A DNA stretch of 64,000 nt, taken from assembly GCA_015693905.1 (NCBI GenBank), contig CP065161.1:1054001-1118000 (forward strand), given 5' to 3'. Shown piece after piece: positions 1 through 64,000 of this stretch. The notes below the pieces were generated by a model. That model made no database searches. It saw only the letters and a program-made list of their open reading frames with translations, and was not told the DNA's origin. The translations under genes were made by a program, and so were the position numbers. The DNA comes from Rhodobacterales bacterium HKCCA1288. GTDB taxonomy: Bacteria; Pseudomonadota; Alphaproteobacteria; Rhodobacterales; Rhodobacteraceae. How positions within the stretch are numbered: the stretch's first letter is position 1; each line of letters starts with the position of its first letter.

Positions 1-659
1 AAGCCATCTACGAGTGGAACTACCAGCGCCAACTGCTGACGATCCGCTCTGCAGCGGAAGACGGCGAGACCGGAAAATCGGTCGAGGATCGCATCTTTTC
101 ACGCGACTTTCTTTTGGAACGTCCTTTGCTTTCCGCGATCACACAAGAAAAGCCACCCGTTCTTTTGATCGATGAGATCGACCGCGCGGATGAGGAGTTC
201 GAGGCCTACTTGCTTGAGGTTTTGTCCGATTTTCAAGTTTCCGTCCCTGAACTTGGTACGATCACAGCGACCTGCAAGCCTATCGTGATCCTGACATCCA
301 ACGGAACACGGGACCTGTCGGATGCTTTGCGGCGGCGCTGCCTTTACACATATGTCGAATACCCCGACCGCGCGACGGAACTGACGATCCTGAAGGCGCG
401 TTGCCCGCAGGTCGAAAGGCGATTGGCGGATCAGATTATTGGATTCGTGCAAAAGCTGCGGGAAGAAGAGCTGGAGAAAACGCCCGGCATCGCCGAGATG
501 CTCGATTTCGCAGCAGCCTTGATGGGGCTTGGCATTGCCGACCTCACCGATGATCCGGCAGTTTTGCAATCGACACTCACCACCCTTTTGAAAACGCAAA
601 GCGATCAGGCACAAATCACCACTGACGTCGCCGCGCGTATTGCGGGGAAGGCCGCATGA
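1..659 (+). CDS. coxD: CoxD-like MoxR-family AAA+ ATPase (5' end outside window)
   Basis: The reading frame is open from base 3, so the start and Walker A lie upstream of the window. What remains shows a Walker B stretch (VLLIDEIDRADEEFEA), a sensor-1 segment with the polar residue in ILTSNGTRDLSD, and an arginine-finger-like ALRRRC. This is the MoxR-type AAA+ ATPase found beside CO-dehydrogenase genes, where CoxD works with the VWA protein CoxE in maturing the Mo/Cu active site. Its stop overlaps the start of the VWA gene by 4 bases (ATGA), which supports translational coupling. Without coxL in view, the enzyme served could also be another member of the xanthine-oxidase family. Confidence 0.85.
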   Translation, partial: AIYEWNYQRQLLTIRSAAEDGETGKSVEDRIFSRDFLLERPLLSAITQEKPPVLLIDEIDRADEEFEAYLLEVLSDFQVSVPELGTITATCKPIVILTSNGTRDLSDALRRRCLYTYVEYPDRATELTILKARCPQVERRLADQIIGFVQKLREEELEKTPGIAEMLDFAAALMGLGIADLTDDPAVLQSTLTTLLKTQSDQAQITTDVAARIAGKAA

Positions 660-1837
660 CAAGGGTCACCCGCTTTGCCGCCCGCGACCCCGGGCCCGCC
701 GCGCGTGTGGTGGGCTTTGTGGCGCATCTGCGTGACAATGGCTTGCGGCTGGGCGTTGCGGAAGCGGACCTGAGCCTCACCGCACTCACCCAGGTGAATG
801 CCGCAGCCCCGAATGAATGCCGCCGCGTCCTTCGTGCCATCTGCACCGGATGCAAAGAAGAGGCAGAGCGGTTCGACGCTCTCTTTGACAGCTATTGGAT
901 GGATGCCGGACGGGTGAAACAGCGTATCATCCCAAAGCCGCAATCCACCCTCAACGAGTCCGTCCATAGCTCACGCGATGGCAGTGGCGAGGATGCGGGG
1001 TCATGCGGCACGTCCACGACCCCCGACACCGAAGTCGGCGAAGCCGATAGCGACGGCACCGGCAAGCTTATCGCGACGGTGCAGCGCAACCTGAGTCGCC
1101 GTGACCTACGAGACCTCGTTCGCCCCGACGAAATTGCAGAGGCCGAGGCCATCGCGCGCCGTTTGGGTGCTGTGCTTCGGGACAAACGCTCTCGCCGTCG
1201 CATTGCTGCGCGCAAAGGCGACCGTTTGCATTTCCGCAAAACCATCCGGCGCAGTCTATCCACAGCCGGCGAGCCCCTGCGCCTGCTGCGGAAACGCCGC
1301 CCCGATCGTGCGCGCAAAATCGTGGCCCTGTGCGATGTGTCCGGCTCGATGAGCGTCTACGCGCAGGTGTTCCTGGCTTTTCTTGCTGGACTCATGCGAG
1401 CTGACAAAGAGGCCGACGCATATCTATTCCACACGCGCCTCGTCCGGATCACCGAAGCTCTGCGCGACAAAGACACGATGCGGGCCATTGGGCGCATGTC
1501 CCTGATGGCCGACGGGTTCGGTGGAGGGTCCAAAATCGGCCCGTCGCTGCAACGCTTTGCCGATACCTACGCAAAACGGTTTGTGGATGGCCGTAGTGTT
1601 GTCCTGATCCTGTCTGACGGGTGCGACACCGAGCCTCCGGAACATCTGGAGGCCGCATTGGTCAAACTCAAGAAACGTGGTTGTAAAGTTATATGGCTCA
1701 ACCCGCTCAAGGGATGGCAGGACTATGCGCCCGTGGCGGGTGGCATGGCAGCGGCCTTGCCCCACCTTGCCCTGTTCAAAGCAGCCAACACGCTGGACGA
1801 TCTGGCCGCACTTGAAACCGAATTGGGTGCGCTATGA
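656..1837 (+). CDS. coxE: CoxE-like VWA-domain protein
   Basis: A 393-residue protein with a C-terminal von Willebrand A domain. The MIDAS motif DVSGSMS lies near residue 226, and a later acidic stretch LILSDGCDT fits the rest of the metal site. The N-terminal half is Arg-rich and has the DUF58/CoxE-like pattern. CoxE family proteins act with the CoxD ATPase as a chaperone pair in inserting or completing the metal centre of aerobic CO dehydrogenase. It overlaps coxD and the following XdhC-like gene by 4 bases each, so all three are probably on one message. Confidence 0.85.
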   Translation: MTRVTRFAARDPGPAARVVGFVAHLRDNGLRLGVAEADLSLTALTQVNAAAPNECRRVLRAICTGCKEEAERFDALFDSYWMDAGRVKQRIIPKPQSTLNESVHSSRDGSGEDAGSCGTSTTPDTEVGEADSDGTGKLIATVQRNLSRRDLRDLVRPDEIAEAEAIARRLGAVLRDKRSRRRIAARKGDRLHFRKTIRRSLSTAGEPLRLLRKRRPDRARKIVALCDVSGSMSVYAQVFLAFLAGLMRADKEADAYLFHTRLVRITEALRDKDTMRAIGRMSLMADGFGGGSKIGPSLQRFADTYAKRFVDGRSVVLILSDGCDTEPPEHLEAALVKLKKRGCKVIWLNPLKGWQDYAPVAGGMAAALPHLALFKAANTLDDLAALETELGAL

Positions 1838-2616
1838 GCCCCGCAGAGATCCTTGACGCCGATCTGGCTGATGCAGCGCAGGACTTGCGAGCGCGACAGG
1901 TGCCTTTTGCCTTTGCAACCATCGTGCGGACGGCCGGGGCAACTGCGGCAAAGCCAGGGGCCAAGGCGCTGCTGAGTGCGGACGGTACTATCGTGCATGG
2001 CTGGCTGGGCGGAGGATGCACGCGCGGTGCAGTCAAACGCGCGGCGGTCGAAGCCCTGCAAAGCGGTGTGCCGCAACTCATCTCGGTCGCGCCAGAGGAC
2101 CTTCTGGCAGAGAAAGGCATCGCCCCCGGCGATACCGTCGATGGCACGCACTTTGCGCGCAATGGCTGCCCGTCACGGGGCACCGTCGATATCTTCATCG
2201 AGCCTTGCCTGCCAATGCCCGAGTTGGTGATCATCGGCACATCTCCGGTCGCCCAGGCGCTCAGCACGCTTGCTCCGCAGTTTCATTGGTCGGTCTCCGC
2301 AGCCATTGCGCCCGCGCCGGTGGACGCGCGGCAAAAATTCATCGTGATCGCGACACAGGGACAGGGCGACCTTGGTGCTCTGAAAGCGGCGCTCTCGGTC
2401 GATGCCGCATATGTCGCCTTTGTCGGCAGTGGCCGGAAATTTGCGGCTCTTGCCGAGAAACTTCACAGCGCGGGCATTGGGCCAGAAAAGACAAAAACCG
2501 TAAACGCGCCTGCCGGGTTGGATCTGGGCGCTGTTACGCCGGAAGAAATTGCCCTCTCGATCCTCGCCCAGCTGCTGCGTGTGCGCCGCGCAAACACGGC
2601 GGTCACAGATGGATGA
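1834..2616 (+). CDS. coxF: XdhC/CoxF-family Mo-cofactor maturation protein
   Basis: A 260-residue protein of the XdhC/CoxI family. The N-terminal domain contains the glycine-rich GWLGGGCTRGAVKRA segment with the conserved cysteine. The C-terminal half looks like the XdhC Rossmann domain (PELVIIGTSPVAQAL, later VAFVGSGRKFAAL). XdhC proteins bind molybdenum cofactor, help its sulfuration and deliver it to xanthine-oxidase-type enzymes. The family places it in the position of coxF in known cox clusters. The second XdhC-like gene of the cluster (3758-4744) is more typical, so the two probably have different partners. Confidence 0.8.
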   Translation: MSPAEILDADLADAAQDLRARQVPFAFATIVRTAGATAAKPGAKALLSADGTIVHGWLGGGCTRGAVKRAAVEALQSGVPQLISVAPEDLLAEKGIAPGDTVDGTHFARNGCPSRGTVDIFIEPCLPMPELVIIGTSPVAQALSTLAPQFHWSVSAAIAPAPVDARQKFIVIATQGQGDLGALKAALSVDAAYVAFVGSGRKFAALAEKLHSAGIGPEKTKTVNAPAGLDLGAVTPEEIALSILAQLLRVRRANTAVTDG

Positions 2617-3217
2617 CGTCGCCGCAATCCTCCTTGCCGCAGGCCTGTCTCGCCGCATGGGCGCACAAAACAAGCTGCTGATGCCGGTAGCAGGCAAACC
2701 CATGGTGCGACATCTGGCGGAAACTTACCTGTCGGTGTTGACGACACCGCTGACGGTTGTAACCGGGCATGAAGCGAACAAAGTCCGAGCCGCACTTACA
2801 GGGCTATCGGTTGTCGTTGCTCACAACGAAAACTTCGCCGAGGGCCAGCCCGGATCCGTTGCAACAGGACTTAGCGTGGCGACTGACGCAGCGCTTTTGC
2901 TGATTGGATTGGCCGATCAGCCGCGCCTCACCCAAGCCGATTTGATACAGCTGCTGCAATGGCATCGTGCCAACGATCCGGGCAAGATCACCGTGCCCAA
3001 ACGGGACGCGGACCGTGGCAATCCGATCCTTGTTCCGCGCATTTTGCGCCCACGTCTGACCGAAAACCCCAACCGCCCGGGCTGCATGCGCGTCACCCGC
3101 GACGAGCCGGAGCTCGTTCAATTCGCCCCGCTGACCGCTGACGGTTTCTATGCGGATGTCGACACCCCGGAAGACTACGCAGGACTCATGCAGAATGAAG
3201 CGGAGACCGCGGGATGA
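2609..3217 (+). CDS. MobA/MocA-like molybdenum cofactor nucleotidyltransferase
   Basis: A 202-residue protein opening with AAILLAAGLSRRMGAQNKLL, the N-terminal nucleotide-binding signature of MobA-like transferases (LAAGxSxRMGxxK). LIGLADQPRLT corresponds to the metal-binding region. It probably adds CMP to molybdopterin, because CO-dehydrogenase-type enzymes carry the cytosine dinucleotide form. I chose ATG 2609, which overlaps the end of the coxF-like gene by 8 bases; the longer frame to 2549 would overlap by more than 60 bases. Such genes are common inside cox clusters. Confidence 0.82.
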   Translation: MDDVAAILLAAGLSRRMGAQNKLLMPVAGKPMVRHLAETYLSVLTTPLTVVTGHEANKVRAALTGLSVVVAHNENFAEGQPGSVATGLSVATDAALLLIGLADQPRLTQADLIQLLQWHRANDPGKITVPKRDADRGNPILVPRILRPRLTENPNRPGCMRVTRDEPELVQFAPLTADGFYADVDTPEDYAGLMQNEAETAG

Positions 3218-3306
3218 TCCGGTTTTTCAAACGACTGAAGGTCTGCTGCAAGAGACTAAAGATGACGCCTGAACAGGCTGACAACATCCGATTTCCCTGT
3301 TGCTAA
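3214..3306 (+). CDS. Possible 30-residue small protein between mobA-like gene and coxG
   Basis: An ATG at 3214 overlaps the preceding stop (ATGA) and opens a 30-codon frame ending in TAA at 3306, just before the Shine-Dalgarno of coxG. The product begins MIRFFKRLK and is basic, with two Cys pairs (VCCK and a terminal PCC). I do not recognise it. The support is its position, the stop-start overlap and the lack of other coding use of this gap. It could also be a chance frame that simply fills the spacer. Confidence 0.35.
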   Translation: MIRFFKRLKVCCKRLKMTPEQADNIRFPCC

Positions 3307-3324
3307 GAAAAGGAAACCCAAAAC

Positions 3325-3777
3325 ATGGAACTCAGTGACGAAATCATCATCAACGCGCCCAAAGACCAGGTCTATGCGGCTTTGAACGATCCAGAGGTAC
3401 TCAAGCAGTGTATTCCTGGATGTGAGGAGTTGATAAAACATTCAGACACGGAACTGGAAGCCAAGGTCGTTCTGAAAATCGGCCCTGTTAAGGCCCGTTT
3501 TGGCGGGAATGTTGTGCTGGACCAAACCGGCGCACCGGATGCGTTTTCGCTGACCGGTCAGGGCAATGGCGGTGCAGCAGGTCACGCGAAAGGCGGTGCC
3601 GATGTGACGCTGACCGCTGACGGGGACACGACCATTCTACGCTATGAAGCCAAGGCGGAAATCGGTGGAAAACTGGCACAACTAGGCAGCCGCCTGATCC
3701 AGAGCACGGCAAGGAAGCTGGCAGCGAAGTTCTTCAAGTCCTTTGCAGATGTGGTCAATGAAGACGTTGCAGCCTGA
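3325..3777 (+). CDS. coxG: CoxG, SRPBCC-fold carbon monoxide dehydrogenase subunit G
   Basis: A 150-residue protein that begins MELSDEIIINAPKDQVYAAL and has PEVLKQCIPGCEEL, the hallmark of the CoxG/SRPBCC family. The middle carries the Gly/Ala-rich loop GQGNGGAAGHAKGGADV typical of these proteins. CoxG is thought to recruit CO dehydrogenase to the cytoplasmic membrane and may bind a quinone in its hydrophobic pocket. The start has an AAAGGAAA ribosome site about 9 bases upstream. The 3' end overlaps the next gene by 20 bases. Confidence 0.88.
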   Translation: MELSDEIIINAPKDQVYAALNDPEVLKQCIPGCEELIKHSDTELEAKVVLKIGPVKARFGGNVVLDQTGAPDAFSLTGQGNGGAAGHAKGGADVTLTADGDTTILRYEAKAEIGGKLAQLGSRLIQSTARKLAAKFFKSFADVVNEDVAA

Positions 3778-4744
3778 GACCGGCATCTACGCAGAGCGTG
3801 TGGCCGACATCGTGGACGCGGCCGCTCGCATTGTTCAGGCCGATGGACGGTTTGCCCTGATCACATCCCTTTCGATCGAAGGCGGGGCAGCGCGCGAAGT
3901 TGGCTCATTGGCCATCGTGGAACCTGACGGAACGATGACGGGTTATCTGTCAAACGGGTGTATCGACCGGGACATTCAGCATCGCGCGCTCATGGCATTG
4001 AATGCCAATCGCAAGGAAGTGGTCCGCTACGGCGAGGGGTCTCGTTATCTCGACTTGAAACTTCCCTGTGGCGGGGCGCTTGAGGTGCTGATAGACCCGG
4101 ATCCAGATCGTGACATGCTGTTGAATGCAAAGCGTGACTTTGATGCGCGCAGACAGGCAACGCTTTCCTTTCGGGAAAACGGGGCTGATCAGCCCACATA
4201 CAGCTTTACCTACGAGCCACGGGTGCGGCTCTGCCTTGCGGGGCGAGGCGCGATCTTTCGAGCCTTGGCGCGGCTCGGCGACGCCACGGGATATGAGGTT
4301 CTGTTAATCTCACCTGATACCGAGGATATGGACGCCACACAGCATCTCTCAAAGCAAGCTCCAATTCATCTCAAGTCCTCTGATCAAGCGCTGGACCTGA
4401 GCGACCTCGACGAACGGACCGCGTTTCTCACCCTTTTCCATGATCACGACTGGGAGCCTCATCTGCTGCTCAAAGCGCTAGAGACGCCTGCGGGCTTCAT
4501 AGGATCGCTAGGTAGTCGGAGAACACATGTGATGCGGTGTGAAACGCTCATTGGTTTGGGCGCAACGGACGCGGAAATCAGCCGGCTGAGGGGCCCAATT
4601 GGGTTGGTCGGATCACTTAGGGATGCATCGTTGATCGCTGTATCCGCATTGGCAGAGATCGTTTCGACGTTTCCCTCGCAGCTCTCAATTCCTCGAACAG
4701 CACATGCCGGTACCGCTGAAGGGCATTGGGCCCAGATCGGGTGA
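3758..4744 (+). CDS. coxI: CoxI/XdhC-family maturation protein
   Basis: A 328-residue XdhC/CoxI protein. The N-terminal domain has MTGYLSNGCIDRDI with the conserved Cys and LKLPCGGALEVLIDP. The C-terminal XdhC Rossmann domain has the diagnostic FIGSLGSRRTH and RLRGPIGL. It should load sulfurated molybdenum cofactor onto the CO-dehydrogenase-type enzyme encoded upstream. ATG 3758 is chosen over 3743 because the family usually starts close to this point; either choice overlaps coxG. It is the last gene of the cox cluster, followed by about 240 bases without a convincing gene, tRNA or terminator. Confidence 0.85.
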   Translation: MKTLQPETGIYAERVADIVDAAARIVQADGRFALITSLSIEGGAAREVGSLAIVEPDGTMTGYLSNGCIDRDIQHRALMALNANRKEVVRYGEGSRYLDLKLPCGGALEVLIDPDPDRDMLLNAKRDFDARRQATLSFRENGADQPTYSFTYEPRVRLCLAGRGAIFRALARLGDATGYEVLLISPDTEDMDATQHLSKQAPIHLKSSDQALDLSDLDERTAFLTLFHDHDWEPHLLLKALETPAGFIGSLGSRRTHVMRCETLIGLGATDAEISRLRGPIGLVGSLRDASLIAVSALAEIVSTFPSQLSIPRTAHAGTAEGHWAQIG

Positions 4745-4987
4745 AAGACCTTCACTACTTTCCTTGACTCACAAAATACGAGCGCTCGACCGTTTCGCGA
4801 AGGTCATCCCCTTTTAGATAACCAATGGCTGGTTTGGTTTTGAGAAGCTCAAGAAGCCAATCAAGATGCCGCAAGTGCGAAGAAATGCTGCATTAGCAAT
4901 GGTTGTGTGAGCAAAAGGCCGCTTGGTCCGCTTGGGCGACATTGGTCTTGGGTTCAGCGAAGGTCCGAAAACCGCCCATAACGACTT

Positions 4988-5554
4988 TCACAGCAGCTCG
5001 ACCGCCGCACTGAGCTGTTCAGCGTTCACGTCGATGTAACGCTGCGTTGTGCTGATATGGCTGTGTCCCGCCAATTCCGCCAACAAGCGCACGCCCACGC
5101 CCTTGTTCGCCAATCTCGTTATATATGTCCTGCGTCCCGAATGGCTTGATGCATCCTTGAGCCCCACAGCCTTATAGATGTCCAAGAACAGCTGGCACAT
5201 GGTGTTGGCAGAGAAGTGCCCGCCTTTCTGGCTCTCAAAAAGCGGGCGACTTAGATCAGCAAGGTACAATCCCGCTGCATATTCCGCTAGCGCACGGCGC
5301 AAACGCTGGTTCAGGTAAACTGTGCGTGTCTTACCGCCCTTGCTTTGCGCTGCGGTTAGGATGAACTGCTCACGCACGTTACAGTCTTCATCAAACACAT
5401 CGCCTCGCGTCAGCGCGGCTAGCTCCTTGGCCCGCAGCCCTGCGTAGAAGCTGAACAGGATGATGGTTTCGTCACGAGTTGGATGACGACGGCTGCGGCA
5501 GTAGTGTAATACACGGCGCAGCTGGGCTTCGTTGAGCGTCTGTGCTTGGCGCAT
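4988..5554 (-). CDS. Tyrosine recombinase, catalytic domain only
   Basis: A 188-residue integrase carrying the full catalytic set: R41 in GLRAKEL, a lysine in SKGGKTRT (K72 or K75), H138 and R141 in HSGRRTYITRL, H164 or H166 in GHSHISTTQ, and nucleophile Y173. The usual N-terminal core-binding domain of about 100 residues is absent, and the ORF begins almost directly at the catalytic domain. It lies at the edge of the accessory region next to the cox cluster, so it may be the element integrase. It could also be an internal recombinase: it is about 21 kb from the tRNA-Cys attachment remnant, whereas island integrases are usually next to the att site. Confidence 0.85.
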   Translation of the reverse strand: MRQAQTLNEAQLRRVLHYCRSRRHPTRDETIILFSFYAGLRAKELAALTRGDVFDEDCNVREQFILTAAQSKGGKTRTVYLNQRLRRALAEYAAGLYLADLSRPLFESQKGGHFSANTMCQLFLDIYKAVGLKDASSHSGRRTYITRLANKGVGVRLLAELAGHSHISTTQRYIDVNAEQLSAAVELL

Positions 5555-5737
5555 TGTGCGATCCCCTCAAAACATAATCATTTGCTACAAATGACTGTAA
5601 AGTCTGAGGTTTCGGTTGGTCGACCGAAATCGTGCCATCTATGATCTCTATATTTTTCAATGACTTAAGCGAAAATCTCATAGAATGTTGATTGTATGAG
5701 ATTTTGTGCGGCAGCGTTCTTGTCGCGGAAAATTGCG

Positions 5738-6541
5738 CTACTGCAGCCGCGCAATTCGGCTTAACAGCACCTCGCGCGAAATCTCGCCCACATGTGTGTG
5801 CGCAAGCAGCCCGTCAGTGCCGATGAATAAGGTCACGGGCAGGCCCACCGTGCCATAATGCCGTGCAAGCATCCCGCTTGTATCGATCAGCACGTGTTCT
5901 GGCTGAAGATCATGTTCTGCGAGGTAGCGACTGACATGGGCCGCTGTTCCACCTTGGGATGCCAACAAGAACACGACATCATCACGCTGCGCGGCAACGG
6001 TTGCGAGCATAGGCAATTCACGGCGGCAGGGCGGGCACCACGTGGCCCAAAGATTGATGATGATCGGCTTATCTGAAGCGACGAGTGATGTCAGAACTAG
6101 GCTTTCGCCCTCGATGGTCGCCAAAGGATCTCCAGGCAATGCCACAGGCTCGCGGGGCGCAACATCCAACAGGATTGCTTGCCACACGATCACGCCTGCG
6201 CAGAGCGCGGATGCAGCAGGAACAACGGGCAACGACCGCCACAAGGCCCAAGCTGTCACGGCTGCAACACCAACTGCAGCCCCAGCCACAGAGAAGCCGC
6301 CTTGCCAGATCGCTAAGATGCGCCAAGGCTCTTCGGCAAAGCTGGGCCAGAATTCGATCACATGGCCGAGGCGAGCACCAATAAACCCCCAAAACACGGT
6401 TGTGCTGGACCAGTTGCTTAATGTGCGAGCTTTAGTTGAACGTGCAAAGAGCTCTGCCACAGCCACAAATACGATCACGCCAAGCAGTGCTGCAAAGCGT
6501 TCAATACTGAGAACAAATGGGCCGAGGTCGATTGCGGACAT
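5738..6541 (-). CDS. Membrane protein: Lgt-like domain fused to TlpA-type thioredoxin
   Basis: A 267-residue protein in two parts. Residues 1-125 are membrane segments carrying motifs of prolipoprotein diacylglyceryl transferase: GARLGHV (55-61) and WQGGFSVAG (79-87). Residues 140-267 form a TlpA/ResA-like thioredoxin domain with CPPC at 169-172 in WATWCPPCRRELP and a cis-proline-like VGLPVTLF. I infer a membrane-anchored periplasmic thiol reductase; the Lgt-like part is too short for a complete transferase and may only be an anchor. It is flanked by the integrase and DUF genes, so it travels with the island. Confidence 0.8.
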   Translation of the reverse strand: MSAIDLGPFVLSIERFAALLGVIVFVAVAELFARSTKARTLSNWSSTTVFWGFIGARLGHVIEFWPSFAEEPWRILAIWQGGFSVAGAAVGVAAVTAWALWRSLPVVPAASALCAGVIVWQAILLDVAPREPVALPGDPLATIEGESLVLTSLVASDKPIIINLWATWCPPCRRELPMLATVAAQRDDVVFLLASQGGTAAHVSRYLAEHDLQPEHVLIDTSGMLARHYGTVGLPVTLFIGTDGLLAHTHVGEISREVLLSRIARLQ

Positions 6542-6604
6542 GCAACGCGGGTATCAGCCCACGGGCATGATTGCCAGTGTCAAGCGATCTGCGGATGACT
6601 TAGG

Positions 6605-6937
6605 TCAGTATTCCTCAGCCAACATTACCGTGAGCACCCGCGCAGTGACGGTTTCATCTGCGGGGTCCTGCGAGTGCAGGGTGTAGTCGAGGTCGTAGTA
6701 ATCAAATTTCCAAAACACCTGATGTTCACCCCAATAGAACGACCCAAAGTCATGCTCGCCATATGGATCATTGTCTGGTGTAAAATCGTCATAGGCTTTG
6801 ACAAGGTCAAATACGGCATAGACCGCGTCATGACCAAGTGCCGCTATGCCCCGTGTGATCGCCACACGACAGCCCGTGAAGCTCTGCCGTGCGTGATCAT
6901 TAAGTGCTCTTATTCGCTCAACATCGGGTTCAGGCAT
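6605..6937 (-). CDS. DUF3768-family protein
   Basis: A 110-residue protein with the family pattern of DUF3768: RIRALNDHAR near the start, NDPYGEHDFGSF in the middle, FWKFDYYD, and RVLTVMLAEEY at the very end. Function is unknown. Members are common on plasmids, phages and integrative elements of Alphaproteobacteria. It overlaps the upstream DUF6641-like gene by 8 bases, so the two are probably co-translated. Confidence 0.8.
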   Translation of the reverse strand: MPEPDVERIRALNDHARQSFTGCRVAITRGIAALGHDAVYAVFDLVKAYDDFTPDNDPYGEHDFGSFYWGEHQVFWKFDYYDLDYTLHSQDPADETVTARVLTVMLAEEY

Positions 6938-7388
6938 TTGCAGTAGCCCGCACTGCCCCCGGCTTGATGCGGGGTTCTCGCTGTGTGGCTTTAGCTATGG
7001 CACTGTCCAATTCTCCGGTAGATGCAGCGGCAATGAATGCATCTAGTACAGGCTCCACTTCTTTGAGTGTTTTGACGAACACTGCATTGTTGGTGCCATC
7101 AGCTGCAATCACACGTGCTCCATAACGACACTGCACATACCAGCCTCCGTCCTGCTCAAAGAACCAAGGCCGCACACGGCGATGGGTTTGAACTGAGACC
7201 CGTTCCCCATGCTCGTTGTTCATCCACTTGTGTCGTTCGACCCTGTGGTCCTTACCCTCAAGTGCCGCTGTATAAACCAACTTTTGCTCTTTGAGCCCCG
7301 CCACGAGCTTGTCACGTCGTGCAATCACAGGATCACGTGTGTTGGTTTTGGTGACTGTCTTGAAGTTGAGTTTTGCCAATGCATTCAT
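6930..7388 (-). CDS. DUF6641-like small protein
   Basis: A 152-residue protein beginning MNALAKLNFKTV. A basic N-terminal half is followed by RPWFFEQDGGWYVQCRYGARV and a C-terminal helix-rich segment. The layout matches what I recall of DUF6641, a family of unknown function found in alphaproteobacterial mobile elements. It forms a two-gene unit with the DUF3768 gene. The assignment rests on recalled similarity and no catalytic motif is visible. Confidence 0.65.
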   Translation of the reverse strand: MNALAKLNFKTVTKTNTRDPVIARRDKLVAGLKEQKLVYTAALEGKDHRVERHKWMNNEHGERVSVQTHRRVRPWFFEQDGGWYVQCRYGARVIAADGTNNAVFVKTLKEVEPVLDAFIAAASTGELDSAIAKATQREPRIKPGAVRATANA

Positions 7389-7726
7389 CTGCTTGCTCCG
7401 ATATTTTCGTTTTATATCAGAAGCATATGGTCACAGATGCGCTTGGACGACCGAAAAGACAGGTGTCGTGATAGGAAATGGCAATACGGAAGAAGACCGA
7501 AACTACGCCCATAAAAAAAGCGCCTCGCGGTGTCATCCGCTGACGCTTGATGTTCATTTGATTTCTTCGTTCGCTCGCTGAGCTCTTGTTCGTTGTGTTT
7601 GATCTTCACCGAGTTCGTCTGATCAATCGCTTTGCTGTTTGAGCATTTGCTGTTTGATGCCACTGAACAAGGATGTGCCAAGATTTTCATCTACGACACG
7701 ATCGAATGCTGATTGTCAGATATGCG
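7389..7726. other. Gap of 338 bases between DUF6641-like gene and HUH-like gene
   Basis: No convincing gene is seen. A 92-codon minus-strand frame at 7412-7690 lacks recognisable features. The stretch contains a minus-strand terminator-like hairpin (7513-7547, listed separately). The rest presumably holds the promoter of the 6605-7388 pair. Confidence 0.4.
7513..7547 (-). terminator. Probable intrinsic terminator after the HUH-like gene
   Basis: On the minus strand two short paired arms, AGCG/CGCT outside and GCGG/CCGC inside, are followed by a run of seven T (A run at 7513-7519 on the plus strand). It lies about 180 bases downstream of the gene ending at 7727. The stem has an internal loop, so strength is uncertain. 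Confidence 0.5.
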
Positions 7727-8368
7727 TCAGTGCGAAGGGGCCTTGCCACGCTCCGCTAGGGCTGTGATGCCCTCTGAGGAATATCTTGCCCAATAGTCTG
7801 CGTAAGCTTCTTGAGCTTGCTGCATCCAAATGGGACTTGCTGCTTTATTTATGCGCAGCGCCTGTTGTTCATGCTCATAGGCATGCATTGCATCAGGACA
7901 GCCGCGATCCCAAGAGATGTCCAACAGCTGTGTGTCCGCACCCATGCGCCAATATTCGCGTGTGGCGTAGTTGGCTACTTCCCATCGGTCCTTTACGGGC
8001 ATGATCCAATTCTTAGCCATGGGACCAGTCTGTTTGTGATGCTGCGCCCAAATCGCGTTCAGTGCAAAGCAGGCGTGCTTAGTGTCAGCAACAGGCGACT
8101 TGAGTAGGAAATGTATGTGGAAGTTCTCACTGTCTGAGCCTTCATGCGCAAAACACCAGCGCGGCACACGCATGTTCTGGCGATCTGCTGCATGTCCAAA
8201 GAACACGCGATCCACGCGGTTCCAGTAGCTGCGGAGGAGTTTGTCAGCGGTGTTGCGGCCAAGCGTACGGCCATTCACAAACTTAAGCGTGCCGAACACA
8301 TCCCAGTCTTGCTCAAGCAGATGCTTCATGAAAGCTCTGCGTTCCTGTTTGCGCTGCGCGAATGTCAT
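7727..8368 (-). CDS. Candidate HUH endonuclease / rolling-circle Rep-like protein
   Basis: A 213-residue protein with three motifs in the order expected for HUH nucleases. Motif I is DVFGTLKF at residues 23-30. The HUH pair is H84-I-H86 in ENFHIHFLL. A later Tyr-bearing stretch, VANYATREYW, has Y134 as candidate nucleophile. Such proteins nick single-stranded DNA to start rolling-circle replication or transfer. The usual YxxK spacing is not exact (YATR), so the family is uncertain, and an IS200-like or phage Gp2-like relative is possible. Neighbouring genes of unknown function and an AAA+ ATPase suggest a replication or transfer module of the island. Confidence 0.6.
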   Translation of the reverse strand: MTFAQRKQERRAFMKHLLEQDWDVFGTLKFVNGRTLGRNTADKLLRSYWNRVDRVFFGHAADRQNMRVPRWCFAHEGSDSENFHIHFLLKSPVADTKHACFALNAIWAQHHKQTGPMAKNWIMPVKDRWEVANYATREYWRMGADTQLLDISWDRGCPDAMHAYEHEQQALRINKAASPIWMQQAQEAYADYWARYSSEGITALAERGKAPSH

Positions 8369-8426
8369 GCACTTCCTCCTCGTGTATTTATCAACGAGGG
8401 GCAGATGCTGGCGAAAATTTGGCCGC

Positions 8427-8813
8427 TTAGTTTATTTTTGGACCGGGATTATGGGTAGGGACAGCACGATCACTTGCCCTCATCTTGCAGTCTTCTGGCC
8501 CACACTCCATCGGCGGCAGCTTATTATAGCCATTGAGCACGTAAAGCTGTGTCTGTTCATCAAGCTGATCCCAAATGCTAAAAAAGGTACCGCGTTCCTC
8601 AGATGTCATCTCAAGGCAAGCTGACTGGATGGCTTCTCTAAGATGCTGTGCCACACGATCTTCCATATCGCCGAAACAGGCAGTTTCTTGGCGCAGGCAG
8701 CAGTCAACGGCCCGCAACACCTGCAATTCAGCCGCATAGAAAGGAGCCTGGGAGCGCCACAGCACTGGTAGGCCGGATGTTTCGAGCAAATCTGCCACGT
8801 CATCATCTATCAA
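8427..8813 (-). CDS. Hypothetical protein, acidic, 128 residues
   Basis: I do not recognise this protein. It is mainly helical in appearance, with several Cys (AVDCCLRQETACFGD, later MECGPEDC) and a Pro-rich C-terminus. It lies on the minus strand between the HUH-like gene and the AAA+ operon. No close overlap links it to either neighbour. The start at 8813 is the first ATG of the frame and is not strongly supported. Confidence 0.5.
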   Translation of the reverse strand: MIDDDVADLLETSGLPVLWRSQAPFYAAELQVLRAVDCCLRQETACFGDMEDRVAQHLREAIQSACLEMTSEERGTFFSIWDQLDEQTQLYVLNGYNKLPPMECGPEDCKMRASDRAVPTHNPGPKIN

Positions 8814-8869
8814 GATGTCTACTTTCTGAGGCGCACCGCCCCTGTATCTGCCAAGCCTAATCGTACGGA

Positions 8870-9595
8870 TCAGACCCTATGTTCTGGCATCTTCTTTTGG
8901 ATCAAAGAAACGGCTGGCTGAAGGCTACCAGCCACATCACAAAGCGAGGTCAGTTTTGCGAATTTCAATTCACCGCCACGGCCTAAGTAAGTGCAGATAG
9001 CGCGGAGGTGCTTGATCAGCAAGGCGTGCTTATTGTCATCTACAAACTGATCCGCGAGCGATGCTGCATATCGAAACCAAGGCGCGTAAAGGTGCAGCTC
9101 AGTTGCTAGAGCCGCAGATTTTGTTCGGAACGCAGTTTCCGAGAATGCATCCAACCTGACGTCTCGGACCGCTCCGTGTAAGTGCATCATCAGGGAGAAG
9201 CGTTCGACGTCATGCAGATCAATTTTACAATCAAATCCTACGTAATCGCATGAGTGATCAAAGAGCTCAGAAGATGCGTATTTCTCAAAGATCATCTTCA
9301 GAGGCTCAGGAAACTCAATGCGGATTGACGTTGAGATAAGTCCAGCCTTGCCGCCATGTTTAGGCAAATTCATGACGGTGATATTGCCTTCATCCCAGAT
9401 AACGCAGTTGCCAAAATCGTGGCATTGGAACACGTCAGCCTGAAATCCAGTTATCGTTGATGTGTATGGATTGGGATCATTATCGTGATAAGTGAAGCAG
9501 AACTCAGCATCCAAATTTATGATGCAGATCCAATCCCGAACAATTTGATCCAAGATAGCATTTAGCTCTGTCACTCCAGTGCTGTGATTATTCAT
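8870..9595 (-). CDS. Hypothetical protein, last gene of the AAA+ operon
   Basis: A 241-residue protein without a recognised domain. It is rich in aromatic and acidic residues (NLDAEFCFTYHDNDPNPY, HDFGNCVIWDEGN) and looks globular and soluble. I chose ATG 9595 because it overlaps the stop of the upstream gene as ATGA; the longer frame to 9661 would run 70 bases into that gene. It is the distal member of the chain running from 11677 down to 8870. Confidence 0.6.
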   Translation of the reverse strand: MNNHSTGVTELNAILDQIVRDWICIINLDAEFCFTYHDNDPNPYTSTITGFQADVFQCHDFGNCVIWDEGNITVMNLPKHGGKAGLISTSIRIEFPEPLKMIFEKYASSELFDHSCDYVGFDCKIDLHDVERFSLMMHLHGAVRDVRLDAFSETAFRTKSAALATELHLYAPWFRYAASLADQFVDDNKHALLIKHLRAICTYLGRGGELKFAKLTSLCDVAGSLQPAVSLIQKKMPEHRV

Positions 9596-9894
9596 TTTGA
9601 AACACCTCGCACGTAGTCTTCGAGATACTGAAACTGCTGGTGCTCCGACATTTGCTTCCATTCGTCAGCAAAGACGCGGCTTGCCTCCCGTGATAGGTTT
9701 TTAAAGATTGAGCTTTCAATTGCATCGGACAGGTCACGTTCTAGGATGTCCAAAAGGTCATAAAACGGGTTCACCTGTTGATAATCATCTGCCAATGCAG
9801 TTAGTGCGCGGCGCTGGTAAACGAGGTCCCGAATGTCAGGATCTACAACCTGCGAGAGCCCCTTCAATTCCAACATCAGTGTTTTTCTATCCAT
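9592..9894 (-). CDS. Hypothetical protein, 100 residues
   Basis: I do not recognise this small helical protein (begins MDRKTLMLELKGL). ATG 9894 has a good ribosome site (GGAG 8 bases upstream) and overlaps the previous gene by 8 bases; the longer frame to 9933 has neither. Together with the genes on both sides it forms a translationally coupled string. Its length and charge pattern would suit a small subunit or adaptor, which is inference only. Confidence 0.6.
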   Translation of the reverse strand: MDRKTLMLELKGLSQVVDPDIRDLVYQRRALTALADDYQQVNPFYDLLDILERDLSDAIESSIFKNLSREASRVFADEWKQMSEHQQFQYLEDYVRGVSK

Positions 9895-10120
9895 GATCTT
9901 TCTCCAGCATGGTGCAGATTTGTGTTTGTTCATCTGCGGTGAGGGTTGGCCAACGCGCCGCGAATGCCCGGGCTTGGGTTTCGGGCAGCAAAGCTTCGGC
10001 TAAGGGCACAAAATCTGAGGATGCGATTTTGTAGGTGTTTGCAGCATTGATCACGCGGCGTAGCCCATAGAGCTCAAAAAGCTTCAATTCCGTGGTGAGG
10101 CTTTTGTCAGGATCGCTCAT
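9887..10120 (-). CDS. Hypothetical protein, 77 residues
   Basis: A short helical protein (begins MSDPDKSLTTELKLF) with no recognised domain. Its ATG overlaps the stop of the AAA+ ATPase gene (ATGA) and its end overlaps the next gene by 8 bases. The tight coupling on both sides argues that it is a real gene whose product is needed in proportion to the ATPase. Confidence 0.6.
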   Translation of the reverse strand: MSDPDKSLTTELKLFELYGLRRVINAANTYKIASSDFVPLAEALLPETQARAFAARWPTLTADEQTQICTMLEKDHG

Positions 10121-10815
10121 GGCGTGCCTCCGGAGACTTGGTTCAGGAGGCTGGCAACCGTGCGAGGCTGAGCGGAGGCGGCAGGCGCAAACTGCCGTGC
10201 CGCGTGTACTTGTTCTTCGAGGTAATCGATGAAGTCACGTGCATCGCCAGTGAAGTTAGCCATCAGCTGCTGAACAACAAATAAGGAGACATTTGCCCCC
10301 TCAGCGGTGAGGATGGCATGTGCACGCGGCACCCAATCCATTGGCGCAGGCTTTTTGACTTCTACACAGCGCATACGGCTTTGTAGAGCCGGCTTGAGCT
10401 TCTTGATGTAGTTGGTGCTGGCCAGAAGCTGCACGCTCTTGTGCTGTTCTATAAAAGTACGAGTTTTGCCAGGGAAAGCATCCTCGATCTCGTCAATCTC
10501 ATCGACCACGATGATTGCGGGCGTACCGACAGGCCACATCTGCATCTGGGCCATATTGAGCATCTTGTCATAGATGCCTTTGGCGGCATCCGCGCCGTTG
10601 AGTGTAAAGTCTTCACATTCAATGCCTGCTTGAGCAAACTGGGTTTCTGCAATCAAACGCAAAGCTTCTGACTTACCAGTGCCGGGCTCACCGTAGAGCA
10701 AGAGAGGCTTGGAGGGGCGTGCATGGGCATAGCGATCAATGATCGCCGCGAAATTGGGATCGGCAAAGACGAGGTCATGCACAGACCGCGGCCTGTGACG
10801 TTCAGCGAAGGTCAT
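10117..10815 (-). CDS. AAA+ ATPase resembling an RFC/clamp-loader small subunit
   Basis: A 232-residue AAA+ protein. It opens with FAERHRPRSVHDLVF, like the YRPKxxxDIVG start of RFC and clamp-loader subunits. Further motifs are Walker A GEPGTGKS, Walker B AIIVVDEIDEI, sensor-1 LLASTNYIKKL, and an SRC-like arginine-finger segment LQSRMRCVEV. ATG 10815 is preceded by AAAGGA; the longer frame to 11022 reads through the upstream intergenic region. I infer a DNA-replication helper of the island. It lacks the C-terminal collar domain of a full clamp loader, so partner proteins may be the small ones encoded right after it. Confidence 0.72.
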   Translation of the reverse strand: MTFAERHRPRSVHDLVFADPNFAAIIDRYAHARPSKPLLLYGEPGTGKSEALRLIAETQFAQAGIECEDFTLNGADAAKGIYDKMLNMAQMQMWPVGTPAIIVVDEIDEIEDAFPGKTRTFIEQHKSVQLLASTNYIKKLKPALQSRMRCVEVKKPAPMDWVPRAHAILTAEGANVSLFVVQQLMANFTGDARDFIDYLEEQVHAARQFAPAASAQPRTVASLLNQVSGGTP

Positions 10816-10885
10816 GGGATATCCTTTCGGGGGAAGAGAGCTTGCGCTGCGGGACGTAATTAGAGACGCCCCGCAACGAGGTTTG

Positions 10886-11677
10886 TTACTCTGCTGCCGG
10901 AACAGCTGCGCTCGTGATACGCACTTTCGGCGACATGGAGGCAAAGAGTTTGGGCGCAAAAGTTTTGACGTCTTCTGTGCGCCGCTTGGCAACGTCAGCT
11001 GCCTCAAGACCTTTCTGATCATCCTGCGCTTTTTGATCGAGATACTTGCCCGATGCGATCAGCACCGTATCGATTACCTTGGCATCGTTGTTGCCAAACA
11101 AAAGATCACCCGTGCCATCAGGATTGCAGCGGATCAGACCCACCACATAGTCTTCGTCATATTCGCTGTTGGGTTGAATGAACTCAGGTAGATCAAAGGT
11201 GGCAACTGGGATGCGGGCCATATTAAGACCCATAACTGCCATTTGCTTGTAGTCTTCGGCAGTCATTGTCTTGCCGTCCTTGATTTTCTGCAAGCGACGT
11301 ACCTCTTCTACCCCCCCGCATTCTTCGATGTAGCTCGTGAGAGTTTGCTCCTCTGGCTTTAGGTCATAGGCAATCGTAAGGACCCTTGAATAGGCCATTT
11401 CTCGATTGCCTTCTTTGCCAAACACATAGCGGATCACTTTGAGGCCAAGGCTTGTGCTTGTCCGTGGCTTCATATTGCGATCTGTGAGCAAAGCATTCAA
11501 AGCGCGACGCTTGGCTGTGTCGTCTTTCATTTCTGCAAACACGGCATAGCAACGCTCTAAAATAGCGTAGAGCTCATCATTAGAGGCTTTAAGGGTACCC
11601 TCTTCCCAGGCAGCGCGCGCCGCTGAGATTTGGTCAAGCGTACGTTCAAGTTGAACTTTATAATTTGTATCAGACAT
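10886..11677 (-). CDS. Hypothetical protein, first gene of the AAA+ operon
   Basis: A 263-residue soluble protein, begins MSDTNYKVQLERTLDQISA, with a helical charged N-terminal two thirds and a more beta-like C-terminal part (IRCNPDGTGDLLFGNND). I do not recognise a family. AAAGGAC precedes the start at a good distance. It heads the minus-strand chain and is separated from the ATPase by 70 bases, so it may be made in larger amounts than the downstream proteins. A structural or DNA-binding role is possible but unproven. Confidence 0.62.
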   Translation of the reverse strand: MSDTNYKVQLERTLDQISAARAAWEEGTLKASNDELYAILERCYAVFAEMKDDTAKRRALNALLTDRNMKPRTSTSLGLKVIRYVFGKEGNREMAYSRVLTIAYDLKPEEQTLTSYIEECGGVEEVRRLQKIKDGKTMTAEDYKQMAVMGLNMARIPVATFDLPEFIQPNSEYDEDYVVGLIRCNPDGTGDLLFGNNDAKVIDTVLIASGKYLDQKAQDDQKGLEAADVAKRRTEDVKTFAPKLFASMSPKVRITSAAVPAAE

Positions 11678-11795
11678 GTTCGTCCTTTCTATCAGGCAGT
11701 GAAGTGCCTTCGGGCGGAAGGCTGTGCACCATCGCGAATCGACCGCGCGACACCAATCATGTGGACAAACCGCTTTTTTGACTTACCTAACGAAG

Positions 11796-12593
11796 GTGTT
11801 GGAACTCGTTGAGTCACGTGGCTCATGCCACAGAAGCCGGTCACGCGATGCGCCGACCTTCAAACACGCTCCGCCTAGCTTTAAGTTTGCATATGAGAGT
11901 AAAAAGGCACCCAACCCACCCTATCGTGGTGCCCCAAGCTGGAAATGCTCAGTCTATTACTATTGGTGGCTATACTTACGTTACAACGAAGATTACCGCG
12001 ACACTTGTGCCAATGACGGTGTGGGCGCATGCGCAAAGCTCTATCAAGACTTTGGCAATATCTACGGACAAACGTTTCGATCTTGGTGGGCCGACCATGA
12101 CCATTTGTTCACTGAACCAACCGCTGCGGCTCTAACCAAAGATCAACACGCTTTTGGAGCTAATGCGCAAATTGTAGATGTACAGATTGATGTATCCTTA
12201 GGCGCGGAGGCGGTGGAGCGAAGCCTGAAGGAGTTACATGCAAAACTGGTGTTTCCTGAGCGTGTGGCTTTGCATAGATCAGCCGCGATATATCCCGTAG
12301 CCCGCCGCCCTGTTCTCATGAACCTGCATCGTCATCTTGCTGTTTTCAAATGGCGCAAGCGTTGTCCCGACATGTCCGATGAGGACATAGCAGATCACGT
12401 AGGCCATCACGCAGCTGCACAGGCCAATGGCATCTCACGCAGTTACATGGAGCGCCTAGGCCACTCAACCCGCGAGATTGATATCGAGTTAAGGCGGGCA
12501 AAACGCAAAGCAGTGCAGCATGATTTACGTTGCGCTCACCTTCTTATTGCTGGTGTTGGCAAAGGTGAGTTCCCGGTTCGAACCACTAGCTGA
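11796..12593 (+). CDS. Conserved mobile-element protein with YYYWW motif
   Basis: A protein of about 265 residues. Its N-terminal part holds a pattern I recall from proteobacterial integrative elements and phages: GAPSWKCSVYYYWWLYLRYN, then LYQDFGNIYGQTFRSWWADH and HLFTEP. Function is unknown. The start is uncertain: the frame runs back to a GTG at 11724, and GTG 11796 is chosen only because the 46-base gap to the divergent gene would otherwise hold two promoters. A basic helical C-terminal half (LRRAKRKAVQHDLRC) could contact DNA. Confidence 0.6.
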   Translation: MLELVESRGSCHRSRSRDAPTFKHAPPSFKFAYESKKAPNPPYRGAPSWKCSVYYYWWLYLRYNEDYRDTCANDGVGACAKLYQDFGNIYGQTFRSWWADHDHLFTEPTAAALTKDQHAFGANAQIVDVQIDVSLGAEAVERSLKELHAKLVFPERVALHRSAAIYPVARRPVLMNLHRHLAVFKWRKRCPDMSDEDIADHVGHHAAAQANGISRSYMERLGHSTREIDIELRRAKRKAVQHDLRCAHLLIAGVGKGEFPVRTTS

Positions 12594-12738
12594 GATTTAT
12601 GTAAGGTTGATCGCCTTGGGCGAGAAAATTGAATGGTTTACCACAATCTTTGGCAGATTGACCTTACACGCAAAATTTGGCTTTTTACTGTTTGATAACA
12701 TTTGGATGGCTAGTGAACTTCGAGTCACTGCCTAAAAA

Positions 12739-12788
12739 GTTTACTGTGTTAAACCCGTAAACGAGTTTACTGTGTTTGCGCTGTAAAC
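12739..12788. repeat. Symmetrical array of four GTTTAC half-sites
   Basis: The stretch 12594-12913 has no convincing gene but contains GTTTAC at 12739 and 12765 and its complement GTAAAC at 12757 and 12783. The offsets are 18, 8 and 18, so the whole array is palindromic about 12763/12764. It fits a multi-dimer operator or short iterons of an origin. It lies between a plus-strand gene end and a minus-strand small gene. Confidence 0.5.
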
Positions 12789-12913
12789 TCCCCAGAAGCC
12801 CGAAAATTCTCGCCGTGTTTTACGTGCTTGAACGCTGTGTAACACTCGATAATCGGAAAACGGCAGTGCTTTTGCTTGCGTGTCTTGGGCTACCGCGCCG
12901 ATGCCGAACGAAC

Positions 12914-13117
12914 TCACTTTAGCACGGGCCATTTTACATGCTTTGCGCATGTGCCTGTGGCAGGCGTTTGGTGATGATTATGGCCACCACCCATGCACTC
13001 CCCTTTTGTTGTCGGCTCTTTTGTAGAGACCACACTGCGGGTCGGATTGGTTTGCCGCTGCCCGCCCCAATAGGCACATGTGGCACAGAGTTTAGTTGAC
13101 GGTGAATAGCTGGGCAT
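12914..13117 (-). CDS. Small Cys-rich protein, possible zinc ribbon
   Basis: A 67-residue protein with CATC (CxxC) near the N-terminus followed by YWGG, and two later Cys in KGECMGGG and GTCAKHVKW, giving four potential zinc ligands. An AAAGGAG ribosome site is correctly placed before ATG 13117. Small CxxC-YW proteins of this shape occur in alphaproteobacterial phages and islands, without known function. The GTTTAC half-site array lies just downstream. Confidence 0.6.
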   Translation of the reverse strand: MPSYSPSTKLCATCAYWGGQRQTNPTRSVVSTKEPTTKGECMGGGHNHHQTPATGTCAKHVKWPVLK

Positions 13118-13215
13118 TGGTGATCTCCTTTACGCAGATGTTACGGCCACGTCTCGAAGCAGAGCAACCGAATATTGGCTAAATATCTGTGAACGTTATA
13201 TATTTAGGAGACAAC

Positions 13216-13542
13216 ATGAGCGTAAAACTACTTGAACATTTGAGAGATGAGCTGATTGGCAGTGGCGCTGTACGTAACACGCCAGAGTTTTGTCGGGCCT
13301 GGCTTGGACGCAGTGAGGGGTACATTCGAACACTCCGCAATCACGGAACGGGCCCAAGCGTGGAGACCCTTGCGATCTGTTCTCACAAACTAGGGCATTA
13401 TGCTGAGCGCCTACGTGCCACAGGGACAGCGGAGCACGGCAAACTGGCCCAACAATTTGAGCGTCTCAAAGGCTTGTGTGATCAGAGTATAGCGCGACAT
13501 GCGGAGGCTGTTTGGCGAGACCCAGAAAGGATGTCGGCATGA
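13216..13542 (+). CDS. DUF6626-like small protein with helix-turn-helix pattern
   Basis: A 108-residue protein, begins MSVKLLEHLRDEL, with FCRAWLGRSEGYIRTLRNHG followed by PSVETLAICSHKL. This looks like a lambda-repressor-type helix-turn-helix and agrees with what I recall of DUF6626. ATG 13216 has AGGAG at the right spacing; the longer frame to 13189 does not. It is the first of three genes joined by ATGA or short overlaps. A regulator of the island is possible, but no target can be named. Confidence 0.6.
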   Translation: MSVKLLEHLRDELIGSGAVRNTPEFCRAWLGRSEGYIRTLRNHGTGPSVETLAICSHKLGHYAERLRATGTAEHGKLAQQFERLKGLCDQSIARHAEAVWRDPERMSA

Positions 13543-13670
13543 GTGTGCATCCGAAATGGGTCCTGCAGGATAAAAAATCTGCCGCGCGGATTTTTCTAGG
13601 GAAGTACTTATCAATTCAGCCTGGTGATTTTGCATCACCCCAGTTTTGCAAAGGGGGCTTTTATGGATGA
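13539..13670 (+). CDS. 43-residue small protein, coupled to both neighbours
   Basis: ATG 13539 overlaps the stop of the preceding gene (ATGA), and the 43-codon frame ends at 13670, overlapping the next start by 8 bases. The product begins MSVHPKWVLQDKKSAARIF and has one Cys near the end. I do not recognise it. The exact tiling between two genes is the main support for its being translated. Confidence 0.5.
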   Translation: MSVHPKWVLQDKKSAARIFLGKYLSIQPGDFASPQFCKGGFYG

Positions 13671-14028
13671 TCGTGATGAACTGCGCCGCCTAATTGATGT
13701 AATCGAAAAAGGATCAGGAGCTGCAAGTGTCGAGCAAGCGGTCGGTGATCTCAAAACTTTTGCAAACACCGCAAGCTTCTTGGCAAATAAACTCGATGGA
13801 AGGCTCAAAGCCAAAGACGCCAAGCCAAAAGTGAAGAAAACGGCGGCAGCTCCCAAGGCACCAACGCCTATCCCAAAGTCGAAGGTTAAACCCGCTAAAC
13901 CATCTCAATCTCCTGAGCCTGCCAGCAAGCCCGTGATCAATGCAATCTCCACCGGTATCTCGCAAGCGGACTTTGATCGTCTAAAACCGCAGTCCCCACA
14001 AGCTCCGATCAGCTCAATCGCGTCTTAA
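13663..14028 (+). CDS. Hypothetical protein with Lys/Pro/Ala-rich linker
   Basis: A 121-residue protein. The N-terminal 45 residues look helical (RDELRRLIDVIEKGSG) and are followed by a long disordered-looking stretch rich in Lys, Pro and Ala (for example KPKVKKTAAAPKAPTPIPKS). The end is polar. ATG 13663 follows an AGGGGG ribosome site. No family is recognised. A DNA- or RNA-binding accessory role is only a guess from the charge. Confidence 0.5.
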   Translation: MDDRDELRRLIDVIEKGSGAASVEQAVGDLKTFANTASFLANKLDGRLKAKDAKPKVKKTAAAPKAPTPIPKSKVKPAKPSQSPEPASKPVINAISTGISQADFDRLKPQSPQAPISSIAS

Positions 14029-14202
14029 TGGCGTCTAAGACACGCTGTACGGGCCCTGTGTGGGGTGGACAGTGCTACGGGTAGGCCAGTGTAGCGGCGC
14101 ACGCCTGTTGACGCTGTACGCCCGCTTTTGAACGATTTGTTCACATCTTGCGCGGTACCGCGGTTGTTGCGCAGCTGGTTGACCTAAAGGCTGGCAGGCA
14201 TA

Positions 14203-14316
14203 GTGAAACTTTACTATACGCTTAAACGGCTTGGACTCGACACTGATCCCAATGTTAGAAAACCTCAAGACCAGCAGATCGTGCTACTGAACCGTGATGA
14301 GATGATGAGTGGCTAA
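14203..14316 (+). CDS. Possible 37-residue leader ORF before the helicase gene
   Basis: A GTG at 14203 opens a 37-codon frame ending at 14316, overlapping the GTG start of the helicase by 8 bases. The product (VKLYYTLKRLGL...) is not recognised and the ribosome site is weak. It could be a short coupled ORF that sets translation of the defence cluster, or a chance frame. The bases 14029-14202 before it contain nothing I can assign. Confidence 0.3.
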   Translation: MKLYYTLKRLGLDTDPNVRKPQDQQIVLLNRDEMMSG

Positions 14317-17300
14317 ACTTGATGATATAAAACCTGGTGGCAAGGCCAGCGGCATCGTACCAGGTGCCATTGCCGAAATCGTGTCTGTAGAGTGGATTGG
14401 TGATCAAGCCATCAACGTTGTGTACCGCTCTGCAAACGGATCAGTCGCAGAAACCACGCTATACCGAGACGATGAGCATCGCCTTGAGTTAGAGAGTGCA
14501 GGACGCAAGTGGTCCTTCGATGCAGATGGGGCAATGTTACGCCTTGTGACAGAGGCGAACCGGATCAAGCTTGCTCATTTCTTCGACCCCTACTTGGCCA
14601 TCCATACAAGCCTCGTCGATCCGCTACCGCATCAAATATCCGCTGTATATGGTGAAATGCTGTCTCGGCAGCCACTGCGATTTCTGCTCGCAGACGACCC
14701 TGGGGCAGGCAAGACTATTATGGCCGGATTGCTTATTAAGGAGCTTATTGCGAGGAGCGATCTGGAGCGCTGTCTAGTCATCGCACCGGGTAGCCTTGTT
14801 GAGCAATGGCAAGATGAATTGGGAGAAAAGTTCGGCCTCGAATTCGACATCCTCACTCGAGATATGATTGAAAGTTCGAGATCAGGAAACCCGTTCAACG
14901 ATCATAATCGACTGATTGCGCGCTTGGATGTCTTGGCGCGCAATGAGGAGATGCAGGAAAAACTTCAAGCCGCTACCGAATTTGACCTGATCATTTCGGA
15001 CGAGGCACACCGTATGTCAGCCACCTATTTCGGCAACGAGGTTAAGCGAACAAAGCGCTACGAGTTGGGGCAGGTGCTAGGTCGTTGCTGCCGCCACTTC
15101 CTTCTAATGTCGGCGACGCCACACAACGGGAAAGAAAAGGATTTTCAGCTCTTCATGGCGCTTCTCGATGGGGATCGCTTTGAAGGGCGTTTCCGTGACG
15201 GGGTACATGTTGCTGATGTAGAGGACATGATGCGACGGCTGACAAAAGAAGAGCTTCTTCGCTTTGATGGTCGTCCACTCTTCCCGGAGCGACGCGCCTA
15301 CACGGTGAAGTACGAGCTCTCACCTGAGGAAGCGGAGCTGTATACAGCGGTCACTGAGTATGTCCGCAACGAGATGAACCGGGTTCAACGATTTGCGGAC
15401 GACGACGGTCGAAAGAAGAACAATGTCGGCTTCGCACTTCAAATCCTGCAGCGTCGATTGGCTTCCAGTCCGGCTGCCATCTACCAGTCATTGAAGCGGC
15501 GACGCGAACGGCTGGAGGACGAGTTGTCAGCAGCTCGTTTGGCAAAGAAGGGCGCAGCGCCAAAGGCTCCCAGTATCAGTGATGAGATGCTGCGGAACCT
15601 CGACGAATACGATCAAGAAGAAATCGACGAGATCGAAGACCTGATCTCTACTGGCGCCACTACAGCTGAGACCATTGAACAGCTTGAGATCGAGGTTGAG
15701 ACCTTAAAAGGACTGGAGGGAATGGCCGTGCGCGTCCTTCATTCCGGCAAAGATACGAAATGGCAGCAGCTTGATCGCATCCTCGATGATGACTTGATGC
15801 TCGACGCGGATGGACACAGGCGGAAGCTAATCATCTTTACCGAGCCAAAGGATACGCTCGAATACCTGCGCCAGAAAGTTGTTGCCCGTCTCGGTCGTCC
15901 GGATGCCGTTGAGGTCATTCACGGCGGTGTTTCAAGAGAAGAGCGCCGGAAAGTCGTTGAGCGGTTTATGCAGGACCGTGACATGCTGGTTCTGGTTGCC
16001 AACGATGCAGCGGGTGAAGGCGTAAATCTTCAGCGCGGTCACTTGATGGTCAACTATGACCTACCTTGGAACCCCAACAAGATTGAACAGCGGTTCGGGC
16101 GCATCCATCGGATTGGTCAGCAAGAGGTTTGTCACCTTTGGAACCTAGTCGCCAAGGATACGAGAGAGGGTGAGGTCTACGCCCGACTTCTGGAAAAGCT
16201 GGAAGCTGCCCGCGAGGCACTTGGGGGCCGCGTCTATGATGTTCTTGGAGAGCTCTTCGAAGAGCGCGCTCTGAAAGACCTGCTATTTGAAGCGATCCAG
16301 TACAACGAAGACGAAGAAGTCCGAGCTCGCATTTTCCAGACGGTCGATGGGGCTGTTGATCAAAGCCATCTTCTGCACCTCTTGCAGAAGCGTCAGTTGA
16401 CCAGTGATACGATGCCTGAGGCGCGCGTTCAGGAACTGCGTATTGAGATGGAGCGCGCTGAGGCGCAGCGTCTTCAACCGCATCACATTCAGAGCTTCTT
16501 CGTTGAGGCTTTCCAGCGCCTTGGTGGTCAAATCAAACGGCGCGAAGAAGGGCGCTGGGAGATCAAACATGTACCGCTCAGCGTCCGTGAGCGCGACCGG
16601 CAGATTGGAACCGGAGCACCTCTTCAAAAGAAGTACGAACGGATTTGCTTTGAGAAGGACAAGATCAATCAGCAGCCGGTCGCAGCCTTCGTTTACCCAG
16701 GACATCCGCTGCTTGACGCAGTGATCAGTCTTGTCCGAGAGCAGAACGAGCACCTGATGAAGCAAGGGGCTGTCCTCGTCGATGACACCGATGAGGGCAC
16801 AGATATCAGCGCGCTGTTCCTGCTGGAGCACAGCGTTCAGGATGGTCGCACGACGAGCTCTGGAAATCCTAACGTCATCTCCCAGAAGCTCCAGTTCGCG
16901 GCCATCGACAAACAAGGTCAGGTGACAAACGCTGGGATTGCGCCGCACCTCAACCTTCGCCCAGCGACTGCGGAGGAAATCAATGCCGTTGAGCGCCCCC
17001 TAAACGCCGACTGGCTCCGCAGTGATCTAGAGAAGAAGGTCACTCAGTTCGCGACAGTAGAGCTGGCGCAGGGACATGTCGCTGAGGTTCGTGCACGACG
17101 GGTTCCTGAGATCGACAAAGTTGAGCAGGAGGTGAAGGCGCGGCTCAAGAAAGAGATCAACTACTGGGATGCCCGAGCTTTCGAGCTCAAGGAAGAAGAG
17201 AAGGCTGGAAAGAAGATGCGCCTGAACTGGCAGAACGCACAGCGGCGCGCCGAAGACTTGGCTGAACGTCTCAAGCGTCGTCTCGAAGTCATCGAACAGG

Positions 17301-17815
17301 AACGCTTCATCTCTGCTCAGCCTCCAAGAGTTCGGGGAGGCATGATTGTCGTGCCAAAAGGGCTCTTGCGAGAGCAAATGCCAAACCAGTTCGCTGATGT
17401 TGGCTCCGGTTTCTCCGAGGACCCTGTGGCGCGTCGAGAGATCGAAGTGAAAGCCATAAACGCCGTCATGGCTGCTGAGCGTGAACTGGGGAACGAACCC
17501 AGAAGCGTCGAGAACCAGCGTGGGCTTGGTTACGACATCGAGTCCTATGATCCAGAGACCGGCCACCTGCGGTTCTTGGAAGTCAAAGGCCGCGTCGATG
17601 GCGCCGATACGATCATGATCACGCGCAATGAACTCATGGCCTCTCTGAACAAGGAAGAGCATTTCTTTCTTGTGTTCGTGCCGATCTTGAACGGATACGC
17701 GCAGAAGCCAATCTACAGACCCGGGCGCCTCATGACGCGCGAGCCCGAGTTCGGACAGACAGCCATTCAATTTTCAATAAATAGCCTGCTTGAGTGGGCA
17801 GAAACGCCGACATGA
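14309..17815 (+). CDS. SNF2-type DEAD/DEAH helicase with C-terminal DUF3883
   Basis: A 1168-residue superfamily-2 helicase. Walker A GAGKT centres on K135, the DEAH box is D231-E-A-H234, SAT motif LLMSATPHNG follows, and the C-terminal helicase lobe ends with QRFGRIHRIGQ near residue 595. A long charged region leads to a DUF3883-like domain at about 1070-1130 (NQRGLGYDIES, LRFLEVKGR), related to restriction-type nuclease folds. It is the first gene of a three-gene cluster with a DUF1156 methylase and a DUF499 ATPase. It resembles DrmD-like helicases, but drmA and drmB of DISARM are absent. Confidence 0.88.
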   Translation: MAKLDDIKPGGKASGIVPGAIAEIVSVEWIGDQAINVVYRSANGSVAETTLYRDDEHRLELESAGRKWSFDADGAMLRLVTEANRIKLAHFFDPYLAIHTSLVDPLPHQISAVYGEMLSRQPLRFLLADDPGAGKTIMAGLLIKELIARSDLERCLVIAPGSLVEQWQDELGEKFGLEFDILTRDMIESSRSGNPFNDHNRLIARLDVLARNEEMQEKLQAATEFDLIISDEAHRMSATYFGNEVKRTKRYELGQVLGRCCRHFLLMSATPHNGKEKDFQLFMALLDGDRFEGRFRDGVHVADVEDMMRRLTKEELLRFDGRPLFPERRAYTVKYELSPEEAELYTAVTEYVRNEMNRVQRFADDDGRKKNNVGFALQILQRRLASSPAAIYQSLKRRRERLEDELSAARLAKKGAAPKAPSISDEMLRNLDEYDQEEIDEIEDLISTGATTAETIEQLEIEVETLKGLEGMAVRVLHSGKDTKWQQLDRILDDDLMLDADGHRRKLIIFTEPKDTLEYLRQKVVARLGRPDAVEVIHGGVSREERRKVVERFMQDRDMLVLVANDAAGEGVNLQRGHLMVNYDLPWNPNKIEQRFGRIHRIGQQEVCHLWNLVAKDTREGEVYARLLEKLEAAREALGGRVYDVLGELFEERALKDLLFEAIQYNEDEEVRARIFQTVDGAVDQSHLLHLLQKRQLTSDTMPEARVQELRIEMERAEAQRLQPHHIQSFFVEAFQRLGGQIKRREEGRWEIKHVPLSVRERDRQIGTGAPLQKKYERICFEKDKINQQPVAAFVYPGHPLLDAVISLVREQNEHLMKQGAVLVDDTDEGTDISALFLLEHSVQDGRTTSSGNPNVISQKLQFAAIDKQGQVTNAGIAPHLNLRPATAEEINAVERPLNADWLRSDLEKKVTQFATVELAQGHVAEVRARRVPEIDKVEQEVKARLKKEINYWDARAFELKEEEKAGKKMRLNWQNAQRRAEDLAERLKRRLEVIEQERFISAQPPRVRGGMIVVPKGLLREQMPNQFADVGSGFSEDPVARREIEVKAINAVMAAERELGNEPRSVENQRGLGYDIESYDPETGHLRFLEVKGRVDGADTIMITRNELMASLNKEEHFFLVFVPILNGYAQKPIYRPGRLMTREPEFGQTAIQFSINSLLEWAETPT

Positions 17816-20598
17816 CCCAGACTTATAAGAAGAAACTCATCGAAGTTGCCATCCCGCTGGAAGCCATTAACACGGCGTCCATGAAGGAGAAGACTAACCC
17901 ATTTTTGAAGGGACATCCACGAGCGCTCCATCAGTGGTGGGCAAGGCGACCATTGCCAGCATGCCGCGCCATCTTGTTTGCGCAGCTTGTCGACGATCCG
18001 TCCAACTTCCCTGATGTTTTTCCAACTGAAAGTGAAGTTCTTAGGGAAAGACAGAGGCTATTTACGATAATCGAAGACCTAATCGAATGGAACAACTCTT
18101 CGAATCCATCCGTCCTAAAACGAGCGGCAGATGAGATAGAAAAGTCGACAAACGGGGAATTGCCCACAGTATTAGATCCATTTTCCGGTGGAGGTGCTAT
18201 TCCGTTTGAGGCTCAACGCCTTGGGCTTAAAACGGTCGCTAGCGACCTTAATCCTGTTGCGGCACTAATCTCAAAAGCAATGATTGATTTTCCAGCTCGG
18301 TTCTCTGGAAGGCCACCTGTACATGATGGTGCTCGCGAGAAGCACAGCTACGAGCAATCCGAGGGACTTTCTGAGGATATTAGATACTACGGAAAGGTCC
18401 TGAGGGACTTGGCCGAAGAAAAAATTGGAAAATACTATCCGACTATTTCAATTAAGGGGAGTGGCGAGATGAGGGTGGCAGCGTGGCTTTGGAGCCGCAC
18501 TGTCCCATCGCCCGACCCAGCATTTGGAGGAGCTCACGTTCCTATCGCGGCAACCTTTGTTCTCTCCAAAAAGAAAGGGGCGGAGGCATTCATAGAGCCC
18601 GTGGTGGATAAGTCATCGGGTAAAGTGGATTTTTTGGTGCGCTACTCCGGTGATAAAGACCTCCTTAACACGGCGGCGCAAGGAACCAAGAAAGGAAGGG
18701 GGGCCAACTTTGTCTGCCTACTTTCAAATTCACCCATTACTCCGGACTATGTGAAGAAGTGTGGGCAGCGAGGTGAAATTGGCACTAAACTAATGTGCAT
18801 AGTTGCCGAGGGTGATAGAAAAAGAATATACGCATCACCAACGGTTGAGCACGAGCGCATTGCAACGCACTTGGCGCGCCCCGATATAAATGAAATCACA
18901 CTCCCTCAGCACTCACAGTATATAGGTGTGCTGGGGTATGGCATGAGTACATTCTCTGACCTATTTTCTCCGCGCCAGGCGATGTGCCTTAAAGAACTTA
19001 TAGATTTACTGCCCGAGGTAAGAGACAGAGTCGAGGAAGATATTAATATTTCCAGACAAGGCGCGGGCGAGTCCTTCAGTGATAAAGAAAAGAGAGAATA
19101 TATTCGAGCCATCAACCTTTACTTGGGTTTTGCTATAGATAAGCTTGCAGATTTTATGAATGCGCATTGTGGGTGGAATGCTGCCAATGAAAATATATCA
19201 CATATGTTCGGACGCCACGTCATACCAATGGTTTGGGATTATGTAGAGGGAAATCCATTCGGCGGTATGATTGGAATTGACAGCATCTGCCGAAGCGTTT
19301 CTGGCGGCCTTGCCAATGCTGGGCTGGGCTTGGTTGGAGACGTCCAGCATACTTCCGCTCAGACTGTATCTGTTGAAGAAAAGTGCGTCGTAGTGTCTAC
19401 TGACCCACCGTACTATGATAATATTCCATACGCGGATATTTCTGATTTTTTTTATGGCCTGCTTAGAAAATCGCAAAAATTTGCATTTCCAGAGATCATC
19501 TCGACACTTAGTGCACCCAAATCTGAAGAGCTTGTAGCTGATAGAGTAAGATATGGAGGACCAGAGGCGGCAGAGTCGTTTTTCTTGGACGGCATGACCC
19601 AAGCCATGGTGAACTTACAGAGACAAGCGTCAGATGATTTCCCAATCACAATTTATTATGCATTTAAGCAGAACGAGATTGAGACAGAAGGCGTGGCTTC
19701 AACTGGCTGGGCTACTTTCCTTCAGGCAGTCTTCGATGCGGATTTATCAGTTGTTGGGACGTGGCCAATCCGCACCGAAAACTCAGTGCGCCGTCGCGCG
19801 TCTAAGAGTAACGCATTGGCAAATTCCGTTGTCTTGGTCTGTCGAAGAAAAGTCCTATCCGCAGACAAGATCACCCGCGCCGAGTTTATCCGCGCCCTGA
19901 AACGTGAACTCCCCCCGGCCATCGCCGAGCTTCAGGCTGCCAACGTCTCCCCGGCCGACATGCCGCAATCGGCCATCGGCCCCGGCATGGGTGTCTTCTC
20001 GCGCTACAAGGCGGTGCTCGAGGCTGACGACAACCCGATGACGGTCAAGACTGCGCTGCAGCTGATCAATGCCGAGCTCGACGAGTTCCTGAACGACCTG
20101 CATGGCGAGTTCGACGCCGACACCCGCTTTGCCGCGACCTGGTTCGAGCAGCACGGTAACGACAAGGGCGACTATGGTTCTGCAGACAACCTAGCGCGCG
20201 CGCGTGGGATATCGGTGGAAAGCGTGAAACATGCCGGGATCGTAGAGAGCTCTGCAGGCAAAGTCCGCATCTTAAAGCGCTCTGAACTAGACGCCGATTG
20301 GGACCCGCTTGAAGATGATCATCTCACGATCTGGGAATGCTGCCAGCACCTGATCCGCGTTCTTGAAAACGATGGTGAGTATGCGGCAGCTGTACTTGTC
20401 AAGAAGATCGGCAGTGACAAGGCTGAAACGGTCAAGGATCTCGCCTACTATCTCTACGAGGTTTGCTCGACCAAGCGTCAGGACGCAAAGGAGGCGACGG
20501 CCTACAACGGGCTGATCGCCGTGTGGACCGAACTGACACGGCAGGCCGCTACCATCCAAATTGAAGACCAGTATCGCCAGTCGGCGATGGACATTTGA
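17812..20598 (+). CDS. DUF1156 DNA adenine methylase, composition mosaic
   Basis: A 928-residue protein. The N-terminus has the DUF1156 signature (NTASMKEKTN, then ALHQWWARRPLPACRAIL). The SAM-binding motif LDPFSGGGA starts at D122, and the catalytic DPPY sits at residues 531-534, typical of N6-adenine or N4-cytosine methylases. ATG 17812 overlaps the helicase stop (ATGA). From roughly 18000 to 19850 the DNA is visibly AT-rich with rare codons such as ATA and AGA, whereas the parts on both sides match the GC-richer neighbours. This suggests exchange of the central segment, possibly changing target specificity. It probably marks host DNA for the defence cluster. Confidence 0.87.
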   Translation: MTQTYKKKLIEVAIPLEAINTASMKEKTNPFLKGHPRALHQWWARRPLPACRAILFAQLVDDPSNFPDVFPTESEVLRERQRLFTIIEDLIEWNNSSNPSVLKRAADEIEKSTNGELPTVLDPFSGGGAIPFEAQRLGLKTVASDLNPVAALISKAMIDFPARFSGRPPVHDGAREKHSYEQSEGLSEDIRYYGKVLRDLAEEKIGKYYPTISIKGSGEMRVAAWLWSRTVPSPDPAFGGAHVPIAATFVLSKKKGAEAFIEPVVDKSSGKVDFLVRYSGDKDLLNTAAQGTKKGRGANFVCLLSNSPITPDYVKKCGQRGEIGTKLMCIVAEGDRKRIYASPTVEHERIATHLARPDINEITLPQHSQYIGVLGYGMSTFSDLFSPRQAMCLKELIDLLPEVRDRVEEDINISRQGAGESFSDKEKREYIRAINLYLGFAIDKLADFMNAHCGWNAANENISHMFGRHVIPMVWDYVEGNPFGGMIGIDSICRSVSGGLANAGLGLVGDVQHTSAQTVSVEEKCVVVSTDPPYYDNIPYADISDFFYGLLRKSQKFAFPEIISTLSAPKSEELVADRVRYGGPEAAESFFLDGMTQAMVNLQRQASDDFPITIYYAFKQNEIETEGVASTGWATFLQAVFDADLSVVGTWPIRTENSVRRRASKSNALANSVVLVCRRKVLSADKITRAEFIRALKRELPPAIAELQAANVSPADMPQSAIGPGMGVFSRYKAVLEADDNPMTVKTALQLINAELDEFLNDLHGEFDADTRFAATWFEQHGNDKGDYGSADNLARARGISVESVKHAGIVESSAGKVRILKRSELDADWDPLEDDHLTIWECCQHLIRVLENDGEYAAAVLVKKIGSDKAETVKDLAYYLYEVCSTKRQDAKEATAYNGLIAVWTELTRQAATIQIEDQYRQSAMDI

Positions 20599-20610
20599 GG
20601 CTTATTTTCC

Positions 20611-23600
20611 ATGGCAAAGAGTACGCGCCAATACGTTTTTGAAGGTATGGAGCACATGCAGAAGGGCCTGCAGCCCTTCGTTATGCAGAGGCTTGAGGCC
20701 GGGCTGGGCAAAGGCTGGCCGCAAGAAGTAATTTCACAGTTTCCTCATTGGAGGCCCGAAAGCAACGGTAAATTCACCCTCGATACACAGAAGCTTCTGC
20801 AGATCATGGAGCGGCTCTGGAACGATGCTTTCCGCGACGTACTCGAACGCACCCATCGATCCATTGTAAACGAGCTGGTCGATGTCAGGAACAAACTCGC
20901 CCACGATGGCAAGTTCACCTACGACGATGCGGAACGTGCTCTGGACTCCATGCGGCGACTGCTTGAGGCCGTCAGTGCCGGAGAGAGCGCAGAAGAAATT
21001 AGCAAGATGCGCGAGTCGATCTTGCGCACAAAGTTCACAGAGCTTGCCCGGAACGAAGAACGCCGGAAAACAGCGGCAACAACCATTTCCACGGAGACTG
21101 TGTCGGGTCTGCTGCCGTGGCGTGACGTGGTCGAGCCACATCAGGACGTCGCGACTGGCGAGTTCCAGCAGGCCGAGTTCGCTGCCGACCTTGCAAAGGT
21201 TCACAATGGCAGCGCGCCGCCTGAGTATCGCGACCCACGTGAGTTCTTCAGCCGAACCTACCTCACCGACGGTTTGAGCCGCTTGCTTGAAGGCGCAGCC
21301 AAGCGCCTGTCGGGCAAAAGCGGTGATCCAGTTGTCGAACTGCAAACCAACTTCGGTGGCGGTAAGACGCACTCGATGCTAGCGCTCTACCACATGGTTG
21401 GAGAAACGCCCGTCGCGGACCTGCCGGGTCTCGATCAGCTTCTTTCCGATCATGGCCTAAGCGTGCCGAACAAGATCAACAGAGCCGTGCTTGTTGGTAC
21501 GTCCACTGGCCCATCTGATGTTGCCCAGCGCGAGAAGGAATACGGGCGCCCGATCAACACCACCTGGGGCGAGCTTGCGTTCCAGCTCGGTGGTGAAGAC
21601 GCGTTCCAAATGATTGCTGACCACGACCAAAAAGGCATCGCGCCTGGGTCGAACCTGCTTGAAGCGATTTTCAAGAAATGTTCGCCGTGCTTGATCCTGA
21701 TCGATGAATGGGTCGCCTACCTCCGCCAAATCTACAAAATTGAAGGACTTCCTTCCGGATCATTCGATGCAAACCTTTCGTTTGTTCAGTCACTTACAGA
21801 GGCGGTGAAGGCATCACCTCAGACCCTATTGGTCGCATCGCTGCCCGCTTCCCAAATTGAGGTCGGTGGTGAAGGTGGACAGGAAGCCCTTGCACGGCTC
21901 AAGCAGACGTTCAGCCGTGTAGAGAGCTCTTGGCGGCCTGCGTCTCAAGAAGAGAGCTACGAGATCGTTCGTCGTCGTCTCTTTAAGGAAATCCCCGGTG
22001 ACAAATACATGCATCGGGACAACACGCTTAAGCAGTTTGCCAAGCTCTACCGAGAGAACCCCAGTGACTTCCCACAAGGGTGTGCGGATGAAGACTATCG
22101 GCGGAAGCTTGAGAAAGCCTACCCAATACATCCTGATTTGTTTGATCACCTCTACACAGCTTGGGGCTCGCTGGAGAAGTTCCAACGGACACGTGGTGTA
22201 CTACGTTTGATGGCACAGGTCATCCATGAGCTGTGGATGTCAGGTGATCCGTCGGTCATGATTATGCCCGGTAGCGTTGCGATCAGTTCTCCGCGCGTTG
22301 AGCCCGAGCTGCTCCACTACCTTGATGTGTCGTGGCAGTCGATCATTGCAGGTGACATTGATGGCGTGAACGCTACGCCCTATAAGATCGATCAGTCCGC
22401 GCCTAATCTTAACCGTTACTCCGCAACACGCCGCATCGCGCGCACAGTGTTCATGGGCACAGCGCCTTTACATACCCAAGAGAACAAAGGCCTCGATGAC
22501 AAGCAGATCAACCTTGGCGTAGTACAGCCCGGGGAGAAGATCGCAATCTTCGGAGATGCGCTTCGCCGTCTAAGAGATCAGGCCAAGTTCATGCATGGTG
22601 ATCTCGGGCGCTATTGGTACTCGATGTCGGCAAGCTTGAACCGAGTTGCTGCAGATCGCGCGGCTCAGCTGGAAGAAGCGCTTGTTCTCGTCGAAATCGA
22701 CAAGACGGTGTCAAACTACATCAACAGCATTGGAGATCGCTGCCATTTTGATGCAGTGCAAGTCGCACCGGACAGCTCCAGTGAAGTGCCAGATGAAGCT
22801 GGAGGCATCAGGGCTGTTGTCCTCGGCGTCAACCATCCACACACGGGCCGAGACGGTTCGGACGCGATGGTCGAGGTCAAGGATATTCTGCTCCAACGCG
22901 GGAACACCCCTCGTGTTTATCGCAATACTCTTGTGTTCCTTGCCCCGGACAATCGTCAGCTCGACAACCTCAAGGATGCAATGCGTGCCTCTCTCGCTTG
23001 GGATGGGATCGTGCGTGATGCGGACACAGGAAGGCTGGACCTGAAAACGAGTGATATCGCCTTAGCTAAGGAAAAGGCACGCGAGGCCAGAGAGACAGTC
23101 CAGACCCGTCTCAAGGAGACATGGTCCTACTTGATCTATCCGTACCAAGACACTGCGCAATCTGATGTCGAGTTCGCATCTGCCCGCATTCCTGCTCAGG
23201 ATGGTGTTCTTGCCCGTGCGAGCAAGAAGCTTGTAAGCGATGAAGCGCTACTGCCCGAAATCGGACCTGAGCGGCTCAATCGCGAACTTGAGAAATACAT
23301 CTGGCAGGACAAGCCGCATTTGAGCTTAAAAGACCTTTGGGAGTATCTCAACCGATACACCTATCTGCCTCGGCTCAAGAACAGAGAGACCCTCATTAAG
23401 GCCGTGCAGGCCGCTATCAGTGGAATGCTGCCGGGTCCATTTGCCTATGCTGAGCGGTTCGATACCTCGAGCAGTGCCTACGCAGGACTATCGATTGAAA
23501 GGTCTTCGAACCCACTTGTGATAATCGACAGCGAGTCGATCATCATCAGGCCTGATGTTGCGGAAGCAAACCGACCAGCACCCAATGCTGAACCAGAGCC

Positions 23601-23946
23601 AACCGAAACTGGCTGCGGAACAACAGGCACTGCCGGCGGAGGACATGAGACCGGTATGCAGCCGGGAGTTGGTAGTGCAGAAGAAACCGGAGGCGTTGAT
23701 CCGACACCAGAGCCTCTTCCGAAGCGCTTCCAAGGCACTGTGATGCTGTCAGCAGACCGGCCAGCGCGCGACATGCATCAGATCGTCGAAGCCATTGTAG
23801 AACAGCTAACCACGCTGCAAGGCGCAGAGGTAACTCTAAAACTGGAGATTGATGCGGAGGTGGCAAGTGGTCTCGACCGGTCAAAAGTCCGAACATTAAT
23901 GGAGAATGCAATGACGCTTAACTTTATAGATAAATCAGTCAAATAA
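20611..23946 (+). CDS. DUF499 ATPase with N-terminal Swt1-type HEPN domain
   Basis: An 1111-residue protein. Residues 1-125 look like a Swt1-type HEPN domain with the ribonuclease-type motif R93-N-K-L-A-H98 (Rx4H). The DUF499 ATPase region follows: Walker A FGGGKTHS with K252 and Walker B LILIDEWVAYL near residue 365. A disordered Pro/Gly/Glu-rich segment lies at about 985-1045, before a C-terminal domain. DUF499 proteins resemble the large ATPases PglY/BrxC of BREX. It starts 13 bases after the methylase, with the same strand and composition as the helicase. I infer it is the NTP-driven core of the defence system, with the HEPN part a possible RNase effector. Confidence 0.85.
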   Translation: MAKSTRQYVFEGMEHMQKGLQPFVMQRLEAGLGKGWPQEVISQFPHWRPESNGKFTLDTQKLLQIMERLWNDAFRDVLERTHRSIVNELVDVRNKLAHDGKFTYDDAERALDSMRRLLEAVSAGESAEEISKMRESILRTKFTELARNEERRKTAATTISTETVSGLLPWRDVVEPHQDVATGEFQQAEFAADLAKVHNGSAPPEYRDPREFFSRTYLTDGLSRLLEGAAKRLSGKSGDPVVELQTNFGGGKTHSMLALYHMVGETPVADLPGLDQLLSDHGLSVPNKINRAVLVGTSTGPSDVAQREKEYGRPINTTWGELAFQLGGEDAFQMIADHDQKGIAPGSNLLEAIFKKCSPCLILIDEWVAYLRQIYKIEGLPSGSFDANLSFVQSLTEAVKASPQTLLVASLPASQIEVGGEGGQEALARLKQTFSRVESSWRPASQEESYEIVRRRLFKEIPGDKYMHRDNTLKQFAKLYRENPSDFPQGCADEDYRRKLEKAYPIHPDLFDHLYTAWGSLEKFQRTRGVLRLMAQVIHELWMSGDPSVMIMPGSVAISSPRVEPELLHYLDVSWQSIIAGDIDGVNATPYKIDQSAPNLNRYSATRRIARTVFMGTAPLHTQENKGLDDKQINLGVVQPGEKIAIFGDALRRLRDQAKFMHGDLGRYWYSMSASLNRVAADRAAQLEEALVLVEIDKTVSNYINSIGDRCHFDAVQVAPDSSSEVPDEAGGIRAVVLGVNHPHTGRDGSDAMVEVKDILLQRGNTPRVYRNTLVFLAPDNRQLDNLKDAMRASLAWDGIVRDADTGRLDLKTSDIALAKEKAREARETVQTRLKETWSYLIYPYQDTAQSDVEFASARIPAQDGVLARASKKLVSDEALLPEIGPERLNRELEKYIWQDKPHLSLKDLWEYLNRYTYLPRLKNRETLIKAVQAAISGMLPGPFAYAERFDTSSSAYAGLSIERSSNPLVIIDSESIIIRPDVAEANRPAPNAEPEPTETGCGTTGTAGGGHETGMQPGVGSAEETGGVDPTPEPLPKRFQGTVMLSADRPARDMHQIVEAIVEQLTTLQGAEVTLKLEIDAEVASGLDRSKVRTLMENAMTLNFIDKSVK

Positions 23947-24098
23947 CGACAAAAATTTCCGGTTTTCCTAATTGATATAGGTTCTTTACAGGTTGGTCTT
24001 ATAATCTTGACTTACATGGTTGGGCACTTTTTGCGAGTTACATGAACGATCTCGCAAACCACCAATTTCGAATTGATAATTACTGTAGCGTAGTACAC

Positions 24099-24401
24099 TC
24101 AATCCGCGTTCGAATACCTGGCTGGACTATAATTCCGCGCTGAAGTCTGCGGACTTAGCTGTTCTATCCAATTTTGCCAACCTAGCACTATACTCAATCC
24201 CACCTTTGAGCGATGTTCGCCTTGCTGAACGAGTACGTCCGCCATCTCAGCTAGATCGTCATCTGAACACGAGTTTACGTTTGCGCAAATACTATACTCC
24301 TCCGCAATGCTAGCGAGAAGTATAGTGCCATCGTCATGCAGATTTTTGACTATCACGACGATGACACCAATCGTTACGATAGCCGCAATAAGTCGCTTCA
24401 T
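24099..24401 (-). CDS. Small membrane-anchored hypothetical protein
   Basis: A 100-residue protein with one N-terminal membrane segment (MKRLIAAIVTIGVIVVIVKN) and a polar remainder with two Cys in the SICANVNSCSDDD segment, so it could be exported and disulfide-bonded. I recognise no family. No clear ribosome site is seen. It lies between the defence cluster (150 bases of unassigned DNA on that side) and the IS element, in AT-rich sequence. Confidence 0.45.
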   Translation of the reverse strand: MKRLIAAIVTIGVIVVIVKNLHDDGTILLASIAEEYSICANVNSCSDDDLAEMADVLVQQGEHRSKVGLSIVLGWQNWIEQLSPQTSARNYSPARYSNAD

Positions 24402-24522
24402 AGTATGCTATGCTCGTTTGTAGCCGACAGAAAGATTATGATCAGTGTGACACGTATCACCTGAGCAACACTCAAAGATATTAGGTAATCTCCCCATTTT
24501 TAACGGGGTGCATCCGTAGAAC

Positions 24523-25323
24523 TTACGCGGCCATTTTCAGTTTCATAGCGGGTGTGATGCCGCCGATGCCCATGTTCGGGCGGTCGTTGTTATAAGTCCA
24601 GAGCCATTGTGTGGCCTGATCCTGTGCCTCCTCGATGCTTTCGATGATGTATTGATCCAACCACTCATGCCGGACTGTCCGGTTGTAGCGTTCGACATAA
24701 GCGTTTTGCTGCGGCTGTCCGGGTTGGATGTGCTGGATAGTGATACCCTGCTTCTCGGCCCATATTCTGAGCTTCTCGCTGATGTATTCCGGGCCGTTGT
24801 CGACCCTGATCGTGCCAGGTTTTCCGCGCCATTCGATGATGCGGTCCAAGCTGCGGATGACCCGTTCGGCGGGCAACGAGAAGTCAACCTCGATCCCCAG
24901 CCCTTCTCGGTTGAAGTCGTCCAGCACATTCAGCAGCCGAAAAGCACGGCCGTCGCCAAGACGATCTGCCATGAAGTCCATCGACCAGGTCACATTGGGC
25001 GCGTCTGGCACCGCCAGAACATCAGGCTTCTCCCGTTTCAGCCGCTTTCGGGGCTTGATCCGCAGGTTCAGTTCCAGCTCGCAGTAGATCCGATAGACGC
25101 GTTTGTGGTTCCAGGGATGCCCCTTCACGTTGCGTAGATGCAGGAAACACAGGCCAAATCCCCATGTCTTGCGCGCATCCGTCAGCCCCGTCAGCAGATC
25201 GGCGATCACCTCGTTCTCGGCCTTCAGCTTTGGGCTGTACCGATAACAGGTCTCGCTGACCCCGAAGGCCCGGCACGCCAGCGCAATGCTGACACCCCGT
25301 CGTTCCACCGCCGTTTCGGCCAT
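24523..25323 (-). CDS. IS3-family transposase OrfB, DDE integrase domain
   Basis: A 266-residue rve-type integrase domain. The DDE residues lie in [20 protein letters not shown] and [10 protein letters not shown], and the protein ends with the usual [12 protein letters not shown] motif. The upstream HTH_21-like part ([12 protein letters not shown]) is present, so nothing seems missing. It is expressed as an OrfAB fusion by frameshifting from orfA; the annotated ATG is probably not the main start. Confidence 0.9.
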
Positions 25324-25346
25324 CTCTCGCCTCTGAGATGGCCCAC

Positions 25347-25610
25347 CTACTTTTTTCCGAGGGCTTCCTTCAACAGATCGTTTTGCATGCTCAGGTCCGC
25401 ATACATCCGCTTAAGCCGACGGTTCTCTTCTTCCATCGCCTTCATCTGGCTGACCATCGACGCATCCATGCCGCCATACTTGGCCCGCCATTTGTAAAAT
25501 GACGCGTCGCTCATCCTATGCTCGCGGCACAGCTCGGAAACCGGCACTCCGCCTTCGGCCTGACGCAGGATCGCGATGATCTGCGCCTCAGTGTATCTGC
25601 TTGTCTTCAT
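25347..25610 (-). CDS. IS3-family transposase OrfA (HTH)
   Basis: An 87-residue HTH_Tnp_1 protein: [20 protein letters not shown] followed by [20 protein letters not shown] and a leucine-zipper-like C-terminus. It ends in KK-stop inside the slippery A-AAA-AAG (complement of 25350-25356). A -1 slip there reads on without a stop into OrfB, which fits known IS3-family control of transposase synthesis. Confidence 0.9.
25350..25356 (-). promoter_or_regulatory. Programmed -1 frameshift site A-AAA-AAG
   Basis: On the minus strand the orfA codons GGA AAA AAG TAG contain six A followed by G. Slipping back one base gives a continuous reading GTA GGT GGG CCA into OrfB with no stop, ending in the frame of ATGGCCGAA. 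Sequence and position match known IS3-family frameshift windows. Confidence 0.75.
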
Positions 25611-25696
25611 TCGAATTCTCCTCGTTCATCTTGCCGAGAAAATTCTACTTTTGCAGCCCCTTAATTTCGGGGGGGATTACCTACCTATCTGTCTCA

Positions 25697-25882
25697 ATGG
25701 ACTGGAAAACCTTGATCCTCGCCGGCGCTTTTGGCGCACTAATCAACGCTATCCTTCACTACACCTTAGATGTCACAGATATGCGTGCCTCTGGTGCTAT
25801 CTTTATCGGGGATGTACTCGGGTTTTTAGCAGTTCTGATCATTGCGATGCTGAGTTTCAGACTGTTGAGAAACTTATCTTGA
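25697..25882 (+). CDS. Small two-helix membrane protein beside the IS
   Basis: A 61-residue frame encoding two membrane segments (TLILAGAFGALINAIL and FIGDVLGFLAVLIIAML). The ATG at 25697 lies just 15 bases outside the right IS end and has no ribosome site, so the IS may have cut off its promoter or a longer N-terminus. It resembles small membrane proteins of islands, with no known function. Confidence 0.35.
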   Translation: MDWKTLILAGAFGALINAILHYTLDVTDMRASGAIFIGDVLGFLAVLIIAMLSFRLLRNLS

Positions 25883-26038
25883 GATTTACGAAAAGCTCAT
25901 GCGTCTATATAGATAATGAAGGTATTAGGCTCTCTAGAAACGTTGTGTTCAACAACACAAACAGATGGAAAATAAAGTCACGGATTAACGCATTTTGATA
26001 CACACCTAGATATTTTCTAAATTTTATTATTGCAAATC

Positions 26039-26060
26039 AATTACTTAGTTTTGAGTAATT
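26039..26060. repeat. AATTACT/AGTAATT inverted repeat beside the att remnant
   Basis: A 7-base stem (26039-26045 and 26054-26060) with an 8-base loop lies 4 bases before the tRNA-Cys fragment. The decamer ATTGCAAATC also occurs twice, at about 26029 and 26063, 34 bases apart. These could be arm-type recombinase sites or a weak terminator. Confidence 0.35.
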
Positions 26061-26063
26061 TAA

Positions 26064-26107
26064 TTGCAAATCCGTGTACACCGGTTCGATTCCGGTACTC
26101 GCCTCCA
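26064..26107 (+). other. 3' half of a tRNA-Cys(GCA) gene, probable att site
   Basis: The 44 bases read as the 3' part of a tRNA-Cys. They contain an anticodon loop TTGCAAA (GCA at 26066-26068), the 3' anticodon stem TCCG, T-arm ACCGG-TTCGATT-CCGGT, acceptor strand ACTCGCC, discriminator T and encoded CCA. Upstream sequence is AT-rich and cannot form the 5' half. The break falls in the anticodon loop, a classic crossover point for tyrosine recombinases. So this is most likely the displaced 3' end left by integration of an island to the left. The intact tRNA gene was not found in the window. Confidence 0.8.
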
Positions 26108-26404
26108 CTTCCCCCCTCGTTCTGGCATCCCCATACAAAAAATCGCCCCAAGCGGGTGGATCGTTCGCGCAATCCATAAATCCGTGCAAAAAAGAACGAA
26201 AATATTCCGTGAAATCGAAAATTGCGCAACAAATTTCCTCGATCAGCCCTGCTGCGTGACAGGAATTCTGCCGATCCTTCATGCTTAGAATTTTGGCCGC
26301 TTTCGCGGCTCTTTTCTGATGTGCTGTCCCCTTGTCAGTCTTGCATTCTCACGTCACATGCAGCGCCACAATCGTCCCTCTCACCCGAAAAACGAGGTCA
26401 TGAG
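26108..26404. other. Gap of 297 bases between att remnant and sulfurtransferase gene
   Basis: No gene or structured RNA recognised. It presumably holds the promoter of the 26405-28688 operon. ORFs on the opposite strand run through the tRNA remnant and are discounted. Confidence 0.4.
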
Positions 26405-27358
26405 ATGAAACTTCTTTCTTATGCAGCCGCAGCTCTTGTGCTGATGGCAAATGTTGCAGCGGCGCAGTTCGGCCCTTTGGTCAGCCCCGCTGAATTGAAC
26501 GCCAGCTTGGGCACGAATGCGCCCGTCATCTTGGACATTCGCGCGCCCTCTGCAGCCGAAGGCCAAGAAAATGTGAACACCTACAGCGCAGGCCATATCG
26601 AGGGCGCAATCAACGCCCCCTACGGTCGGTTCCGTGGGCCTGCTGAAAATCCTGGCCAATTGCCCAGCGCCGAAGAGCTGACCGCATTGCTGCGTGAATT
26701 GGGTTTGCGCCAGAACCAGACTGTTGTGATTGCCCATCAAGGCGCGAATGAAACCGATTTCGGTGCCGCGGCGCGTGTTTATTGGACGTTGAAATCCGCA
26801 GGTTTTGGAAATCTGTCGATCCTCAATGGCGGCGTTGCCGCATGGACGGAGGCAGGGCTTGCACTGTCGACCGAGGCAACCACCCCAACACCAAGCACGA
26901 TCACTGTCACCCTCTCTGATCAGTGGACAGCCACGGCAGAGCAAATCCAGACTGTGATTGCAGGCGGCAGCAATGGTTTGTTGCTTGATGCGCGCCCTGA
27001 AAGCTTCTGGAACGGTGACCAAAGCCACCCTGCCGCTGCCCGTCCAGGCACGCTGCCGCAGTCGCAATATTTTGTGCATAGCAGCTGGTTCGACAATGGC
27101 CCTGCGATTGTGGACGCCGATGCCGCGCGTGCTTTGGCCGAGGCCGAGGGGTTCACGGATGCAGAAACCTTGGTGTCTTTCTGCAACACGGGCCACTGGG
27201 CTGCAACCAACTGGTTTGCCCTCTCGGAATTGGCAGGGATTGAGAATGTGAAGCTCTACCCCGAATCCATGGTCGGATGGTCGAATGCAGGTTATGAGAT
27301 GGCCAATGTCCCTGGCCCAATCCGCAACCTGTGGAACCAGATCAAATCGGTTTTCTGA
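26405..27358 (+). CDS. Secreted double-rhodanese sulfurtransferase
   Basis: A 317-residue protein with a signal peptide (MKLLSYAAAALVLMANVAAA, then QF). Two rhodanese domains follow. The first (ILDIRAPSAAEG, YSAGHIEGAINAP) lacks the catalytic Cys, having AHQGANE in its place. The second carries C260 in SFCNTGHWA. This layout is that of 3-mercaptopyruvate/thiosulfate sulfurtransferases, here periplasmic. The frame extends back to 26222 but the signal peptide fixes ATG 26405. It is followed after 11 bases by a thiosulfate transporter, so the pair probably handles periplasmic thiosulfate or persulfide. Confidence 0.83.
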   Translation: MKLLSYAAAALVLMANVAAAQFGPLVSPAELNASLGTNAPVILDIRAPSAAEGQENVNTYSAGHIEGAINAPYGRFRGPAENPGQLPSAEELTALLRELGLRQNQTVVIAHQGANETDFGAAARVYWTLKSAGFGNLSILNGGVAAWTEAGLALSTEATTPTPSTITVTLSDQWTATAEQIQTVIAGGSNGLLLDARPESFWNGDQSHPAAARPGTLPQSQYFVHSSWFDNGPAIVDADAARALAEAEGFTDAETLVSFCNTGHWAATNWFALSELAGIENVKLYPESMVGWSNAGYEMANVPGPIRNLWNQIKSVF

Positions 27359-27369
27359 GGAGAGACGCA

Positions 27370-28515
27370 ATGGCGCCGCTGGCCCAAAGCGACCAAAGCA
27401 GCCACTTAGACCGCCCCCAACGCCCCGCGCGTTGGGGGCGGCTTGCCTTGCTGGTTGGCGCGATTTCTTTTGTTTTGATCCTTGCCGCTGCTGCGGGTGC
27501 GCGGTTCGGTCTGCTTTTGCTGATCGGTCTTGGCCTTGGTGCAACGCTTGAAGGGTTGCGGTTTGGCTTCGCTGGGCCGTGGCGCGCGATGATCCTGCGC
27601 CGTGATCCATCGGGCCTCTTTGCGCAGCTCTTGGCCATCGCCCTTGTGGCCGCTGTGGCCTTCCCGCTATTGGCCAGCCATTCAGGCGAGTTGATCGGGG
27701 CCCATGCGCCCATCGGGTTTGCCATGGTGGGCGGTGCTTTTGTCTTTGGCATCGCAATGCAAGTGGTTCTGGGCTGTGGCTCTGGCACCTTGGTTAATGC
27801 AGGCAGCGGCAATCCCGTGGCATTGGTCGCGTTACCTTTCTTCGCCATTGGCAGCTTTCTGGGCGCTGCACATCTCAACTGGTGGACGTCACTTGGCACT
27901 TTGCCTCTTGTCGCGCTTGAGGGCGGCGCGGGTCTTGGCCTTACCCTTATAGGGCTTGGCACTGTCGCGCTCATGGTGTGGATTTTCGCCGAAAAAGGCC
28001 AACGCCGCCTGCCCCGCCGTCTTGTAATGGCCGCAATATTGGTCGCTCTCTTGGCACTGGGCAATCTTGTGGTCGCAGGGCAACCTTGGGGCGTGGTTTA
28101 TGGTCTTGGCCTTTGGGTGGCTAAGGGCGTCAGTGCGACAGGCGTTGATCTGACGCTCAACCCGTTTTGGGGAAGCCCCGCCCATGCTGAACGCATCGCG
28201 CAAAGCCTTTTGACCGATGTCACCTCGCTCACCAATCTTGGCCTGATCGGGGGCGCATTCATCGTGGCCGCGTGGCGCGCGGGCCTCTCGCAACCAATCC
28301 CGCGACTGCCCTTGATTGCGTGGGGTGCTACGATCCTTGCGGGGCTTGCGCTTGGCTACTCCTCACGCCTTGCCTTTGGCTGTAATGTGGGTGCCTTTTT
28401 CAGCGGCATTTCCACAGGCAGCCTGCATGGATGGGTTTGGTTTGCAGCAGCCTTTGTTGGATCCATCATCGGTGTGCGTCTGCGCCCGCTTCTACAACTG
28501 GAGCCCCGCACATGA
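27370..28515 (+). CDS. tsuA: YeeE/YedE (TsuA-like) thiosulfate transporter
   Basis: A 381-residue polytopic membrane protein with the two Cys-containing signatures of the YeeE/YedE family: VLGCGSGTLVNAGSG and FGCNVGAFFSGI. These conserved cysteines bind thiosulfate in TsuA. It has a cytosolic N-terminal tail, and ATG 27370 is preceded by AGGAGAGA. Its gene neighbour is a periplasmic rhodanese, and a 58-residue protein overlaps its end by 4 bases, so the three form an operon for sulfur-compound uptake. Confidence 0.85.
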   Translation: MAPLAQSDQSSHLDRPQRPARWGRLALLVGAISFVLILAAAAGARFGLLLLIGLGLGATLEGLRFGFAGPWRAMILRRDPSGLFAQLLAIALVAAVAFPLLASHSGELIGAHAPIGFAMVGGAFVFGIAMQVVLGCGSGTLVNAGSGNPVALVALPFFAIGSFLGAAHLNWWTSLGTLPLVALEGGAGLGLTLIGLGTVALMVWIFAEKGQRRLPRRLVMAAILVALLALGNLVVAGQPWGVVYGLGLWVAKGVSATGVDLTLNPFWGSPAHAERIAQSLLTDVTSLTNLGLIGGAFIVAAWRAGLSQPIPRLPLIAWGATILAGLALGYSSRLAFGCNVGAFFSGISTGSLHGWVWFAAAFVGSIIGVRLRPLLQLEPRT

Positions 28516-28688
28516 CAGTGTCTCGCAAACATGGGGTCATCGCGCTGTTCGTGATGATCGGCGCTCTTTTGGCCTTTGATCTTGGCCACAGCGCACCGCT
28601 TGATCCATTCCGCGCCCCTGCCATTCTGGCACTGGGTTCAGGTCAAGCCGCCAGCGGCGCGCATTGCGCCGCAGCGCCCGGGTCTTAA
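28512..28688 (+). CDS. Small single-span protein coupled to tsuA
   Basis: A 58-residue protein with one hydrophobic segment (GVIALFVMIGALLAFDLG) near the N-terminus and a short polar tail with a Cys near the end. Its ATG overlaps the transporter stop (ATGA). I do not know a family. A small accessory subunit of the transporter is the simplest reading. A hairpin with an A-tract follows immediately. Confidence 0.6.
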   Translation: MTVSRKHGVIALFVMIGALLAFDLGHSAPLDPFRAPAILALGSGQAASGAHCAAAPGS

Positions 28689-28712
28689 AAAGTGACGCGA
28701 GGATATCGTCAC
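28687..28712 (-). terminator. Short hairpin terminator after the nuclease gene
   Basis: GTGACG (28692-28697) pairs with CGTCAC (28707-28712). On the minus strand it is followed by five T, just beyond the nuclease stop at 28719. The stem is only 6 bp, so strength is moderate; it may also slow plus-strand transcripts of the sulfur operon. Confidence 0.5.
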
Positions 28713-28718
28713 GCGGAT

Positions 28719-29279
28719 TTAACGTGATTGTCCTTGGCGATTGGCTTCAAATTTCGCCCATATATCCATGCGGCCACGCTGACGCGCGTCCGCTAACCAT
28801 AACTTGCGGCGCACGCCCGCAACTTCGAGATGGCGATATTTGCCATTAGAAAATTTCGGCCAATCAATAGCCAGCCCCTGTTTCACCAACTCGGCAGATA
28901 AATCGCGCCCGTCTGGCAAAGTGCAAAGTGCAACACTGCGTCCATGACCGTCACTTTCAATTATTTCGGCTTGGATCGTTTGCCCCTTGCAAAGCTTGAC
29001 CATAGCCCATTTGGCTTGCTTTCCATACGGGTGTTCAAGTTCTGGCGCATCAATACCGAACAACCTAATTTGCTGCTTATTGATCGTAATAGTATCGCCA
29101 TCGGTGACATAGGCAGCTCCGCAAATTATTCGGCGCTGAACCTGCGCGACTGAAGATGAGGAACTAAAAGCCTTATTGCGCGGCTGTTGACGCCTTTCAC
29201 GACCAGATGAAGATGCTGAATGCTGGAATGCCATGAAAAAAATGGCAACCAACACCCCGATCCCAAACAATACTTCCAT
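28719..29279 (-). CDS. Thermonuclease (SNase)-family protein, membrane-anchored
   Basis: A 186-residue protein with an N-terminal membrane anchor (VLFGIGVLVAIFFMAF) and a staphylococcal-nuclease-like domain. VTDGDTITI, IRLFGIDAPE and DGHGRSVAL contain the Asp, Arg and Glu positions of the catalytic site, and GLAIDWPKFSNG matches the family. It probably degrades or processes nucleic acid at the periplasmic face. The start may instead be 29312, which would lengthen the cytosolic tip by 11 residues; neither start has a clear ribosome site. Confidence 0.8.
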   Translation of the reverse strand: MEVLFGIGVLVAIFFMAFQHSASSSGRERRQQPRNKAFSSSSSVAQVQRRIICGAAYVTDGDTITINKQQIRLFGIDAPELEHPYGKQAKWAMVKLCKGQTIQAEIIESDGHGRSVALCTLPDGRDLSAELVKQGLAIDWPKFSNGKYRHLEVAGVRRKLWLADARQRGRMDIWAKFEANRQGQSR

Positions 29280-29370
29280 TCGCGCAATCTTTATCAATAA
29301 TATATAAAACATACATTATTGATAAATCAGCGGCAATATCCACTGAACAAATTACTTTATTTAATTCACG

Positions 29371-29402
29371 AAAAACGAGCGCGAGGGGTGCCCCTCGCGC
29401 GC
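29371..29402 (-). terminator. Strong intrinsic terminator of the aminotransferase gene
   Basis: A 10-bp GC stem, GCGCGAGGGG (29379-29388) with CCCCTCGCGC (29391-29400), has a TG loop. On the minus strand it is followed by GTTTTT. It lies 8 bases past the stop of the gene ending at 29410. Confidence 0.85.
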
Positions 29403-29409
29403 TAAGACC

Positions 29410-30579
29410 TCACAACACCTTCGCAATACGATCAAGCGCAGCGAGGATATTCTCGGTGGAATTGGCGTATGAAAAGCGCACATAGCCCTCGCCCATCGCG
29501 CCAAAACTCGTGCCCGCCACTGTGGCCACGCCCGCCTCGTTCAGGAACAGGTTCTGTGCCTCCACGGCCGTCATGCCTGTGCCCGAGATATTTGGGAATG
29601 CATAAAACGCACCCGCCGCATCGGTGCAGGTCACGCCTTTTAGGCTGTTCAACCCCTCAACAATCACTTGTCTGCGCGCATCGAATTGGGCGACCATCTC
29701 GCGCACGGCATCTTGAGGGCCATTGAGCGCCGCAATCCCTGCAAATTGCGTAGCGGCATTCACACAGGAATGGTCATTGATGCACAGGCGGGTCACATGC
29801 GGCACGCAGGCCTCAGGCCAAACGGCATAACCCAAACGCCACCCTGTCATCGCATAGGTCTTTGACCACCCATCGAGCATGATCAATCGATCCCGAATTT
29901 CTGGATATTGCAGAAGCGAAACATGCTCACGCCCGCCATAAAGCATGTTGGAATAGATCTCATCCGACATCAGCGCCACATGGGGATGATCCAAAAGACC
30001 CGCGACTAACTTGTCGATCTCTTCCTTCGGGGTCACACCGCCCGTTGGGTTTGCAGGCGAGTTGATGATGATCAACCGCGTCTTGGGCGTGATCTGTGCC
30101 AAGACCTCCTCTGCCGAAAAGGAAAATCCGTTTTCCTCGCGCAGCGCAATCGGCACAGGGGTTGCCCCTGAATAGCGGATGACAGATTCGTAGATCGGGA
30201 ACCCAGGGTTGGGATACATGATTTCTGCGCCAGGCTCGCCGAACATCATCACCGCAAAGAACATCGTGGGCTTGCCCCCAGGAACGGCGACCACACAATC
30301 AGGGTTCACCTCTACCCCATGGCGGCGATGCAAATCGGCGGCCACCGCCTCGCGCAGTGCGGGCAGGCCATTGGCGGGCGTATATCCATGATGACCATCC
30401 CGCAGCGCCTTGATGCCTGCCTCAACGATATGCTCAGGCGTCCGAAAATCGGGCTGACCGATGCCCAGATTGATGATGTCGCGCCCCTCGGCGGCCAAGG
30501 CTTGCGCGCGGGCCAAAACGACAAAGGCAGATTCCGTGCCCAAGCGAGACAGGCTTTGGGCGAATTTCAAGTCAGACAT
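29410..30579 (-). CDS. PLP-dependent class I aminotransferase
   Basis: A 389-residue aspartate-aminotransferase-fold protein. It has NLGIGQPDFRTPEHI, the ring-stacking and Asn region SPANPTGG, DEIYSNM, and the PLP lysine in WSKTYAMTGWRLGY. The final Arg is in EGYVRFSYANS. ATG 30579 follows AGGGAG; the longer frame crosses an operator. Substrate cannot be fixed. It is divergent from the threonate operon across a palindromic operator, so it is likely co-regulated. Amination of glyoxylate or hydroxypyruvate made in these pathways is a plausible but unproven role. Confidence 0.82.
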   Translation of the reverse strand: MSDLKFAQSLSRLGTESAFVVLARAQALAAEGRDIINLGIGQPDFRTPEHIVEAGIKALRDGHHGYTPANGLPALREAVAADLHRRHGVEVNPDCVVAVPGGKPTMFFAVMMFGEPGAEIMYPNPGFPIYESVIRYSGATPVPIALREENGFSFSAEEVLAQITPKTRLIIINSPANPTGGVTPKEEIDKLVAGLLDHPHVALMSDEIYSNMLYGGREHVSLLQYPEIRDRLIMLDGWSKTYAMTGWRLGYAVWPEACVPHVTRLCINDHSCVNAATQFAGIAALNGPQDAVREMVAQFDARRQVIVEGLNSLKGVTCTDAAGAFYAFPNISGTGMTAVEAQNLFLNEAGVATVAGTSFGAMGEGYVRFSYANSTENILAALDRIAKVL

Positions 30580-30621
30580 GCGCGCTCCCTCTATGATGCG
30601 CGGCCAAAATGGCCACTCTTT

Positions 30622-30635
30622 TTTGGTATACCAAA
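30622..30635. promoter_or_regulatory. UxuR-type operator TTTGGTATACCAAA
   Basis: A perfect 14-base palindrome between the divergent aminotransferase and ltnD genes. The core TGGTATACCA recurs at 38617, 46962 and 52784 and, with one change, at 52828. It closely resembles the operator bound by the GntR/FCD regulators UxuR and ExuR. Confidence 0.75.
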
Positions 30636-30735
30636 CTTGTGATACCCAAGGCATAGAGCTATGTGAAGAGGGCAGCAACCTCAAGCATGACGCGCGAAGG
30701 GTTGCATCTCACAACTCAGGCAAAGGGGCCGAGAC

Positions 30736-31629
30736 ATGCAAAAGATCGGGATTATCGGATTGGGGTCTATGGGCTATGGGATGGCGCGCAATCTGATCAA
30801 GGCGGGTCATCAGGTTTGGGGCCATGATATTAACCCCGATGCGGTCGCGCGACTTGTGGCAGATGGCGCACAAGCAGGTGCGCTCCTAGATCATGCCGAG
30901 GCTTTGGACGCGCTAGTTGTGGTCGTGCTCAACGCGGCGCAAACCGAAGCCGTCCTTTTCGGCCCTGAGGGCGTGGCGGCGGCGCTTCAACGAAACACAG
31001 TGATCCTTTCTTGCGCCACAATCCCCCCTGCTTTTGCCGCCGAAATGGAAGCGCGCGCAGAAAGCGCAGGGCTGCTTTATCTGGACGCGCCAATTTCTGG
31101 CGGGGCGATTAAGGCCGCCTCGGGTGAGTTGACGATCATGGCCTCGGGGCGCAAAGCGGCCTTTGATGCCGCAAAGCCCGCACTCGATGCCATCTCTGCA
31201 AAGGTCTTTGAAATGGGCGACCGCGCGGGGGCAGGCTCTGCGATGAAGGCCACAAATCAAATGTTGGCAGGTATTCACATCGCCTCAATGGCCGAGGCGA
31301 TTACCTTTGCCCTGGCGCAGGGCATCTCTCCTGAGCGGTTTTTAGAGGTGGTGTCGCAAAGCGCGGGAACCAGTTGGATGTTAGAAAACCGCGCCCCCCA
31401 CATCATCGAAGGTGATTACACCCCACGCAGCACCATCAATATCTGGCCCAAGGATTTGGGGATTGTGATGGATATTGCGCAAAACTCGGGCTTTTCCGCC
31501 CCGATCACTGAGGCCGCGCTTGCGTTATTCAAGGAGGCCGCAGCGCAGGGTCTTGGGGCAGAGGATGACGCAGCCCTTGCCAAACTCTATGCCAAGGCCG
31601 CAGGTCTGACCTTACCCAAGGGAGAATAA
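30736..31629 (+). CDS. ltnD: L-threonate dehydrogenase (beta-hydroxyacid dehydrogenase family)
   Basis: A 297-residue protein with Rossmann start KIGIIGLGSMGYGMARN, substrate motif DAPISGGAIKAASG and catalytic lysine in SAMKATNQMLAG. These are signatures of the 3-hydroxyisobutyrate dehydrogenase family. As the first gene before otnK, otnC and otnI, it matches LtnD, which oxidises L-threonate at C2 to 2-oxo-tetronate. The operon promoter carries the 30622 operator. A related tetronate could be the true substrate. Confidence 0.85.
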   Translation: MQKIGIIGLGSMGYGMARNLIKAGHQVWGHDINPDAVARLVADGAQAGALLDHAEALDALVVVVLNAAQTEAVLFGPEGVAAALQRNTVILSCATIPPAFAAEMEARAESAGLLYLDAPISGGAIKAASGELTIMASGRKAAFDAAKPALDAISAKVFEMGDRAGAGSAMKATNQMLAGIHIASMAEAITFALAQGISPERFLEVVSQSAGTSWMLENRAPHIIEGDYTPRSTINIWPKDLGIVMDIAQNSGFSAPITEAALALFKEAAAQGLGAEDDAALAKLYAKAAGLTLPKGE

Positions 31630-31633
31630 CACA

Positions 31634-32905
31634 ATGACCACGCTTTTTGGTGCAATTGCCGATGATTTCACTGGCGCCACGGATCTTGCAGGGCTTTTGG
31701 CGCGCAGCGGATACCCTGTTTCCTTGCGGATTGGCGTTCCTGAGGAACCGCCACAGGACACAAGCCCCTTTGAGGTCATCGCCCTTAAAATCCGCACTGA
31801 GCCCGTGACAGATGCGGTTGCAGAGGCGCGCGCGGCCCTCGCATGGCTCAAGCGCGCGGGAGCACAGCAGTATTTTTGGAAATACTGCTCAACCTTCGAC
31901 TCGACCCCAGAGGGCAATATCGGGCCAGTGGCCGAGGCGATTATGGCCGATCTGGGTGTCGCGCAGACAATCTATTGCCCCGCCTTTCCCGAAAATGGCC
32001 GTGCCATTTTCATGGGCAATTTGTTTGTAGGCCAATTGCCCTTGTCAGAAAGCCCTATGAAAGATCACCCCCTGACGCCCATGCGCGACAGCAATCTGAT
32101 GCGGCTTTTGCAACCGCAGGTGCGTGGAAAAGTTGGGCTGATTGATCGCCTGATTGTTGCCGCAGGGGCCGCGGCCATTAAAAAAGCTTGTGCAGACTTG
32201 GCCGAGAAAAACGTGGCGCATATCGTGGTCGATGCGGTGGAAAATGCCGATCTTGCGCGGATCACCGAGGCCTGCGCCGATATGCGGTTTCTGACGGGCG
32301 GCTCTGCGATTGCGATGCCGATTCCCCAGATTTATGCCAAGCGCGGCCTACTGGCTGCGCATGAGAAGGAAACCACACCCCGCGACATCGCGCCTGAAGG
32401 GGTCGTTTTATCTGGCAGTTGCTCTGCCATGACAAATGCACAAGTTGCGCGGTATCAATCCCAAGGAAGGCCCAGTTTCCAGCTTGACCCCCTAAGCCTG
32501 AAGGCAAGGAGCCTGCAACCCGCCATGGATTGGCTTGCAGCGCAAGATCTCGCAGCGCAGCCCCTCATCTATGCGACCGCAACACCCGATGCGGTGCGCG
32601 CCGCACAAGACCAATTGGGCAAGGCCGAGGCGGGCGCAATCGTTGAGGCGGCACTTGCAGATTTGGCCGTTGCCGCGCGCGATCAGGGCGCACGGCGGAT
32701 TGTGGTCGCGGGCGGGGAAACCTCAGGCGCGGTCACAAAGGCCCTGCGGGTCGACAGGTTAGATATCGGGCCTGAAATTGCCGCAGGCGTGCCATGGTGT
32801 TTTTGCACATCAGAGGGGCAGGATATCGCCCTCACCCTCAAATCAGGCAATTTTGGCGCAGAAAGCTTTTTCAGCGATGCTTTCGCAAAATTGGAGGACG
32901 CATGA
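31634..32905 (+). CDS. otnK: 3-oxo-tetronate kinase (DUF1537 family)
   Basis: A 423-residue DUF1537 acid-sugar kinase. It opens with FGAIADDFTGATDLAGLL, the conserved substrate-binding start, has KYCSTFDST, and ends with the nucleotide-binding VVAGGETSGAVTKAL. OtnK phosphorylates 3-oxo-tetronate at O4. It is coupled to the decarboxylase gene by an ATGA overlap. Gene order ltnD-otnK-otnC-otnI matches the published L-threonate/D-erythronate pathway. Confidence 0.88.
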   Translation: MTTLFGAIADDFTGATDLAGLLARSGYPVSLRIGVPEEPPQDTSPFEVIALKIRTEPVTDAVAEARAALAWLKRAGAQQYFWKYCSTFDSTPEGNIGPVAEAIMADLGVAQTIYCPAFPENGRAIFMGNLFVGQLPLSESPMKDHPLTPMRDSNLMRLLQPQVRGKVGLIDRLIVAAGAAAIKKACADLAEKNVAHIVVDAVENADLARITEACADMRFLTGGSAIAMPIPQIYAKRGLLAAHEKETTPRDIAPEGVVLSGSCSAMTNAQVARYQSQGRPSFQLDPLSLKARSLQPAMDWLAAQDLAAQPLIYATATPDAVRAAQDQLGKAEAGAIVEAALADLAVAARDQGARRIVVAGGETSGAVTKALRVDRLDIGPEIAAGVPWCFCTSEGQDIALTLKSGNFGAESFFSDAFAKLEDA

Positions 32906-33549
32906 GTTCTGAATCCAAACTGCGCGAGCAGATTTGCCTCTTGGCGAAATCGATGTTCGATCGTGGCCTGACGGGGGGATCAACAGGCAATATCTCCGCC
33001 CGCACCGAAGATGGGGGGCTTTTGGTTTCGCCCACAGGCAGTTCCTTCGGGCGGCTTGATCCCGCCAAGTTGTCCCGCTTCGATGCAGCGGGCCAACATA
33101 TCGCGGGCCTGAAACCAACCAAGGAAATGCCGCTTCACAGTGCCTTTTACGAGACACGAAAATCAGCAGGCGCGGTGGTTCATTTACACTCTTGCCATTC
33201 TGTGGCGTGGTCAATGATGCCCGAAATTGACCCAGACAACGTGCTGCCGCCGCTAACCCCTTACGCAATCATGAAACTGGGCAAGGTGCAGCTTTTGCCG
33301 TTCTTCATGCCAGGCGATGCCGCAATGGGCGAAGCCCTGCGCAGTCTGGGGGGCAAACGCAGCGCCGTTTTGCTTGCCAATCACGGACCAGTGGTTGCAG
33401 GCAAAGATGTCGAGGCCGCCTGCAACGCAATTGAGGAGCTGGAGGAAACAGCCAAGCTTGCGATCATGATGCGTGGCTTTGATGCCCGCGCCTTGACGCC
33501 TGCACAGGTGCGCGATGTCGTACGTAAATTCGAGGTGGAGTGGGAGTGA
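32902..33549 (+). CDS. otnC: 3-oxo-tetronate 4-phosphate decarboxylase (class II aldolase fold)
   Basis: A 215-residue class II aldolase/adducin protein with GGSTGNISAR, SPTGSSFG and zinc ligands in VVHLHSCHSVAW (HxH), then LANHGPVVAG. OtnC decarboxylates 3-oxo-tetronate 4-phosphate to dihydroxyacetone phosphate. ATG 32902 overlaps the otnK stop. The end shares one base with the otnI start (TGATG). Confidence 0.87.
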   Translation: MSSESKLREQICLLAKSMFDRGLTGGSTGNISARTEDGGLLVSPTGSSFGRLDPAKLSRFDAAGQHIAGLKPTKEMPLHSAFYETRKSAGAVVHLHSCHSVAWSMMPEIDPDNVLPPLTPYAIMKLGKVQLLPFFMPGDAAMGEALRSLGGKRSAVLLANHGPVVAGKDVEAACNAIEELEETAKLAIMMRGFDARALTPAQVRDVVRKFEVEWE

Positions 33550-34310
33550 TGCGTTTTTCTGCAAATTTAGGGTTTCTATGGGCTGACCGCCCCCTGCCTG
33601 ATGCCATCCGCGCAGCAAAAGCGGCAGGGTTTGATGCGGTCGAATGTCATTGGCCCTATGCCCATGACCCGCATGATGTGAAGGCCGCCTTAGATGAAAC
33701 AGGTCTTGAGATGCTTGGGCTCAACACAAGCCGAGGCGATGTTGCGGCTGGCGAAAACGGATTGGCTGCTTTGCCCAACCGCGAGGCAGAGGCGCGCGCC
33801 GCGATTGATCAAGCCCTCGACTATGCCCAGATCATCGGCGCAGGCGCTGTGCATGTAATGGCAGGGTTCGCCAGTGGCGAAAGCGCCCATAAGACCTTTG
33901 TAGCCAATCTGCGCTACGCGACCACACAGGCCGCCGAAAAGGGCATCACAATATTGATTGAGCCCCTCAATCACTATGATGCAAAGGGCTATTTCCTTGC
34001 GACAACCGCACAAGCGGTCGCCATCATAGAAGAAGTCAAATCCCCAAATTTGCGGCTGATGTTTGACTGCTATCATGTTCAGTTGATGGAGGGGGATTTG
34101 ACCAACCGCCTCAGCCGTCTGTTGCCTGTGATCGGGCATATTCAATTTGCCTCTGTGCCTGATCGCTGCACCCCTGATCATGGTGAGCTGAATTATGAGC
34201 ATATCTTCTCTCATATCGACAGCCTTGGTTGGGCCCGTCCGATAGGTGCAGAATATAAGCCGAAAATCGAGACAGACCTGACCTTAGACTGGATGGCACA
34301 GTTTCGCTGA
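33549..34310 (+). CDS. otnI: 2-oxo-tetronate isomerase (hydroxypyruvate isomerase family)
   Basis: A 253-residue TIM-barrel isomerase. It begins MRFSANLGFLWADRPLPDAI and has AGFDAVECHWPY, the metal-ligand Glu in ILIEPLNHYD, and MFDCYHVQ with Asp and His. The final Glu is in GAEYKP. OtnI turns 2-oxo-tetronate into 3-oxo-tetronate for OtnK. It is distinguished from Hyi only by context, which here is the full otn operon. The GntR gene follows after 80 bases. Confidence 0.87.
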   Translation: MRFSANLGFLWADRPLPDAIRAAKAAGFDAVECHWPYAHDPHDVKAALDETGLEMLGLNTSRGDVAAGENGLAALPNREAEARAAIDQALDYAQIIGAGAVHVMAGFASGESAHKTFVANLRYATTQAAEKGITILIEPLNHYDAKGYFLATTAQAVAIIEEVKSPNLRLMFDCYHVQLMEGDLTNRLSRLLPVIGHIQFASVPDRCTPDHGELNYEHIFSHIDSLGWARPIGAEYKPKIETDLTLDWMAQFR

Positions 34311-34356
34311 TCCCCGCGCGTGTTTGGGATTGCGGAGGGTCTTTTTCTGCGCCAAA

Positions 34357-34377
34357 CTGGTATGACCAGTATACCAG
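34357..34377. promoter_or_regulatory. Imperfect GntR-type operator in front of the repressor gene
   Basis: CTGGTAT (34357-34363) and ATACCAG (34371-34377) are inverted 7-mers around a 7-base spacer that itself contains ACCAGT. The sequence is a distorted version of the TGGTATACCA sites elsewhere in the locus, and it lies 15-35 bases before the proposed start of the repressor. It fits weaker autoregulation. Confidence 0.5.
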
Positions 34378-34391
34378 AATCATGGCAGCCC

Positions 34392-35108
34392 ATGTCCGAC
34401 CGCGACCAGATCATACGGCCCAAAAAACTGTCAGACGAAGTCGAAGATCGCCTTTTGGCCCTGATCCGCGCGGATGACCTTAAACCAGGTGATGCTTTGC
34501 CAAGCGAGCGCGCCTTGATGGCGCGCTATGGCATTGGCCGCCCTGCCATTCGCGAAGCCATGCAAAGCCTGCAGCACAAAGGCGTGATCGATATCCGCCA
34601 CGGCGGCAAGCCGCGCGTGGCAACCCCATCCTTGGATGGGGTTATTGATCAATTGGGCATTTCCATGCGCCATATTTTGACGCATTCGCACTCCTCTCTC
34701 GAACATCTCAAAGAGGCGCGTGTGGCCCTTGAAGTGGAAATGGTGCGCATTGCCGCAGAACGCCGCAGCGCAGATGACTTAAACGATTTAGAACAGCTTT
34801 TGCGCGCCCAAGCCGCAGCCAAGCGCAATGTGCCGCTTTTTACCCAGATAGACGGGCAGTTTCACCGCCGCATCTCTGCCATCTCGGGCAACCCGATCTT
34901 TGAAACCCTGACCTATGGCGTTTTCTCTTGGATGAGCGCCTTTCATAAAGAGCAGGTTCACAAATTGGGTCTAGAGCCACTGACCTTGACCGAGCATCGC
35001 GCCATTTTGGACGGAATTGCCCGCAAAGATACCAATGCCGCCGCCCGTGCCATGCGCGAGCATTTGGAGCGCGCCAACGCCCTATATCATCAGGATCACG
35101 CGCAATGA
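34392..35108 (+). CDS. GntR/FCD-family transcriptional regulator
   Basis: A 238-residue regulator. The N-terminal winged helix shows LKPGDALPSERALMARYG, IGRPAIREAMQSL and KGVIDIRHGG. The C-terminal FCD domain has DGQFHRRISAISGNP and TEHRAILDGI, supplying the Asp and His ligands of the metal and effector site. I chose ATG 34392; an upstream ATG at 34362 would lie inside the operator-like sequence. It is the only regulator in the 35-kb sugar-acid region, so it is the best candidate to bind the TGGTATACCA sites. Its stop overlaps the RuBisCO-like gene by 4 bases. Confidence 0.87.
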   Translation: MSDRDQIIRPKKLSDEVEDRLLALIRADDLKPGDALPSERALMARYGIGRPAIREAMQSLQHKGVIDIRHGGKPRVATPSLDGVIDQLGISMRHILTHSHSSLEHLKEARVALEVEMVRIAAERRSADDLNDLEQLLRAQAAAKRNVPLFTQIDGQFHRRISAISGNPIFETLTYGVFSWMSAFHKEQVHKLGLEPLTLTEHRAILDGIARKDTNAAARAMREHLERANALYHQDHAQ

Positions 35109-36352
35109 GCGACAGAATTGAAGCAGATTACCTGATCGAAACCCCGATTGACCCTGCCCGCGCCGCCGCCGTGATGGCGGGCGAGCAAAGCGCGGGCACC
35201 TTTGTAAAAGTGCCGGGCGAAACGCCAGAACTACAGGCCCGCGCAGGGGCCCAAGTGGTTTCCCTATCCCCGCTTGATGCTACCGACAGCCCAAGCTTGA
35301 CAGGCGGGCAGCAGGGCACGCGCTATCAGCGCGCCAAGGTCACACTCAGTTGGCCCTTGGATAATATCGGCCCTGATTTACCCAACCTCATGGCTACGGT
35401 CGCGGGCAATCTTTTCGAATTGGCGCAATTCTCAGGGCTACGTTTGCTGGATCTCCGCCTGCCGCGCGCATTTGCGGATGCCTATTCTGGCCCAAAATTT
35501 GGGATCAGCGGCACCCGCAAATTGGCAGGGGTTGCGGATGGCCCGCTGATTGGCACGATTATTAAACCCTCTGTCGGGCTTGACGCGCAGGAAACTGCCA
35601 AATTGGTCGGCACACTTGCCGAAGCGGGCATTGATTTCATCAAGGATGATGAATTGCAGGCCAACGGCCCCGCCTGCCCCTTCGAGGAGAGGGTGAGCGC
35701 GGTGATGGATGTCATCAACGCCCATGCCGACCGCACTGGTAAAAAGGTCATGTATGCCTTCAACCTAACAGGCGAAATCGATGAGATGCGCGCCCGACAT
35801 GATTTTGCCCTCTCAAAAGGTGCAACTTGCGTGATGGTCAGCCTCAATTCGGTCGGCGTAGCGGGCTTTTTGGGCCTGTCACGGCATAGCGCGCTGCCTC
35901 TCCATGCCCATCGCAACGGATGGGGATATCTCAGCCGCGCCGAATTGTTAGGATGGGACTATGCGGCATGGTCGAAAATCTGGCGCTTGGCGGGGGCAGA
36001 TCATATGCACGTCAACGGCCTCCAAAACAAATTCAGCGAAAGTGACGCAAGCGTCATCGCCTCGGCCAAATCTTTGCTCACCCCACTCTTTGGTGATGCC
36101 CCCTGCATCCCGATGCCGGTCTTTTCATCGGGCCAATCCGCGCTGCAACCCCCTGAAACCTATCGCCACCTCGGCCATGCAGATTGCATTTATGCAGCAG
36201 GAGGTGGGATTATGGCCCACCCTGACGGGCCGCGTGCAGGTGTCGCGGCATTGCGGCAATCGTGGCACGCGGCGATGGCGGGCATCCCCGCCGCTGATTA
36301 CGCCAAATCCCATCCCGAGCTTGCCCGCGCGCTAAAGGCCTATGCGAAATGA
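35105..36352 (+). CDS. RuBisCO-like protein, probable 3-oxo-isoapionate-4-phosphate processing enzyme
   Basis: A 415-residue form IV RuBisCO-like protein. It retains GTIIKPSVGL, the carbamylated-lysine motif DFIKDDE (K180 with D182 and E183 as metal ligands) and GGGIMAHPDGPRAGV. It is followed by a DUF1537 kinase and an ApnO-like oxidoisomerase. This matches the D-apionate pathway, in which such proteins act as OiaX (decarboxylase) or OiaT (transcarboxylase/hydrolase giving 3-phosphoglycerate and glycolate). The sequence alone does not tell me which. Glycolate/glyoxylate-type enzymes nearby lean slightly toward OiaT. Confidence 0.8.
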   Translation: MSDRIEADYLIETPIDPARAAAVMAGEQSAGTFVKVPGETPELQARAGAQVVSLSPLDATDSPSLTGGQQGTRYQRAKVTLSWPLDNIGPDLPNLMATVAGNLFELAQFSGLRLLDLRLPRAFADAYSGPKFGISGTRKLAGVADGPLIGTIIKPSVGLDAQETAKLVGTLAEAGIDFIKDDELQANGPACPFEERVSAVMDVINAHADRTGKKVMYAFNLTGEIDEMRARHDFALSKGATCVMVSLNSVGVAGFLGLSRHSALPLHAHRNGWGYLSRAELLGWDYAAWSKIWRLAGADHMHVNGLQNKFSESDASVIASAKSLLTPLFGDAPCIPMPVFSSGQSALQPPETYRHLGHADCIYAAGGGIMAHPDGPRAGVAALRQSWHAAMAGIPAADYAKSHPELARALKAYAK

Positions 36353-37719
36353 CACTTCCCGATGGGCCATTAATTGCGTTTTTGGGCGATGATTTCACAG
36401 GCTCCGCCGCCACGATGGAGGTGTTGAGTTTTGCAGGCCTGCCAACGGTGCTGTTCCTTGCGCCCCCGACAAAGGCGCAAGCGGCGCGATTTGGCGCGAT
36501 GCGGGGCATCGGCGTTGCCACCACCGCGCGCAGCCAATCACCCGATTGGATGGCCAGACATCTGCCACCCCTTTTTGCACATTTGGCCGCTACGGGCGCG
36601 CCCCTGTTGCATTACAAAACCTGCTCCACCTTGGACAGCGCGCCGCATACAGGCTCGATTGGCAAGGCAGTTGAGTTGGCCCTTGCGGTGCGCGGCAGCG
36701 AGTGGGTTTCCTGCTTGATCGCCGCACCACCTCTGCGGCGCTACCAAGCCTTTGGTCAGCTATTTGCCGCCGCAGGGGACGCCATCTATCGGCTTGATCG
36801 CCACCCTGTGATGGCATCCCACCCTGTAACCCCGATGCAAGAGGCCGATGTGGCCATACATCTGCGGAAGCAAACCGACCTGCCGCTTGCGACACTGACG
36901 CTTGAGCATCTCAACCCCACAGGCCTTGCATCCTTGCGCGCCAACGCGCCCGCGAAAATCATCACGCTTGATTGCATCGACTTGGATCACGCCGCGCAAC
37001 TGGGCGCGTTGATCTGGGATGCCGCAGGGGCGGATGGGCATCTGGCAATAGGCTCGCAGGGGGTGGAATATGCACTGGTGGCCCATTGGCAAAAATCGGG
37101 CCTTATCCCCCCGCCCGAACCCGCCCCAAGTTTTGGCAAAGTGGATCAGGTGATTGCGATTTCGGGCTCTATCTCACCCACCACTGCGGCGCAAATTGCC
37201 CGCGCTGAAGAAGATGGGTTTGTCGTCATCCCACTGGACGCTGCCGCACTGATCAAGGGCGGCGATAGCGCCAAGCGGGCTATGACCAACAGCTATGAAG
37301 CCGCACGCGCCGCGCTCTCCCAAGGGCGCGATCCGCTGATTTGCAGCGCGCGCGGGCCAGATGACCTGGCCGTTGCGGCCATGCGCGCGGCGCTGTCAGC
37401 ATCTCAGCATACACCGCATGAGGCCAATGCACTCATCGGCACAAGTCTCGGCGCGCTTTTGCGGGATCTTTTGCGCGGCACGGGCGTTGCGCGCGCGATC
37501 ATCGCAGGCGGCGACACATCAGGCTTTGCCGCTCAAGCGCTCGGGTTGTTTGCCCTCACCGCGATTGGCGCAACCACGGCAGGCGCGGCCCTTTTGAAAG
37601 GGCATAGCGACACCCCCGAATTTGATGGTTTGGAATTGGCCCTAAAGGGCGGGCAAATGGGCAGCCCTGATTATTTCTCTTGGATCAAAAACGGCGCGCG
37701 TGCCGAAGCGAAAGGATAG
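36349..37719 (+). CDS. oiaK: 3-oxo-isoapionate kinase-like DUF1537 protein
   Basis: A 456-residue DUF1537 kinase, distinct from the OtnK at 31634. It has FLGDDFTGSAATMEVLSFAG, HYKTCSTLDSAPHTGSIG and C-terminal AGGDTSGFAAQAL. It overlaps the RuBisCO-like gene by 4 bases and ends just before the oxidoisomerase gene. In the apionate pathway OiaK makes the 4-phosphate substrate of the RuBisCO-like enzyme. The assignment depends mainly on this three-gene context. Confidence 0.8.
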   Translation: MTLPDGPLIAFLGDDFTGSAATMEVLSFAGLPTVLFLAPPTKAQAARFGAMRGIGVATTARSQSPDWMARHLPPLFAHLAATGAPLLHYKTCSTLDSAPHTGSIGKAVELALAVRGSEWVSCLIAAPPLRRYQAFGQLFAAAGDAIYRLDRHPVMASHPVTPMQEADVAIHLRKQTDLPLATLTLEHLNPTGLASLRANAPAKIITLDCIDLDHAAQLGALIWDAAGADGHLAIGSQGVEYALVAHWQKSGLIPPPEPAPSFGKVDQVIAISGSISPTTAAQIARAEEDGFVVIPLDAAALIKGGDSAKRAMTNSYEAARAALSQGRDPLICSARGPDDLAVAAMRAALSASQHTPHEANALIGTSLGALLRDLLRGTGVARAIIAGGDTSGFAAQALGLFALTAIGATTAGAALLKGHSDTPEFDGLELALKGGQMGSPDYFSWIKNGARAEAKG

Positions 37720-37722
37720 ATC

Positions 37723-38562
37723 ATGACAAAAATTGCACTTCTTGGTGCGGGCGGCAAAATGGGTGTGCGGATTGCGCGCAACCTGATGCAAAGCAGCTAT
37801 CATCTTGCCCCTGTCGAAGTGACCGAAGCAGGCCAAGCACGCCTTAAGTCGGAAACGGGGCTTGATTGTGTGGCCGCTGAAACCGCCCTTGGCGATGCGG
37901 ATGTTGTTGTTATGGCCGTGCCTGATCGCCTGATCGGCAAAATCGCGCATGGCTTTGTGGATCAATTGAAATCTGGCGCGGCCGTGATCGTGTTGGATGC
38001 TGCCGCACCCTATGCAGGTCAGATGCCCGTGCGCGAAGATGTCACTTATTTCTGCACGCATCCCTGCCACCCCCATATCCTGGAGGCACATGACAGCATT
38101 GCCGCGCAGGAGGATTATTTTGGTGGGATCGCAGCACCACAGGGCATTGTTTGCGCGCTGATCCAAGGGCCAGAGCCGCATTATGCGCTATGTGAAGATA
38201 TCGCCAAAGTGATCTATGCCCCCGTTGCGCGCTCGCATCGGTGCAGCCTTGAAAATATTGCTGTTCTGGAACCCGCCCTTTCTGAGACGGTCGGGGCGAC
38301 CATGGCCTTGGCGCTGCGCGAGGCAACAGATCGCGCCGTATCCATGGGCATCCCTGAGGCGGCCGCACATGATTTCATCTTGGGCCATCTCAAAATTGAA
38401 TTGGCCATTGCCTTTGGCATTTTCCCTGAGGGCAAATTTTCAGACGGGGCCTTGATGGCAATTGATAAGGCGCACTCTGTGATCTTCCAACCCGATTGGC
38501 TAGATCGCGTCTTTGATCTGGCCGCCGTCAAGAAATCCGTCACTGAAATCTGCGAGGGCTAA
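37723..38562 (+). CDS. apnO: D-apionate oxidoisomerase-like NAD-dependent protein
   Basis: A 279-residue protein with an N-terminal Rossmann fold (KIALLGAGGKMGVRIARNLM) and a helical C-terminal domain like 6-phosphogluconate dehydrogenase. Conserved-looking stretches include THPCHPHI and GHLKIELAIAFGIF. The combination and its neighbours point to ApnO, which converts D-apionate to 3-oxo-isoapionate. No D-apiose dehydrogenase or apionolactonase is recognised in the window, so apionate itself may be the imported substrate. Confidence 0.78.
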   Translation: MTKIALLGAGGKMGVRIARNLMQSSYHLAPVEVTEAGQARLKSETGLDCVAAETALGDADVVVMAVPDRLIGKIAHGFVDQLKSGAAVIVLDAAAPYAGQMPVREDVTYFCTHPCHPHILEAHDSIAAQEDYFGGIAAPQGIVCALIQGPEPHYALCEDIAKVIYAPVARSHRCSLENIAVLEPALSETVGATMALALREATDRAVSMGIPEAAAHDFILGHLKIELAIAFGIFPEGKFSDGALMAIDKAHSVIFQPDWLDRVFDLAAVKKSVTEICEG

Positions 38563-38614
38563 GCCCGCAACCGCCCTGCTTTCGGATTGACACGGCCTAC
38601 GGGTGGGGACAAGG

Positions 38615-38629
38615 TTTGGTATACCATTT
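38615..38629. promoter_or_regulatory. UxuR-type operator TTTGGTATACCATTT
   Basis: The core TGGTATACCA at 38617-38626 lies 25 bases before the hydroxyacid dehydrogenase start. A TTGACA at 38587-38592 could be the -35 box of its promoter, though no good -10 is seen at standard spacing. It belongs to the same family as the 30622, 46959 and 52784 sites. Confidence 0.72.
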
Positions 38630-38650
38630 TTACCTAAGGGAGATCCTCAC

Positions 38651-39589
38651 ATGACCCAGACGCTGGCCATCGGCGCCTATAGCGAGAGCGATATTGCAGG
38701 GCTGAAAGCCGCGTTTGACCCCATTTTTCTGGATACGCCCGCCGATCTTGCGGGCGTTGACGCCAGCAAAAGGGCCAGCATCCAGGCGCTTGCGTTCAAA
38801 GGGCATACGGCCTTTGGCGGCGCAGAAATGGATTTGCTGCCTGACCTCAAGCTGATTGCGAATTATGGGGTGGGGTATGATGCGATTGACATCCCCGCCG
38901 CGAATGCGCGCGGGATCAAAGTGTCAAACACGCCTGACGTGTTGAATGATGATGTCGCCGATATTGCCGTTGGGATGCTCTTGATGCAGGTGCGCGAGAT
39001 GACCCAAGCGGCAGATTGGGCACGCTCGGGGCAATGGAAAACGGGTGGGGAGTATCGCCTGAACCGCAAATTCTCAGGCGGGCGTGCGGGCATTGTCGGG
39101 CTTGGGCGGATCGGCCGCGAAATCGCCAATCGTTTGGCCGCGTTCAAAATGGATATCCATTACTATGCGCGCAGCGAGAAAGAGACGCCAAATTGGACGT
39201 ATCACGCGGATCCCGTCAGTCTTGCTGGCGCCGTGGATTATCTGATTGTGGCCCTTGTGGGTGGGCCTGATACCGCGAAATTCGTCTCGCGCGAGGTCAT
39301 TGCGGCGCTTGGCCCGCGTGCCATTATCGTCAACATCTCGCGCGGCAGCACGATTGACGAAGACGCGATGCTAGAGGCGTTGGAGGATGGCAAGATCGGT
39401 GGCGCTGCTTTGGATGTGTTCCTCAACGAGCCCAATATCAACCCACGTTTCTATGACCTGCCCAATGTGGTGATCCAACCCCATCAAGGGTCTGGCACAG
39501 TCGAGACGCGCGAGGCGATGGCGGCGCTGCAGCGCGACAATATCCATGCGCTGATGAAGGGTACCGCATTGATCACGCCCGTCAATTGA
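38651..39589 (+). CDS. D-2-hydroxyacid dehydrogenase (glyoxylate/hydroxypyruvate reductase-like)
   Basis: A 312-residue D-isomer-specific 2-hydroxyacid dehydrogenase. It has VGYDAIDIPAANARGIKVSN, the NAD motif GIVGLGRIGREIA, catalytic Arg in NISRGSTID and catalytic His in QPHQGSGT. ATG 38651 follows AAGGGAG. Likely substrates are glyoxylate, hydroxypyruvate or a 2-keto-aldonate. It has its own operator-bearing promoter and is followed by a strong terminator. Confidence 0.83.
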   Translation: MTQTLAIGAYSESDIAGLKAAFDPIFLDTPADLAGVDASKRASIQALAFKGHTAFGGAEMDLLPDLKLIANYGVGYDAIDIPAANARGIKVSNTPDVLNDDVADIAVGMLLMQVREMTQAADWARSGQWKTGGEYRLNRKFSGGRAGIVGLGRIGREIANRLAAFKMDIHYYARSEKETPNWTYHADPVSLAGAVDYLIVALVGGPDTAKFVSREVIAALGPRAIIVNISRGSTIDEDAMLEALEDGKIGGAALDVFLNEPNINPRFYDLPNVVIQPHQGSGTVETREAMAALQRDNIHALMKGTALITPVN

Positions 39590-39597
39590 CCGCAGAT

Positions 39598-39624
39598 AAA
39601 AACCCCCGCCATGGCGGGGGTTTT
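39598..39624. terminator. Bidirectional intrinsic terminator
   Basis: CCCCCGCC (39603-39610) pairs with GGCGGGGG (39613-39620), flanked by AAAAA on the left and TTTT on the right. It separates the convergent genes ending at 39589 and 39645 and can serve both. Confidence 0.88.
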
Positions 39625-39644
39625 CGTTACAGATCGCGCAGGCC

Positions 39645-40610
39645 TTAGGCAGCGGGCTTATCGTCTTCGAGATAATAGCGAATATTATCCTCGAAACTTT
39701 CATCGGCACTTAGACCCAATTTGAGCGCCTTTTCAGGGCGCAAATCAAACCGCCACCCTTTGACGATCTCTTGGATGGCGGGCTGCGCCTCAAAACGGAT
39801 TAGCTTGGCAGGCTCAGGCCCCGCGACAGCCGTCATCGCGTCAATCATCTGGCGGATTGTCCACATCTTGCCCGGCATCATCATGCAGCGGTTTTGGCCC
39901 AATTCAGCGGCCTCAATCTCAGCCCCGCGAATAAGGTTTTCGACACATTTGCGCGGTGACAGATAGAAATGCGGGAAATCATCGCTGACAGGGCAAATTG
40001 CCTCTTGCCCATTTAGTGGCTCGCGCAAAATCGATGACATGAAGCTAGACGCGGCACGATTGGGTTTGCCAGGCCGCACCGATATGGTGGGCAAACGGAA
40101 GCCACGCCCATCAATATAGCCTTTGCGGCTGAAATCATTGACCAACAATTCCCCCATGGCTTTTTGCGCCCCGTAGGAGGTTTGCGGGTTGAGGAAACTA
40201 TGATCCAAAATCGGGTCTGGCACCTCGCCGCCGTAAACCGCGATGGACGATGTAAAGACCACTACTGGTTTCGTCTGCAATTCGCGCGCGCGCTGCAACA
40301 CGTTCAGCGTGCCCATCAAATTGATCGACAGCCCTGCATCAAAATCTTCTTCTGCATGGGCAGATACAATGGCAGCAAGCAGATAGATCACATCCACATC
40401 CGCCCCTAGCGTGGCCGCGACCGAGGCAGGGTTGCTGATATCACAGGCCACGCACTCCACGTCAAACGGGGCCTCGACCATGGCGGGGTCGACAATATCG
40501 GCCAAGGTGATCTTGCGGATCGCTTTCCCCCGCAACTGCCCGCGCGCGGCCAAGGATCGGGCCAATTTTTGCCCAACGACACCGCCGCCGCCAATAATCA
40601 GAATATGCAT
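39645..40610 (-). CDS. denD: D-erythronate dehydrogenase-like SDR
   Basis: A 321-residue extended short-chain dehydrogenase/epimerase: ILIIGGGGVVGQKLARSL (NAD), VVFTSSIAVYGG and the catalytic TSYGAQKAMGE (YxxxK). Length and motifs fit DenD, which oxidises D-erythronate to 2-oxo-tetronate, the substrate of OtnI in the threonate operon. It is the distal gene of the minus-strand operon starting at 46909 and abuts kdgK with one shared base. Confidence 0.8.
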   Translation of the reverse strand: MHILIIGGGGVVGQKLARSLAARGQLRGKAIRKITLADIVDPAMVEAPFDVECVACDISNPASVAATLGADVDVIYLLAAIVSAHAEEDFDAGLSINLMGTLNVLQRARELQTKPVVVFTSSIAVYGGEVPDPILDHSFLNPQTSYGAQKAMGELLVNDFSRKGYIDGRGFRLPTISVRPGKPNRAASSFMSSILREPLNGQEAICPVSDDFPHFYLSPRKCVENLIRGAEIEAAELGQNRCMMMPGKMWTIRQMIDAMTAVAGPEPAKLIRFEAQPAIQEIVKGWRFDLRPEKALKLGLSADESFEDNIRYYLEDDKPAA

Positions 40611-41527
40611 TACGTTTCTCCCTCAAAAATCTGTGGCACCAAGGCCCCGCGACATTGGATCACCTGACCCGCAAGCTGCATCGCGGCCAATGCCGCCTCC
40701 TCTAAGGCGCGACCCTGCGCCACATGGGCCACGAAAGCCGCGCCGAAACTGTCACCTGCGGCGGTGCTGTCGACCACTTGGTCTACGGGCCTACAGGGCA
40801 AAACACGCACCCCGCCTGCATCATCCCACAATTGCACATCCCCTGCGCCATCTTTGAGCGCGATGATATGCGCCCCTGCCTTGCGATAGCGGGCAATCGT
40901 GTCTGTAGCTGTCGCGCCCTCGAACAGGATTTGCTCTTCATCGAATGATGGCAAAATAATATCGGCCACAGCCGCGCCCGCCATCATGCCCGCTTGCATG
41001 GTCGCGTGATCCTCCCACAAACGGGGGCGAAGGTTCGTGTCAAAGGCGATCAAGGCCCCCTCTGTGCGCGCCCGCGCTAAAGCGGCACATAGGGACGCGC
41101 GTCCCTCAGGCGAAAGAATTGCGAGGGTGATGCCCGAGAAATAGATCACATCGCGCCCCGCCAAAGTGGCCTGAAGCCATGCGGGATCATCGGCGAGGCA
41201 GCGCGCGGCAGATTGACTGCGCCAATAAGAAAAGCTGCGTTCGCCCTGATCAAGGCTGATCATATATAGCCCCACTGTGCGCTCGGGGATCACGCGCAGC
41301 GCATCCATATCGATGCCACCTGCGGCCATAAAGGCCTGCATCTCGCCCGAGGCCGCATCTGCCCCGATGCAACTGCCATAGGCGACCGACCATGAGGGCG
41401 GCAAAATGCGGCGCGCATACCATGCAGTGTTGAATGTATCCCCCGCAAAGCCACGCCGATAGAGGCCGCCGCCCTGATCGGACAGCTCGACCATACACTC
41501 CCCCAAAGAGATGAAGGACGACCCCAT
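40610..41527 (-). CDS. kdgK: PfkB-family sugar kinase, 2-keto-3-deoxygluconate kinase-like
   Basis: A 305-residue ribokinase-family protein with FISLGECMVEL, GFAGDTFNTAWYARR, FDTNLRPRLW and the C-terminal catalytic DSTAAGDSFGAAF (Asp in AAGD). The pattern GECMVEL with GDTFNTA is typical of KdgK, which phosphorylates 2-keto-3-deoxygluconate. ATG 41527 overlaps the upstream stop (TAATG). It would handle the product of the sugar-acid dehydratases in this region. Confidence 0.83.
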   Translation of the reverse strand: MGSSFISLGECMVELSDQGGGLYRRGFAGDTFNTAWYARRILPPSWSVAYGSCIGADAASGEMQAFMAAGGIDMDALRVIPERTVGLYMISLDQGERSFSYWRSQSAARCLADDPAWLQATLAGRDVIYFSGITLAILSPEGRASLCAALARARTEGALIAFDTNLRPRLWEDHATMQAGMMAGAAVADIILPSFDEEQILFEGATATDTIARYRKAGAHIIALKDGAGDVQLWDDAGGVRVLPCRPVDQVVDSTAAGDSFGAAFVAHVAQGRALEEAALAAMQLAGQVIQCRGALVPQIFEGET

Positions 41528-42687
41528 TAAATCAATCCGCGCTGTGCCAAATTGCGCATCAAGGCTGCCGTGCCAAAGCACCATTCAGGGCATTCGGTCG
41601 ACAGCCGCACCGTGTTTTGCAAAGATCCGAGCCGCGCTTCGGTGATCGTCACCACATCATCCCCGTGATGGGTAAAGCCTTGACCCGCCGCGTCACGATC
41701 TTTGACAGGGGCAAACATCGTGCCCAAGAACAGGAAAAACCCGTCAGGATATTGGTGATGCCGCCCAATGGTCTGGGCCACGATATCAGCGGGGTCGCGG
41801 CTGATCTTGGTCATGGAAGAATGCCCTTCCAGAACGAACCCATCCGTGCCCTCAACCCGCATGGACAGCTCCGCCGTTCGGACATCATCAAGGCTAAAGC
41901 TGTCATCAAACAGGCGCAGGAAGGGGCCGATTGAACAGGAAGCATTATTGTCCTTGGCCTTCCCCAACAGCAGCGCAGAGCGCCCTTCGACATCGCGCAG
42001 ATTGACATCGTTGCCAAGCGTGGCCCCAACAATCGTGCCCTTAGAATTGATCGCCAAAACAATCTCAGGCTCGGGGTTATTCCAACTGGACATCGGGTGC
42101 AGCCCCACAAGGGCACCATAGCCCACCGACCCCATTGGTTGGGATTTGGTGAAAACTTCGGCGTCAGGGCCAATGCCGACCTCTAGATATTGCGACCAAA
42201 GCCCCTCCTCTTGAAGAACCGATTTCACCTTCATCGCTGCGTCTGATCCGGGCTTAATGCCCGACAAACTGTCGCCAATCACCGCCTTTACACGGGCGCG
42301 GATCCCGTCAGCCAAATCTGCATTGCCTGCCGCCTGTTCCTCTATCACGCGCTCAACCATGCTTTCGGCGAAGGTCACGCCAGAGGCTTTGATCGCCTGC
42401 AAATCAGGTGGGGCCAAAAGGCGCAAGGCATTGGCATCACCCGTTTGCGCGGCAGCAAGGCTGCTTGCGACCAGATCGTCAAGACCGCAGATCACCTCGC
42501 CCTTGGCAGCACGGGCGGTTTCCGCAGGATGATCGCCTTCAAGAAGGTCATGCATGGTGGGGCAGGCACGGCTCGTGATATCAACCACATCCCCCCCCTC
42601 AAGCCGCACAAGCGCAGGCCCAAGATCAGGACGCCAGACGCGGCCCACATAAATTCCTTTTGGATCAAAATCTTTTGTGGAAATCAT
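41527..42687 (-). CDS. Fumarylacetoacetate hydrolase-family protein
   Basis: A 386-residue FAH-superfamily protein with the C-terminal fold motifs NNPEPEIVLAINSKG, TLGNDVNLRDVEG and KAKDNNASC, which provide metal ligands. ATG 42687 follows GAAAGGG. In sugar-acid loci such proteins act as dehydratases or hydrolases on 2-keto-3-deoxy acids or diketo acids. The exact reaction here is unknown. It sits between kdgK and a GlcD-like oxidase, so its substrate probably comes from the enolase-family dehydratase upstream. Confidence 0.78.
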   Translation of the reverse strand: MISTKDFDPKGIYVGRVWRPDLGPALVRLEGGDVVDITSRACPTMHDLLEGDHPAETARAAKGEVICGLDDLVASSLAAAQTGDANALRLLAPPDLQAIKASGVTFAESMVERVIEEQAAGNADLADGIRARVKAVIGDSLSGIKPGSDAAMKVKSVLQEEGLWSQYLEVGIGPDAEVFTKSQPMGSVGYGALVGLHPMSSWNNPEPEIVLAINSKGTIVGATLGNDVNLRDVEGRSALLLGKAKDNNASCSIGPFLRLFDDSFSLDDVRTAELSMRVEGTDGFVLEGHSSMTKISRDPADIVAQTIGRHHQYPDGFFLFLGTMFAPVKDRDAAGQGFTHHGDDVVTITEARLGSLQNTVRLSTECPEWCFGTAALMRNLAQRGLI

Positions 42688-42700
42688 GCTTTGCCCTTTC

Positions 42701-44089
42701 CTATTGCGCTGGAAACATCTTGTTTGGATTGAGGATATTCTTGGGGTCAAATGCGGTTTTGATCGCCCGCATATAAGCCACCGCTGCGCCATGTTCGGCA
42801 TTCATGAATTTGACCTTACCAAGGCCAATCCCATGCTCACCTGAAACAGTGCCCCCCAAGCGCAGCGCAGTTTCAGCCAAGGCCGTGGTGAATTTTTCGG
42901 CCCGCTCCATTTCATCTGGATCATTGGGATCAACACTAAGACCTGCGTGGAAATTTCCATCGCCAACATGGCCAACAATCGTTGCGGTCAGCCCCATGGA
43001 TTTTGCATCGCGTTGCGCCTGTAACACGGCCTCTGCCAGTTTTGAGATCGGCACGCATACATCCGTGGGCCAGATATGGCCGCCCTGCCCTAAGGCCGCA
43101 CTGGCATAATGGGAATTATGGCGGATCGCCCAAAGGGCATTGCGCGCTTCGGTGGTGGTGGCTGTCTCAAACCCATCTGCGCCAAACTCCCCCGCGATAT
43201 CCGAGAAGGCCTCCATCTGCTCCTTGACGCCCGCATCGGTGCCGTGAAATTCCAAAAATAAATGCGGGATTTCGGGGAAATCTGATTTTGCATAGGCGTT
43301 AAAGCCGCGCACCATCATCTCATCCACCAATTCAATCCGCGCCATGGGGATACCCGACTGGATCGTTAAGATCACACAATTGACCGCATCCTCAACGCTT
43401 GGAAAACGGCAGGTTGCAGCCGCGATTGCCTCGGGGACGCCGTGCAATTTCAGGGTCAATTCCGTGATAATACCCAGCGTGCCTTCTGAGCCAATCAACA
43501 GATGGGCAAGGTCATAGCCAGTCGCAGATTTGCGCGCCCCCGATCCTGCGCGGATAATCGTGCCATCGGCCATCACGCCCTCAAGGGCAAGGACGTTCTC
43601 GCGCATCGTTCCGTAGCGCACCGCGGTTGTGCCAGAGGCGCGGGTGGCGGCCATCCCCCCGACTGACGCATCTGCGCCGGGATCGACCGAGAAAAACAAC
43701 CCCGTTGCGCGCAATTCCTCGTTCAGGGCTTTGCGCGTAATGCCAGGCTGCACAGTCACCTTCAGATCTTCGGCATCCAAGGAAAGCACGCGCGTCATGC
43801 GCGACATATCCAAGCTGATCCCCCCTGCAACGGCAAGATGCTGACCCTCAAGGGACGAGGCCGCGCCATAAGCCACCACAGGGCATCCCTGCGCATGACA
43901 AATTTTGAGGATTTGCGATACTTCCTCGGTCGTCTCAGGATAGGCGACCGCATCGGGCGGCGTATTGGGATAATAAGTCTCGTTTTGGCCATGCAAGGTC
44001 AAATCAGCCGCGGTCGTGACCAAGCGATCGCCCAACAAATCGCGCAATGCAACAATGGTCTGTGAATGATCCGCCATCTCATCCCTCAT
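42701..44089 (-). CDS. FAD-linked oxidase, GlcD / D-lactate dehydrogenase-like
   Basis: A 462-residue FAD-binding PCMH-type protein. It has PVVAYGAASSLEG and DPGADASVGGMAATRASGT for FAD, HVGDGNFHAG and SGEHGIGLGKVKF in the C-terminal domain, and ends NILNPNKMF. These are features of GlcD and cytochrome-linked D-lactate dehydrogenases. It lacks separate GlcE and GlcF partners nearby, so a D-2-hydroxyacid or glycolate dehydrogenase passing electrons to cytochrome c or quinone is likely. It overlaps the upstream gene by 4 bases. Confidence 0.83.
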   Translation of the reverse strand: MRDEMADHSQTIVALRDLLGDRLVTTAADLTLHGQNETYYPNTPPDAVAYPETTEEVSQILKICHAQGCPVVAYGAASSLEGQHLAVAGGISLDMSRMTRVLSLDAEDLKVTVQPGITRKALNEELRATGLFFSVDPGADASVGGMAATRASGTTAVRYGTMRENVLALEGVMADGTIIRAGSGARKSATGYDLAHLLIGSEGTLGIITELTLKLHGVPEAIAAATCRFPSVEDAVNCVILTIQSGIPMARIELVDEMMVRGFNAYAKSDFPEIPHLFLEFHGTDAGVKEQMEAFSDIAGEFGADGFETATTTEARNALWAIRHNSHYASAALGQGGHIWPTDVCVPISKLAEAVLQAQRDAKSMGLTATIVGHVGDGNFHAGLSVDPNDPDEMERAEKFTTALAETALRLGGTVSGEHGIGLGKVKFMNAEHGAAVAYMRAIKTAFDPKNILNPNKMFPAQ

Positions 44090-45276
44090 TGCGACACACG
44101 GCGCGCAGTGGTGAAAGCGCGGTCAAGATCAGGGATCAATTCCATGCCCAAGCCCGCGGCACGGCTGACGGAAATATGACCGTCTTTCACCTCAGGCAAA
44201 CCCGTGACGATATCTGCATACCATCCTTTATAAAAGGCGCGCACGCTCTCTTGGATCAGGGCATTGGGGGCCGAAAGCGACAAATGCGTTGAGGCTGCCA
44301 AGACCACAGGCCCCGTGCAATCATGCGGGGCCACGGGCAGTTTCTCCGCCTCTGCCATCGCGGCGATTTTGCGCGCAGCGGTCAACCCCCCACACCATGA
44401 CAAATCCAGCATCACAATCCCCGCCGCTTGCGCGGCCAAGAGGTCACGAAAGGCGCCAATCCCGTTTAATGTCTCAGAGGCACAAACGGGTGCGGGGCTT
44501 TCCTTGGCATAGCGGGTAAGGGCCGCAAAATTATCCATGCGGATTGGGTCTTCATGCCAATAGGTTTGATAAGGTTGAAGCGCACGCGCGATACGGATCG
44601 CAGGTGTCAATTGCCACAACGAGTGGAATTCAACCATGATATCCATCTGATCGCCCACGGCATTGCGGATTTTCTCAAAAGGCAACAGCGCGGATTTTAA
44701 TTCCGCCGCAGAAATATGCGCCCCTTCATTGGCTTCGGCTGCCGCATCAAAGGGCCATATTTTCATCGCCGTTATCCCCTCCTCCAAAAGGGAGTGGGCC
44801 AATTCATCAGCGCGATGCAAAAAAGCATTCAGATCATCATATTGATCGCCCGCGCCCAAGCCAAAATTGCGCGTGTTCTGCCCTTCGTCTTTCTTGATAT
44901 AGTCATTGCCCGCGCAGGTATTATAGGTGCGGATACTGTCACGGGTGAACCCGCCCAAAAGCTGCGCCACGGGTTGGCCTGTGGCCTTCCCCCACAAATC
45001 CCAAAGCGCAATATCAAAGGCAGAATTGGCCCGCGCCTCTGCCCCAGTCGAGCGCCAGCCCAGATACCCTTCCAATTTGCGCGCAAGATATTCAATGCGC
45101 AACGGATCTTCGCCAATGACCAAAGGGGCAAGTGTGTCATGAATATAGGCTTCTACCGCGCCTGCCCCAAAAAATGTCTCGCCAAGGCCCGTCACACCTT
45201 CATCCGTATGCACATGCAGCCACAACAAGTTGGGCCGCTCTGCAACGCGGATGGTTTCTAATTTGGTGATTTTCAT
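44086..45276 (-). CDS. Mandelate racemase / muconate lactonizing enzyme superfamily dehydratase
   Basis: A 396-residue enolase-superfamily protein. A capping domain (KITKLETIRV) leads to a barrel with a catalytic lysine candidate in TAMKIWPFD, metal ligands in IMVEFHSLW, YWHEDPIR and CASETLNG, and a His in VAPHDCTGP. Acid-sugar dehydratases of this family carry this arrangement. I cannot name the sugar; aldonates or hexarates fit the context. It is coupled to the LysE gene by ATGA and feeds the FAH, KdgK and DenD enzymes downstream. Confidence 0.82.
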   Translation of the reverse strand: MKITKLETIRVAERPNLLWLHVHTDEGVTGLGETFFGAGAVEAYIHDTLAPLVIGEDPLRIEYLARKLEGYLGWRSTGAEARANSAFDIALWDLWGKATGQPVAQLLGGFTRDSIRTYNTCAGNDYIKKDEGQNTRNFGLGAGDQYDDLNAFLHRADELAHSLLEEGITAMKIWPFDAAAEANEGAHISAAELKSALLPFEKIRNAVGDQMDIMVEFHSLWQLTPAIRIARALQPYQTYWHEDPIRMDNFAALTRYAKESPAPVCASETLNGIGAFRDLLAAQAAGIVMLDLSWCGGLTAARKIAAMAEAEKLPVAPHDCTGPVVLAASTHLSLSAPNALIQESVRAFYKGWYADIVTGLPEVKDGHISVSRAAGLGMELIPDLDRAFTTARRVSQ

Positions 45277-45875
45277 CCCTGACCTCCGAAACTTGACCAT
45301 AGCGCCAAACCGACCACGCCAAGCATGGCCAATGCCATGAAAATATTGATGATCCGCTGGGTGCGAGACGGCAGATCAAGGCGATGCAGCGTCACCCCTG
45401 CCCAAAGCCACGCCAGATGGATCGGGATCCAAATTGCGTTGGCAATCAGGATTTTCATGGTGATCTCAAAGACCAAATTATCGGGCGCAAACCCAAAACC
45501 CGTCATCAGCGATGTGTTGACGGCATAGGCCTTTGGGTTGATCGCTTGCAGCAAAATACCCCCCAAGATGCCCGGCGGGGCAGCCGCCTCGATGAACGCG
45601 ATTTTTGCGCCCGCAAAACCAATCTTCGCCGCAAGATAGAGCAGATAGGCCACCGAGGCCCCCATCAGCACCACGCGCAACCATGGCACCGACAAAACCA
45701 CCGCCGCCAATCCAGACACGACCGCCAACATCACCAAATTCGTGCCGATGAACAGGCCCAAAACATAGCGCAGCGAGGGCTTGAACCCATAAGCCGCGCC
45801 AAAGCCCGCGGTGCTAAGAACACCGGGCCCAGGCGTGATGATGAGCAAGATGACAGCAAGCGCAAAGGTCAGCAC
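45273..45875 (-). CDS. LysE-family exporter
   Basis: A 200-residue membrane protein with the LysE start TPGPGVLSTAGFGAAYGF, about six hydrophobic spans, and INPKAYAVN in the middle. LysE proteins export amino acids or small metabolites. Its place inside a sugar-acid catabolic operon, between an idonate dehydrogenase and a dehydratase, suggests efflux of an overflow metabolite, which is inference. It overlaps both neighbours by 4-7 bases. Confidence 0.8.
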   Translation of the reverse strand: MLTFALAVILLIITPGPGVLSTAGFGAAYGFKPSLRYVLGLFIGTNLVMLAVVSGLAAVVLSVPWLRVVLMGASVAYLLYLAAKIGFAGAKIAFIEAAAPPGILGGILLQAINPKAYAVNTSLMTGFGFAPDNLVFEITMKILIANAIWIPIHLAWLWAGVTLHRLDLPSRTQRIINIFMALAMLGVVGLALWSSFGGQG

Positions 45876-46909
45876 GGGCCAAACTCCAATTGCACTTTCA
45901 TGGCCTGCGTGCGGTCATTGGCCATCGCAAAAGCCGCCGCAAATTCCGCCCATGCAAAGCTGTGGGTAATCAGGGGCCGCGTGTCGATCAGCCCGTTTTG
46001 CATCATCCGCACGGCCATTGCGAATTCTTCATGGAAGCGGAACGAGCCCATCAACTGCAATTCACGCGCAGTGATCTGCATCATAGGAAGCTGCATATCC
46101 CCAGACATTCCCAATTGCACAAGACGGCCTTGGGGGCGGATTGCGGGCAGCGCAGAAACAAGGGCCACTTGTGCGCCCGAACATTCGAACAGCACATCAA
46201 CCGTGCCTTTGCCTTCGGCATAGGGGCTCAGCGCCTCTGGGTCGCGCGCCGTGTTCAGGCAGGTATCTGCCCCCGCTTTGCGCGCATAGTCCAGCATCGT
46301 GTCGCTTATATCGGTGGCAATGATTTCGCCTGCACCCGCGCGGCGCGCAGCCATAATGGCCAAAACGCCAATCGGGCCGCAGCCCGTCACCAACACGCGC
46401 TGCCCCACAAGGTTCCCTGCGCGGCGGGTTGCGTGCAGCGCAACGGCCAAAGGTTCGGCCATTGCAGCCTCGGCAGCACTCAAACCATCGGCCTTGATAC
46501 AGTTTTCTGCGCGCGCCGTGATCACCTCGCGAAACGCACCTTGGATATGGGGGAACGGCATAGCCGATCCGTAAAACCGCATGTTCAGGCATTGATTGGG
46601 CAATCCGCGCTTGCATTCAACACAAGCGAAACAGGGGCGCGAGGGTGAGATTGCAACCAAATCCCCAACCGCCAAGCCCGTTACATCTGGCCCAATTTCA
46701 GTGATCTCGCCCGCCACCTCATGACCCAAAATCATCGGCTCGCGCAGGCGCACTGTGCCAAAGCCGCCATGGTTGAAATAGTGCAAATCAGACCCGCAAA
46801 TCCCGCCTCGGCGCAGCGCAACTTGCACCTCGCCCGCCGCGGGATTGGCCGTTTCACAGGGGCCAAGGCGCAGATCGCCAGAGCCATGCACGAATAGCGC
46901 TTGTGCCAA
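45869..46909 (-). CDS. idnD: L-idonate 5-dehydrogenase
   Basis: A 346-residue zinc alcohol dehydrogenase. RRGGICGSDLHYFNHGGFG carries the catalytic-zinc Cys. LGHEVAG follows, a structural-zinc Cys set spans PCFACVECKRGLPNQC, and the Rossmann motif is VTGCGPIGVLA. The RGGICGSDLHY form is typical of IdnD, which oxidises L-idonate to 5-ketogluconate. It is divergent from idnO across the 46959 operator. Confidence 0.85.
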   Translation of the reverse strand: MAQALFVHGSGDLRLGPCETANPAAGEVQVALRRGGICGSDLHYFNHGGFGTVRLREPMILGHEVAGEITEIGPDVTGLAVGDLVAISPSRPCFACVECKRGLPNQCLNMRFYGSAMPFPHIQGAFREVITARAENCIKADGLSAAEAAMAEPLAVALHATRRAGNLVGQRVLVTGCGPIGVLAIMAARRAGAGEIIATDISDTMLDYARKAGADTCLNTARDPEALSPYAEGKGTVDVLFECSGAQVALVSALPAIRPQGRLVQLGMSGDMQLPMMQITARELQLMGSFRFHEEFAMAVRMMQNGLIDTRPLITHSFAWAEFAAAFAMANDRTQAMKVQLEFGPC

Positions 46910-46958
46910 AACACCCTCCCCGTTTGTGGCCGTCAGGCTTTCTCTTGCACCGACTTAA

Positions 46959-46974
46959 AAATGGTATACCATTT
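46959..46974. promoter_or_regulatory. UxuR-type operator AAATGGTATACCATTT
   Basis: A perfect 16-base palindrome between the divergent idnD and idnO operons, the longest symmetric copy in the window. It lies 50 bases before idnD and about 100 before idnO, so one dimer could control both. Confidence 0.78.
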
Positions 46975-47076
46975 GCGCATAGAACGCGGGATCAGCGGGA
47001 AATGTCAAGGGCGGGGGTGGCGTTTGGGACGGCCAATTCCACCAAAACCATGACGCCAAAACCCGAAGGAGAAATG

Positions 47077-47838
47077 ATGAAGCTGTTTGACCTAAGCGGG
47101 CGGCGCGCCTTGATTACAGGTTCCTCAATGGGGATTGGATTTGCCTTGGCCAAGGGCCTCAGCGCGGCAGGGGCGCAGGTGGTGCTCAATGCCCGCAATG
47201 CAGAGCGCCTTGAAGAAGCAGCCGAAAAGCTGCGCGCGACTGGCGCAAATGTTTTGACATTGGCCTTTGATGTCACCGATGCCACCGCAGCGCGCCAAGC
47301 GATTGATACATTCGAGGCCGACACAGGCGCGATTGATATTTTGGTGAATAACGCAGGCATGCAGCATCGTGCACCGCTTGAGGATTTTCCCGCCGATGCC
47401 TTCGACCGTTTGATGCGCACAAATGTGAATTCAGTTTTTTATGTTGCCCAAGCCGTGGCCCGCCACATGATCGCACGCGGCAAAGGCCGCATCATCAATA
47501 TTGCAAGCGTGCAAACCGCCCTCGCCCGCCCCTCTATCGCCCCCTACACGGCGTCTAAGGGTGCGGTTGCGAACCTCACCAAAGGTATGGCGACCGATTG
47601 GGCAAAATACGGGCTGAACTGCAATGCCATTGCGCCTGGCTATTTTAACACCCCCCTCAACGCGGCGCTTGTCGCTGACCCTGAATTCTCCGCATGGCTT
47701 GAAAAGCGCACCCCTGCAGGCCGTTGGGGGGAGGTCGATGAATTGGTGGGCGCTTGCGTATTTTTATCTGCGGAGGCGTCCAGTTTCGTGAACGGCCATA
47801 CGCTCTTTGTCGATGGCGGCATCACCGCAAGCCTATAG
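47077..47838 (+). CDS. idnO: Gluconate 5-dehydrogenase-like SDR
   Basis: A 253-residue classical SDR: ALITGSSMGIGFALAKGL (cofactor), NNAGMQHRAPLEDF, catalytic Ser in NIASVQTAL and YTASKGAV (YxxxK). NNAGMQHR is typical of IdnO/Ga5DH, which interconverts 5-ketogluconate and gluconate. ATG 47077 is chosen over 47074 because it leaves 5 bases after AGGAG. With idnD across the operator it completes an idonate-to-gluconate step. Confidence 0.84.
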   Translation: MKLFDLSGRRALITGSSMGIGFALAKGLSAAGAQVVLNARNAERLEEAAEKLRATGANVLTLAFDVTDATAARQAIDTFEADTGAIDILVNNAGMQHRAPLEDFPADAFDRLMRTNVNSVFYVAQAVARHMIARGKGRIINIASVQTALARPSIAPYTASKGAVANLTKGMATDWAKYGLNCNAIAPGYFNTPLNAALVADPEFSAWLEKRTPAGRWGEVDELVGACVFLSAEASSFVNGHTLFVDGGITASL

Positions 47839-47856
47839 GAAAGGGAGATCCATATT

Positions 47857-48780
47857 ATGACACAAAAACCCGTTATCGGTTTTATCGGCGTAGGTTTCAT
47901 GGGCCATGGGATGGCGAAAAACATCCTAAAGGGCGGGTATGAGCTGTGGATCTTGGGCAACCGCAACCGCGCGCCTGTCGAAAGCTTGCTCAGCATGGGT
48001 GCGAAAGAGGCCGCATCGCCCCAAGACATGGCCGCAAAATGCGATATCATCCATCTGTGCCTGTCCAACTCGCCCCAAGTCGAAGCGGTGATCACGGGCG
48101 AAAGTGGCATCATCGCAGGCGCGCGCAAAGGTTTAATTGTGATCGACACGACCACCGCTGATCCAACCTCAACATTGGCCATGGCAGAAAAGCTGGCAGA
48201 GGTTGGCGCGCATATGGTCGATGCCCCGTTGGGCCGAACGCCCAAAGAGGCAGAGGAAGGGATGCTTGACGCGATGGTGGGCTGCGATGCGGCGCTGTTT
48301 GATCAAGTGCATCCCGTCATTGATTGCTGGGCTGGCACCATCACGCGCATCGGCGAGGTGGGCACGGGCCATAAGATGAAGCTCTTGATGAATTTCTTGG
48401 GCGCGGCCTATTCGGCGCTCTATTCTGAGGCGACTGTTTTGGGCGCGGCCGTTGGCATCTCGCCCCATGCGTTTCGCGAAGTGATTGCGCCCAGTCGCCT
48501 TGGGTCGGGATTTTTTGGCACGTTCATGCAATATGTCTGCGACAGAGACGAGAATGCACATAAATTCTCGATTGCGAACCTGTCGAAGGACATCCGCTAT
48601 GTGAATGCGATGGCAACGGATGCAGGCGTGATGAATGTCATGGCCTCTGCCGCGCGGCATTATTTCACCCATGCCGAAGCCATCGGAAAAGGCGGGGATT
48701 TTGTCCCGATGCTGTCGGATCACATTGGCAACTTAAACGGAATGGATTTGGCCGCAGAAGTGGCCAAAGGCAAAAAGTAA
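47857..48780 (+). CDS. Beta-hydroxyacid dehydrogenase family oxidoreductase
   Basis: A 307-residue protein with GFIGVGFMGHGMAKNIL (Rossmann), DAPLGRTPKEAEEG (substrate) and catalytic Lys in TGHKMKLLMNFLG. It belongs with 3-hydroxyisobutyrate and tartronate semialdehyde reductases. The substrate motif reads APLGRTP instead of the common APVSGG, the same change as in the paralogue at 57156, so both may use a related, unusual substrate. It follows idnO by 18 bases. Confidence 0.82.
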   Translation: MTQKPVIGFIGVGFMGHGMAKNILKGGYELWILGNRNRAPVESLLSMGAKEAASPQDMAAKCDIIHLCLSNSPQVEAVITGESGIIAGARKGLIVIDTTTADPTSTLAMAEKLAEVGAHMVDAPLGRTPKEAEEGMLDAMVGCDAALFDQVHPVIDCWAGTITRIGEVGTGHKMKLLMNFLGAAYSALYSEATVLGAAVGISPHAFREVIAPSRLGSGFFGTFMQYVCDRDENAHKFSIANLSKDIRYVNAMATDAGVMNVMASAARHYFTHAEAIGKGGDFVPMLSDHIGNLNGMDLAAEVAKGKK

Positions 48781-48806
48781 CGCCTGTATCAAAAGGGGGG
48801 CTTATC

Positions 48807-49697
48807 ATGCTGTCCAAAGACGAGATCGCATCCTACCACAAAAATGGCTATCTGATGGTGGAGGATGCGGTCAGCCCCTCCCAATTGGATGAACTGCGCC
48901 GCTTGACCGCGCAGTTTATCGAAGCGTCACGCGATGTGCGCGAAAGCAACGCGGTCTATGATCTCGATAAGGGCCACGGGCCAGACACCCCGCGTCTGAC
49001 GCGGATCAAGATCCCGCATAAGCAGCACCCCTATTTCTGGGAGGTGCTGCGCAATTCGCGCATGACCGAGGTATTGGCGAGCCTGCTTGGCCCTGATACG
49101 GCCATCATCACCTCTAAGCTCAACACAAAGGCACCAGGCGGTGGCGCGGCGGTGGAATGGCACCAAGATTGGGCTTTCTATCCACATACGAATGATGACC
49201 TTCTGGCCTTTGGTCTGATGCTTGAGGATGTGGACGCGGCCAATGGCCCGTTGATGGTGATCCCTGAAACCCATCGCGGGCCAATTTTGGATCACAGCAT
49301 GAACGGGGTTTTTGCAGGGGCGATCAATCCCGATGATCCGCTGTTTGAGCGCGACAAGATCGTGACTTTGACAGGGAAAGCGGGATCAATGACGGTGCAT
49401 CACGCCCGCATTCTGCACGGATCGGCCCCGAATGTCAGCGATAGACCGCGCTATATTCTATTCTATGAAATCGCCAAAGCAGATGCATGGCCGATCCTTG
49501 GCGCTGCGTCTTATATCCACGAATTGGGGCAGCGGCGCTTTTGGGAGGATTTGCAGGAGCGCATCATCACGGGCAAGGCCTGCCTCACACCGCGCCTCGA
49601 AACAGTGCCTGTGCGCATGCCTTTACCGCCTGCGCCTGACAATAGCTCAATTTTCAAAACGCAAGAAAGCGCAGGCGCCAAAAGCGCCTTTCGCTAA
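48807..49697 (+). CDS. PhyH-family Fe(II)/2-oxoglutarate dioxygenase
   Basis: A 296-residue phytanoyl-CoA dioxygenase-family protein. The Fe ligands are in EWHQDWAFYPH (HxD) and VHHARILHGSAPN (distal His), and an Arg in SDRPRY binds 2-oxoglutarate. It begins MLSKDEIASYHKNGYLMV. The substrate is unknown. It is the last gene of the idnO operon, unusual company for a hydroxylase, and it could open a modified sugar acid or an ether. Confidence 0.82.
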   Translation: MLSKDEIASYHKNGYLMVEDAVSPSQLDELRRLTAQFIEASRDVRESNAVYDLDKGHGPDTPRLTRIKIPHKQHPYFWEVLRNSRMTEVLASLLGPDTAIITSKLNTKAPGGGAAVEWHQDWAFYPHTNDDLLAFGLMLEDVDAANGPLMVIPETHRGPILDHSMNGVFAGAINPDDPLFERDKIVTLTGKAGSMTVHHARILHGSAPNVSDRPRYILFYEIAKADAWPILGAASYIHELGQRRFWEDLQERIITGKACLTPRLETVPVRMPLPPAPDNSSIFKTQESAGAKSAFR

Positions 49698-49715
49698 CCT
49701 TAAGGCGCGCGCCCT

Positions 49716-50480
49716 TTAATAGGTCGCGCGTCCCCCTGACAGATCGAACACCGATGCGGTGGTGAAGGAATTTTCGGGGCTGACAAGCCATGCAATCATG
49801 GCGGCGGCCTCATCCACCTCGAGGAAGCGATTGCGCGGGATTTTTGAGAGCATGTAATTGATATGCTCTTCCGTCATCTGGTCAAAAATCGCCGTGCGCG
49901 CGGCCGCAGGTGTGACGCAATTCACCGCAATATCGTGGCCTGCACATTCCTTGCCCAAGGATTTGGTAAAGCCAATCACCCCCGCCTTTGAGGCGCTATA
50001 GGCGCTGGCATTGGGGTTGCCCTCTTTGCCTGCGATAGAGGCGATATTGACGATGCGGCCAAAATTACGCGCCTTCATCCCCGCGATAACCGCCTTGTTG
50101 GTGAAATAGGTGCCGAGCAAATTGATTTCGACCACGCGGCGGAACTCGTCATTGCTGTAATCCTCAACCACCGCGTTTGCCCCAGCAATGCCCGCGCTGT
50201 TGACCAGAATGTCGATACGGCCCAATGCGGCCTCGGTTGCCTGTGCGGCTGCCTCAACCGATGCATAATCGCTGACGTTACAGCCAAAGGCCTGCACCGA
50301 CCCAAGGCTGGAAAGCTGTGCCACCGCCTTGTCGTTCAAATCACCATTGATGTCCCAAAGCGCCACAGATGCGCCTGAGCGTAAAAGGCGCGCGGCCACC
50401 GCATAGCCAATCCCTTGGGCCCCGCCTGTCACCACCGCGCACAAACCGCTGAGGTCGATTTTGCTTTCTGCTTTTGTCAT
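49716..50480 (-). CDS. Short-chain dehydrogenase/reductase
   Basis: A 254-residue SDR with AVVTGGAQGIGYAVAARLL, NSAGIAGANAVV, NIASIAGKEG and YSASKAGVIG. The C-terminal end RATY lacks extra domains. It is the distal gene of a minus-strand operon (hypothetical, azlC, azlD, RraA-like, SDR) driven from the 52784 operator. The substrate is probably a hydroxy- or keto-sugar acid. Confidence 0.8.
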   Translation of the reverse strand: MTKAESKIDLSGLCAVVTGGAQGIGYAVAARLLRSGASVALWDINGDLNDKAVAQLSSLGSVQAFGCNVSDYASVEAAAQATEAALGRIDILVNSAGIAGANAVVEDYSNDEFRRVVEINLLGTYFTNKAVIAGMKARNFGRIVNIASIAGKEGNPNASAYSASKAGVIGFTKSLGKECAGHDIAVNCVTPAAARTAIFDQMTEEHINYMLSKIPRNRFLEVDEAAAMIAWLVSPENSFTTASVFDLSGGRATY

Positions 50481-50495
50481 GTCCTGTCCCTTCCC

Positions 50496-51200
50496 TTAAT
50501 CCACTATCTTCGCACGACCATCCGCGATCATCGCGGCAATGGCAGGCATTTCGCAAAACCCATTGCGCACTTTTTCATCAAGCGCATCTTCTGCTGCGCT
50601 GATCTCGCCTATGGTGGCGATCACCTCGTCAATCCGCGAGAAAGGCACAACCACAACGCCGTTGATATCCGCCACGATAATGTCGCCGCTTTGAACCTGC
50701 CGCCCCCCGACAACCGCCCCGAAGCCCACGCGAGCGGGGCCATTGGAATAAGGCGAATTGGGGCTGAGCCCCGTGCAAAATACAGGCAGGCGCGTTTCTA
50801 AAATTCCCTCATAATCGCGCATCTCACCATCTGTGACAAAGCCTGCGGCACCTTTGTTCTTCAGCATGCCACAGAACCGATCCCCAGAGGCCGAGCAATT
50901 CTTACCCCCATTCATTGCGGCCACCACGATGTCGCCCTTTTGCAGAATATGAAGCGCGCCCATCGTGGCGAGGATTTCCGCGGGGCCATTTTCAGCCACC
51001 AAGGCCACACCAACCGTGGTGTAAAGACTGCGATCCCCTGTGGCTGCAAAAAGTGGGCGGATAAGGCTTTCCATCGCGCCCTGCCCCTCCATCGCATCAC
51101 AAACATAGCCCGTTGGGATACCTTCAAAGGCCGCGACCTGCGCCGCTGTGGGACGGGGGAAGTTTTCTCGGATGGTCAAAATCGGCGGCTCGTGGATCAT
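50496..51200 (-). CDS. RraA-like aldolase/decarboxylase family protein
   Basis: A 234-residue RraA-family protein. It contains the Arg-Asp pair in DGEMRDYEGI, the GDIIVADINGVVVVP strand, and PTGYVCDAMEG near the N-terminus. Family members include 4-hydroxy-4-methyl-2-oxoglutarate/4-carboxy-4-hydroxy-2-oxoadipate aldolases and oxaloacetate decarboxylases. In a sugar-acid operon a retro-aldol or decarboxylation of an acid-sugar intermediate is likely. A role in RNase E inhibition is unlikely from context. Confidence 0.78.
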   Translation of the reverse strand: MIHEPPILTIRENFPRPTAAQVAAFEGIPTGYVCDAMEGQGAMESLIRPLFAATGDRSLYTTVGVALVAENGPAEILATMGALHILQKGDIVVAAMNGGKNCSASGDRFCGMLKNKGAAGFVTDGEMRDYEGILETRLPVFCTGLSPNSPYSNGPARVGFGAVVGGRQVQSGDIIVADINGVVVVPFSRIDEVIATIGEISAAEDALDEKVRNGFCEMPAIAAMIADGRAKIVD

Positions 51201-51215
51201 GGTGGCCTCTCTTTC

Positions 51216-51545
51216 TCACAAATTAGGCAACAGGAATTGCAACGCATAAAGCGTGCCCATGCCCGCACATATCGACCAGATAACGCCAAAGCGCAGACCG
51301 ATCAGGAAAGCCGCCAAAGCGGCCACGATGCGGATAGGATCAATGTGCCCCCCCGTGGCCTCGGGCCACATGACCAAGGGCGCAACCAAAGCAGGAAAGA
51401 CCGATACACCGACATATTTCAGGTGCAACTGCGCCCAATCTGGCAGGCTGCGGCCCCCGAATATCCCCAGAAAGGAAAAGCGGATCAGGAACGTGCCAAT
51501 CCCCAACAAAAGCGTCAAAAGCCAAAAATCGCCCGTATCGATCAT
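51216..51545 (-). CDS. azlD: AzlD-family small transporter subunit
   Basis: A 109-residue protein with about four hydrophobic spans and the AzlD-like start FWLLTLLLGIGTFLIRFSFL. ATG 51545 overlaps the azlC stop (ATGA); a longer frame to 51740 runs deep into azlC. AzlCD pairs export branched-chain amino acids, but the sugar-acid context suggests another substrate. Confidence 0.82.
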   Translation of the reverse strand: MIDTGDFWLLTLLLGIGTFLIRFSFLGIFGGRSLPDWAQLHLKYVGVSVFPALVAPLVMWPEATGGHIDPIRIVAALAAFLIGLRFGVIWSICAGMGTLYALQFLLPNL

Positions 51546-52267
51546 GCTGCCCCCTTGGCCTTGCGGCGGCGCAAGAACAACTCGGCCTGCGCGCCAGCAA
51601 TCAGGCCCGACAGTGCCGCAACGATCAACCCCAGCGACCATGGCAGCCATGCAAAGGCTAAGGCCATCAGGGCGGCGACAAAGGCCGCAAATACATGAGG
51701 GGCCGACCGCAACAAAGGCGCGGTCAGGGCGATAAAGCATACAGGCACGGCAAAATCCAAAGACAAAGAGGCAGGAATGGCCTCACCGATGACCGCACCC
51801 AAAAACGTGCAGCCATACCAAAACGGACAAATCAGCGCCATGCAGCCAAAGTAATAGGCAACCCGATGGGCGGGTGGCATATCAGGGCGGTCTTCATAGG
51901 TGCGCACAGCCACCGCAAAGGCCTGATCCACCATCAAATAGGCCATCAGCGCGCGGGTCGAAAATCGGGCGTGCCCCACATAAGGCACAAGGGCTGCCGA
52001 ATACATCGCCATCCGCAAGTTCACCACAAGCGCCGCCAAAAGTGCGATGAACACGGGCGCTTGGTCGCTTAACAGGGCGACCGCGGTGAACTGTGATGCC
52101 CCCGCAATCACCAAAACGGTCATTGTCATCGTTTGCAGCAGATCAAGCCCCGCATCACGGGCCACCACGCCAAAGAGCATGGAATACGGCACGACAATCA
52201 GAATAAAGGGCGCGCAGTCGACATACCCCTTGAAGAAGGCTGCGCGCGTTGTGGTGATCTCGCGCAT
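51542..52267 (-). CDS. azlC: AzlC-family transporter
   Basis: A 241-residue membrane protein with FFKGYVDCAPFILIVVPYSM, the characteristic AzlC N-terminal region, and GASQFTAVALL in the next segment. ATG 52267 follows GGGAGAA and shares one base with the upstream stop (TAATG). It pairs with AzlD as an exporter. Its placement behind a TGGTATACCA operator makes it co-regulated with sugar-acid breakdown. Confidence 0.83.
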   Translation of the reverse strand: MREITTTRAAFFKGYVDCAPFILIVVPYSMLFGVVARDAGLDLLQTMTMTVLVIAGASQFTAVALLSDQAPVFIALLAALVVNLRMAMYSAALVPYVGHARFSTRALMAYLMVDQAFAVAVRTYEDRPDMPPAHRVAYYFGCMALICPFWYGCTFLGAVIGEAIPASLSLDFAVPVCFIALTAPLLRSAPHVFAAFVAALMALAFAWLPWSLGLIVAALSGLIAGAQAELFLRRRKAKGAA

Positions 52268-52746
52268 TAATTCTCCCTGCCGCGCAGGGTCAGCCGTGCA
52301 TAGGCAAGCCCCGAAGTTGTGGCCTGACATTGCGCTTTTTGGCGCTGTATGGCTTCGGCGTCATACTCAGACAGGGCCACGGCCAATTCCTCCATGCGAT
52401 CACATTGCAAAAGGCCGCTGAGAATATCGTATTTCAATTCGATACTGACCAAAGTTGAAATCTCATCGGAGGCACTGGCGCGCAGATCGCTCATGCCCGC
52501 GCTGATCCCTGCATCCAACTGGCTACGCGCCTCGCGAAAACACAGGGCCGCAACCGCGTTCATATCATCAGGCTCGGACAGGCATGGTTCGATTGCCGCG
52601 CTGACACAATCCAACAGCTGCGCTTCGGTTTCGATTCGCTCGGAAAGGCAGGCGTTAAGGGTTTCGCGGGCATCTTGCGCGGCCACAGGCACGGGGCCAA
52701 TCAGCCAAATTCCAACAGCAATCGTAGAAACAGCAATCGGTTTCAT
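52267..52746 (-). CDS. Secreted hypothetical protein, first gene of the azlCD operon
   Basis: A 159-residue protein with a signal peptide (begins MKPIAVSTIAVGIWLIG, cleaved after VAAQ) and a helical mature part with paired Cys (ACLSE, DCVS, PCLSE, LCFRE), so it is probably periplasmic and disulfide-bonded. I do not recognise the family; small lysozyme-inhibitor-like proteins have a similar look. ATG 52746 follows AAGGTGGAA. Confidence 0.65.
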   Translation of the reverse strand: MKPIAVSTIAVGIWLIGPVPVAAQDARETLNACLSERIETEAQLLDCVSAAIEPCLSEPDDMNAVAALCFREARSQLDAGISAGMSDLRASASDEISTLVSIELKYDILSGLLQCDRMEELAVALSEYDAEAIQRQKAQCQATTSGLAYARLTLRGREN

Positions 52747-52783
52747 AATGATTTCCACCTTCAAATCGCTTTGCTCTTGCATT

Positions 52784-52793
52784 TGGTATACCA
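52784..52793. promoter_or_regulatory. UxuR-type operator TGGTATACCA, proximal to the azlCD operon
   Basis: An exact core palindrome flanked by ATT and TTT, 38 bases before the secreted-protein gene. It forms a pair with the 52828 site, centre to centre 44 bases. Confidence 0.75.
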
Positions 52794-52827
52794 TTTGAAT
52801 TTTCTATAACAAGAGAACCATGGAAAA

Positions 52828-52837
52828 TGGTGTACCA
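52828..52837. promoter_or_regulatory. Second operator TGGTGTACCA, proximal to the dehydratase gene
   Basis: It differs from the core by one base and has AAAA flanks on both sides (AAAATGGTGTACCAAAAT). It lies 80 bases before the dehydratase start. Two sites in one divergent promoter region would allow cooperative binding or looping. Confidence 0.65.
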
Positions 52838-52917
52838 AAATTACGATTGCTCTGAGGGCGTGTAAGTAGACACACCGCTTAGCGCCAAATCGACAGGGAG
52901 AGGATTGGGAGAAAAAA

Positions 52918-54699
52918 ATGTCCAACACCCGTGCAAATAAACGATTCCGCTCGCAAGAGTGGTTCGACAATCCTAACAACCCAGGCATGACCGCGCTATA
53001 TGTCGAGCGTTACCAAAACTCGACCTTCACCCGCGAAGAATTGCAAAGTGAACGCCCCATCATCGGGATCGCGCAAACGGGCTCGGACTTGGCGCCTTGT
53101 AATAAAATCCATGTGTTTTTGATGGAACGGATCAAGCAAGGCATCCGTGAGGCAGGCGGTGTGCCGATGGAATTCCCCGTGCATCCAATCCAAGAGACTG
53201 GAAAACGCCCGACCGCCGCGCTGGATCGAAACCTGCAATACTTGTCTTTGGTCGAGGTGCTGCACGGCTATCCGATTGACGGGGTTGTGCTGACCACGGG
53301 CTGTGACAAGACCACGCCCGCCATGCTGATGGGGGCCGCAACTGTCGACCTGCCAGCAATCGCGCTCAATGGCGGCCCGATGTTGGATGGCTGGTGGAAT
53401 GGCAAGCGCGCAGGATCAGGCATGATTGTCTGGGAAAGCCGCCGCCTTTTGGCCGCAGGCGAGATTGATTACGAAGAATTCATGTCGCGCGTCTGCTCCT
53501 CTGCGCCCTCTCTGGGACATTGCAATACGATGGGCACAGCCTCGACCATGAACGCGATGGCGGAGGCGTTGGGGATGTCTCTCACGGGCAATTCCGCAAT
53601 TCCCGCCCCGTTCCGCGAGCGGATGGCGATGGCCTATGAAACGGGCAAGCGGATCGTGCAGATGGTTTATGAAGACCTCAAACCCTCAGACATCATGACA
53701 CGCAAGGCCTTTGAGAATGCCATAGTCGTCAACGCTGCGATTGGCGGGTCGACCAACGCCCCACCACATTTGCAGGCCGTTGCCCGTCATATCGGCGTTG
53801 AGCTGAATGTGCGCGACTGGGAAAAGATCGGCTATGATGTTCCCTTGATGCTGAACATGCAGCCCGCGGGCGAGTATTTGGGGGAAAGCTTCTTCCGTGC
53901 GGGCGGCGTGCCTGCGATCATGGCAGAGCTGCGCAAAGCGGGCCGCATCCACGAAGATGCAATGACCGCGACAGGCCAGAGCATGGGGGAAAACCTAAAT
54001 GGTCACAGCTCGCGCGATCACAGTGTAATCACCACCTACGACAAACCCCTGCGGAAGAATGCTGGGTTTAAGGTTTTGTCAGGCAATCTCTTTGACAGCG
54101 CCTTGATGAAAACATCCGTGATCTCCGCAGATTTCCGCGAGCGCTTTCTCTCGGAACCTGGAAATGAAGGGGTGTTCGAGGCAAAGGCGGTCGTGTTTGA
54201 AGGCCCTGAAGATTACCATGACCGCGTGAATGACCCCGCACTTGGTATTGATGAACGCACGATCTTGTTCATTCGCGGGGTTGGTGCGGTTGGCTATCCC
54301 GGTTCGGCGGAGGTGGTGAATATGCAGCCACCAGATCACATCATCCGCCAAGGCATCAGCCACTTGCCAACAGTGGGCGATGGCCGCCAATCTGGCACAT
54401 CCGAAAGCCCCTCGATCCTCAACGCCTCACCTGAAAGCGTTGTTGGCGGTGGTCTTGCCTATCTTCAAACGGGCGACATGGTGCGGTTGGATTTCAACAG
54501 CTCGACCTTGAACGCTTTGGTGGACGATGCGGAATGGCAGGCCCGCATTGATGCTTGGAGCCCACCAGAACTGCGCCATCAAACCCCATGGCAGGAAATT
54601 TACCGCACCCATGTGGGGCAATTGGCTGATGGTGGCTGTTTGGAATTGGCGACAGCCTATCAGAAAATCGGACGCGATCTGCCGCGTGATAACCACTAA
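52918..54699 (+). CDS. IlvD/Edd-family sugar-acid dehydratase
   Basis: A 593-residue Fe-S dehydratase. Cluster cysteines are C61 (DLAPCN), C129 ([11 protein letters not shown]) and C202 (LGHCNTMGT), with candidate carbamylated Lys at K131. The same spacing is known in [2Fe-2S] L-arabinonate and D-xylonate dehydratases, so this is more likely an aldonate dehydratase than IlvD or Edd proper. It makes 2-keto-3-deoxy acids. Two operators lie in its promoter and an SDR follows after 36 bases. Confidence 0.86.
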
Positions 54700-54735
54700 G
54701 GCACGCGTGGCAGCGCAATACGAAGGAGGCCTATT

Positions 54736-55473
54736 ATGGGCAAGACGATTATCATCACTGGGGGCGGGGGCGGTGTTGGCCGTGCTACAGCGCGCCATTT
54801 CCTTGAACAGGGTTGGCGCGTGGGTCTGATTGGACGGCGCGCCGAAGCCTTGGAGGAAACGGCACAGGCCCATGATCACGCGCTGATCCTGCCCTGTGAT
54901 GTGACCGATGAGGCGCAGGTTGAGCGTGCCTTTCACTCCGCATATGAGGCATGGGGGCATTTGGATGCCCTGTTCAACAATGCAGGTGTCAGTCTCGGCG
55001 GCGCACCGATTGATGAACTCTCCGTCAGCGATTGGCGCAACCTGATTGATATCAATGTCACAGGCAGCTTTATCGCCGCGCGCGCGGCCTTTGGCATCAT
55101 GCGCAAGCAATCCCCACAAGGGGGGCGCATCATCAATAATGGCTCGGTTTCCGCCTATGTGCCACGGTGGGGGTCTGCCCCCTACACCGCATCTAAGCAT
55201 GCGATCACTGGGCTCACCCGTTCCATCAGCCTTGATGGACGTCCCTTCAACATCGCCTGCGGTCAGATTGATATTGGGAATGCCCTAACGGATATGGCCG
55301 AAAAGATGACCAAGGGCGTGCCACAGGCCGATGGCAGCATCGCGATTGAGCCCGTGATGGATGTGGCCCATGTGGCCGCGTCCGTTCTGCATATGGCGGA
55401 ATTTCCGCTTGAGGCGAATGTGCAATTCATGACTGTCATGGCCACGAATATGCCCTATATCGGGCGCGGCTGA
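54736..55473 (+). CDS. Short-chain dehydrogenase, sugar-acid related
   Basis: A 245-residue SDR with IIITGGGGGVGRATARHFL, NNAGVSLGGAP, NNGSVSAYVP and YTASKHAITG. AAGGAGG precedes the start. It follows the dehydratase gene and ends at a strong terminator, so the two make a bicistronic unit. Probable oxidation or reduction of a 2-keto-3-deoxy or related acid. Confidence 0.8.
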   Translation: MGKTIIITGGGGGVGRATARHFLEQGWRVGLIGRRAEALEETAQAHDHALILPCDVTDEAQVERAFHSAYEAWGHLDALFNNAGVSLGGAPIDELSVSDWRNLIDINVTGSFIAARAAFGIMRKQSPQGGRIINNGSVSAYVPRWGSAPYTASKHAITGLTRSISLDGRPFNIACGQIDIGNALTDMAEKMTKGVPQADGSIAIEPVMDVAHVAASVLHMAEFPLEANVQFMTVMATNMPYIGRG

Positions 55474-55498
55474 TCCGTTCAGCACAAGCAGTGCAAAG

Positions 55499-55527
55499 GG
55501 GGCGCACCATGAGGGTGCGCCCCTTTT
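55499..55527 (+). terminator. Intrinsic terminator of the dehydratase-SDR operon
   Basis: GGGGCGCACC (55499-55508) pairs with GGTGCGCCCC (55514-55523), followed by TTTT. It lies between convergent genes. Confidence 0.87.
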
Positions 55528-56429
55528 CATTCGGGCAGAACGGGGCGCTTTCCCTTTTGCCGCTCGCGCTGCCAAATATAAAGGCCCGAAGCGATGATGA
55601 TCGCCGCCCCTGCCAGGGTCCAAATTGTGGGGTAAGTGCTGAATATCACAATCCCCACCAAAGCCGCCCAAAAGACCTGCGTGTAAATAATCGGCGCAAG
55701 GATCGAGGCATCCGCCCACCGATGCGCGGTGGTGGCTGCAATATGCCCCAACGCGCCAAAGCCGCCGATAATGCACAGGATCACCCATGCCAACGGTGTC
55801 TGGGGCCATACCCAGACATTCAGTGCGAATGGGGCCAAGGCAACAGTGGCAATGCCGCTTGACCAGACCTGTTGGGTGGCATTGGTTTCGATCCCCGCCA
55901 AAAGTCGCGTCATGATGAAATAGGTGGAGGCCATCAATAGCGTTCCAAGGCTGAGGATCATCGCGGGGTGGAATTCTGCCCCCCACGGCTGGATCACAAT
56001 CAACACCCCCAAAAACCCCACACAAACCGCAATGATACGGCGCAGGCCGACCTTTTCACCCAAGATGGGGATCGCCATAAGCGTGATCACAATCGGCCCT
56101 GCAAAAGAGATGGTTGTGGTCACGGTAATCGGCAGGAATTTCAGCGCCTGAAAATTCATGATTGTGCCGATAAATAGCGCACAAGAGCGCAGAATTTGTT
56201 TTGTTGGCGCATTCGAGTGAAACACGCCCCGCCCTTCCTGCGGCAGATAAATCGCCAATGCATAAATGAAATGACCCGCATAACGGGCAAAGACAATCTG
56301 CAAAACAGGGATGCCCGCAATGCTCAGCCATTTGGCCGAAGTGTCGATACATGTGAAAAAGATCACAGCCAAGGCCATGGTCAATACACCTGCAAGCACG
56401 CGGTTTTCTCTGGGGGCGGGGGCGCTCAT
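55527..56429 (-). CDS. EamA-type DMT-family transporter
   Basis: A 300-residue membrane protein with two EamA repeats and about ten spans (ITVTTTISFAGPIVITLMAI, AGAAIIIASGLYIWQRERQ). The family mostly exports metabolites, though some members import. It is the last gene of the TRAP-led minus-strand operon. Confidence 0.82.
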   Translation of the reverse strand: MSAPAPRENRVLAGVLTMALAVIFFTCIDTSAKWLSIAGIPVLQIVFARYAGHFIYALAIYLPQEGRGVFHSNAPTKQILRSCALFIGTIMNFQALKFLPITVTTTISFAGPIVITLMAIPILGEKVGLRRIIAVCVGFLGVLIVIQPWGAEFHPAMILSLGTLLMASTYFIMTRLLAGIETNATQQVWSSGIATVALAPFALNVWVWPQTPLAWVILCIIGGFGALGHIAATTAHRWADASILAPIIYTQVFWAALVGIVIFSTYPTIWTLAGAAIIIASGLYIWQRERQKGKRPVLPE

Positions 56430-56436
56430 GATTGGG

Positions 56437-57159
56437 TTACATCGTCATGCCACCGTCAATGGCCACGCATTGACCCGTCATATATTTGCTTTCATCGCAA
56501 GACAGATACACGACCAGTTCGGCAATCTCATCAGCGGTGCCAAGCCGCCCCATGGGCTGCCGTGCCACGAAATCTTTCATCGCTTGCTCATAATTGCCCG
56601 TGGCATGCAACCGCCCCTGAAGGCTTGGCGTATCCACTGTGCCTGGCGCGATACAATTGGCGCGGATCCCGCGGGTGATGTAATCAGCGGCCACCTGTTT
56701 GGTCAGCGCAATGGTCGCCCCCTTTGATGTCCCGTAGATAAAACGGTTCGGCAAACCCCGAAGGGATGAGCAGACCGAAGCGATATTCACAATCGCCCCA
56801 TGGCCCCGCTCAAGCATCCCGGGCACGGCGGCTTGGATGGCATGGAAATGTGCCCGCACGTTTAGGTTCATCGCCAGATCAAACTCGTCATCAGTGGCTT
56901 GTTCAATCGTGCCAGAATGCACAACGCCTGAGCAGTTCACCAAGACATCGGGCTGTGCCTTGGTCACGGCTTCAACCAAAGCTGCCTTATCGAGAACGTT
57001 CAACGCAAAGCTTTCAGCGACATCGAGATCGGTGAGGAATTTATCATGCAAATCTGTAGCAATGACATGCGCCCCTTCACGCGCAAGGGCGATTGCACTG
57101 GCCCGCCCAATCCCCTGCCCTGCGGCTGTTACAAATACACGCTTCCCTTGCAGTCTCAT
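56437..57159 (-). CDS. SDR, 2-keto-3-deoxy-L-fuconate dehydrogenase-like
   Basis: A 240-residue SDR. It has FVTAAGQGIGRASAIALARE, NCSGVVHSG, NIASVCSSLRG, YGTSKGATI and APGTVDTPSLQGRL. The last segment and DPxxxxR-like spacing match the BDH2 and 2-keto-3-deoxy-L-fuconate dehydrogenase branch. It fits oxidation of a 2-keto-3-deoxy acid made by the UxaA-family or other dehydratase of the operon. It overlaps the next upstream gene by 4 bases. Confidence 0.8.
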   Translation of the reverse strand: MRLQGKRVFVTAAGQGIGRASAIALAREGAHVIATDLHDKFLTDLDVAESFALNVLDKAALVEAVTKAQPDVLVNCSGVVHSGTIEQATDDEFDLAMNLNVRAHFHAIQAAVPGMLERGHGAIVNIASVCSSLRGLPNRFIYGTSKGATIALTKQVAADYITRGIRANCIAPGTVDTPSLQGRLHATGNYEQAMKDFVARQPMGRLGTADEIAELVVYLSCDESKYMTGQCVAIDGGMTM

Positions 57160-58046
57160 GATGATTTCCTTCCCAAATTTTCTGCCATCCAGTCCACAAT
57201 CTGTGGCACCATCAAATCCCCCGCACCGCCTGCGACAATTTCAGCCAGTGTCGCATTCGCCGCGCCCGACATACGGCTATTGAGGCCCAAATCTTCGGCC
57301 ATTTGCCTGTAATATCCGACATCTTTGGCCGCATTTTGTGCCGAAAACGCCAGATCAATCTGCCCGTCCGTGGCGTAATTGCGTATAAATTGCATCATGC
57401 CCGAATGGTTTGGCCCAGCTGCCATCACCTCATAAAGCGATTGGCGCGCGATCCCCGCCTCATCGGCCAGTGCAAAGGCCTCGGCCATTGAAATCGCCGT
57501 GGTCATCGCAAAGTAATTATTGATCAGCTTGATCGTATGGCCGTTGCCAAGTTTTCCGAGGTGAAAGACGTTTTCGCCCAAGATATCCAAGATGGGCTTC
57601 ACGCGCGCATAAGCATCTTCATCCCCCGCACACATGATATTCAACTTGCCCTCATAGGCATGGGCAGGGGTGCGCCCCAAAGGCGCATCGAGGTAAATTG
57701 CGCCTTTCTCGGCCAGAGCCGCCCCGATCTTCAGCGTGGAGGCGGGCAATGATGTGCCAAAATCAATCACAATTTGGTCAGGCTTTGCTGCCGCCAAGAC
57801 ACCTGTATCGCCAAACATGCGCGCCTCAACCTGTGCCGATGTTCCCATGCAAAGCATCACAATATCGACCGCCGCCGTTAGGCTTGCCGCATCTGTCGCC
57901 TCAACCGCGCCTTTTGCAATCGCCGCCTCAAGGCCGCTGCGGTCTTTATGACCCAAAACCGTGACAGGGTGGCCTGCATCCAAGAGGCAAGACACCATCG
58001 CGCGCCCCATAAGGCCGAGCCCGATAAATCCAATATGTGCCGTCAT
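57156..58046 (-). CDS. Beta-hydroxyacid dehydrogenase family oxidoreductase
   Basis: A 296-residue protein: IGFIGLGLMGRAMVSCLL, substrate motif DAPLGRTPAHAYEG, and catalytic Lys in GHTIKLINNYFA. The APLGRTP signature is shared with the gene at 47857, marking them as one subgroup that differs from LtnD (APISGG). Substrate unknown, presumably a C3-C6 hydroxy acid. Confidence 0.82.
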   Translation of the reverse strand: MTAHIGFIGLGLMGRAMVSCLLDAGHPVTVLGHKDRSGLEAAIAKGAVEATDAASLTAAVDIVMLCMGTSAQVEARMFGDTGVLAAAKPDQIVIDFGTSLPASTLKIGAALAEKGAIYLDAPLGRTPAHAYEGKLNIMCAGDEDAYARVKPILDILGENVFHLGKLGNGHTIKLINNYFAMTTAISMAEAFALADEAGIARQSLYEVMAAGPNHSGMMQFIRNYATDGQIDLAFSAQNAAKDVGYYRQMAEDLGLNSRMSGAANATLAEIVAGGAGDLMVPQIVDWMAENLGRKSS

Positions 58047-58066
58047 GCGCTCTCCTTTTATGCTCT

Positions 58067-59131
58067 TTAAATACCACGGAAATCTGGCGGCACTTCACCG
58101 CGTGCCACAGGTTGCCCCTGTTTGGCCGATAGGGCGGTGGCCAAAGTGGCCTCCATCGCCGCCAGACCATCGGCACCGCTGCACAAGACATCATCCGCCT
58201 TGCCCGCCATCAGGGCTGCAAACCGCTCCATCTGTGCGCGGATTGGGTCAATGCGCGCGAAACTTTGCCCTGCATCCGCCGACAGGCCCTTTGACCATTC
58301 CACCTCGCCCTCATAATCGGCGTGCCAGAGTTTCAGCGAAGGGAATTCCAAAGCACCTTTGGTGCCCGTGATACGGAGGTAATCCTGCCCCGTTCCTGCA
58401 ATGGCGGGGTTTTCATATGTGCCTGCCTCAAAGCTCCAAGGTGAGGCCCCTGCATCTGAGATCAGAAATGACCCCAACGCCCCGTTTTCAAAGCGGAGCG
58501 CAAGGGCGGCTGTGTCCTCAATCTCAAAGCCCCGCCGCGCCGAGGATGTGAGAGCAGTCACCTGTGACAGATTACCGATCAAGAACCGAAGCAGGTCTAT
58601 CTCATGGCTGAGATTGGTCATCAATGGCCCCGCACCTGCACTGCGGCGCCATAGCGGGTCGTAATAGCGGTCATGTTTGCGCAACGACCAAAGGCCTTGA
58701 ACCCCAACCAAATCGCCAATGTCAGCAAGCCGTGCGCGGGCGGCAATGGTGAATGGGTGGCAGCGGCGGTGATGACCTGTCACCAAAGGCACGCCTGCTG
58801 CATCCGCCGCATGGATTACGGCACGGCCTTCGGCCATGGTCGCGGTCAGAGGTTTTTCTACAATCACCCCCAAGCCCTGACCAATCAGATCAAGCGCGTT
58901 TTGGTGATGGGCGGGTGTCGGTGTGGCAATGACTGCGGCAGCGGTGGCCTTTGGCACATCCTCAAGACTTGCCACCATCGGCAAGCCCTGCGCAGCCAAA
59001 TCTGCGCGGCGTGTCTCATCGGCCTCGACAATTGCGGTCAAAGCAATCAGCGGCGAGGCCTGTGCCACCTCGACATGGCGCATGCCGATTGAGCCTGCGC
59101 CAATTACACAAAGCGGAAGTGGCTGACCCAA
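58067..59131 (-). CDS. Gfo/Idh/MocA-family oxidoreductase
   Basis: A 354-residue protein with CVIGAGSIGMRHVEVA, the EKP motif in VIVEKPLTAT, and a catalytic-domain His in TNLSHEIDLLRFL. Such enzymes oxidise sugars, inositols or sugar lactones with NAD(P). It could supply an aldonate or keto sugar to the dehydratases, including a D-apiose-type oxidation, but nothing in the sequence fixes the substrate. Confidence 0.82.
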   Translation of the reverse strand: MGQPLPLCVIGAGSIGMRHVEVAQASPLIALTAIVEADETRRADLAAQGLPMVASLEDVPKATAAAVIATPTPAHHQNALDLIGQGLGVIVEKPLTATMAEGRAVIHAADAAGVPLVTGHHRRCHPFTIAARARLADIGDLVGVQGLWSLRKHDRYYDPLWRRSAGAGPLMTNLSHEIDLLRFLIGNLSQVTALTSSARRGFEIEDTAALALRFENGALGSFLISDAGASPWSFEAGTYENPAIAGTGQDYLRITGTKGALEFPSLKLWHADYEGEVEWSKGLSADAGQSFARIDPIRAQMERFAALMAGKADDVLCSGADGLAAMEATLATALSAKQGQPVARGEVPPDFRGI

Positions 59132-59141
59132 AACTGCCCCC

Positions 59142-60632
59142 TTACATCACCGCGCCAACTTGCCATGGCACGAATTCAAAATCGCCCAAGCCCTGCGCTT
59201 CGGATTTCGATTTTTCGCCCGAAGCCATGCGCAACCATGCTTCGTAAATCTCGCGGCCAACCTCCTCAACCGAAGCACCTTCGGTCAAGATGCGGCCTGC
59301 ATTCACATCCATATCTTCGATCAAGCGATTATACATTTCGGTATTGGTCGCCACTTTGAGCGTGGGCGATGGTTTAGATCCAAAGGCAGAGCCACGCCCA
59401 GTCGTAAAGACGACCAAATTACAGCCACTGGCGATTTGACCTGTGACGCTTGCAGGGTCATAGCCGGGGCTGTCCATGAAGGTGAAGCCTTTGGCGGTGA
59501 CAGGCTCAGCATATTTATAAACCCCTGTCAGCGGTGTGGTGCCCCCCTTGGCCGCAGCACCCAAGGATTTCTCAAGAATAGTGGTCAAACCGCCCTTCTT
59601 ATTGCCAGGGGAAGGGTTGTTATCCATCGAGCCACCATTGCGCGATGTATAGCCTTCCCACCATTTGATCAGCTCAATCAGCTTATCGCCCACCGCGCGA
59701 TCCGCCGCGCGGGCCGTCAAAAGATGCTCTGCCCCGTAAATCTCGGGCGTTTCGGCCAAGACACCCGTGCCGCCCTGTGCAACCAAAAGATCACAGGCAT
59801 AGCCAACCGCAGGGTTCGCCGTAATCCCCGACCACGCGTCAGACCCCCCACATTGCAGCGCCACCATCAATTCGGATGCGGGGCATTTCTCGCGCTTCAC
59901 ATCATTGACCACGGGCAGCATGGCGTTGATCTTTTCAATTCCCCAGTCCACCGTGCGGCGCAAACCGCCAATGTCTTGGATATTCATCGTCTGGAACAAC
60001 GGGCCGGGCTTTAATCCATAGGCCTCGGTCAACCAGTCGATCTGCATCATCTCGCAGCCCAAGCCCGCCATCAGAACGCCGCCCACATTGGGGTTGCGCG
60101 CATAGCCCCATAGCGTGCGCTGGATCAGTTCAAACCCCGTGCCATCGCCCCCCATGGCGCAACCTGTGCCATGCACAAAGGCCACAACGCCATCCACATT
60201 TGGATAATCGGCCAGACGCTCGGGCGTGAAATGTTCGGCAATCAACCTTGCCGCTGTGGCCGAGCAATTCACACTGGTCAGAACCGCGATGTAATTGCGC
60301 GTTCCAACCCGCCCTGTCGCGCGGCGATAACCCATGAAGTAATCGGTTTCTGTGGCAGGAGGCACGGGGTGCAGGTTGGTGGCAAACTCATAATCGGTAT
60401 CCACATTTCGGAATTCCAGATTATGGGTATGCACATGCGCACCCTGCGCAATATCTTCGGCGGCATAGCCAATGATCTGCGCATATTTGCGCACGGGTGC
60501 CCCTTTGGCAATGTCAGCGGTCGCGATCTTATGGCCGCGCGGGATCAGTTCGCGCGCGCCCTCCTCGCCAACCTCCAAGGCCTGCAAGGCCGTAACTACA
60601 TTATCCGCTTGAGAGAGACGCACCGTTTTCAT
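59142..60632 (-). CDS. UxaA/GarD-family altronate or galactarate dehydratase
   Basis: A 496-residue protein with an N-terminal SAF domain (about residues 1-95: PRGHKIATADIAKGAPVRKY) and the large dehydratase domain. That domain shows HGTGCAMGGDG, QCGGSDAWSG and GCNLVVFTTGRGS, with Cys likely binding iron. Length and domain order match full-length altronate dehydratase UxaA and galactarate dehydratase GarD. Substrate cannot be chosen. It follows the TRAP genes, so the imported compound may be a hexuronate, aldonate or hexarate. Confidence 0.85.
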   Translation of the reverse strand: MKTVRLSQADNVVTALQALEVGEEGARELIPRGHKIATADIAKGAPVRKYAQIIGYAAEDIAQGAHVHTHNLEFRNVDTDYEFATNLHPVPPATETDYFMGYRRATGRVGTRNYIAVLTSVNCSATAARLIAEHFTPERLADYPNVDGVVAFVHGTGCAMGGDGTGFELIQRTLWGYARNPNVGGVLMAGLGCEMMQIDWLTEAYGLKPGPLFQTMNIQDIGGLRRTVDWGIEKINAMLPVVNDVKREKCPASELMVALQCGGSDAWSGITANPAVGYACDLLVAQGGTGVLAETPEIYGAEHLLTARAADRAVGDKLIELIKWWEGYTSRNGGSMDNNPSPGNKKGGLTTILEKSLGAAAKGGTTPLTGVYKYAEPVTAKGFTFMDSPGYDPASVTGQIASGCNLVVFTTGRGSAFGSKPSPTLKVATNTEMYNRLIEDMDVNAGRILTEGASVEEVGREIYEAWLRMASGEKSKSEAQGLGDFEFVPWQVGAVM

Positions 60633-60735
60633 GGATGAATGACCTAACCTACCAAATGGCCGTTTGACGACAGAGCGCGCGCAAGGTGTGTGACCCTCGC
60701 GCGCGCCCCAATGATGTTTGACCTGTCCCCTGAGA

Positions 60736-62364
60736 TCAGAGGAACAATGTCACAATGGGTGGCCAAATCAGCAGAACGCTGAGGGCCAGAAGCTGAAGCG
60801 CGATAAAGGGCAAGAAACCACGGAAAATCGCTGTCAGCGTGATATGGGGTGGCGCCACCGACTTGAGGTAGAAGGCCGCAGGGCCAAAGGGTGGCGACAG
60901 GAAACTGACCTGCATGTTCATACAGAACACCACGCCGAACCAAATGGCGACCTGACGCGGATCAAGTTCACCGAAGATGCCAATCTCCTCAACAGGCAGA
61001 CGCAACACAATCGGCAAGAAGACAGGCATCACCAAAAGCACGATACCAATCCAATCCATGAACATGCCCATGATGAGGAAGATCAACATCATCATCAGGA
61101 TCACGCCCATCGTGGGCAGATCAGAGGCCACAATCAGGTTCGCCACATAGGTGGGGCCACCCGCCAATGTGTAGGCCGCCGCAAGCGAGGCTGCACCAAT
61201 CGTCACCCAGATAATGGTGCCCGTGGATTTCAGCGTGCGCATGAGGCTGTCCCAGACGATGTCAAAGGTCATCTCACGGCGGATCAGGCCGATGACAAAC
61301 ACCGCAACAACGCCCATGCCAGCCGCTTCGGTGATCCCTGTAATCCCCATGTAAATCGAGCCAAGAACAACCCCGATCACAACAGTCGGTGCAATCAGAC
61401 CTTTGCCCATTTCCCACCCTTCGGCGGTGCGCTCTTTGCCAACGATGAAATAGACAGTCACAGCCGCGATGGCGAAAGCCCCGATGATATAAGGAATATC
61501 AGACACCATCCCCAATGGGATCGGATCGACACCTTCGGTGACCACGTTTTCGCCCGTTACAGTGAAGAACAAGGCGCGCAGCAACAAAACACCTGTGATC
61601 CACATGGTGAACTTACCTAAGAAGCCAAGGAACCGCAGCAGCTTCTCGCTGCCTTCTGGCATACCTGGTTCGGCCTCAGGCAAAGGCGCAAGGCTTGGGT
61701 TTAGGTTGGTGCGCACCAAAATGTAGACGATAAAGAAGGTCGCCAACATAAAGCCCGGCAAGAAGGACGCCGTGAACAGCGCTTTGATCGAGGTTTCGGT
61801 GACAAGGCCGTAGAAGATCAAAACGATGGACGGGGGGATCATGGTGCCAAGCGAACCAGACGCGCAAATCGTGCCGATGGCGAGGTTCTGGTTATACCCC
61901 AAGCGCAGCATCTGAGGCAGGGCGATCAGGCCCAAGAGAACAACCTCACCACCGATGATCCCCGACATGGCCGCCATGATCACCGCCATAATGGCTGTCA
62001 CCACAGCAATGCCGCCGCGGGTGCGGCTGAGCCAGACATTGAGCGAAGAATACATGTCGCGCGCAATGCCGCAGCGCTCAAGCAGCGCCGCCATAAAGAT
62101 AAAGAGCGGCACAGATATGAGAACGTAATTGGTCATTTGTCGGTAGACCGCTTGGGCAACAACCGACAAAGGCCCGCGTCCAAAATCTTTGAACAACAGT
62201 TCAGGCCCAAACTTCATGACCAAGACCACGATTGCCAAGAAGGCCGAGGCAAAGCCCAATGGCATACCAATCGCCAAAAGGGCGAAGATGCCAAGCAGCA
62301 AGACAAGGCTGATCGTAGCGAGGCTATCGACCTTGAGCCAAGCAAAGAGTTCCAAAAATTCCAT
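60736..62364 (-). CDS. dctM: TRAP transporter large permease (DctM family)
   Basis: A 542-residue polytopic protein with the DctM signature GTMIPPSIVLIFYGLVTETS and a C-terminal FLSPPFGPAAFYLKSVAP. It is about 110 residues longer than a typical DctM; the extra part lies at about residues 225-330 and includes further hydrophobic spans. It is the ion-coupled membrane component, with DctQ overlapping within 2 bases upstream. Confidence 0.88.
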   Translation of the reverse strand: MEFLELFAWLKVDSLATISLVLLLGIFALLAIGMPLGFASAFLAIVVLVMKFGPELLFKDFGRGPLSVVAQAVYRQMTNYVLISVPLFIFMAALLERCGIARDMYSSLNVWLSRTRGGIAVVTAIMAVIMAAMSGIIGGEVVLLGLIALPQMLRLGYNQNLAIGTICASGSLGTMIPPSIVLIFYGLVTETSIKALFTASFLPGFMLATFFIVYILVRTNLNPSLAPLPEAEPGMPEGSEKLLRFLGFLGKFTMWITGVLLLRALFFTVTGENVVTEGVDPIPLGMVSDIPYIIGAFAIAAVTVYFIVGKERTAEGWEMGKGLIAPTVVIGVVLGSIYMGITGITEAAGMGVVAVFVIGLIRREMTFDIVWDSLMRTLKSTGTIIWVTIGAASLAAAYTLAGGPTYVANLIVASDLPTMGVILMMMLIFLIMGMFMDWIGIVLLVMPVFLPIVLRLPVEEIGIFGELDPRQVAIWFGVVFCMNMQVSFLSPPFGPAAFYLKSVAPPHITLTAIFRGFLPFIALQLLALSVLLIWPPIVTLFL

Positions 62365-62366
62365 CT

Positions 62367-63170
62367 TTATTGCTCCAAGGTCTTGCGGATGTTTTCGATT
62401 TCGATCTCATCGATATCGTCATGCGCCAGATGTTCAGGGGCTTTGTGCCAATCAGAAATCAGGTTTGAGACAGCCTGCACGGCCACCAAAGCAATGATGA
62501 AGAGAATGGCAGGTTTAACAACACCCGGAATGGGTGGATCCCACGCCGTGCCGAATGTCTCCATCCGCATCATGCGCGTCACCGCGTCCGTGTATCCGCC
62601 CCAGATCATTGCAACGGCGAACAAAACGATCAGAACGGTTGAAAAAACATCCGCAGATTTCTGTGCCCAACGGGGCATCATATCATAAATCACATAGATA
62701 CGAATGTGGCTGCGCTGCTGCATGGCGTATTGGCCCGCAAACAGGAACACGAAGGCCGCAAGCCAGAGAGACAGCTCATTGGCCCAAAGCGTAGGCTGGC
62801 CAAATACGTAACGTGCGACAACCTCGTAAAACATCACAAGAACGATCAACGCGGTCATCATCATCGCCATACGCGATGTCACAAGCGACAACACATCAAA
62901 AAAACCATTCGGCTGGGATTCAATCGCGCCTTTGGTGTCAGACAGGTAGAGTGATGCACAAACAAATGTGCCTAAGATGGCCAACAGCATAACCGCTACA
63001 AGCGGACGCCCCGCAGGGCGGATCATCTCATGCATCCCAATGGGATCTTCGAAGGCAAGCTGACCGAAAACCATATAGGCGTAAATCAAGGCCGTAATCA
63101 CCCCAAAACCAATCGCAGCACTGCGTATCGGTTTTCTCAGCGATCCCAACCAAAGGCTGTCTTGAGCCAT
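62367..63170 (-). CDS. dctQ: TRAP transporter small permease (DctQ family), N-terminally extended
   Basis: A 267-residue protein. The DctQ core starts near residue 100 with YEVVARYVFGQPTLWANELS. The first 100 residues add two extra membrane segments (AAIGFGVITALIYAYMVFG and PLVAVMLLAILGTFV) not present in typical DctQ of about 170 residues. The C-terminal tail is acidic. It forms the membrane complex with the large permease. Confidence 0.83.
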   Translation of the reverse strand: MAQDSLWLGSLRKPIRSAAIGFGVITALIYAYMVFGQLAFEDPIGMHEMIRPAGRPLVAVMLLAILGTFVCASLYLSDTKGAIESQPNGFFDVLSLVTSRMAMMMTALIVLVMFYEVVARYVFGQPTLWANELSLWLAAFVFLFAGQYAMQQRSHIRIYVIYDMMPRWAQKSADVFSTVLIVLFAVAMIWGGYTDAVTRMMRMETFGTAWDPPIPGVVKPAILFIIALVAVQAVSNLISDWHKAPEHLAHDDIDEIEIENIRKTLEQ

Positions 63171-63210
63171 TGCCTTCCTCCCCCTTGAGGTAAAAAATTT
63201 GAAAAGAAGG

Positions 63211-63237
63211 GTAAGCCCCCGCCATTCGGGGGCTTAC
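63211..63237 (-). terminator. Hairpin between dctP and dctQ, probable partial terminator
   Basis: GTAAGCCCCCG (63211-63221) pairs perfectly with CGGGGGCTTAC (63227-63237) around CCATT. On the minus strand T-rich sequence follows after a few bases. It lies in the 119-base gap after the binding-protein gene, where partial termination would make more binding protein than permease. Confidence 0.75.
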
Positions 63238-63289
63238 ATAACTGGTTGGTTTCAGACGCACTTACGAGCCTGAAACCTTTTGGGTCAGA

Positions 63290-64000
63290 TTAGTCGATCA
63301 GACCAAGCTCAGTCATGTAGGCAACATGGCTTTCAACCAGTGCTGCAGCTTCTGGGGAACGTGTCGCCCAGTCAGCCCATGCTTCCTGAGCGGCCGCACG
63401 GAAGGTCGCGCGATCTTCGGCCGACCAGTTATAAAGCGTCACGCCTTGCGCAGTCAGCTCGGCTGCAGCGGCCGCGTTAGCGCGGTCGTTGTAGAGAGCG
63501 ATCTGGAAGGACAGCTTCTGCCATGCAGTCTCGATGATACGGCGCTGCTGTTCTGTCAGACCGTTCCAGACATCAAGGTTACAGGCCAAGTGGTCAGATG
63601 GCATCGAGTGGAAGCCAGGATAGGTTGCATGGCTTACGATGTCGTAAAGACCAAGACCCACGTTGTTGGCCAGACCAGATGCGTCCGCACCATCAATGAT
63701 GCCTGTCTCAAGCGCGGTAAAGATTTCGGTGAAATCCATCACGATTGGGGTTGCGCCGAGCTTTTCGAAAATCTCGGTTTCCATGCCTGGAGGGGAACGG
63801 AACTTCCAGCCAACCAGATCTTCAAACCCTGCCAATGGGCGCGATGAAGACATGGATTCTTGGCCGTAGATCGACCAACCAATCAGCTGCATGTTATATT
63901 CGTTGTAAAGCTCCTGCGCCGCCTCATAGCCGCCACCGTAGTAGAGCCATGAATACTGCTGCCATGCGGTTTCATAGCCGCCCATGATGTCGCCAACGAA
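63290..64000 (-). CDS. dctP: TRAP substrate-binding protein (DctP family), N-terminus outside window
   Basis: The frame is open to the window edge, leaving the C-terminal 236 residues. KFRSPPGMETEIFEKLGA carries the Arg that usually binds the substrate carboxylate, and ALETGIIDGADASGLANN is the family signature. The binding site thus suits an acid such as a sugar acid. It is the first visible gene of the minus-strand operon that continues through dctQM to the EamA gene. The signal peptide and promoter lie beyond 64000. Confidence 0.87.
   Translation of the reverse strand, partial: FVGDIMGGYETAWQQYSWLYYGGGYEAAQELYNEYNMQLIGWSIYGQESMSSSRPLAGFEDLVGWKFRSPPGMETEIFEKLGATPIVMDFTEIFTALETGIIDGADASGLANNVGLGLYDIVSHATYPGFHSMPSDHLACNLDVWNGLTEQQRRIIETAWQKLSFQIALYNDRANAAAAAELTAQGVTLYNWSAEDRATFRAAAQEAWADWATRSPEAAALVESHVAYMTELGLID

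Follow-up and report, generated by a model that had tools for sequence, protein, structure and literature searches.

The window analysed here, a stretch of 64,000 nucleotides from contig CP065161.1 of Rhodobacterales bacterium HKCCA1288, holds most of a 34.3 kb element that begins at a tRNA-Cys gene 8.1 kb to the left of the window and ends at positions 26063–26107. Coordinates are window positions, and those prefixed G000:C1 follow the same genome's own numbering. The features to which the text refers are the following.

G000:C1:1046140–1047636: full-length tyrosine integrase of the window element, 252 bp from tRNA-Cys
4988–5554, minus strand: YR188, a minimal tyrosine recombinase with the catalytic domain only (PF00589, E 6.7e-28)
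6605–6937, minus strand: DUF3768 gene, accessory (PF12599, E 2.3e-33)
6930–7388, minus strand: DUF6641-like core gene (PF20346, E 6.8e-05, below cut-off; phrog_31551, E 1.8e-14)
7727–8368, minus strand: HUH-endonuclease-like protein, in a minority of elements (HxH and Tyr; PF23343, E 0.055)
8427–8813, minus strand: p128, accessory, p113 paralogue (window and L002)
8870–9595, minus strand: p241, accessory (window, L002 and L038; weak in G1196, 7.8e-07)
9592–9894, minus strand: p113, accessory, p128 paralogue (p113 profile against p128, 1.1e-32)
9887–10120, minus strand: p77, small accessory protein (four distinct elements: window, L001/G289, L002 and L004)
10117–10815, minus strand: AAA+ ATPase of 232 aa, an RFC/gp44-like AAA module without collar (profiles, conserved start, motifs)
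10886–11677, minus strand: A263, 263 aa, head gene of the operon, predicted to be mostly helical (29 loci)
11724–12593, plus strand: vfA, divergent gene whose true start is possibly internal (27 of 29 A263 loci)
13189–13542, plus strand: DUF6626 gene, found often in this family of elements (PF20331, E 6.2e-36)
14309–23946, plus strand: HmaABC anti-phage defence system, cargo (PADLOC: HmaA E 0, HmaB E 0, HmaC E 1.6e-289)
26063–26107, plus strand: distal attachment site, which repeats exactly the 45 bp of the tRNA-Cys(GCA) 3' end at G000:C1:1045844–1045888

The operon was first described in a sequence-only reading, and every open reading frame named there exists on the minus strand, joined to its neighbors as claimed: ATPase and p77 by ATGA at 10117–10120, p77 and p113 by eight bases at 9887–9894, and p113 and p241 by ATGA at 9592–9595, so that with revised starts the gene at 9592 begins at 9894 and that at 8870 begins at 9595. 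The ATPase start in the earlier call, 11022, is too long; relatives keep the ATG at 10815, which is preceded by GAAAGGA, and from this start the protein has 232 residues and lies 70 bp from A263 with no overlap. The divergent gene vfA, the second recombinase and the ends of the element had been overlooked.

The 3' end of tRNA-Cys is repeated directly, and exactly over 45 bp, at both ends of the window element. This repeat, together with an integrase beside the tRNA, places the operon in an integrative element, and by these sequence features it is almost certainly the core of an element that integrates at a tRNA gene. Sixteen elements were bounded at tRNA 3' ends, representing six tRNA species and ranging from 10.6 to 45.9 kb, and fifteen of them carry both A263 and the ATPase; the repeat, the integrase and this recurrent pair bear out the earlier suggestion of a module of an integrative element. 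A second copy of the tRNA 3' end was found in 14 of the 25 regions searched, and all 11 bounded elements of the first set contain both integrase and YR188 (10 of the 11 also a DUF6641-like gene). A family of integrative elements that use a full-length tyrosine integrase at tRNA 3' ends is well supported. Element G1196x is without a tyrosine integrase, and the bounded element G289a1 has the integrase, YR188, DUF6641 and HUH-like genes and is without A263, ATPase and vfA. No relaxase or type IV secretion genes were recognised among the larger window-element reading frames, which were those scanned with Pfam. Many islands borne on tRNA genes lack recognised transfer genes, and to our knowledge few of the genes responsible for their maintenance and movement have been identified.

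Gene order was compared at 29 loci carrying A263. This count leaves out G181 (a partial A263 at a contig start), L002 (where A263 is reduced to its final 25 residues), L003 and L039 (which have the ATPase and no A263) and, because a stop divides the G831 gene in two, one of its halves. In 27 of the 29 the ATPase is the next gene after A263 in the same orientation, vfA diverges upstream of A263 in 27, and at locus G801b A263 occurs with no ATPase. Divergence of A263 is correlated with that of the ATPase at r=0.92, the highest value of the genes tested against it, and the two form a co-inherited two-gene unit. Eleven genes shared by the window element and its relative L001 give dN/dS values of 0.04–0.15, the mark of strong purifying selection; these values and the adjacency of A263 and ATPase in 27 of 29 loci argue that the operon is not a chance arrangement. 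Judged by gene distribution, the family core consists of A263 and ATPase with vfA beside them, YR188 and a DUF6641-like gene, and p77, p113, p241 and p128 (genes 9887, 9592, 8870 and 8427) are classed as accessory. Of the four unknown companions proposed for the ATPase, then, A263 is a near-constant partner, and p77, p113 and p241, like p128, occur in few relatives. In the genome search, whose listed matches cover 88 of 295 genomes, most of those listed are other AAA proteins, encoded in long frames and about 25% identical; it was mainly the strong matches that were followed.

The ATPase is, as had been claimed, the sole operon protein recognisable by family searches, and the further claim that it resembles a clamp loader without a collar is upheld by the extent of its alignments. 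It matches phrog_168, the PHROG clamp loader family of T4 gp44, at 2.9e-20 over model positions 11–210 of 314, and its family profile matches RFC5, the best RFC chain, at 6.1e-29 over residues 4–204 of 320 and gp44 at 3.5e-19. Both clamp-loader alignments stop close to the end of the ATPase protein, and because they stop at 210/314 and 204/320 the C-terminal collar domain of a clamp-loader subunit is missing. The AAA module itself is present in the family with Walker A, Walker B, sensor 1 and arginine finger: of the 27 copies complete enough to be judged, every one has Walker A and the sensor 1 TN, 26 have the arginine finger and 22 a recognisable Walker B, nine of which have NE in place of DE. 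L016, a weak match (1.2e-5) with no A263 in its 2.7 kb, was included in alignment A2, the family profile that gave the RFC5 and gp44 matches. Without a collar, the ATPase would not be a clamp loader by itself. As a single query it retrieved no plasmid match; among phages it retrieved 11 records of Pseudomonas jumbo phages, 26% identical, and no relative was confirmed in viral contigs.

Neither A263 (19 members) nor vfA (18 members) has a credible match in Pfam, and fold searches, of A263 against the PDB and viral models and of vfA against the PDB, returned nothing at E<=0.001 and no Z >=5. The AlphaFold2 model of A263 has a mean pLDDT of 77.0 and a pTM of 0.50. A known phage or plasmid replication family with the same partners, which had been named as the case against the sequence-only reading, was not encountered: A263 as a single query matched no plasmid record and no phage record. 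Viral contig L101 encodes a protein of 359 aa that was tried as a candidate distant A263: hhalign aligned the two at E 0.0066 and probability 5.8 (best of 60 controls, 2.9), and the A263 profile search did not find it. Matches of A263 to Arm_3 (Pfam 0.053), of p241 to T7 gene 5.5 (0.2) and of p113 to FliG_C (0.018) were taken as chance. In the fold comparison the last 85 residues of vfA fall near DNA-binding helical domains, 6pax (Z 3.6, 2.7 Å over 52 residues) and 8btg_C (Z 2.4, 2.9 Å over 55 residues), a resemblance too weak to be relied on.

As to what the pair does, where the sequence would suit replication, transfer or recombination control alike, we tentatively favor a role in element-specific replication initiation or loading, a reading based on sequence comparison for which we claim a possibility and not a likelihood. 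A263 and the ATPase would form an ATP-driven complex that vfA helps to place on element DNA and that initiates or increases replication of the element around excision, perhaps acting, as DnaC and clamp loaders do, to load a protein of the host replication machinery, either the helicase or the beta clamp; in elements that have it, the HUH-like enzyme would nick to give a 3' end, and YR188 would resolve multimers. In favor of this role we count an AAA module closest to clamp loaders, the adjacency of A263 and ATPase and their correlated divergence, together with element G876, which at 10.6 kb has no other replication gene recognised with the profiles used (a 206-aa frame in it has a possible HUH motif and no Pfam match). 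Counted against it are the absence of a collar, the recognition of Walker B in 22 of 27 copies and its NE form in nine of these, G289a1 and G801b, the lack of a fold match for A263 or vfA, and the lack of an iteron-like origin, the single repeat being a two-copy 25-nt one at 12738–12788; the vfA–A263 intergenic stretches that were printed and read by eye share no clear motif. The HUH-like protein keeps HxH and Tyr in all 11 distinct sequences, as read by eye from the alignment, and could be a relaxase; its match to the rolling-circle HUH Rep family PF23343 (REP_ORF2-G2P) is 14.2 bits, below the curated cut-off of 27.8, and that of the L041 relative is 15.2.

The pair might instead control recombination as an AAA regulator, for which MuB, TnsC and IstB are the models, setting when and where both tyrosine recombinases act. 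YR188, whose catalytic R-K-H..R-H-Y is invariant in alignment A5 (used as query with one row, the 224-aa recombinase L044:1881, that is a different enzyme at 25% identity), lies on the same stretch as A263 in 24 of the 29 loci, adjacent to the module or close by, and accompanies the integrase in every bounded element of the first set. However, A263 divergence tracks the ATPase more closely than YR188 (r 0.53) or the integrase (0.35), and the AAA profile best matches clamp loaders, in a comparison made without TnsC-type proteins; we regard such control as unlikely. Somewhat less probable still is that the elements are phage satellites whose pair diverts or jams the replication machinery of a helper phage, for example at clamp loading. 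The ATPase resembles phage clamp loaders, tRNA and tmRNA islands moved by phages are described in the portion of PMC12595487 consulted, and IMG/VR contig L100 has relatives of integrase and YR188 beside phage genes, but 80 loci on viral contigs that hold a YR188 relative show neither A263 nor vfA at E 1e-4 (L101 and L104 have DUF6641 and an integrase), and no packaging gene was recognised among the window-element frames in a scan that was not packaging-specific. That A263, ATPase and vfA are themselves an anti-phage defence system is improbable, for although defence genes are part of the elements' cargo (the window has Hma, and a scan of 64 cargo proteins gave restriction, Lamassu-like and Druantia-methylase-like matches), the module is near-constant where cargo is variable, and PADLOC gives only weak AAA matches to the ATPase (8.6e-05 to 6.3e-04) and none to A263 or vfA at E 0.001; the earlier suggestion of a new defence system thus suits the cargo at 14309–23946 and finds no support for the operon itself.

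Returning to replication, a bolder form of the proposal, which we hold to be rather doubtful, is a distinct class of mobile element organised about an ATP-driven machine of two proteins, in which A263 would replace the collar of a collar-less clamp-loader AAA protein, and which would either load replication proteins on excised element DNA or steal them from an infecting phage. The family raises the mechanistic question of how a clamp-loader AAA module is used when it has no collar, and in A263 and the ATPase it offers a closely linked protein pair open to direct testing. Its recurrent core can now be named and searched for across proteobacteria of different families, and traffic in defence genes, here Hma, is tied to a specific carrier.

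Among known systems, T4 gp44 (phrog_168) and the RFC small subunits share the AAA module, Walker A, sensor 1 and arginine finger with the ATPase, which differs in its missing collar, in having A263 and vfA as partners and in having no recognisable clamp or loader subunits adjoining. Tycheposons are tRNA-targeted integrative elements with mixed cargo whose core gene set probably differs from that of the window family; the word does not occur among the matches listed in our literature search, and the literature searched, with few subscription papers and no preprints, makes no mention of DUF6641, DUF6626, DUF3768, PF20346 or PF20331. The I55-type tmRNA islands of Pseudomonas, which share intY, AlpA and YqaJ (PMC12595487), resemble the window element, as far as the consulted text goes, in lying beside a tmRNA or tRNA gene and in having direct repeats, a tyrosine integrase, defence cargo and no recognised transfer genes, and the I55 text searched contains no AAA or clamp-loader term. 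The SE elements of Vibrio are described, in the part of PMC9345347 consulted, as strand-biased circularizing integrative elements with an intA-CDS2-intB-CDS4 core, inverted motifs of 19 bp at their ends and targets other than tRNA genes, among them yjjNt, insJ and bcp. Like the window family they encode a pair of tyrosine recombinases and combine conserved genes of unknown function with cargo that varies; judged by target and repeats, the window family does not share the SE combination of core, non-tRNA target and inverted end motifs, and is set apart from that description by its tRNA 3' ends, its direct repeats and its AAA module.

The sequence-only reading had described an operon whose genes are joined by ATGA and 8-base overlaps; the genes, all on the minus strand, are real, the joins match that description, and the reading frames are as follows:

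10886-11677, (-), A263, the 263-residue protein at the head of the operon
10117-10815, (-), the ATPase, an RFC/gp44-like AAA+ module
9887-10120, (-), p77, accessory protein
9592-9894, (-), p113, accessory protein
8870-9595, (-), p241, accessory protein

The ATPase start at 10815 is the one kept across relatives, so that the seeming overlap between the ATPase and A263 vanishes. Compared with L001, the nearest related locus, 11 element genes have dN/dS values of 0.04-0.15. The accessory proteins p77, p113, p241 and p128 have a narrow distribution, each recurring in a small number of relatives; p113 is a paralogue of p128.

The operon is a component of a tRNA-integrated element, as indicated by a 45-bp distal repeat (window 26063-26107) that exactly copies the 3' end of tRNA-Cys(GCA), located 8.1 kb left of the window (G000:C1:1045815-1045888), and by the contents of the 34.3-kb interval between the two: a full-length tyrosine integrase adjoining the tRNA, YR188 (a minimal tyrosine recombinase), the operon itself, vfA on the opposite strand and the DUF6626 gene. 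Another tyrosine recombinase of 224 aa (G000:C1 1047881-1048555; L044 1881-2555), only 25% identical to YR188, adjoins the integrase. Between vfA and the DUF6626 gene a 25-nt direct repeat occurs in two copies, 80% alike and separated by 26 bp (window 12738-12788), possibly an operator or iterons. The cargo enclosed by the att sites includes a complete HmaABC anti-phage defence system (window 14309-23946), and an IS3-type transposase gene (rve, HTH_21; window 24523-25323) lies close to the distal att site. The gene at window 5738-6541 is a fusion: one half is a membrane part resembling prolipoprotein diacylglyceryl transferase, the other is thioredoxin/TlpA-like. Genes for molybdenum-hydroxylase/CO-dehydrogenase-type subunits, accompanied by CoxE and a pair of XdhC-like accessory proteins, run from G000:C1 1049939 to window 4744; since they sit in the element, this metabolic cluster may be mobile.

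A second copy of a tRNA 3' end was found in 14 of 25 regions searched (10 of 16 and 4 of 9 in two rounds); in the other 11, several of them contig-limited, the repeat is absent from the stretch fetched. Bounded elements number 16, are 10.6-45.9 kb long, and target tRNAs for Cys (7), Phe (5), Met, Arg, Lys and Pro (1 each), with tandem elements in genomes G289 and G1196. All 11 first-round elements have the integrase and YR188, 10 have A263, the ATPase and DUF6641, and 9 have vfA; all five second-round elements have A263, the ATPase and DUF6641. Of these five, the first copy in G1196 lacks the integrase and YR188, and G1058 lacks vfA. At G289:C1 453819-498408 (L081, L045, L082) two related elements share one tRNA-Cys, the smaller lacking A263, the ATPase and vfA. 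The bounded element without these three genes, G289a1, may have arisen by deletion, or it may indicate that the module is dispensable.

An initial A263 profile found matches in 3 of 385 genomes at class, 5 of 398 at phylum and 7 of 290 at family level, and a broader profile 11 of 292 at order level, each count including the host's own genome and the samples overlapping. Context was compared at 29 A263 loci (30 table rows, one gene being split in two by a stop), three of which (L004, L005, L006) had come from searching with the ATPase. In 27 the ATPase is the next gene downstream, in the same orientation, the others being L006, where a contig end cuts the ATPase, and G801b, which has none; vfA is divergent and upstream in 27 (exceptions G1058 and G801a); and YR188 lies within 15 kb, in the same fetched stretch, in 24. 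Of the remaining five, four (G1093a, G1106, L005, L006) run into the end of their contig or lie on a short one, and the fifth is the first copy in G1196, whose nearest YR188 is its neighbour's, 18 kb off. In G045 a 1555-bp block that holds YR188 and the ATPase and breaks off within A263 occurs twice, the two copies being 36 kb apart and 95% identical (L039 7992-9386; L037). Two IMG/VR contigs hold partial sets: L100 (1-2649) has YR188 (77% identical) and an integrase beside phage-like genes and no A263, and L101 (3456-4823, 9313-10392) has an integrase-YR188-DUF6641 backbone and no ATPase. One large L101 protein has an HUH-like motif, read by eye, and the contig possibly also encodes a distant A263.

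Pairwise identities of A263 track those of the ATPase closely (r=0.92, 28 loci, permutation p 0.001). Adjacency favours so high a value, yet vfA, likewise adjacent to A263, reaches only 0.69 (27 loci); the others are YR188 0.53, DUF6641 0.52 and the DUF6626 gene 0.48 (24 loci each), the HUH-like gene 0.48 (11 loci) and the integrase 0.35 (20 loci; p 0.007). From this pattern we read A263 and the ATPase as a two-protein functional unit, to which vfA is more loosely linked.

Clamp loaders are the nearest matches of the ATPase: phrog_168 at 2.9e-20 and, when the family profile is used, RFC5 at 6.1e-29 and gp44 at 3.5e-19. It differs from them in having no collar. Among copies with enough sequence, Walker A and sensor 1 are present in 27/27 and the arginine finger in 26/27; a pattern picked up Walker B in 22/27, 9 of these 22 having N in place of the D of DE. 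No credible Pfam match was found for A263 in 19 members (two single-member matches, at 0.005 and 0.007) or for vfA in 18, and their AlphaFold2 models (mean pLDDT 77.0 and 76.5, pTM 0.50 and 0.66, respectively) matched nothing in the PDB at E<=0.001. YR188 consists of the catalytic domain only, its catalytic residues invariant in the alignment and its sequence nearest to XerC/XerA/XerD-type chains. The HUH-like gene at 7727 has HxH and a Tyr in 11/11 distinct sequences and scores under its family cut-off; because the L011 protein is 71% identical to that of the window and the ATPase 28%, this gene is read as exchanged independently.

The sequence itself shows an integrase directed at tRNA genes, another recombinase besides it, and an AAA pair that is conserved and subject to purifying selection; the mechanism that follows is inferred. 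The pair would act on element DNA around excision, and our leading, still tentative, reading is that it loads a host protein and so starts or boosts element replication; YR188 would resolve multimers and the HUH-like enzyme, where present, would nick. As the ATPase lacks a collar, either A263 or another protein would organise the ring or the ATPase would act like a helicase loader. Ranked below replication, control of recombination by the A263-ATPase pair seems unlikely, its service to helper-phage parasitism rather more so, and a defence role for the core module improbable.

Integrative elements borne at tRNA genes are a known kind, and their cargo here is variable: Hma in the host element and, among the matches listed for the 64 of 110 cargo ORFs scanned, type IIG restriction, Lamassu-like, DruM-like methylase and metabolic genes. 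The core gene set was not met in the literature searched. As far as their descriptions show, it differs both from the SE elements of Vibrio (PMC9345347) and from the I55 class of tmRNA islands in Pseudomonas (PMC12595487).
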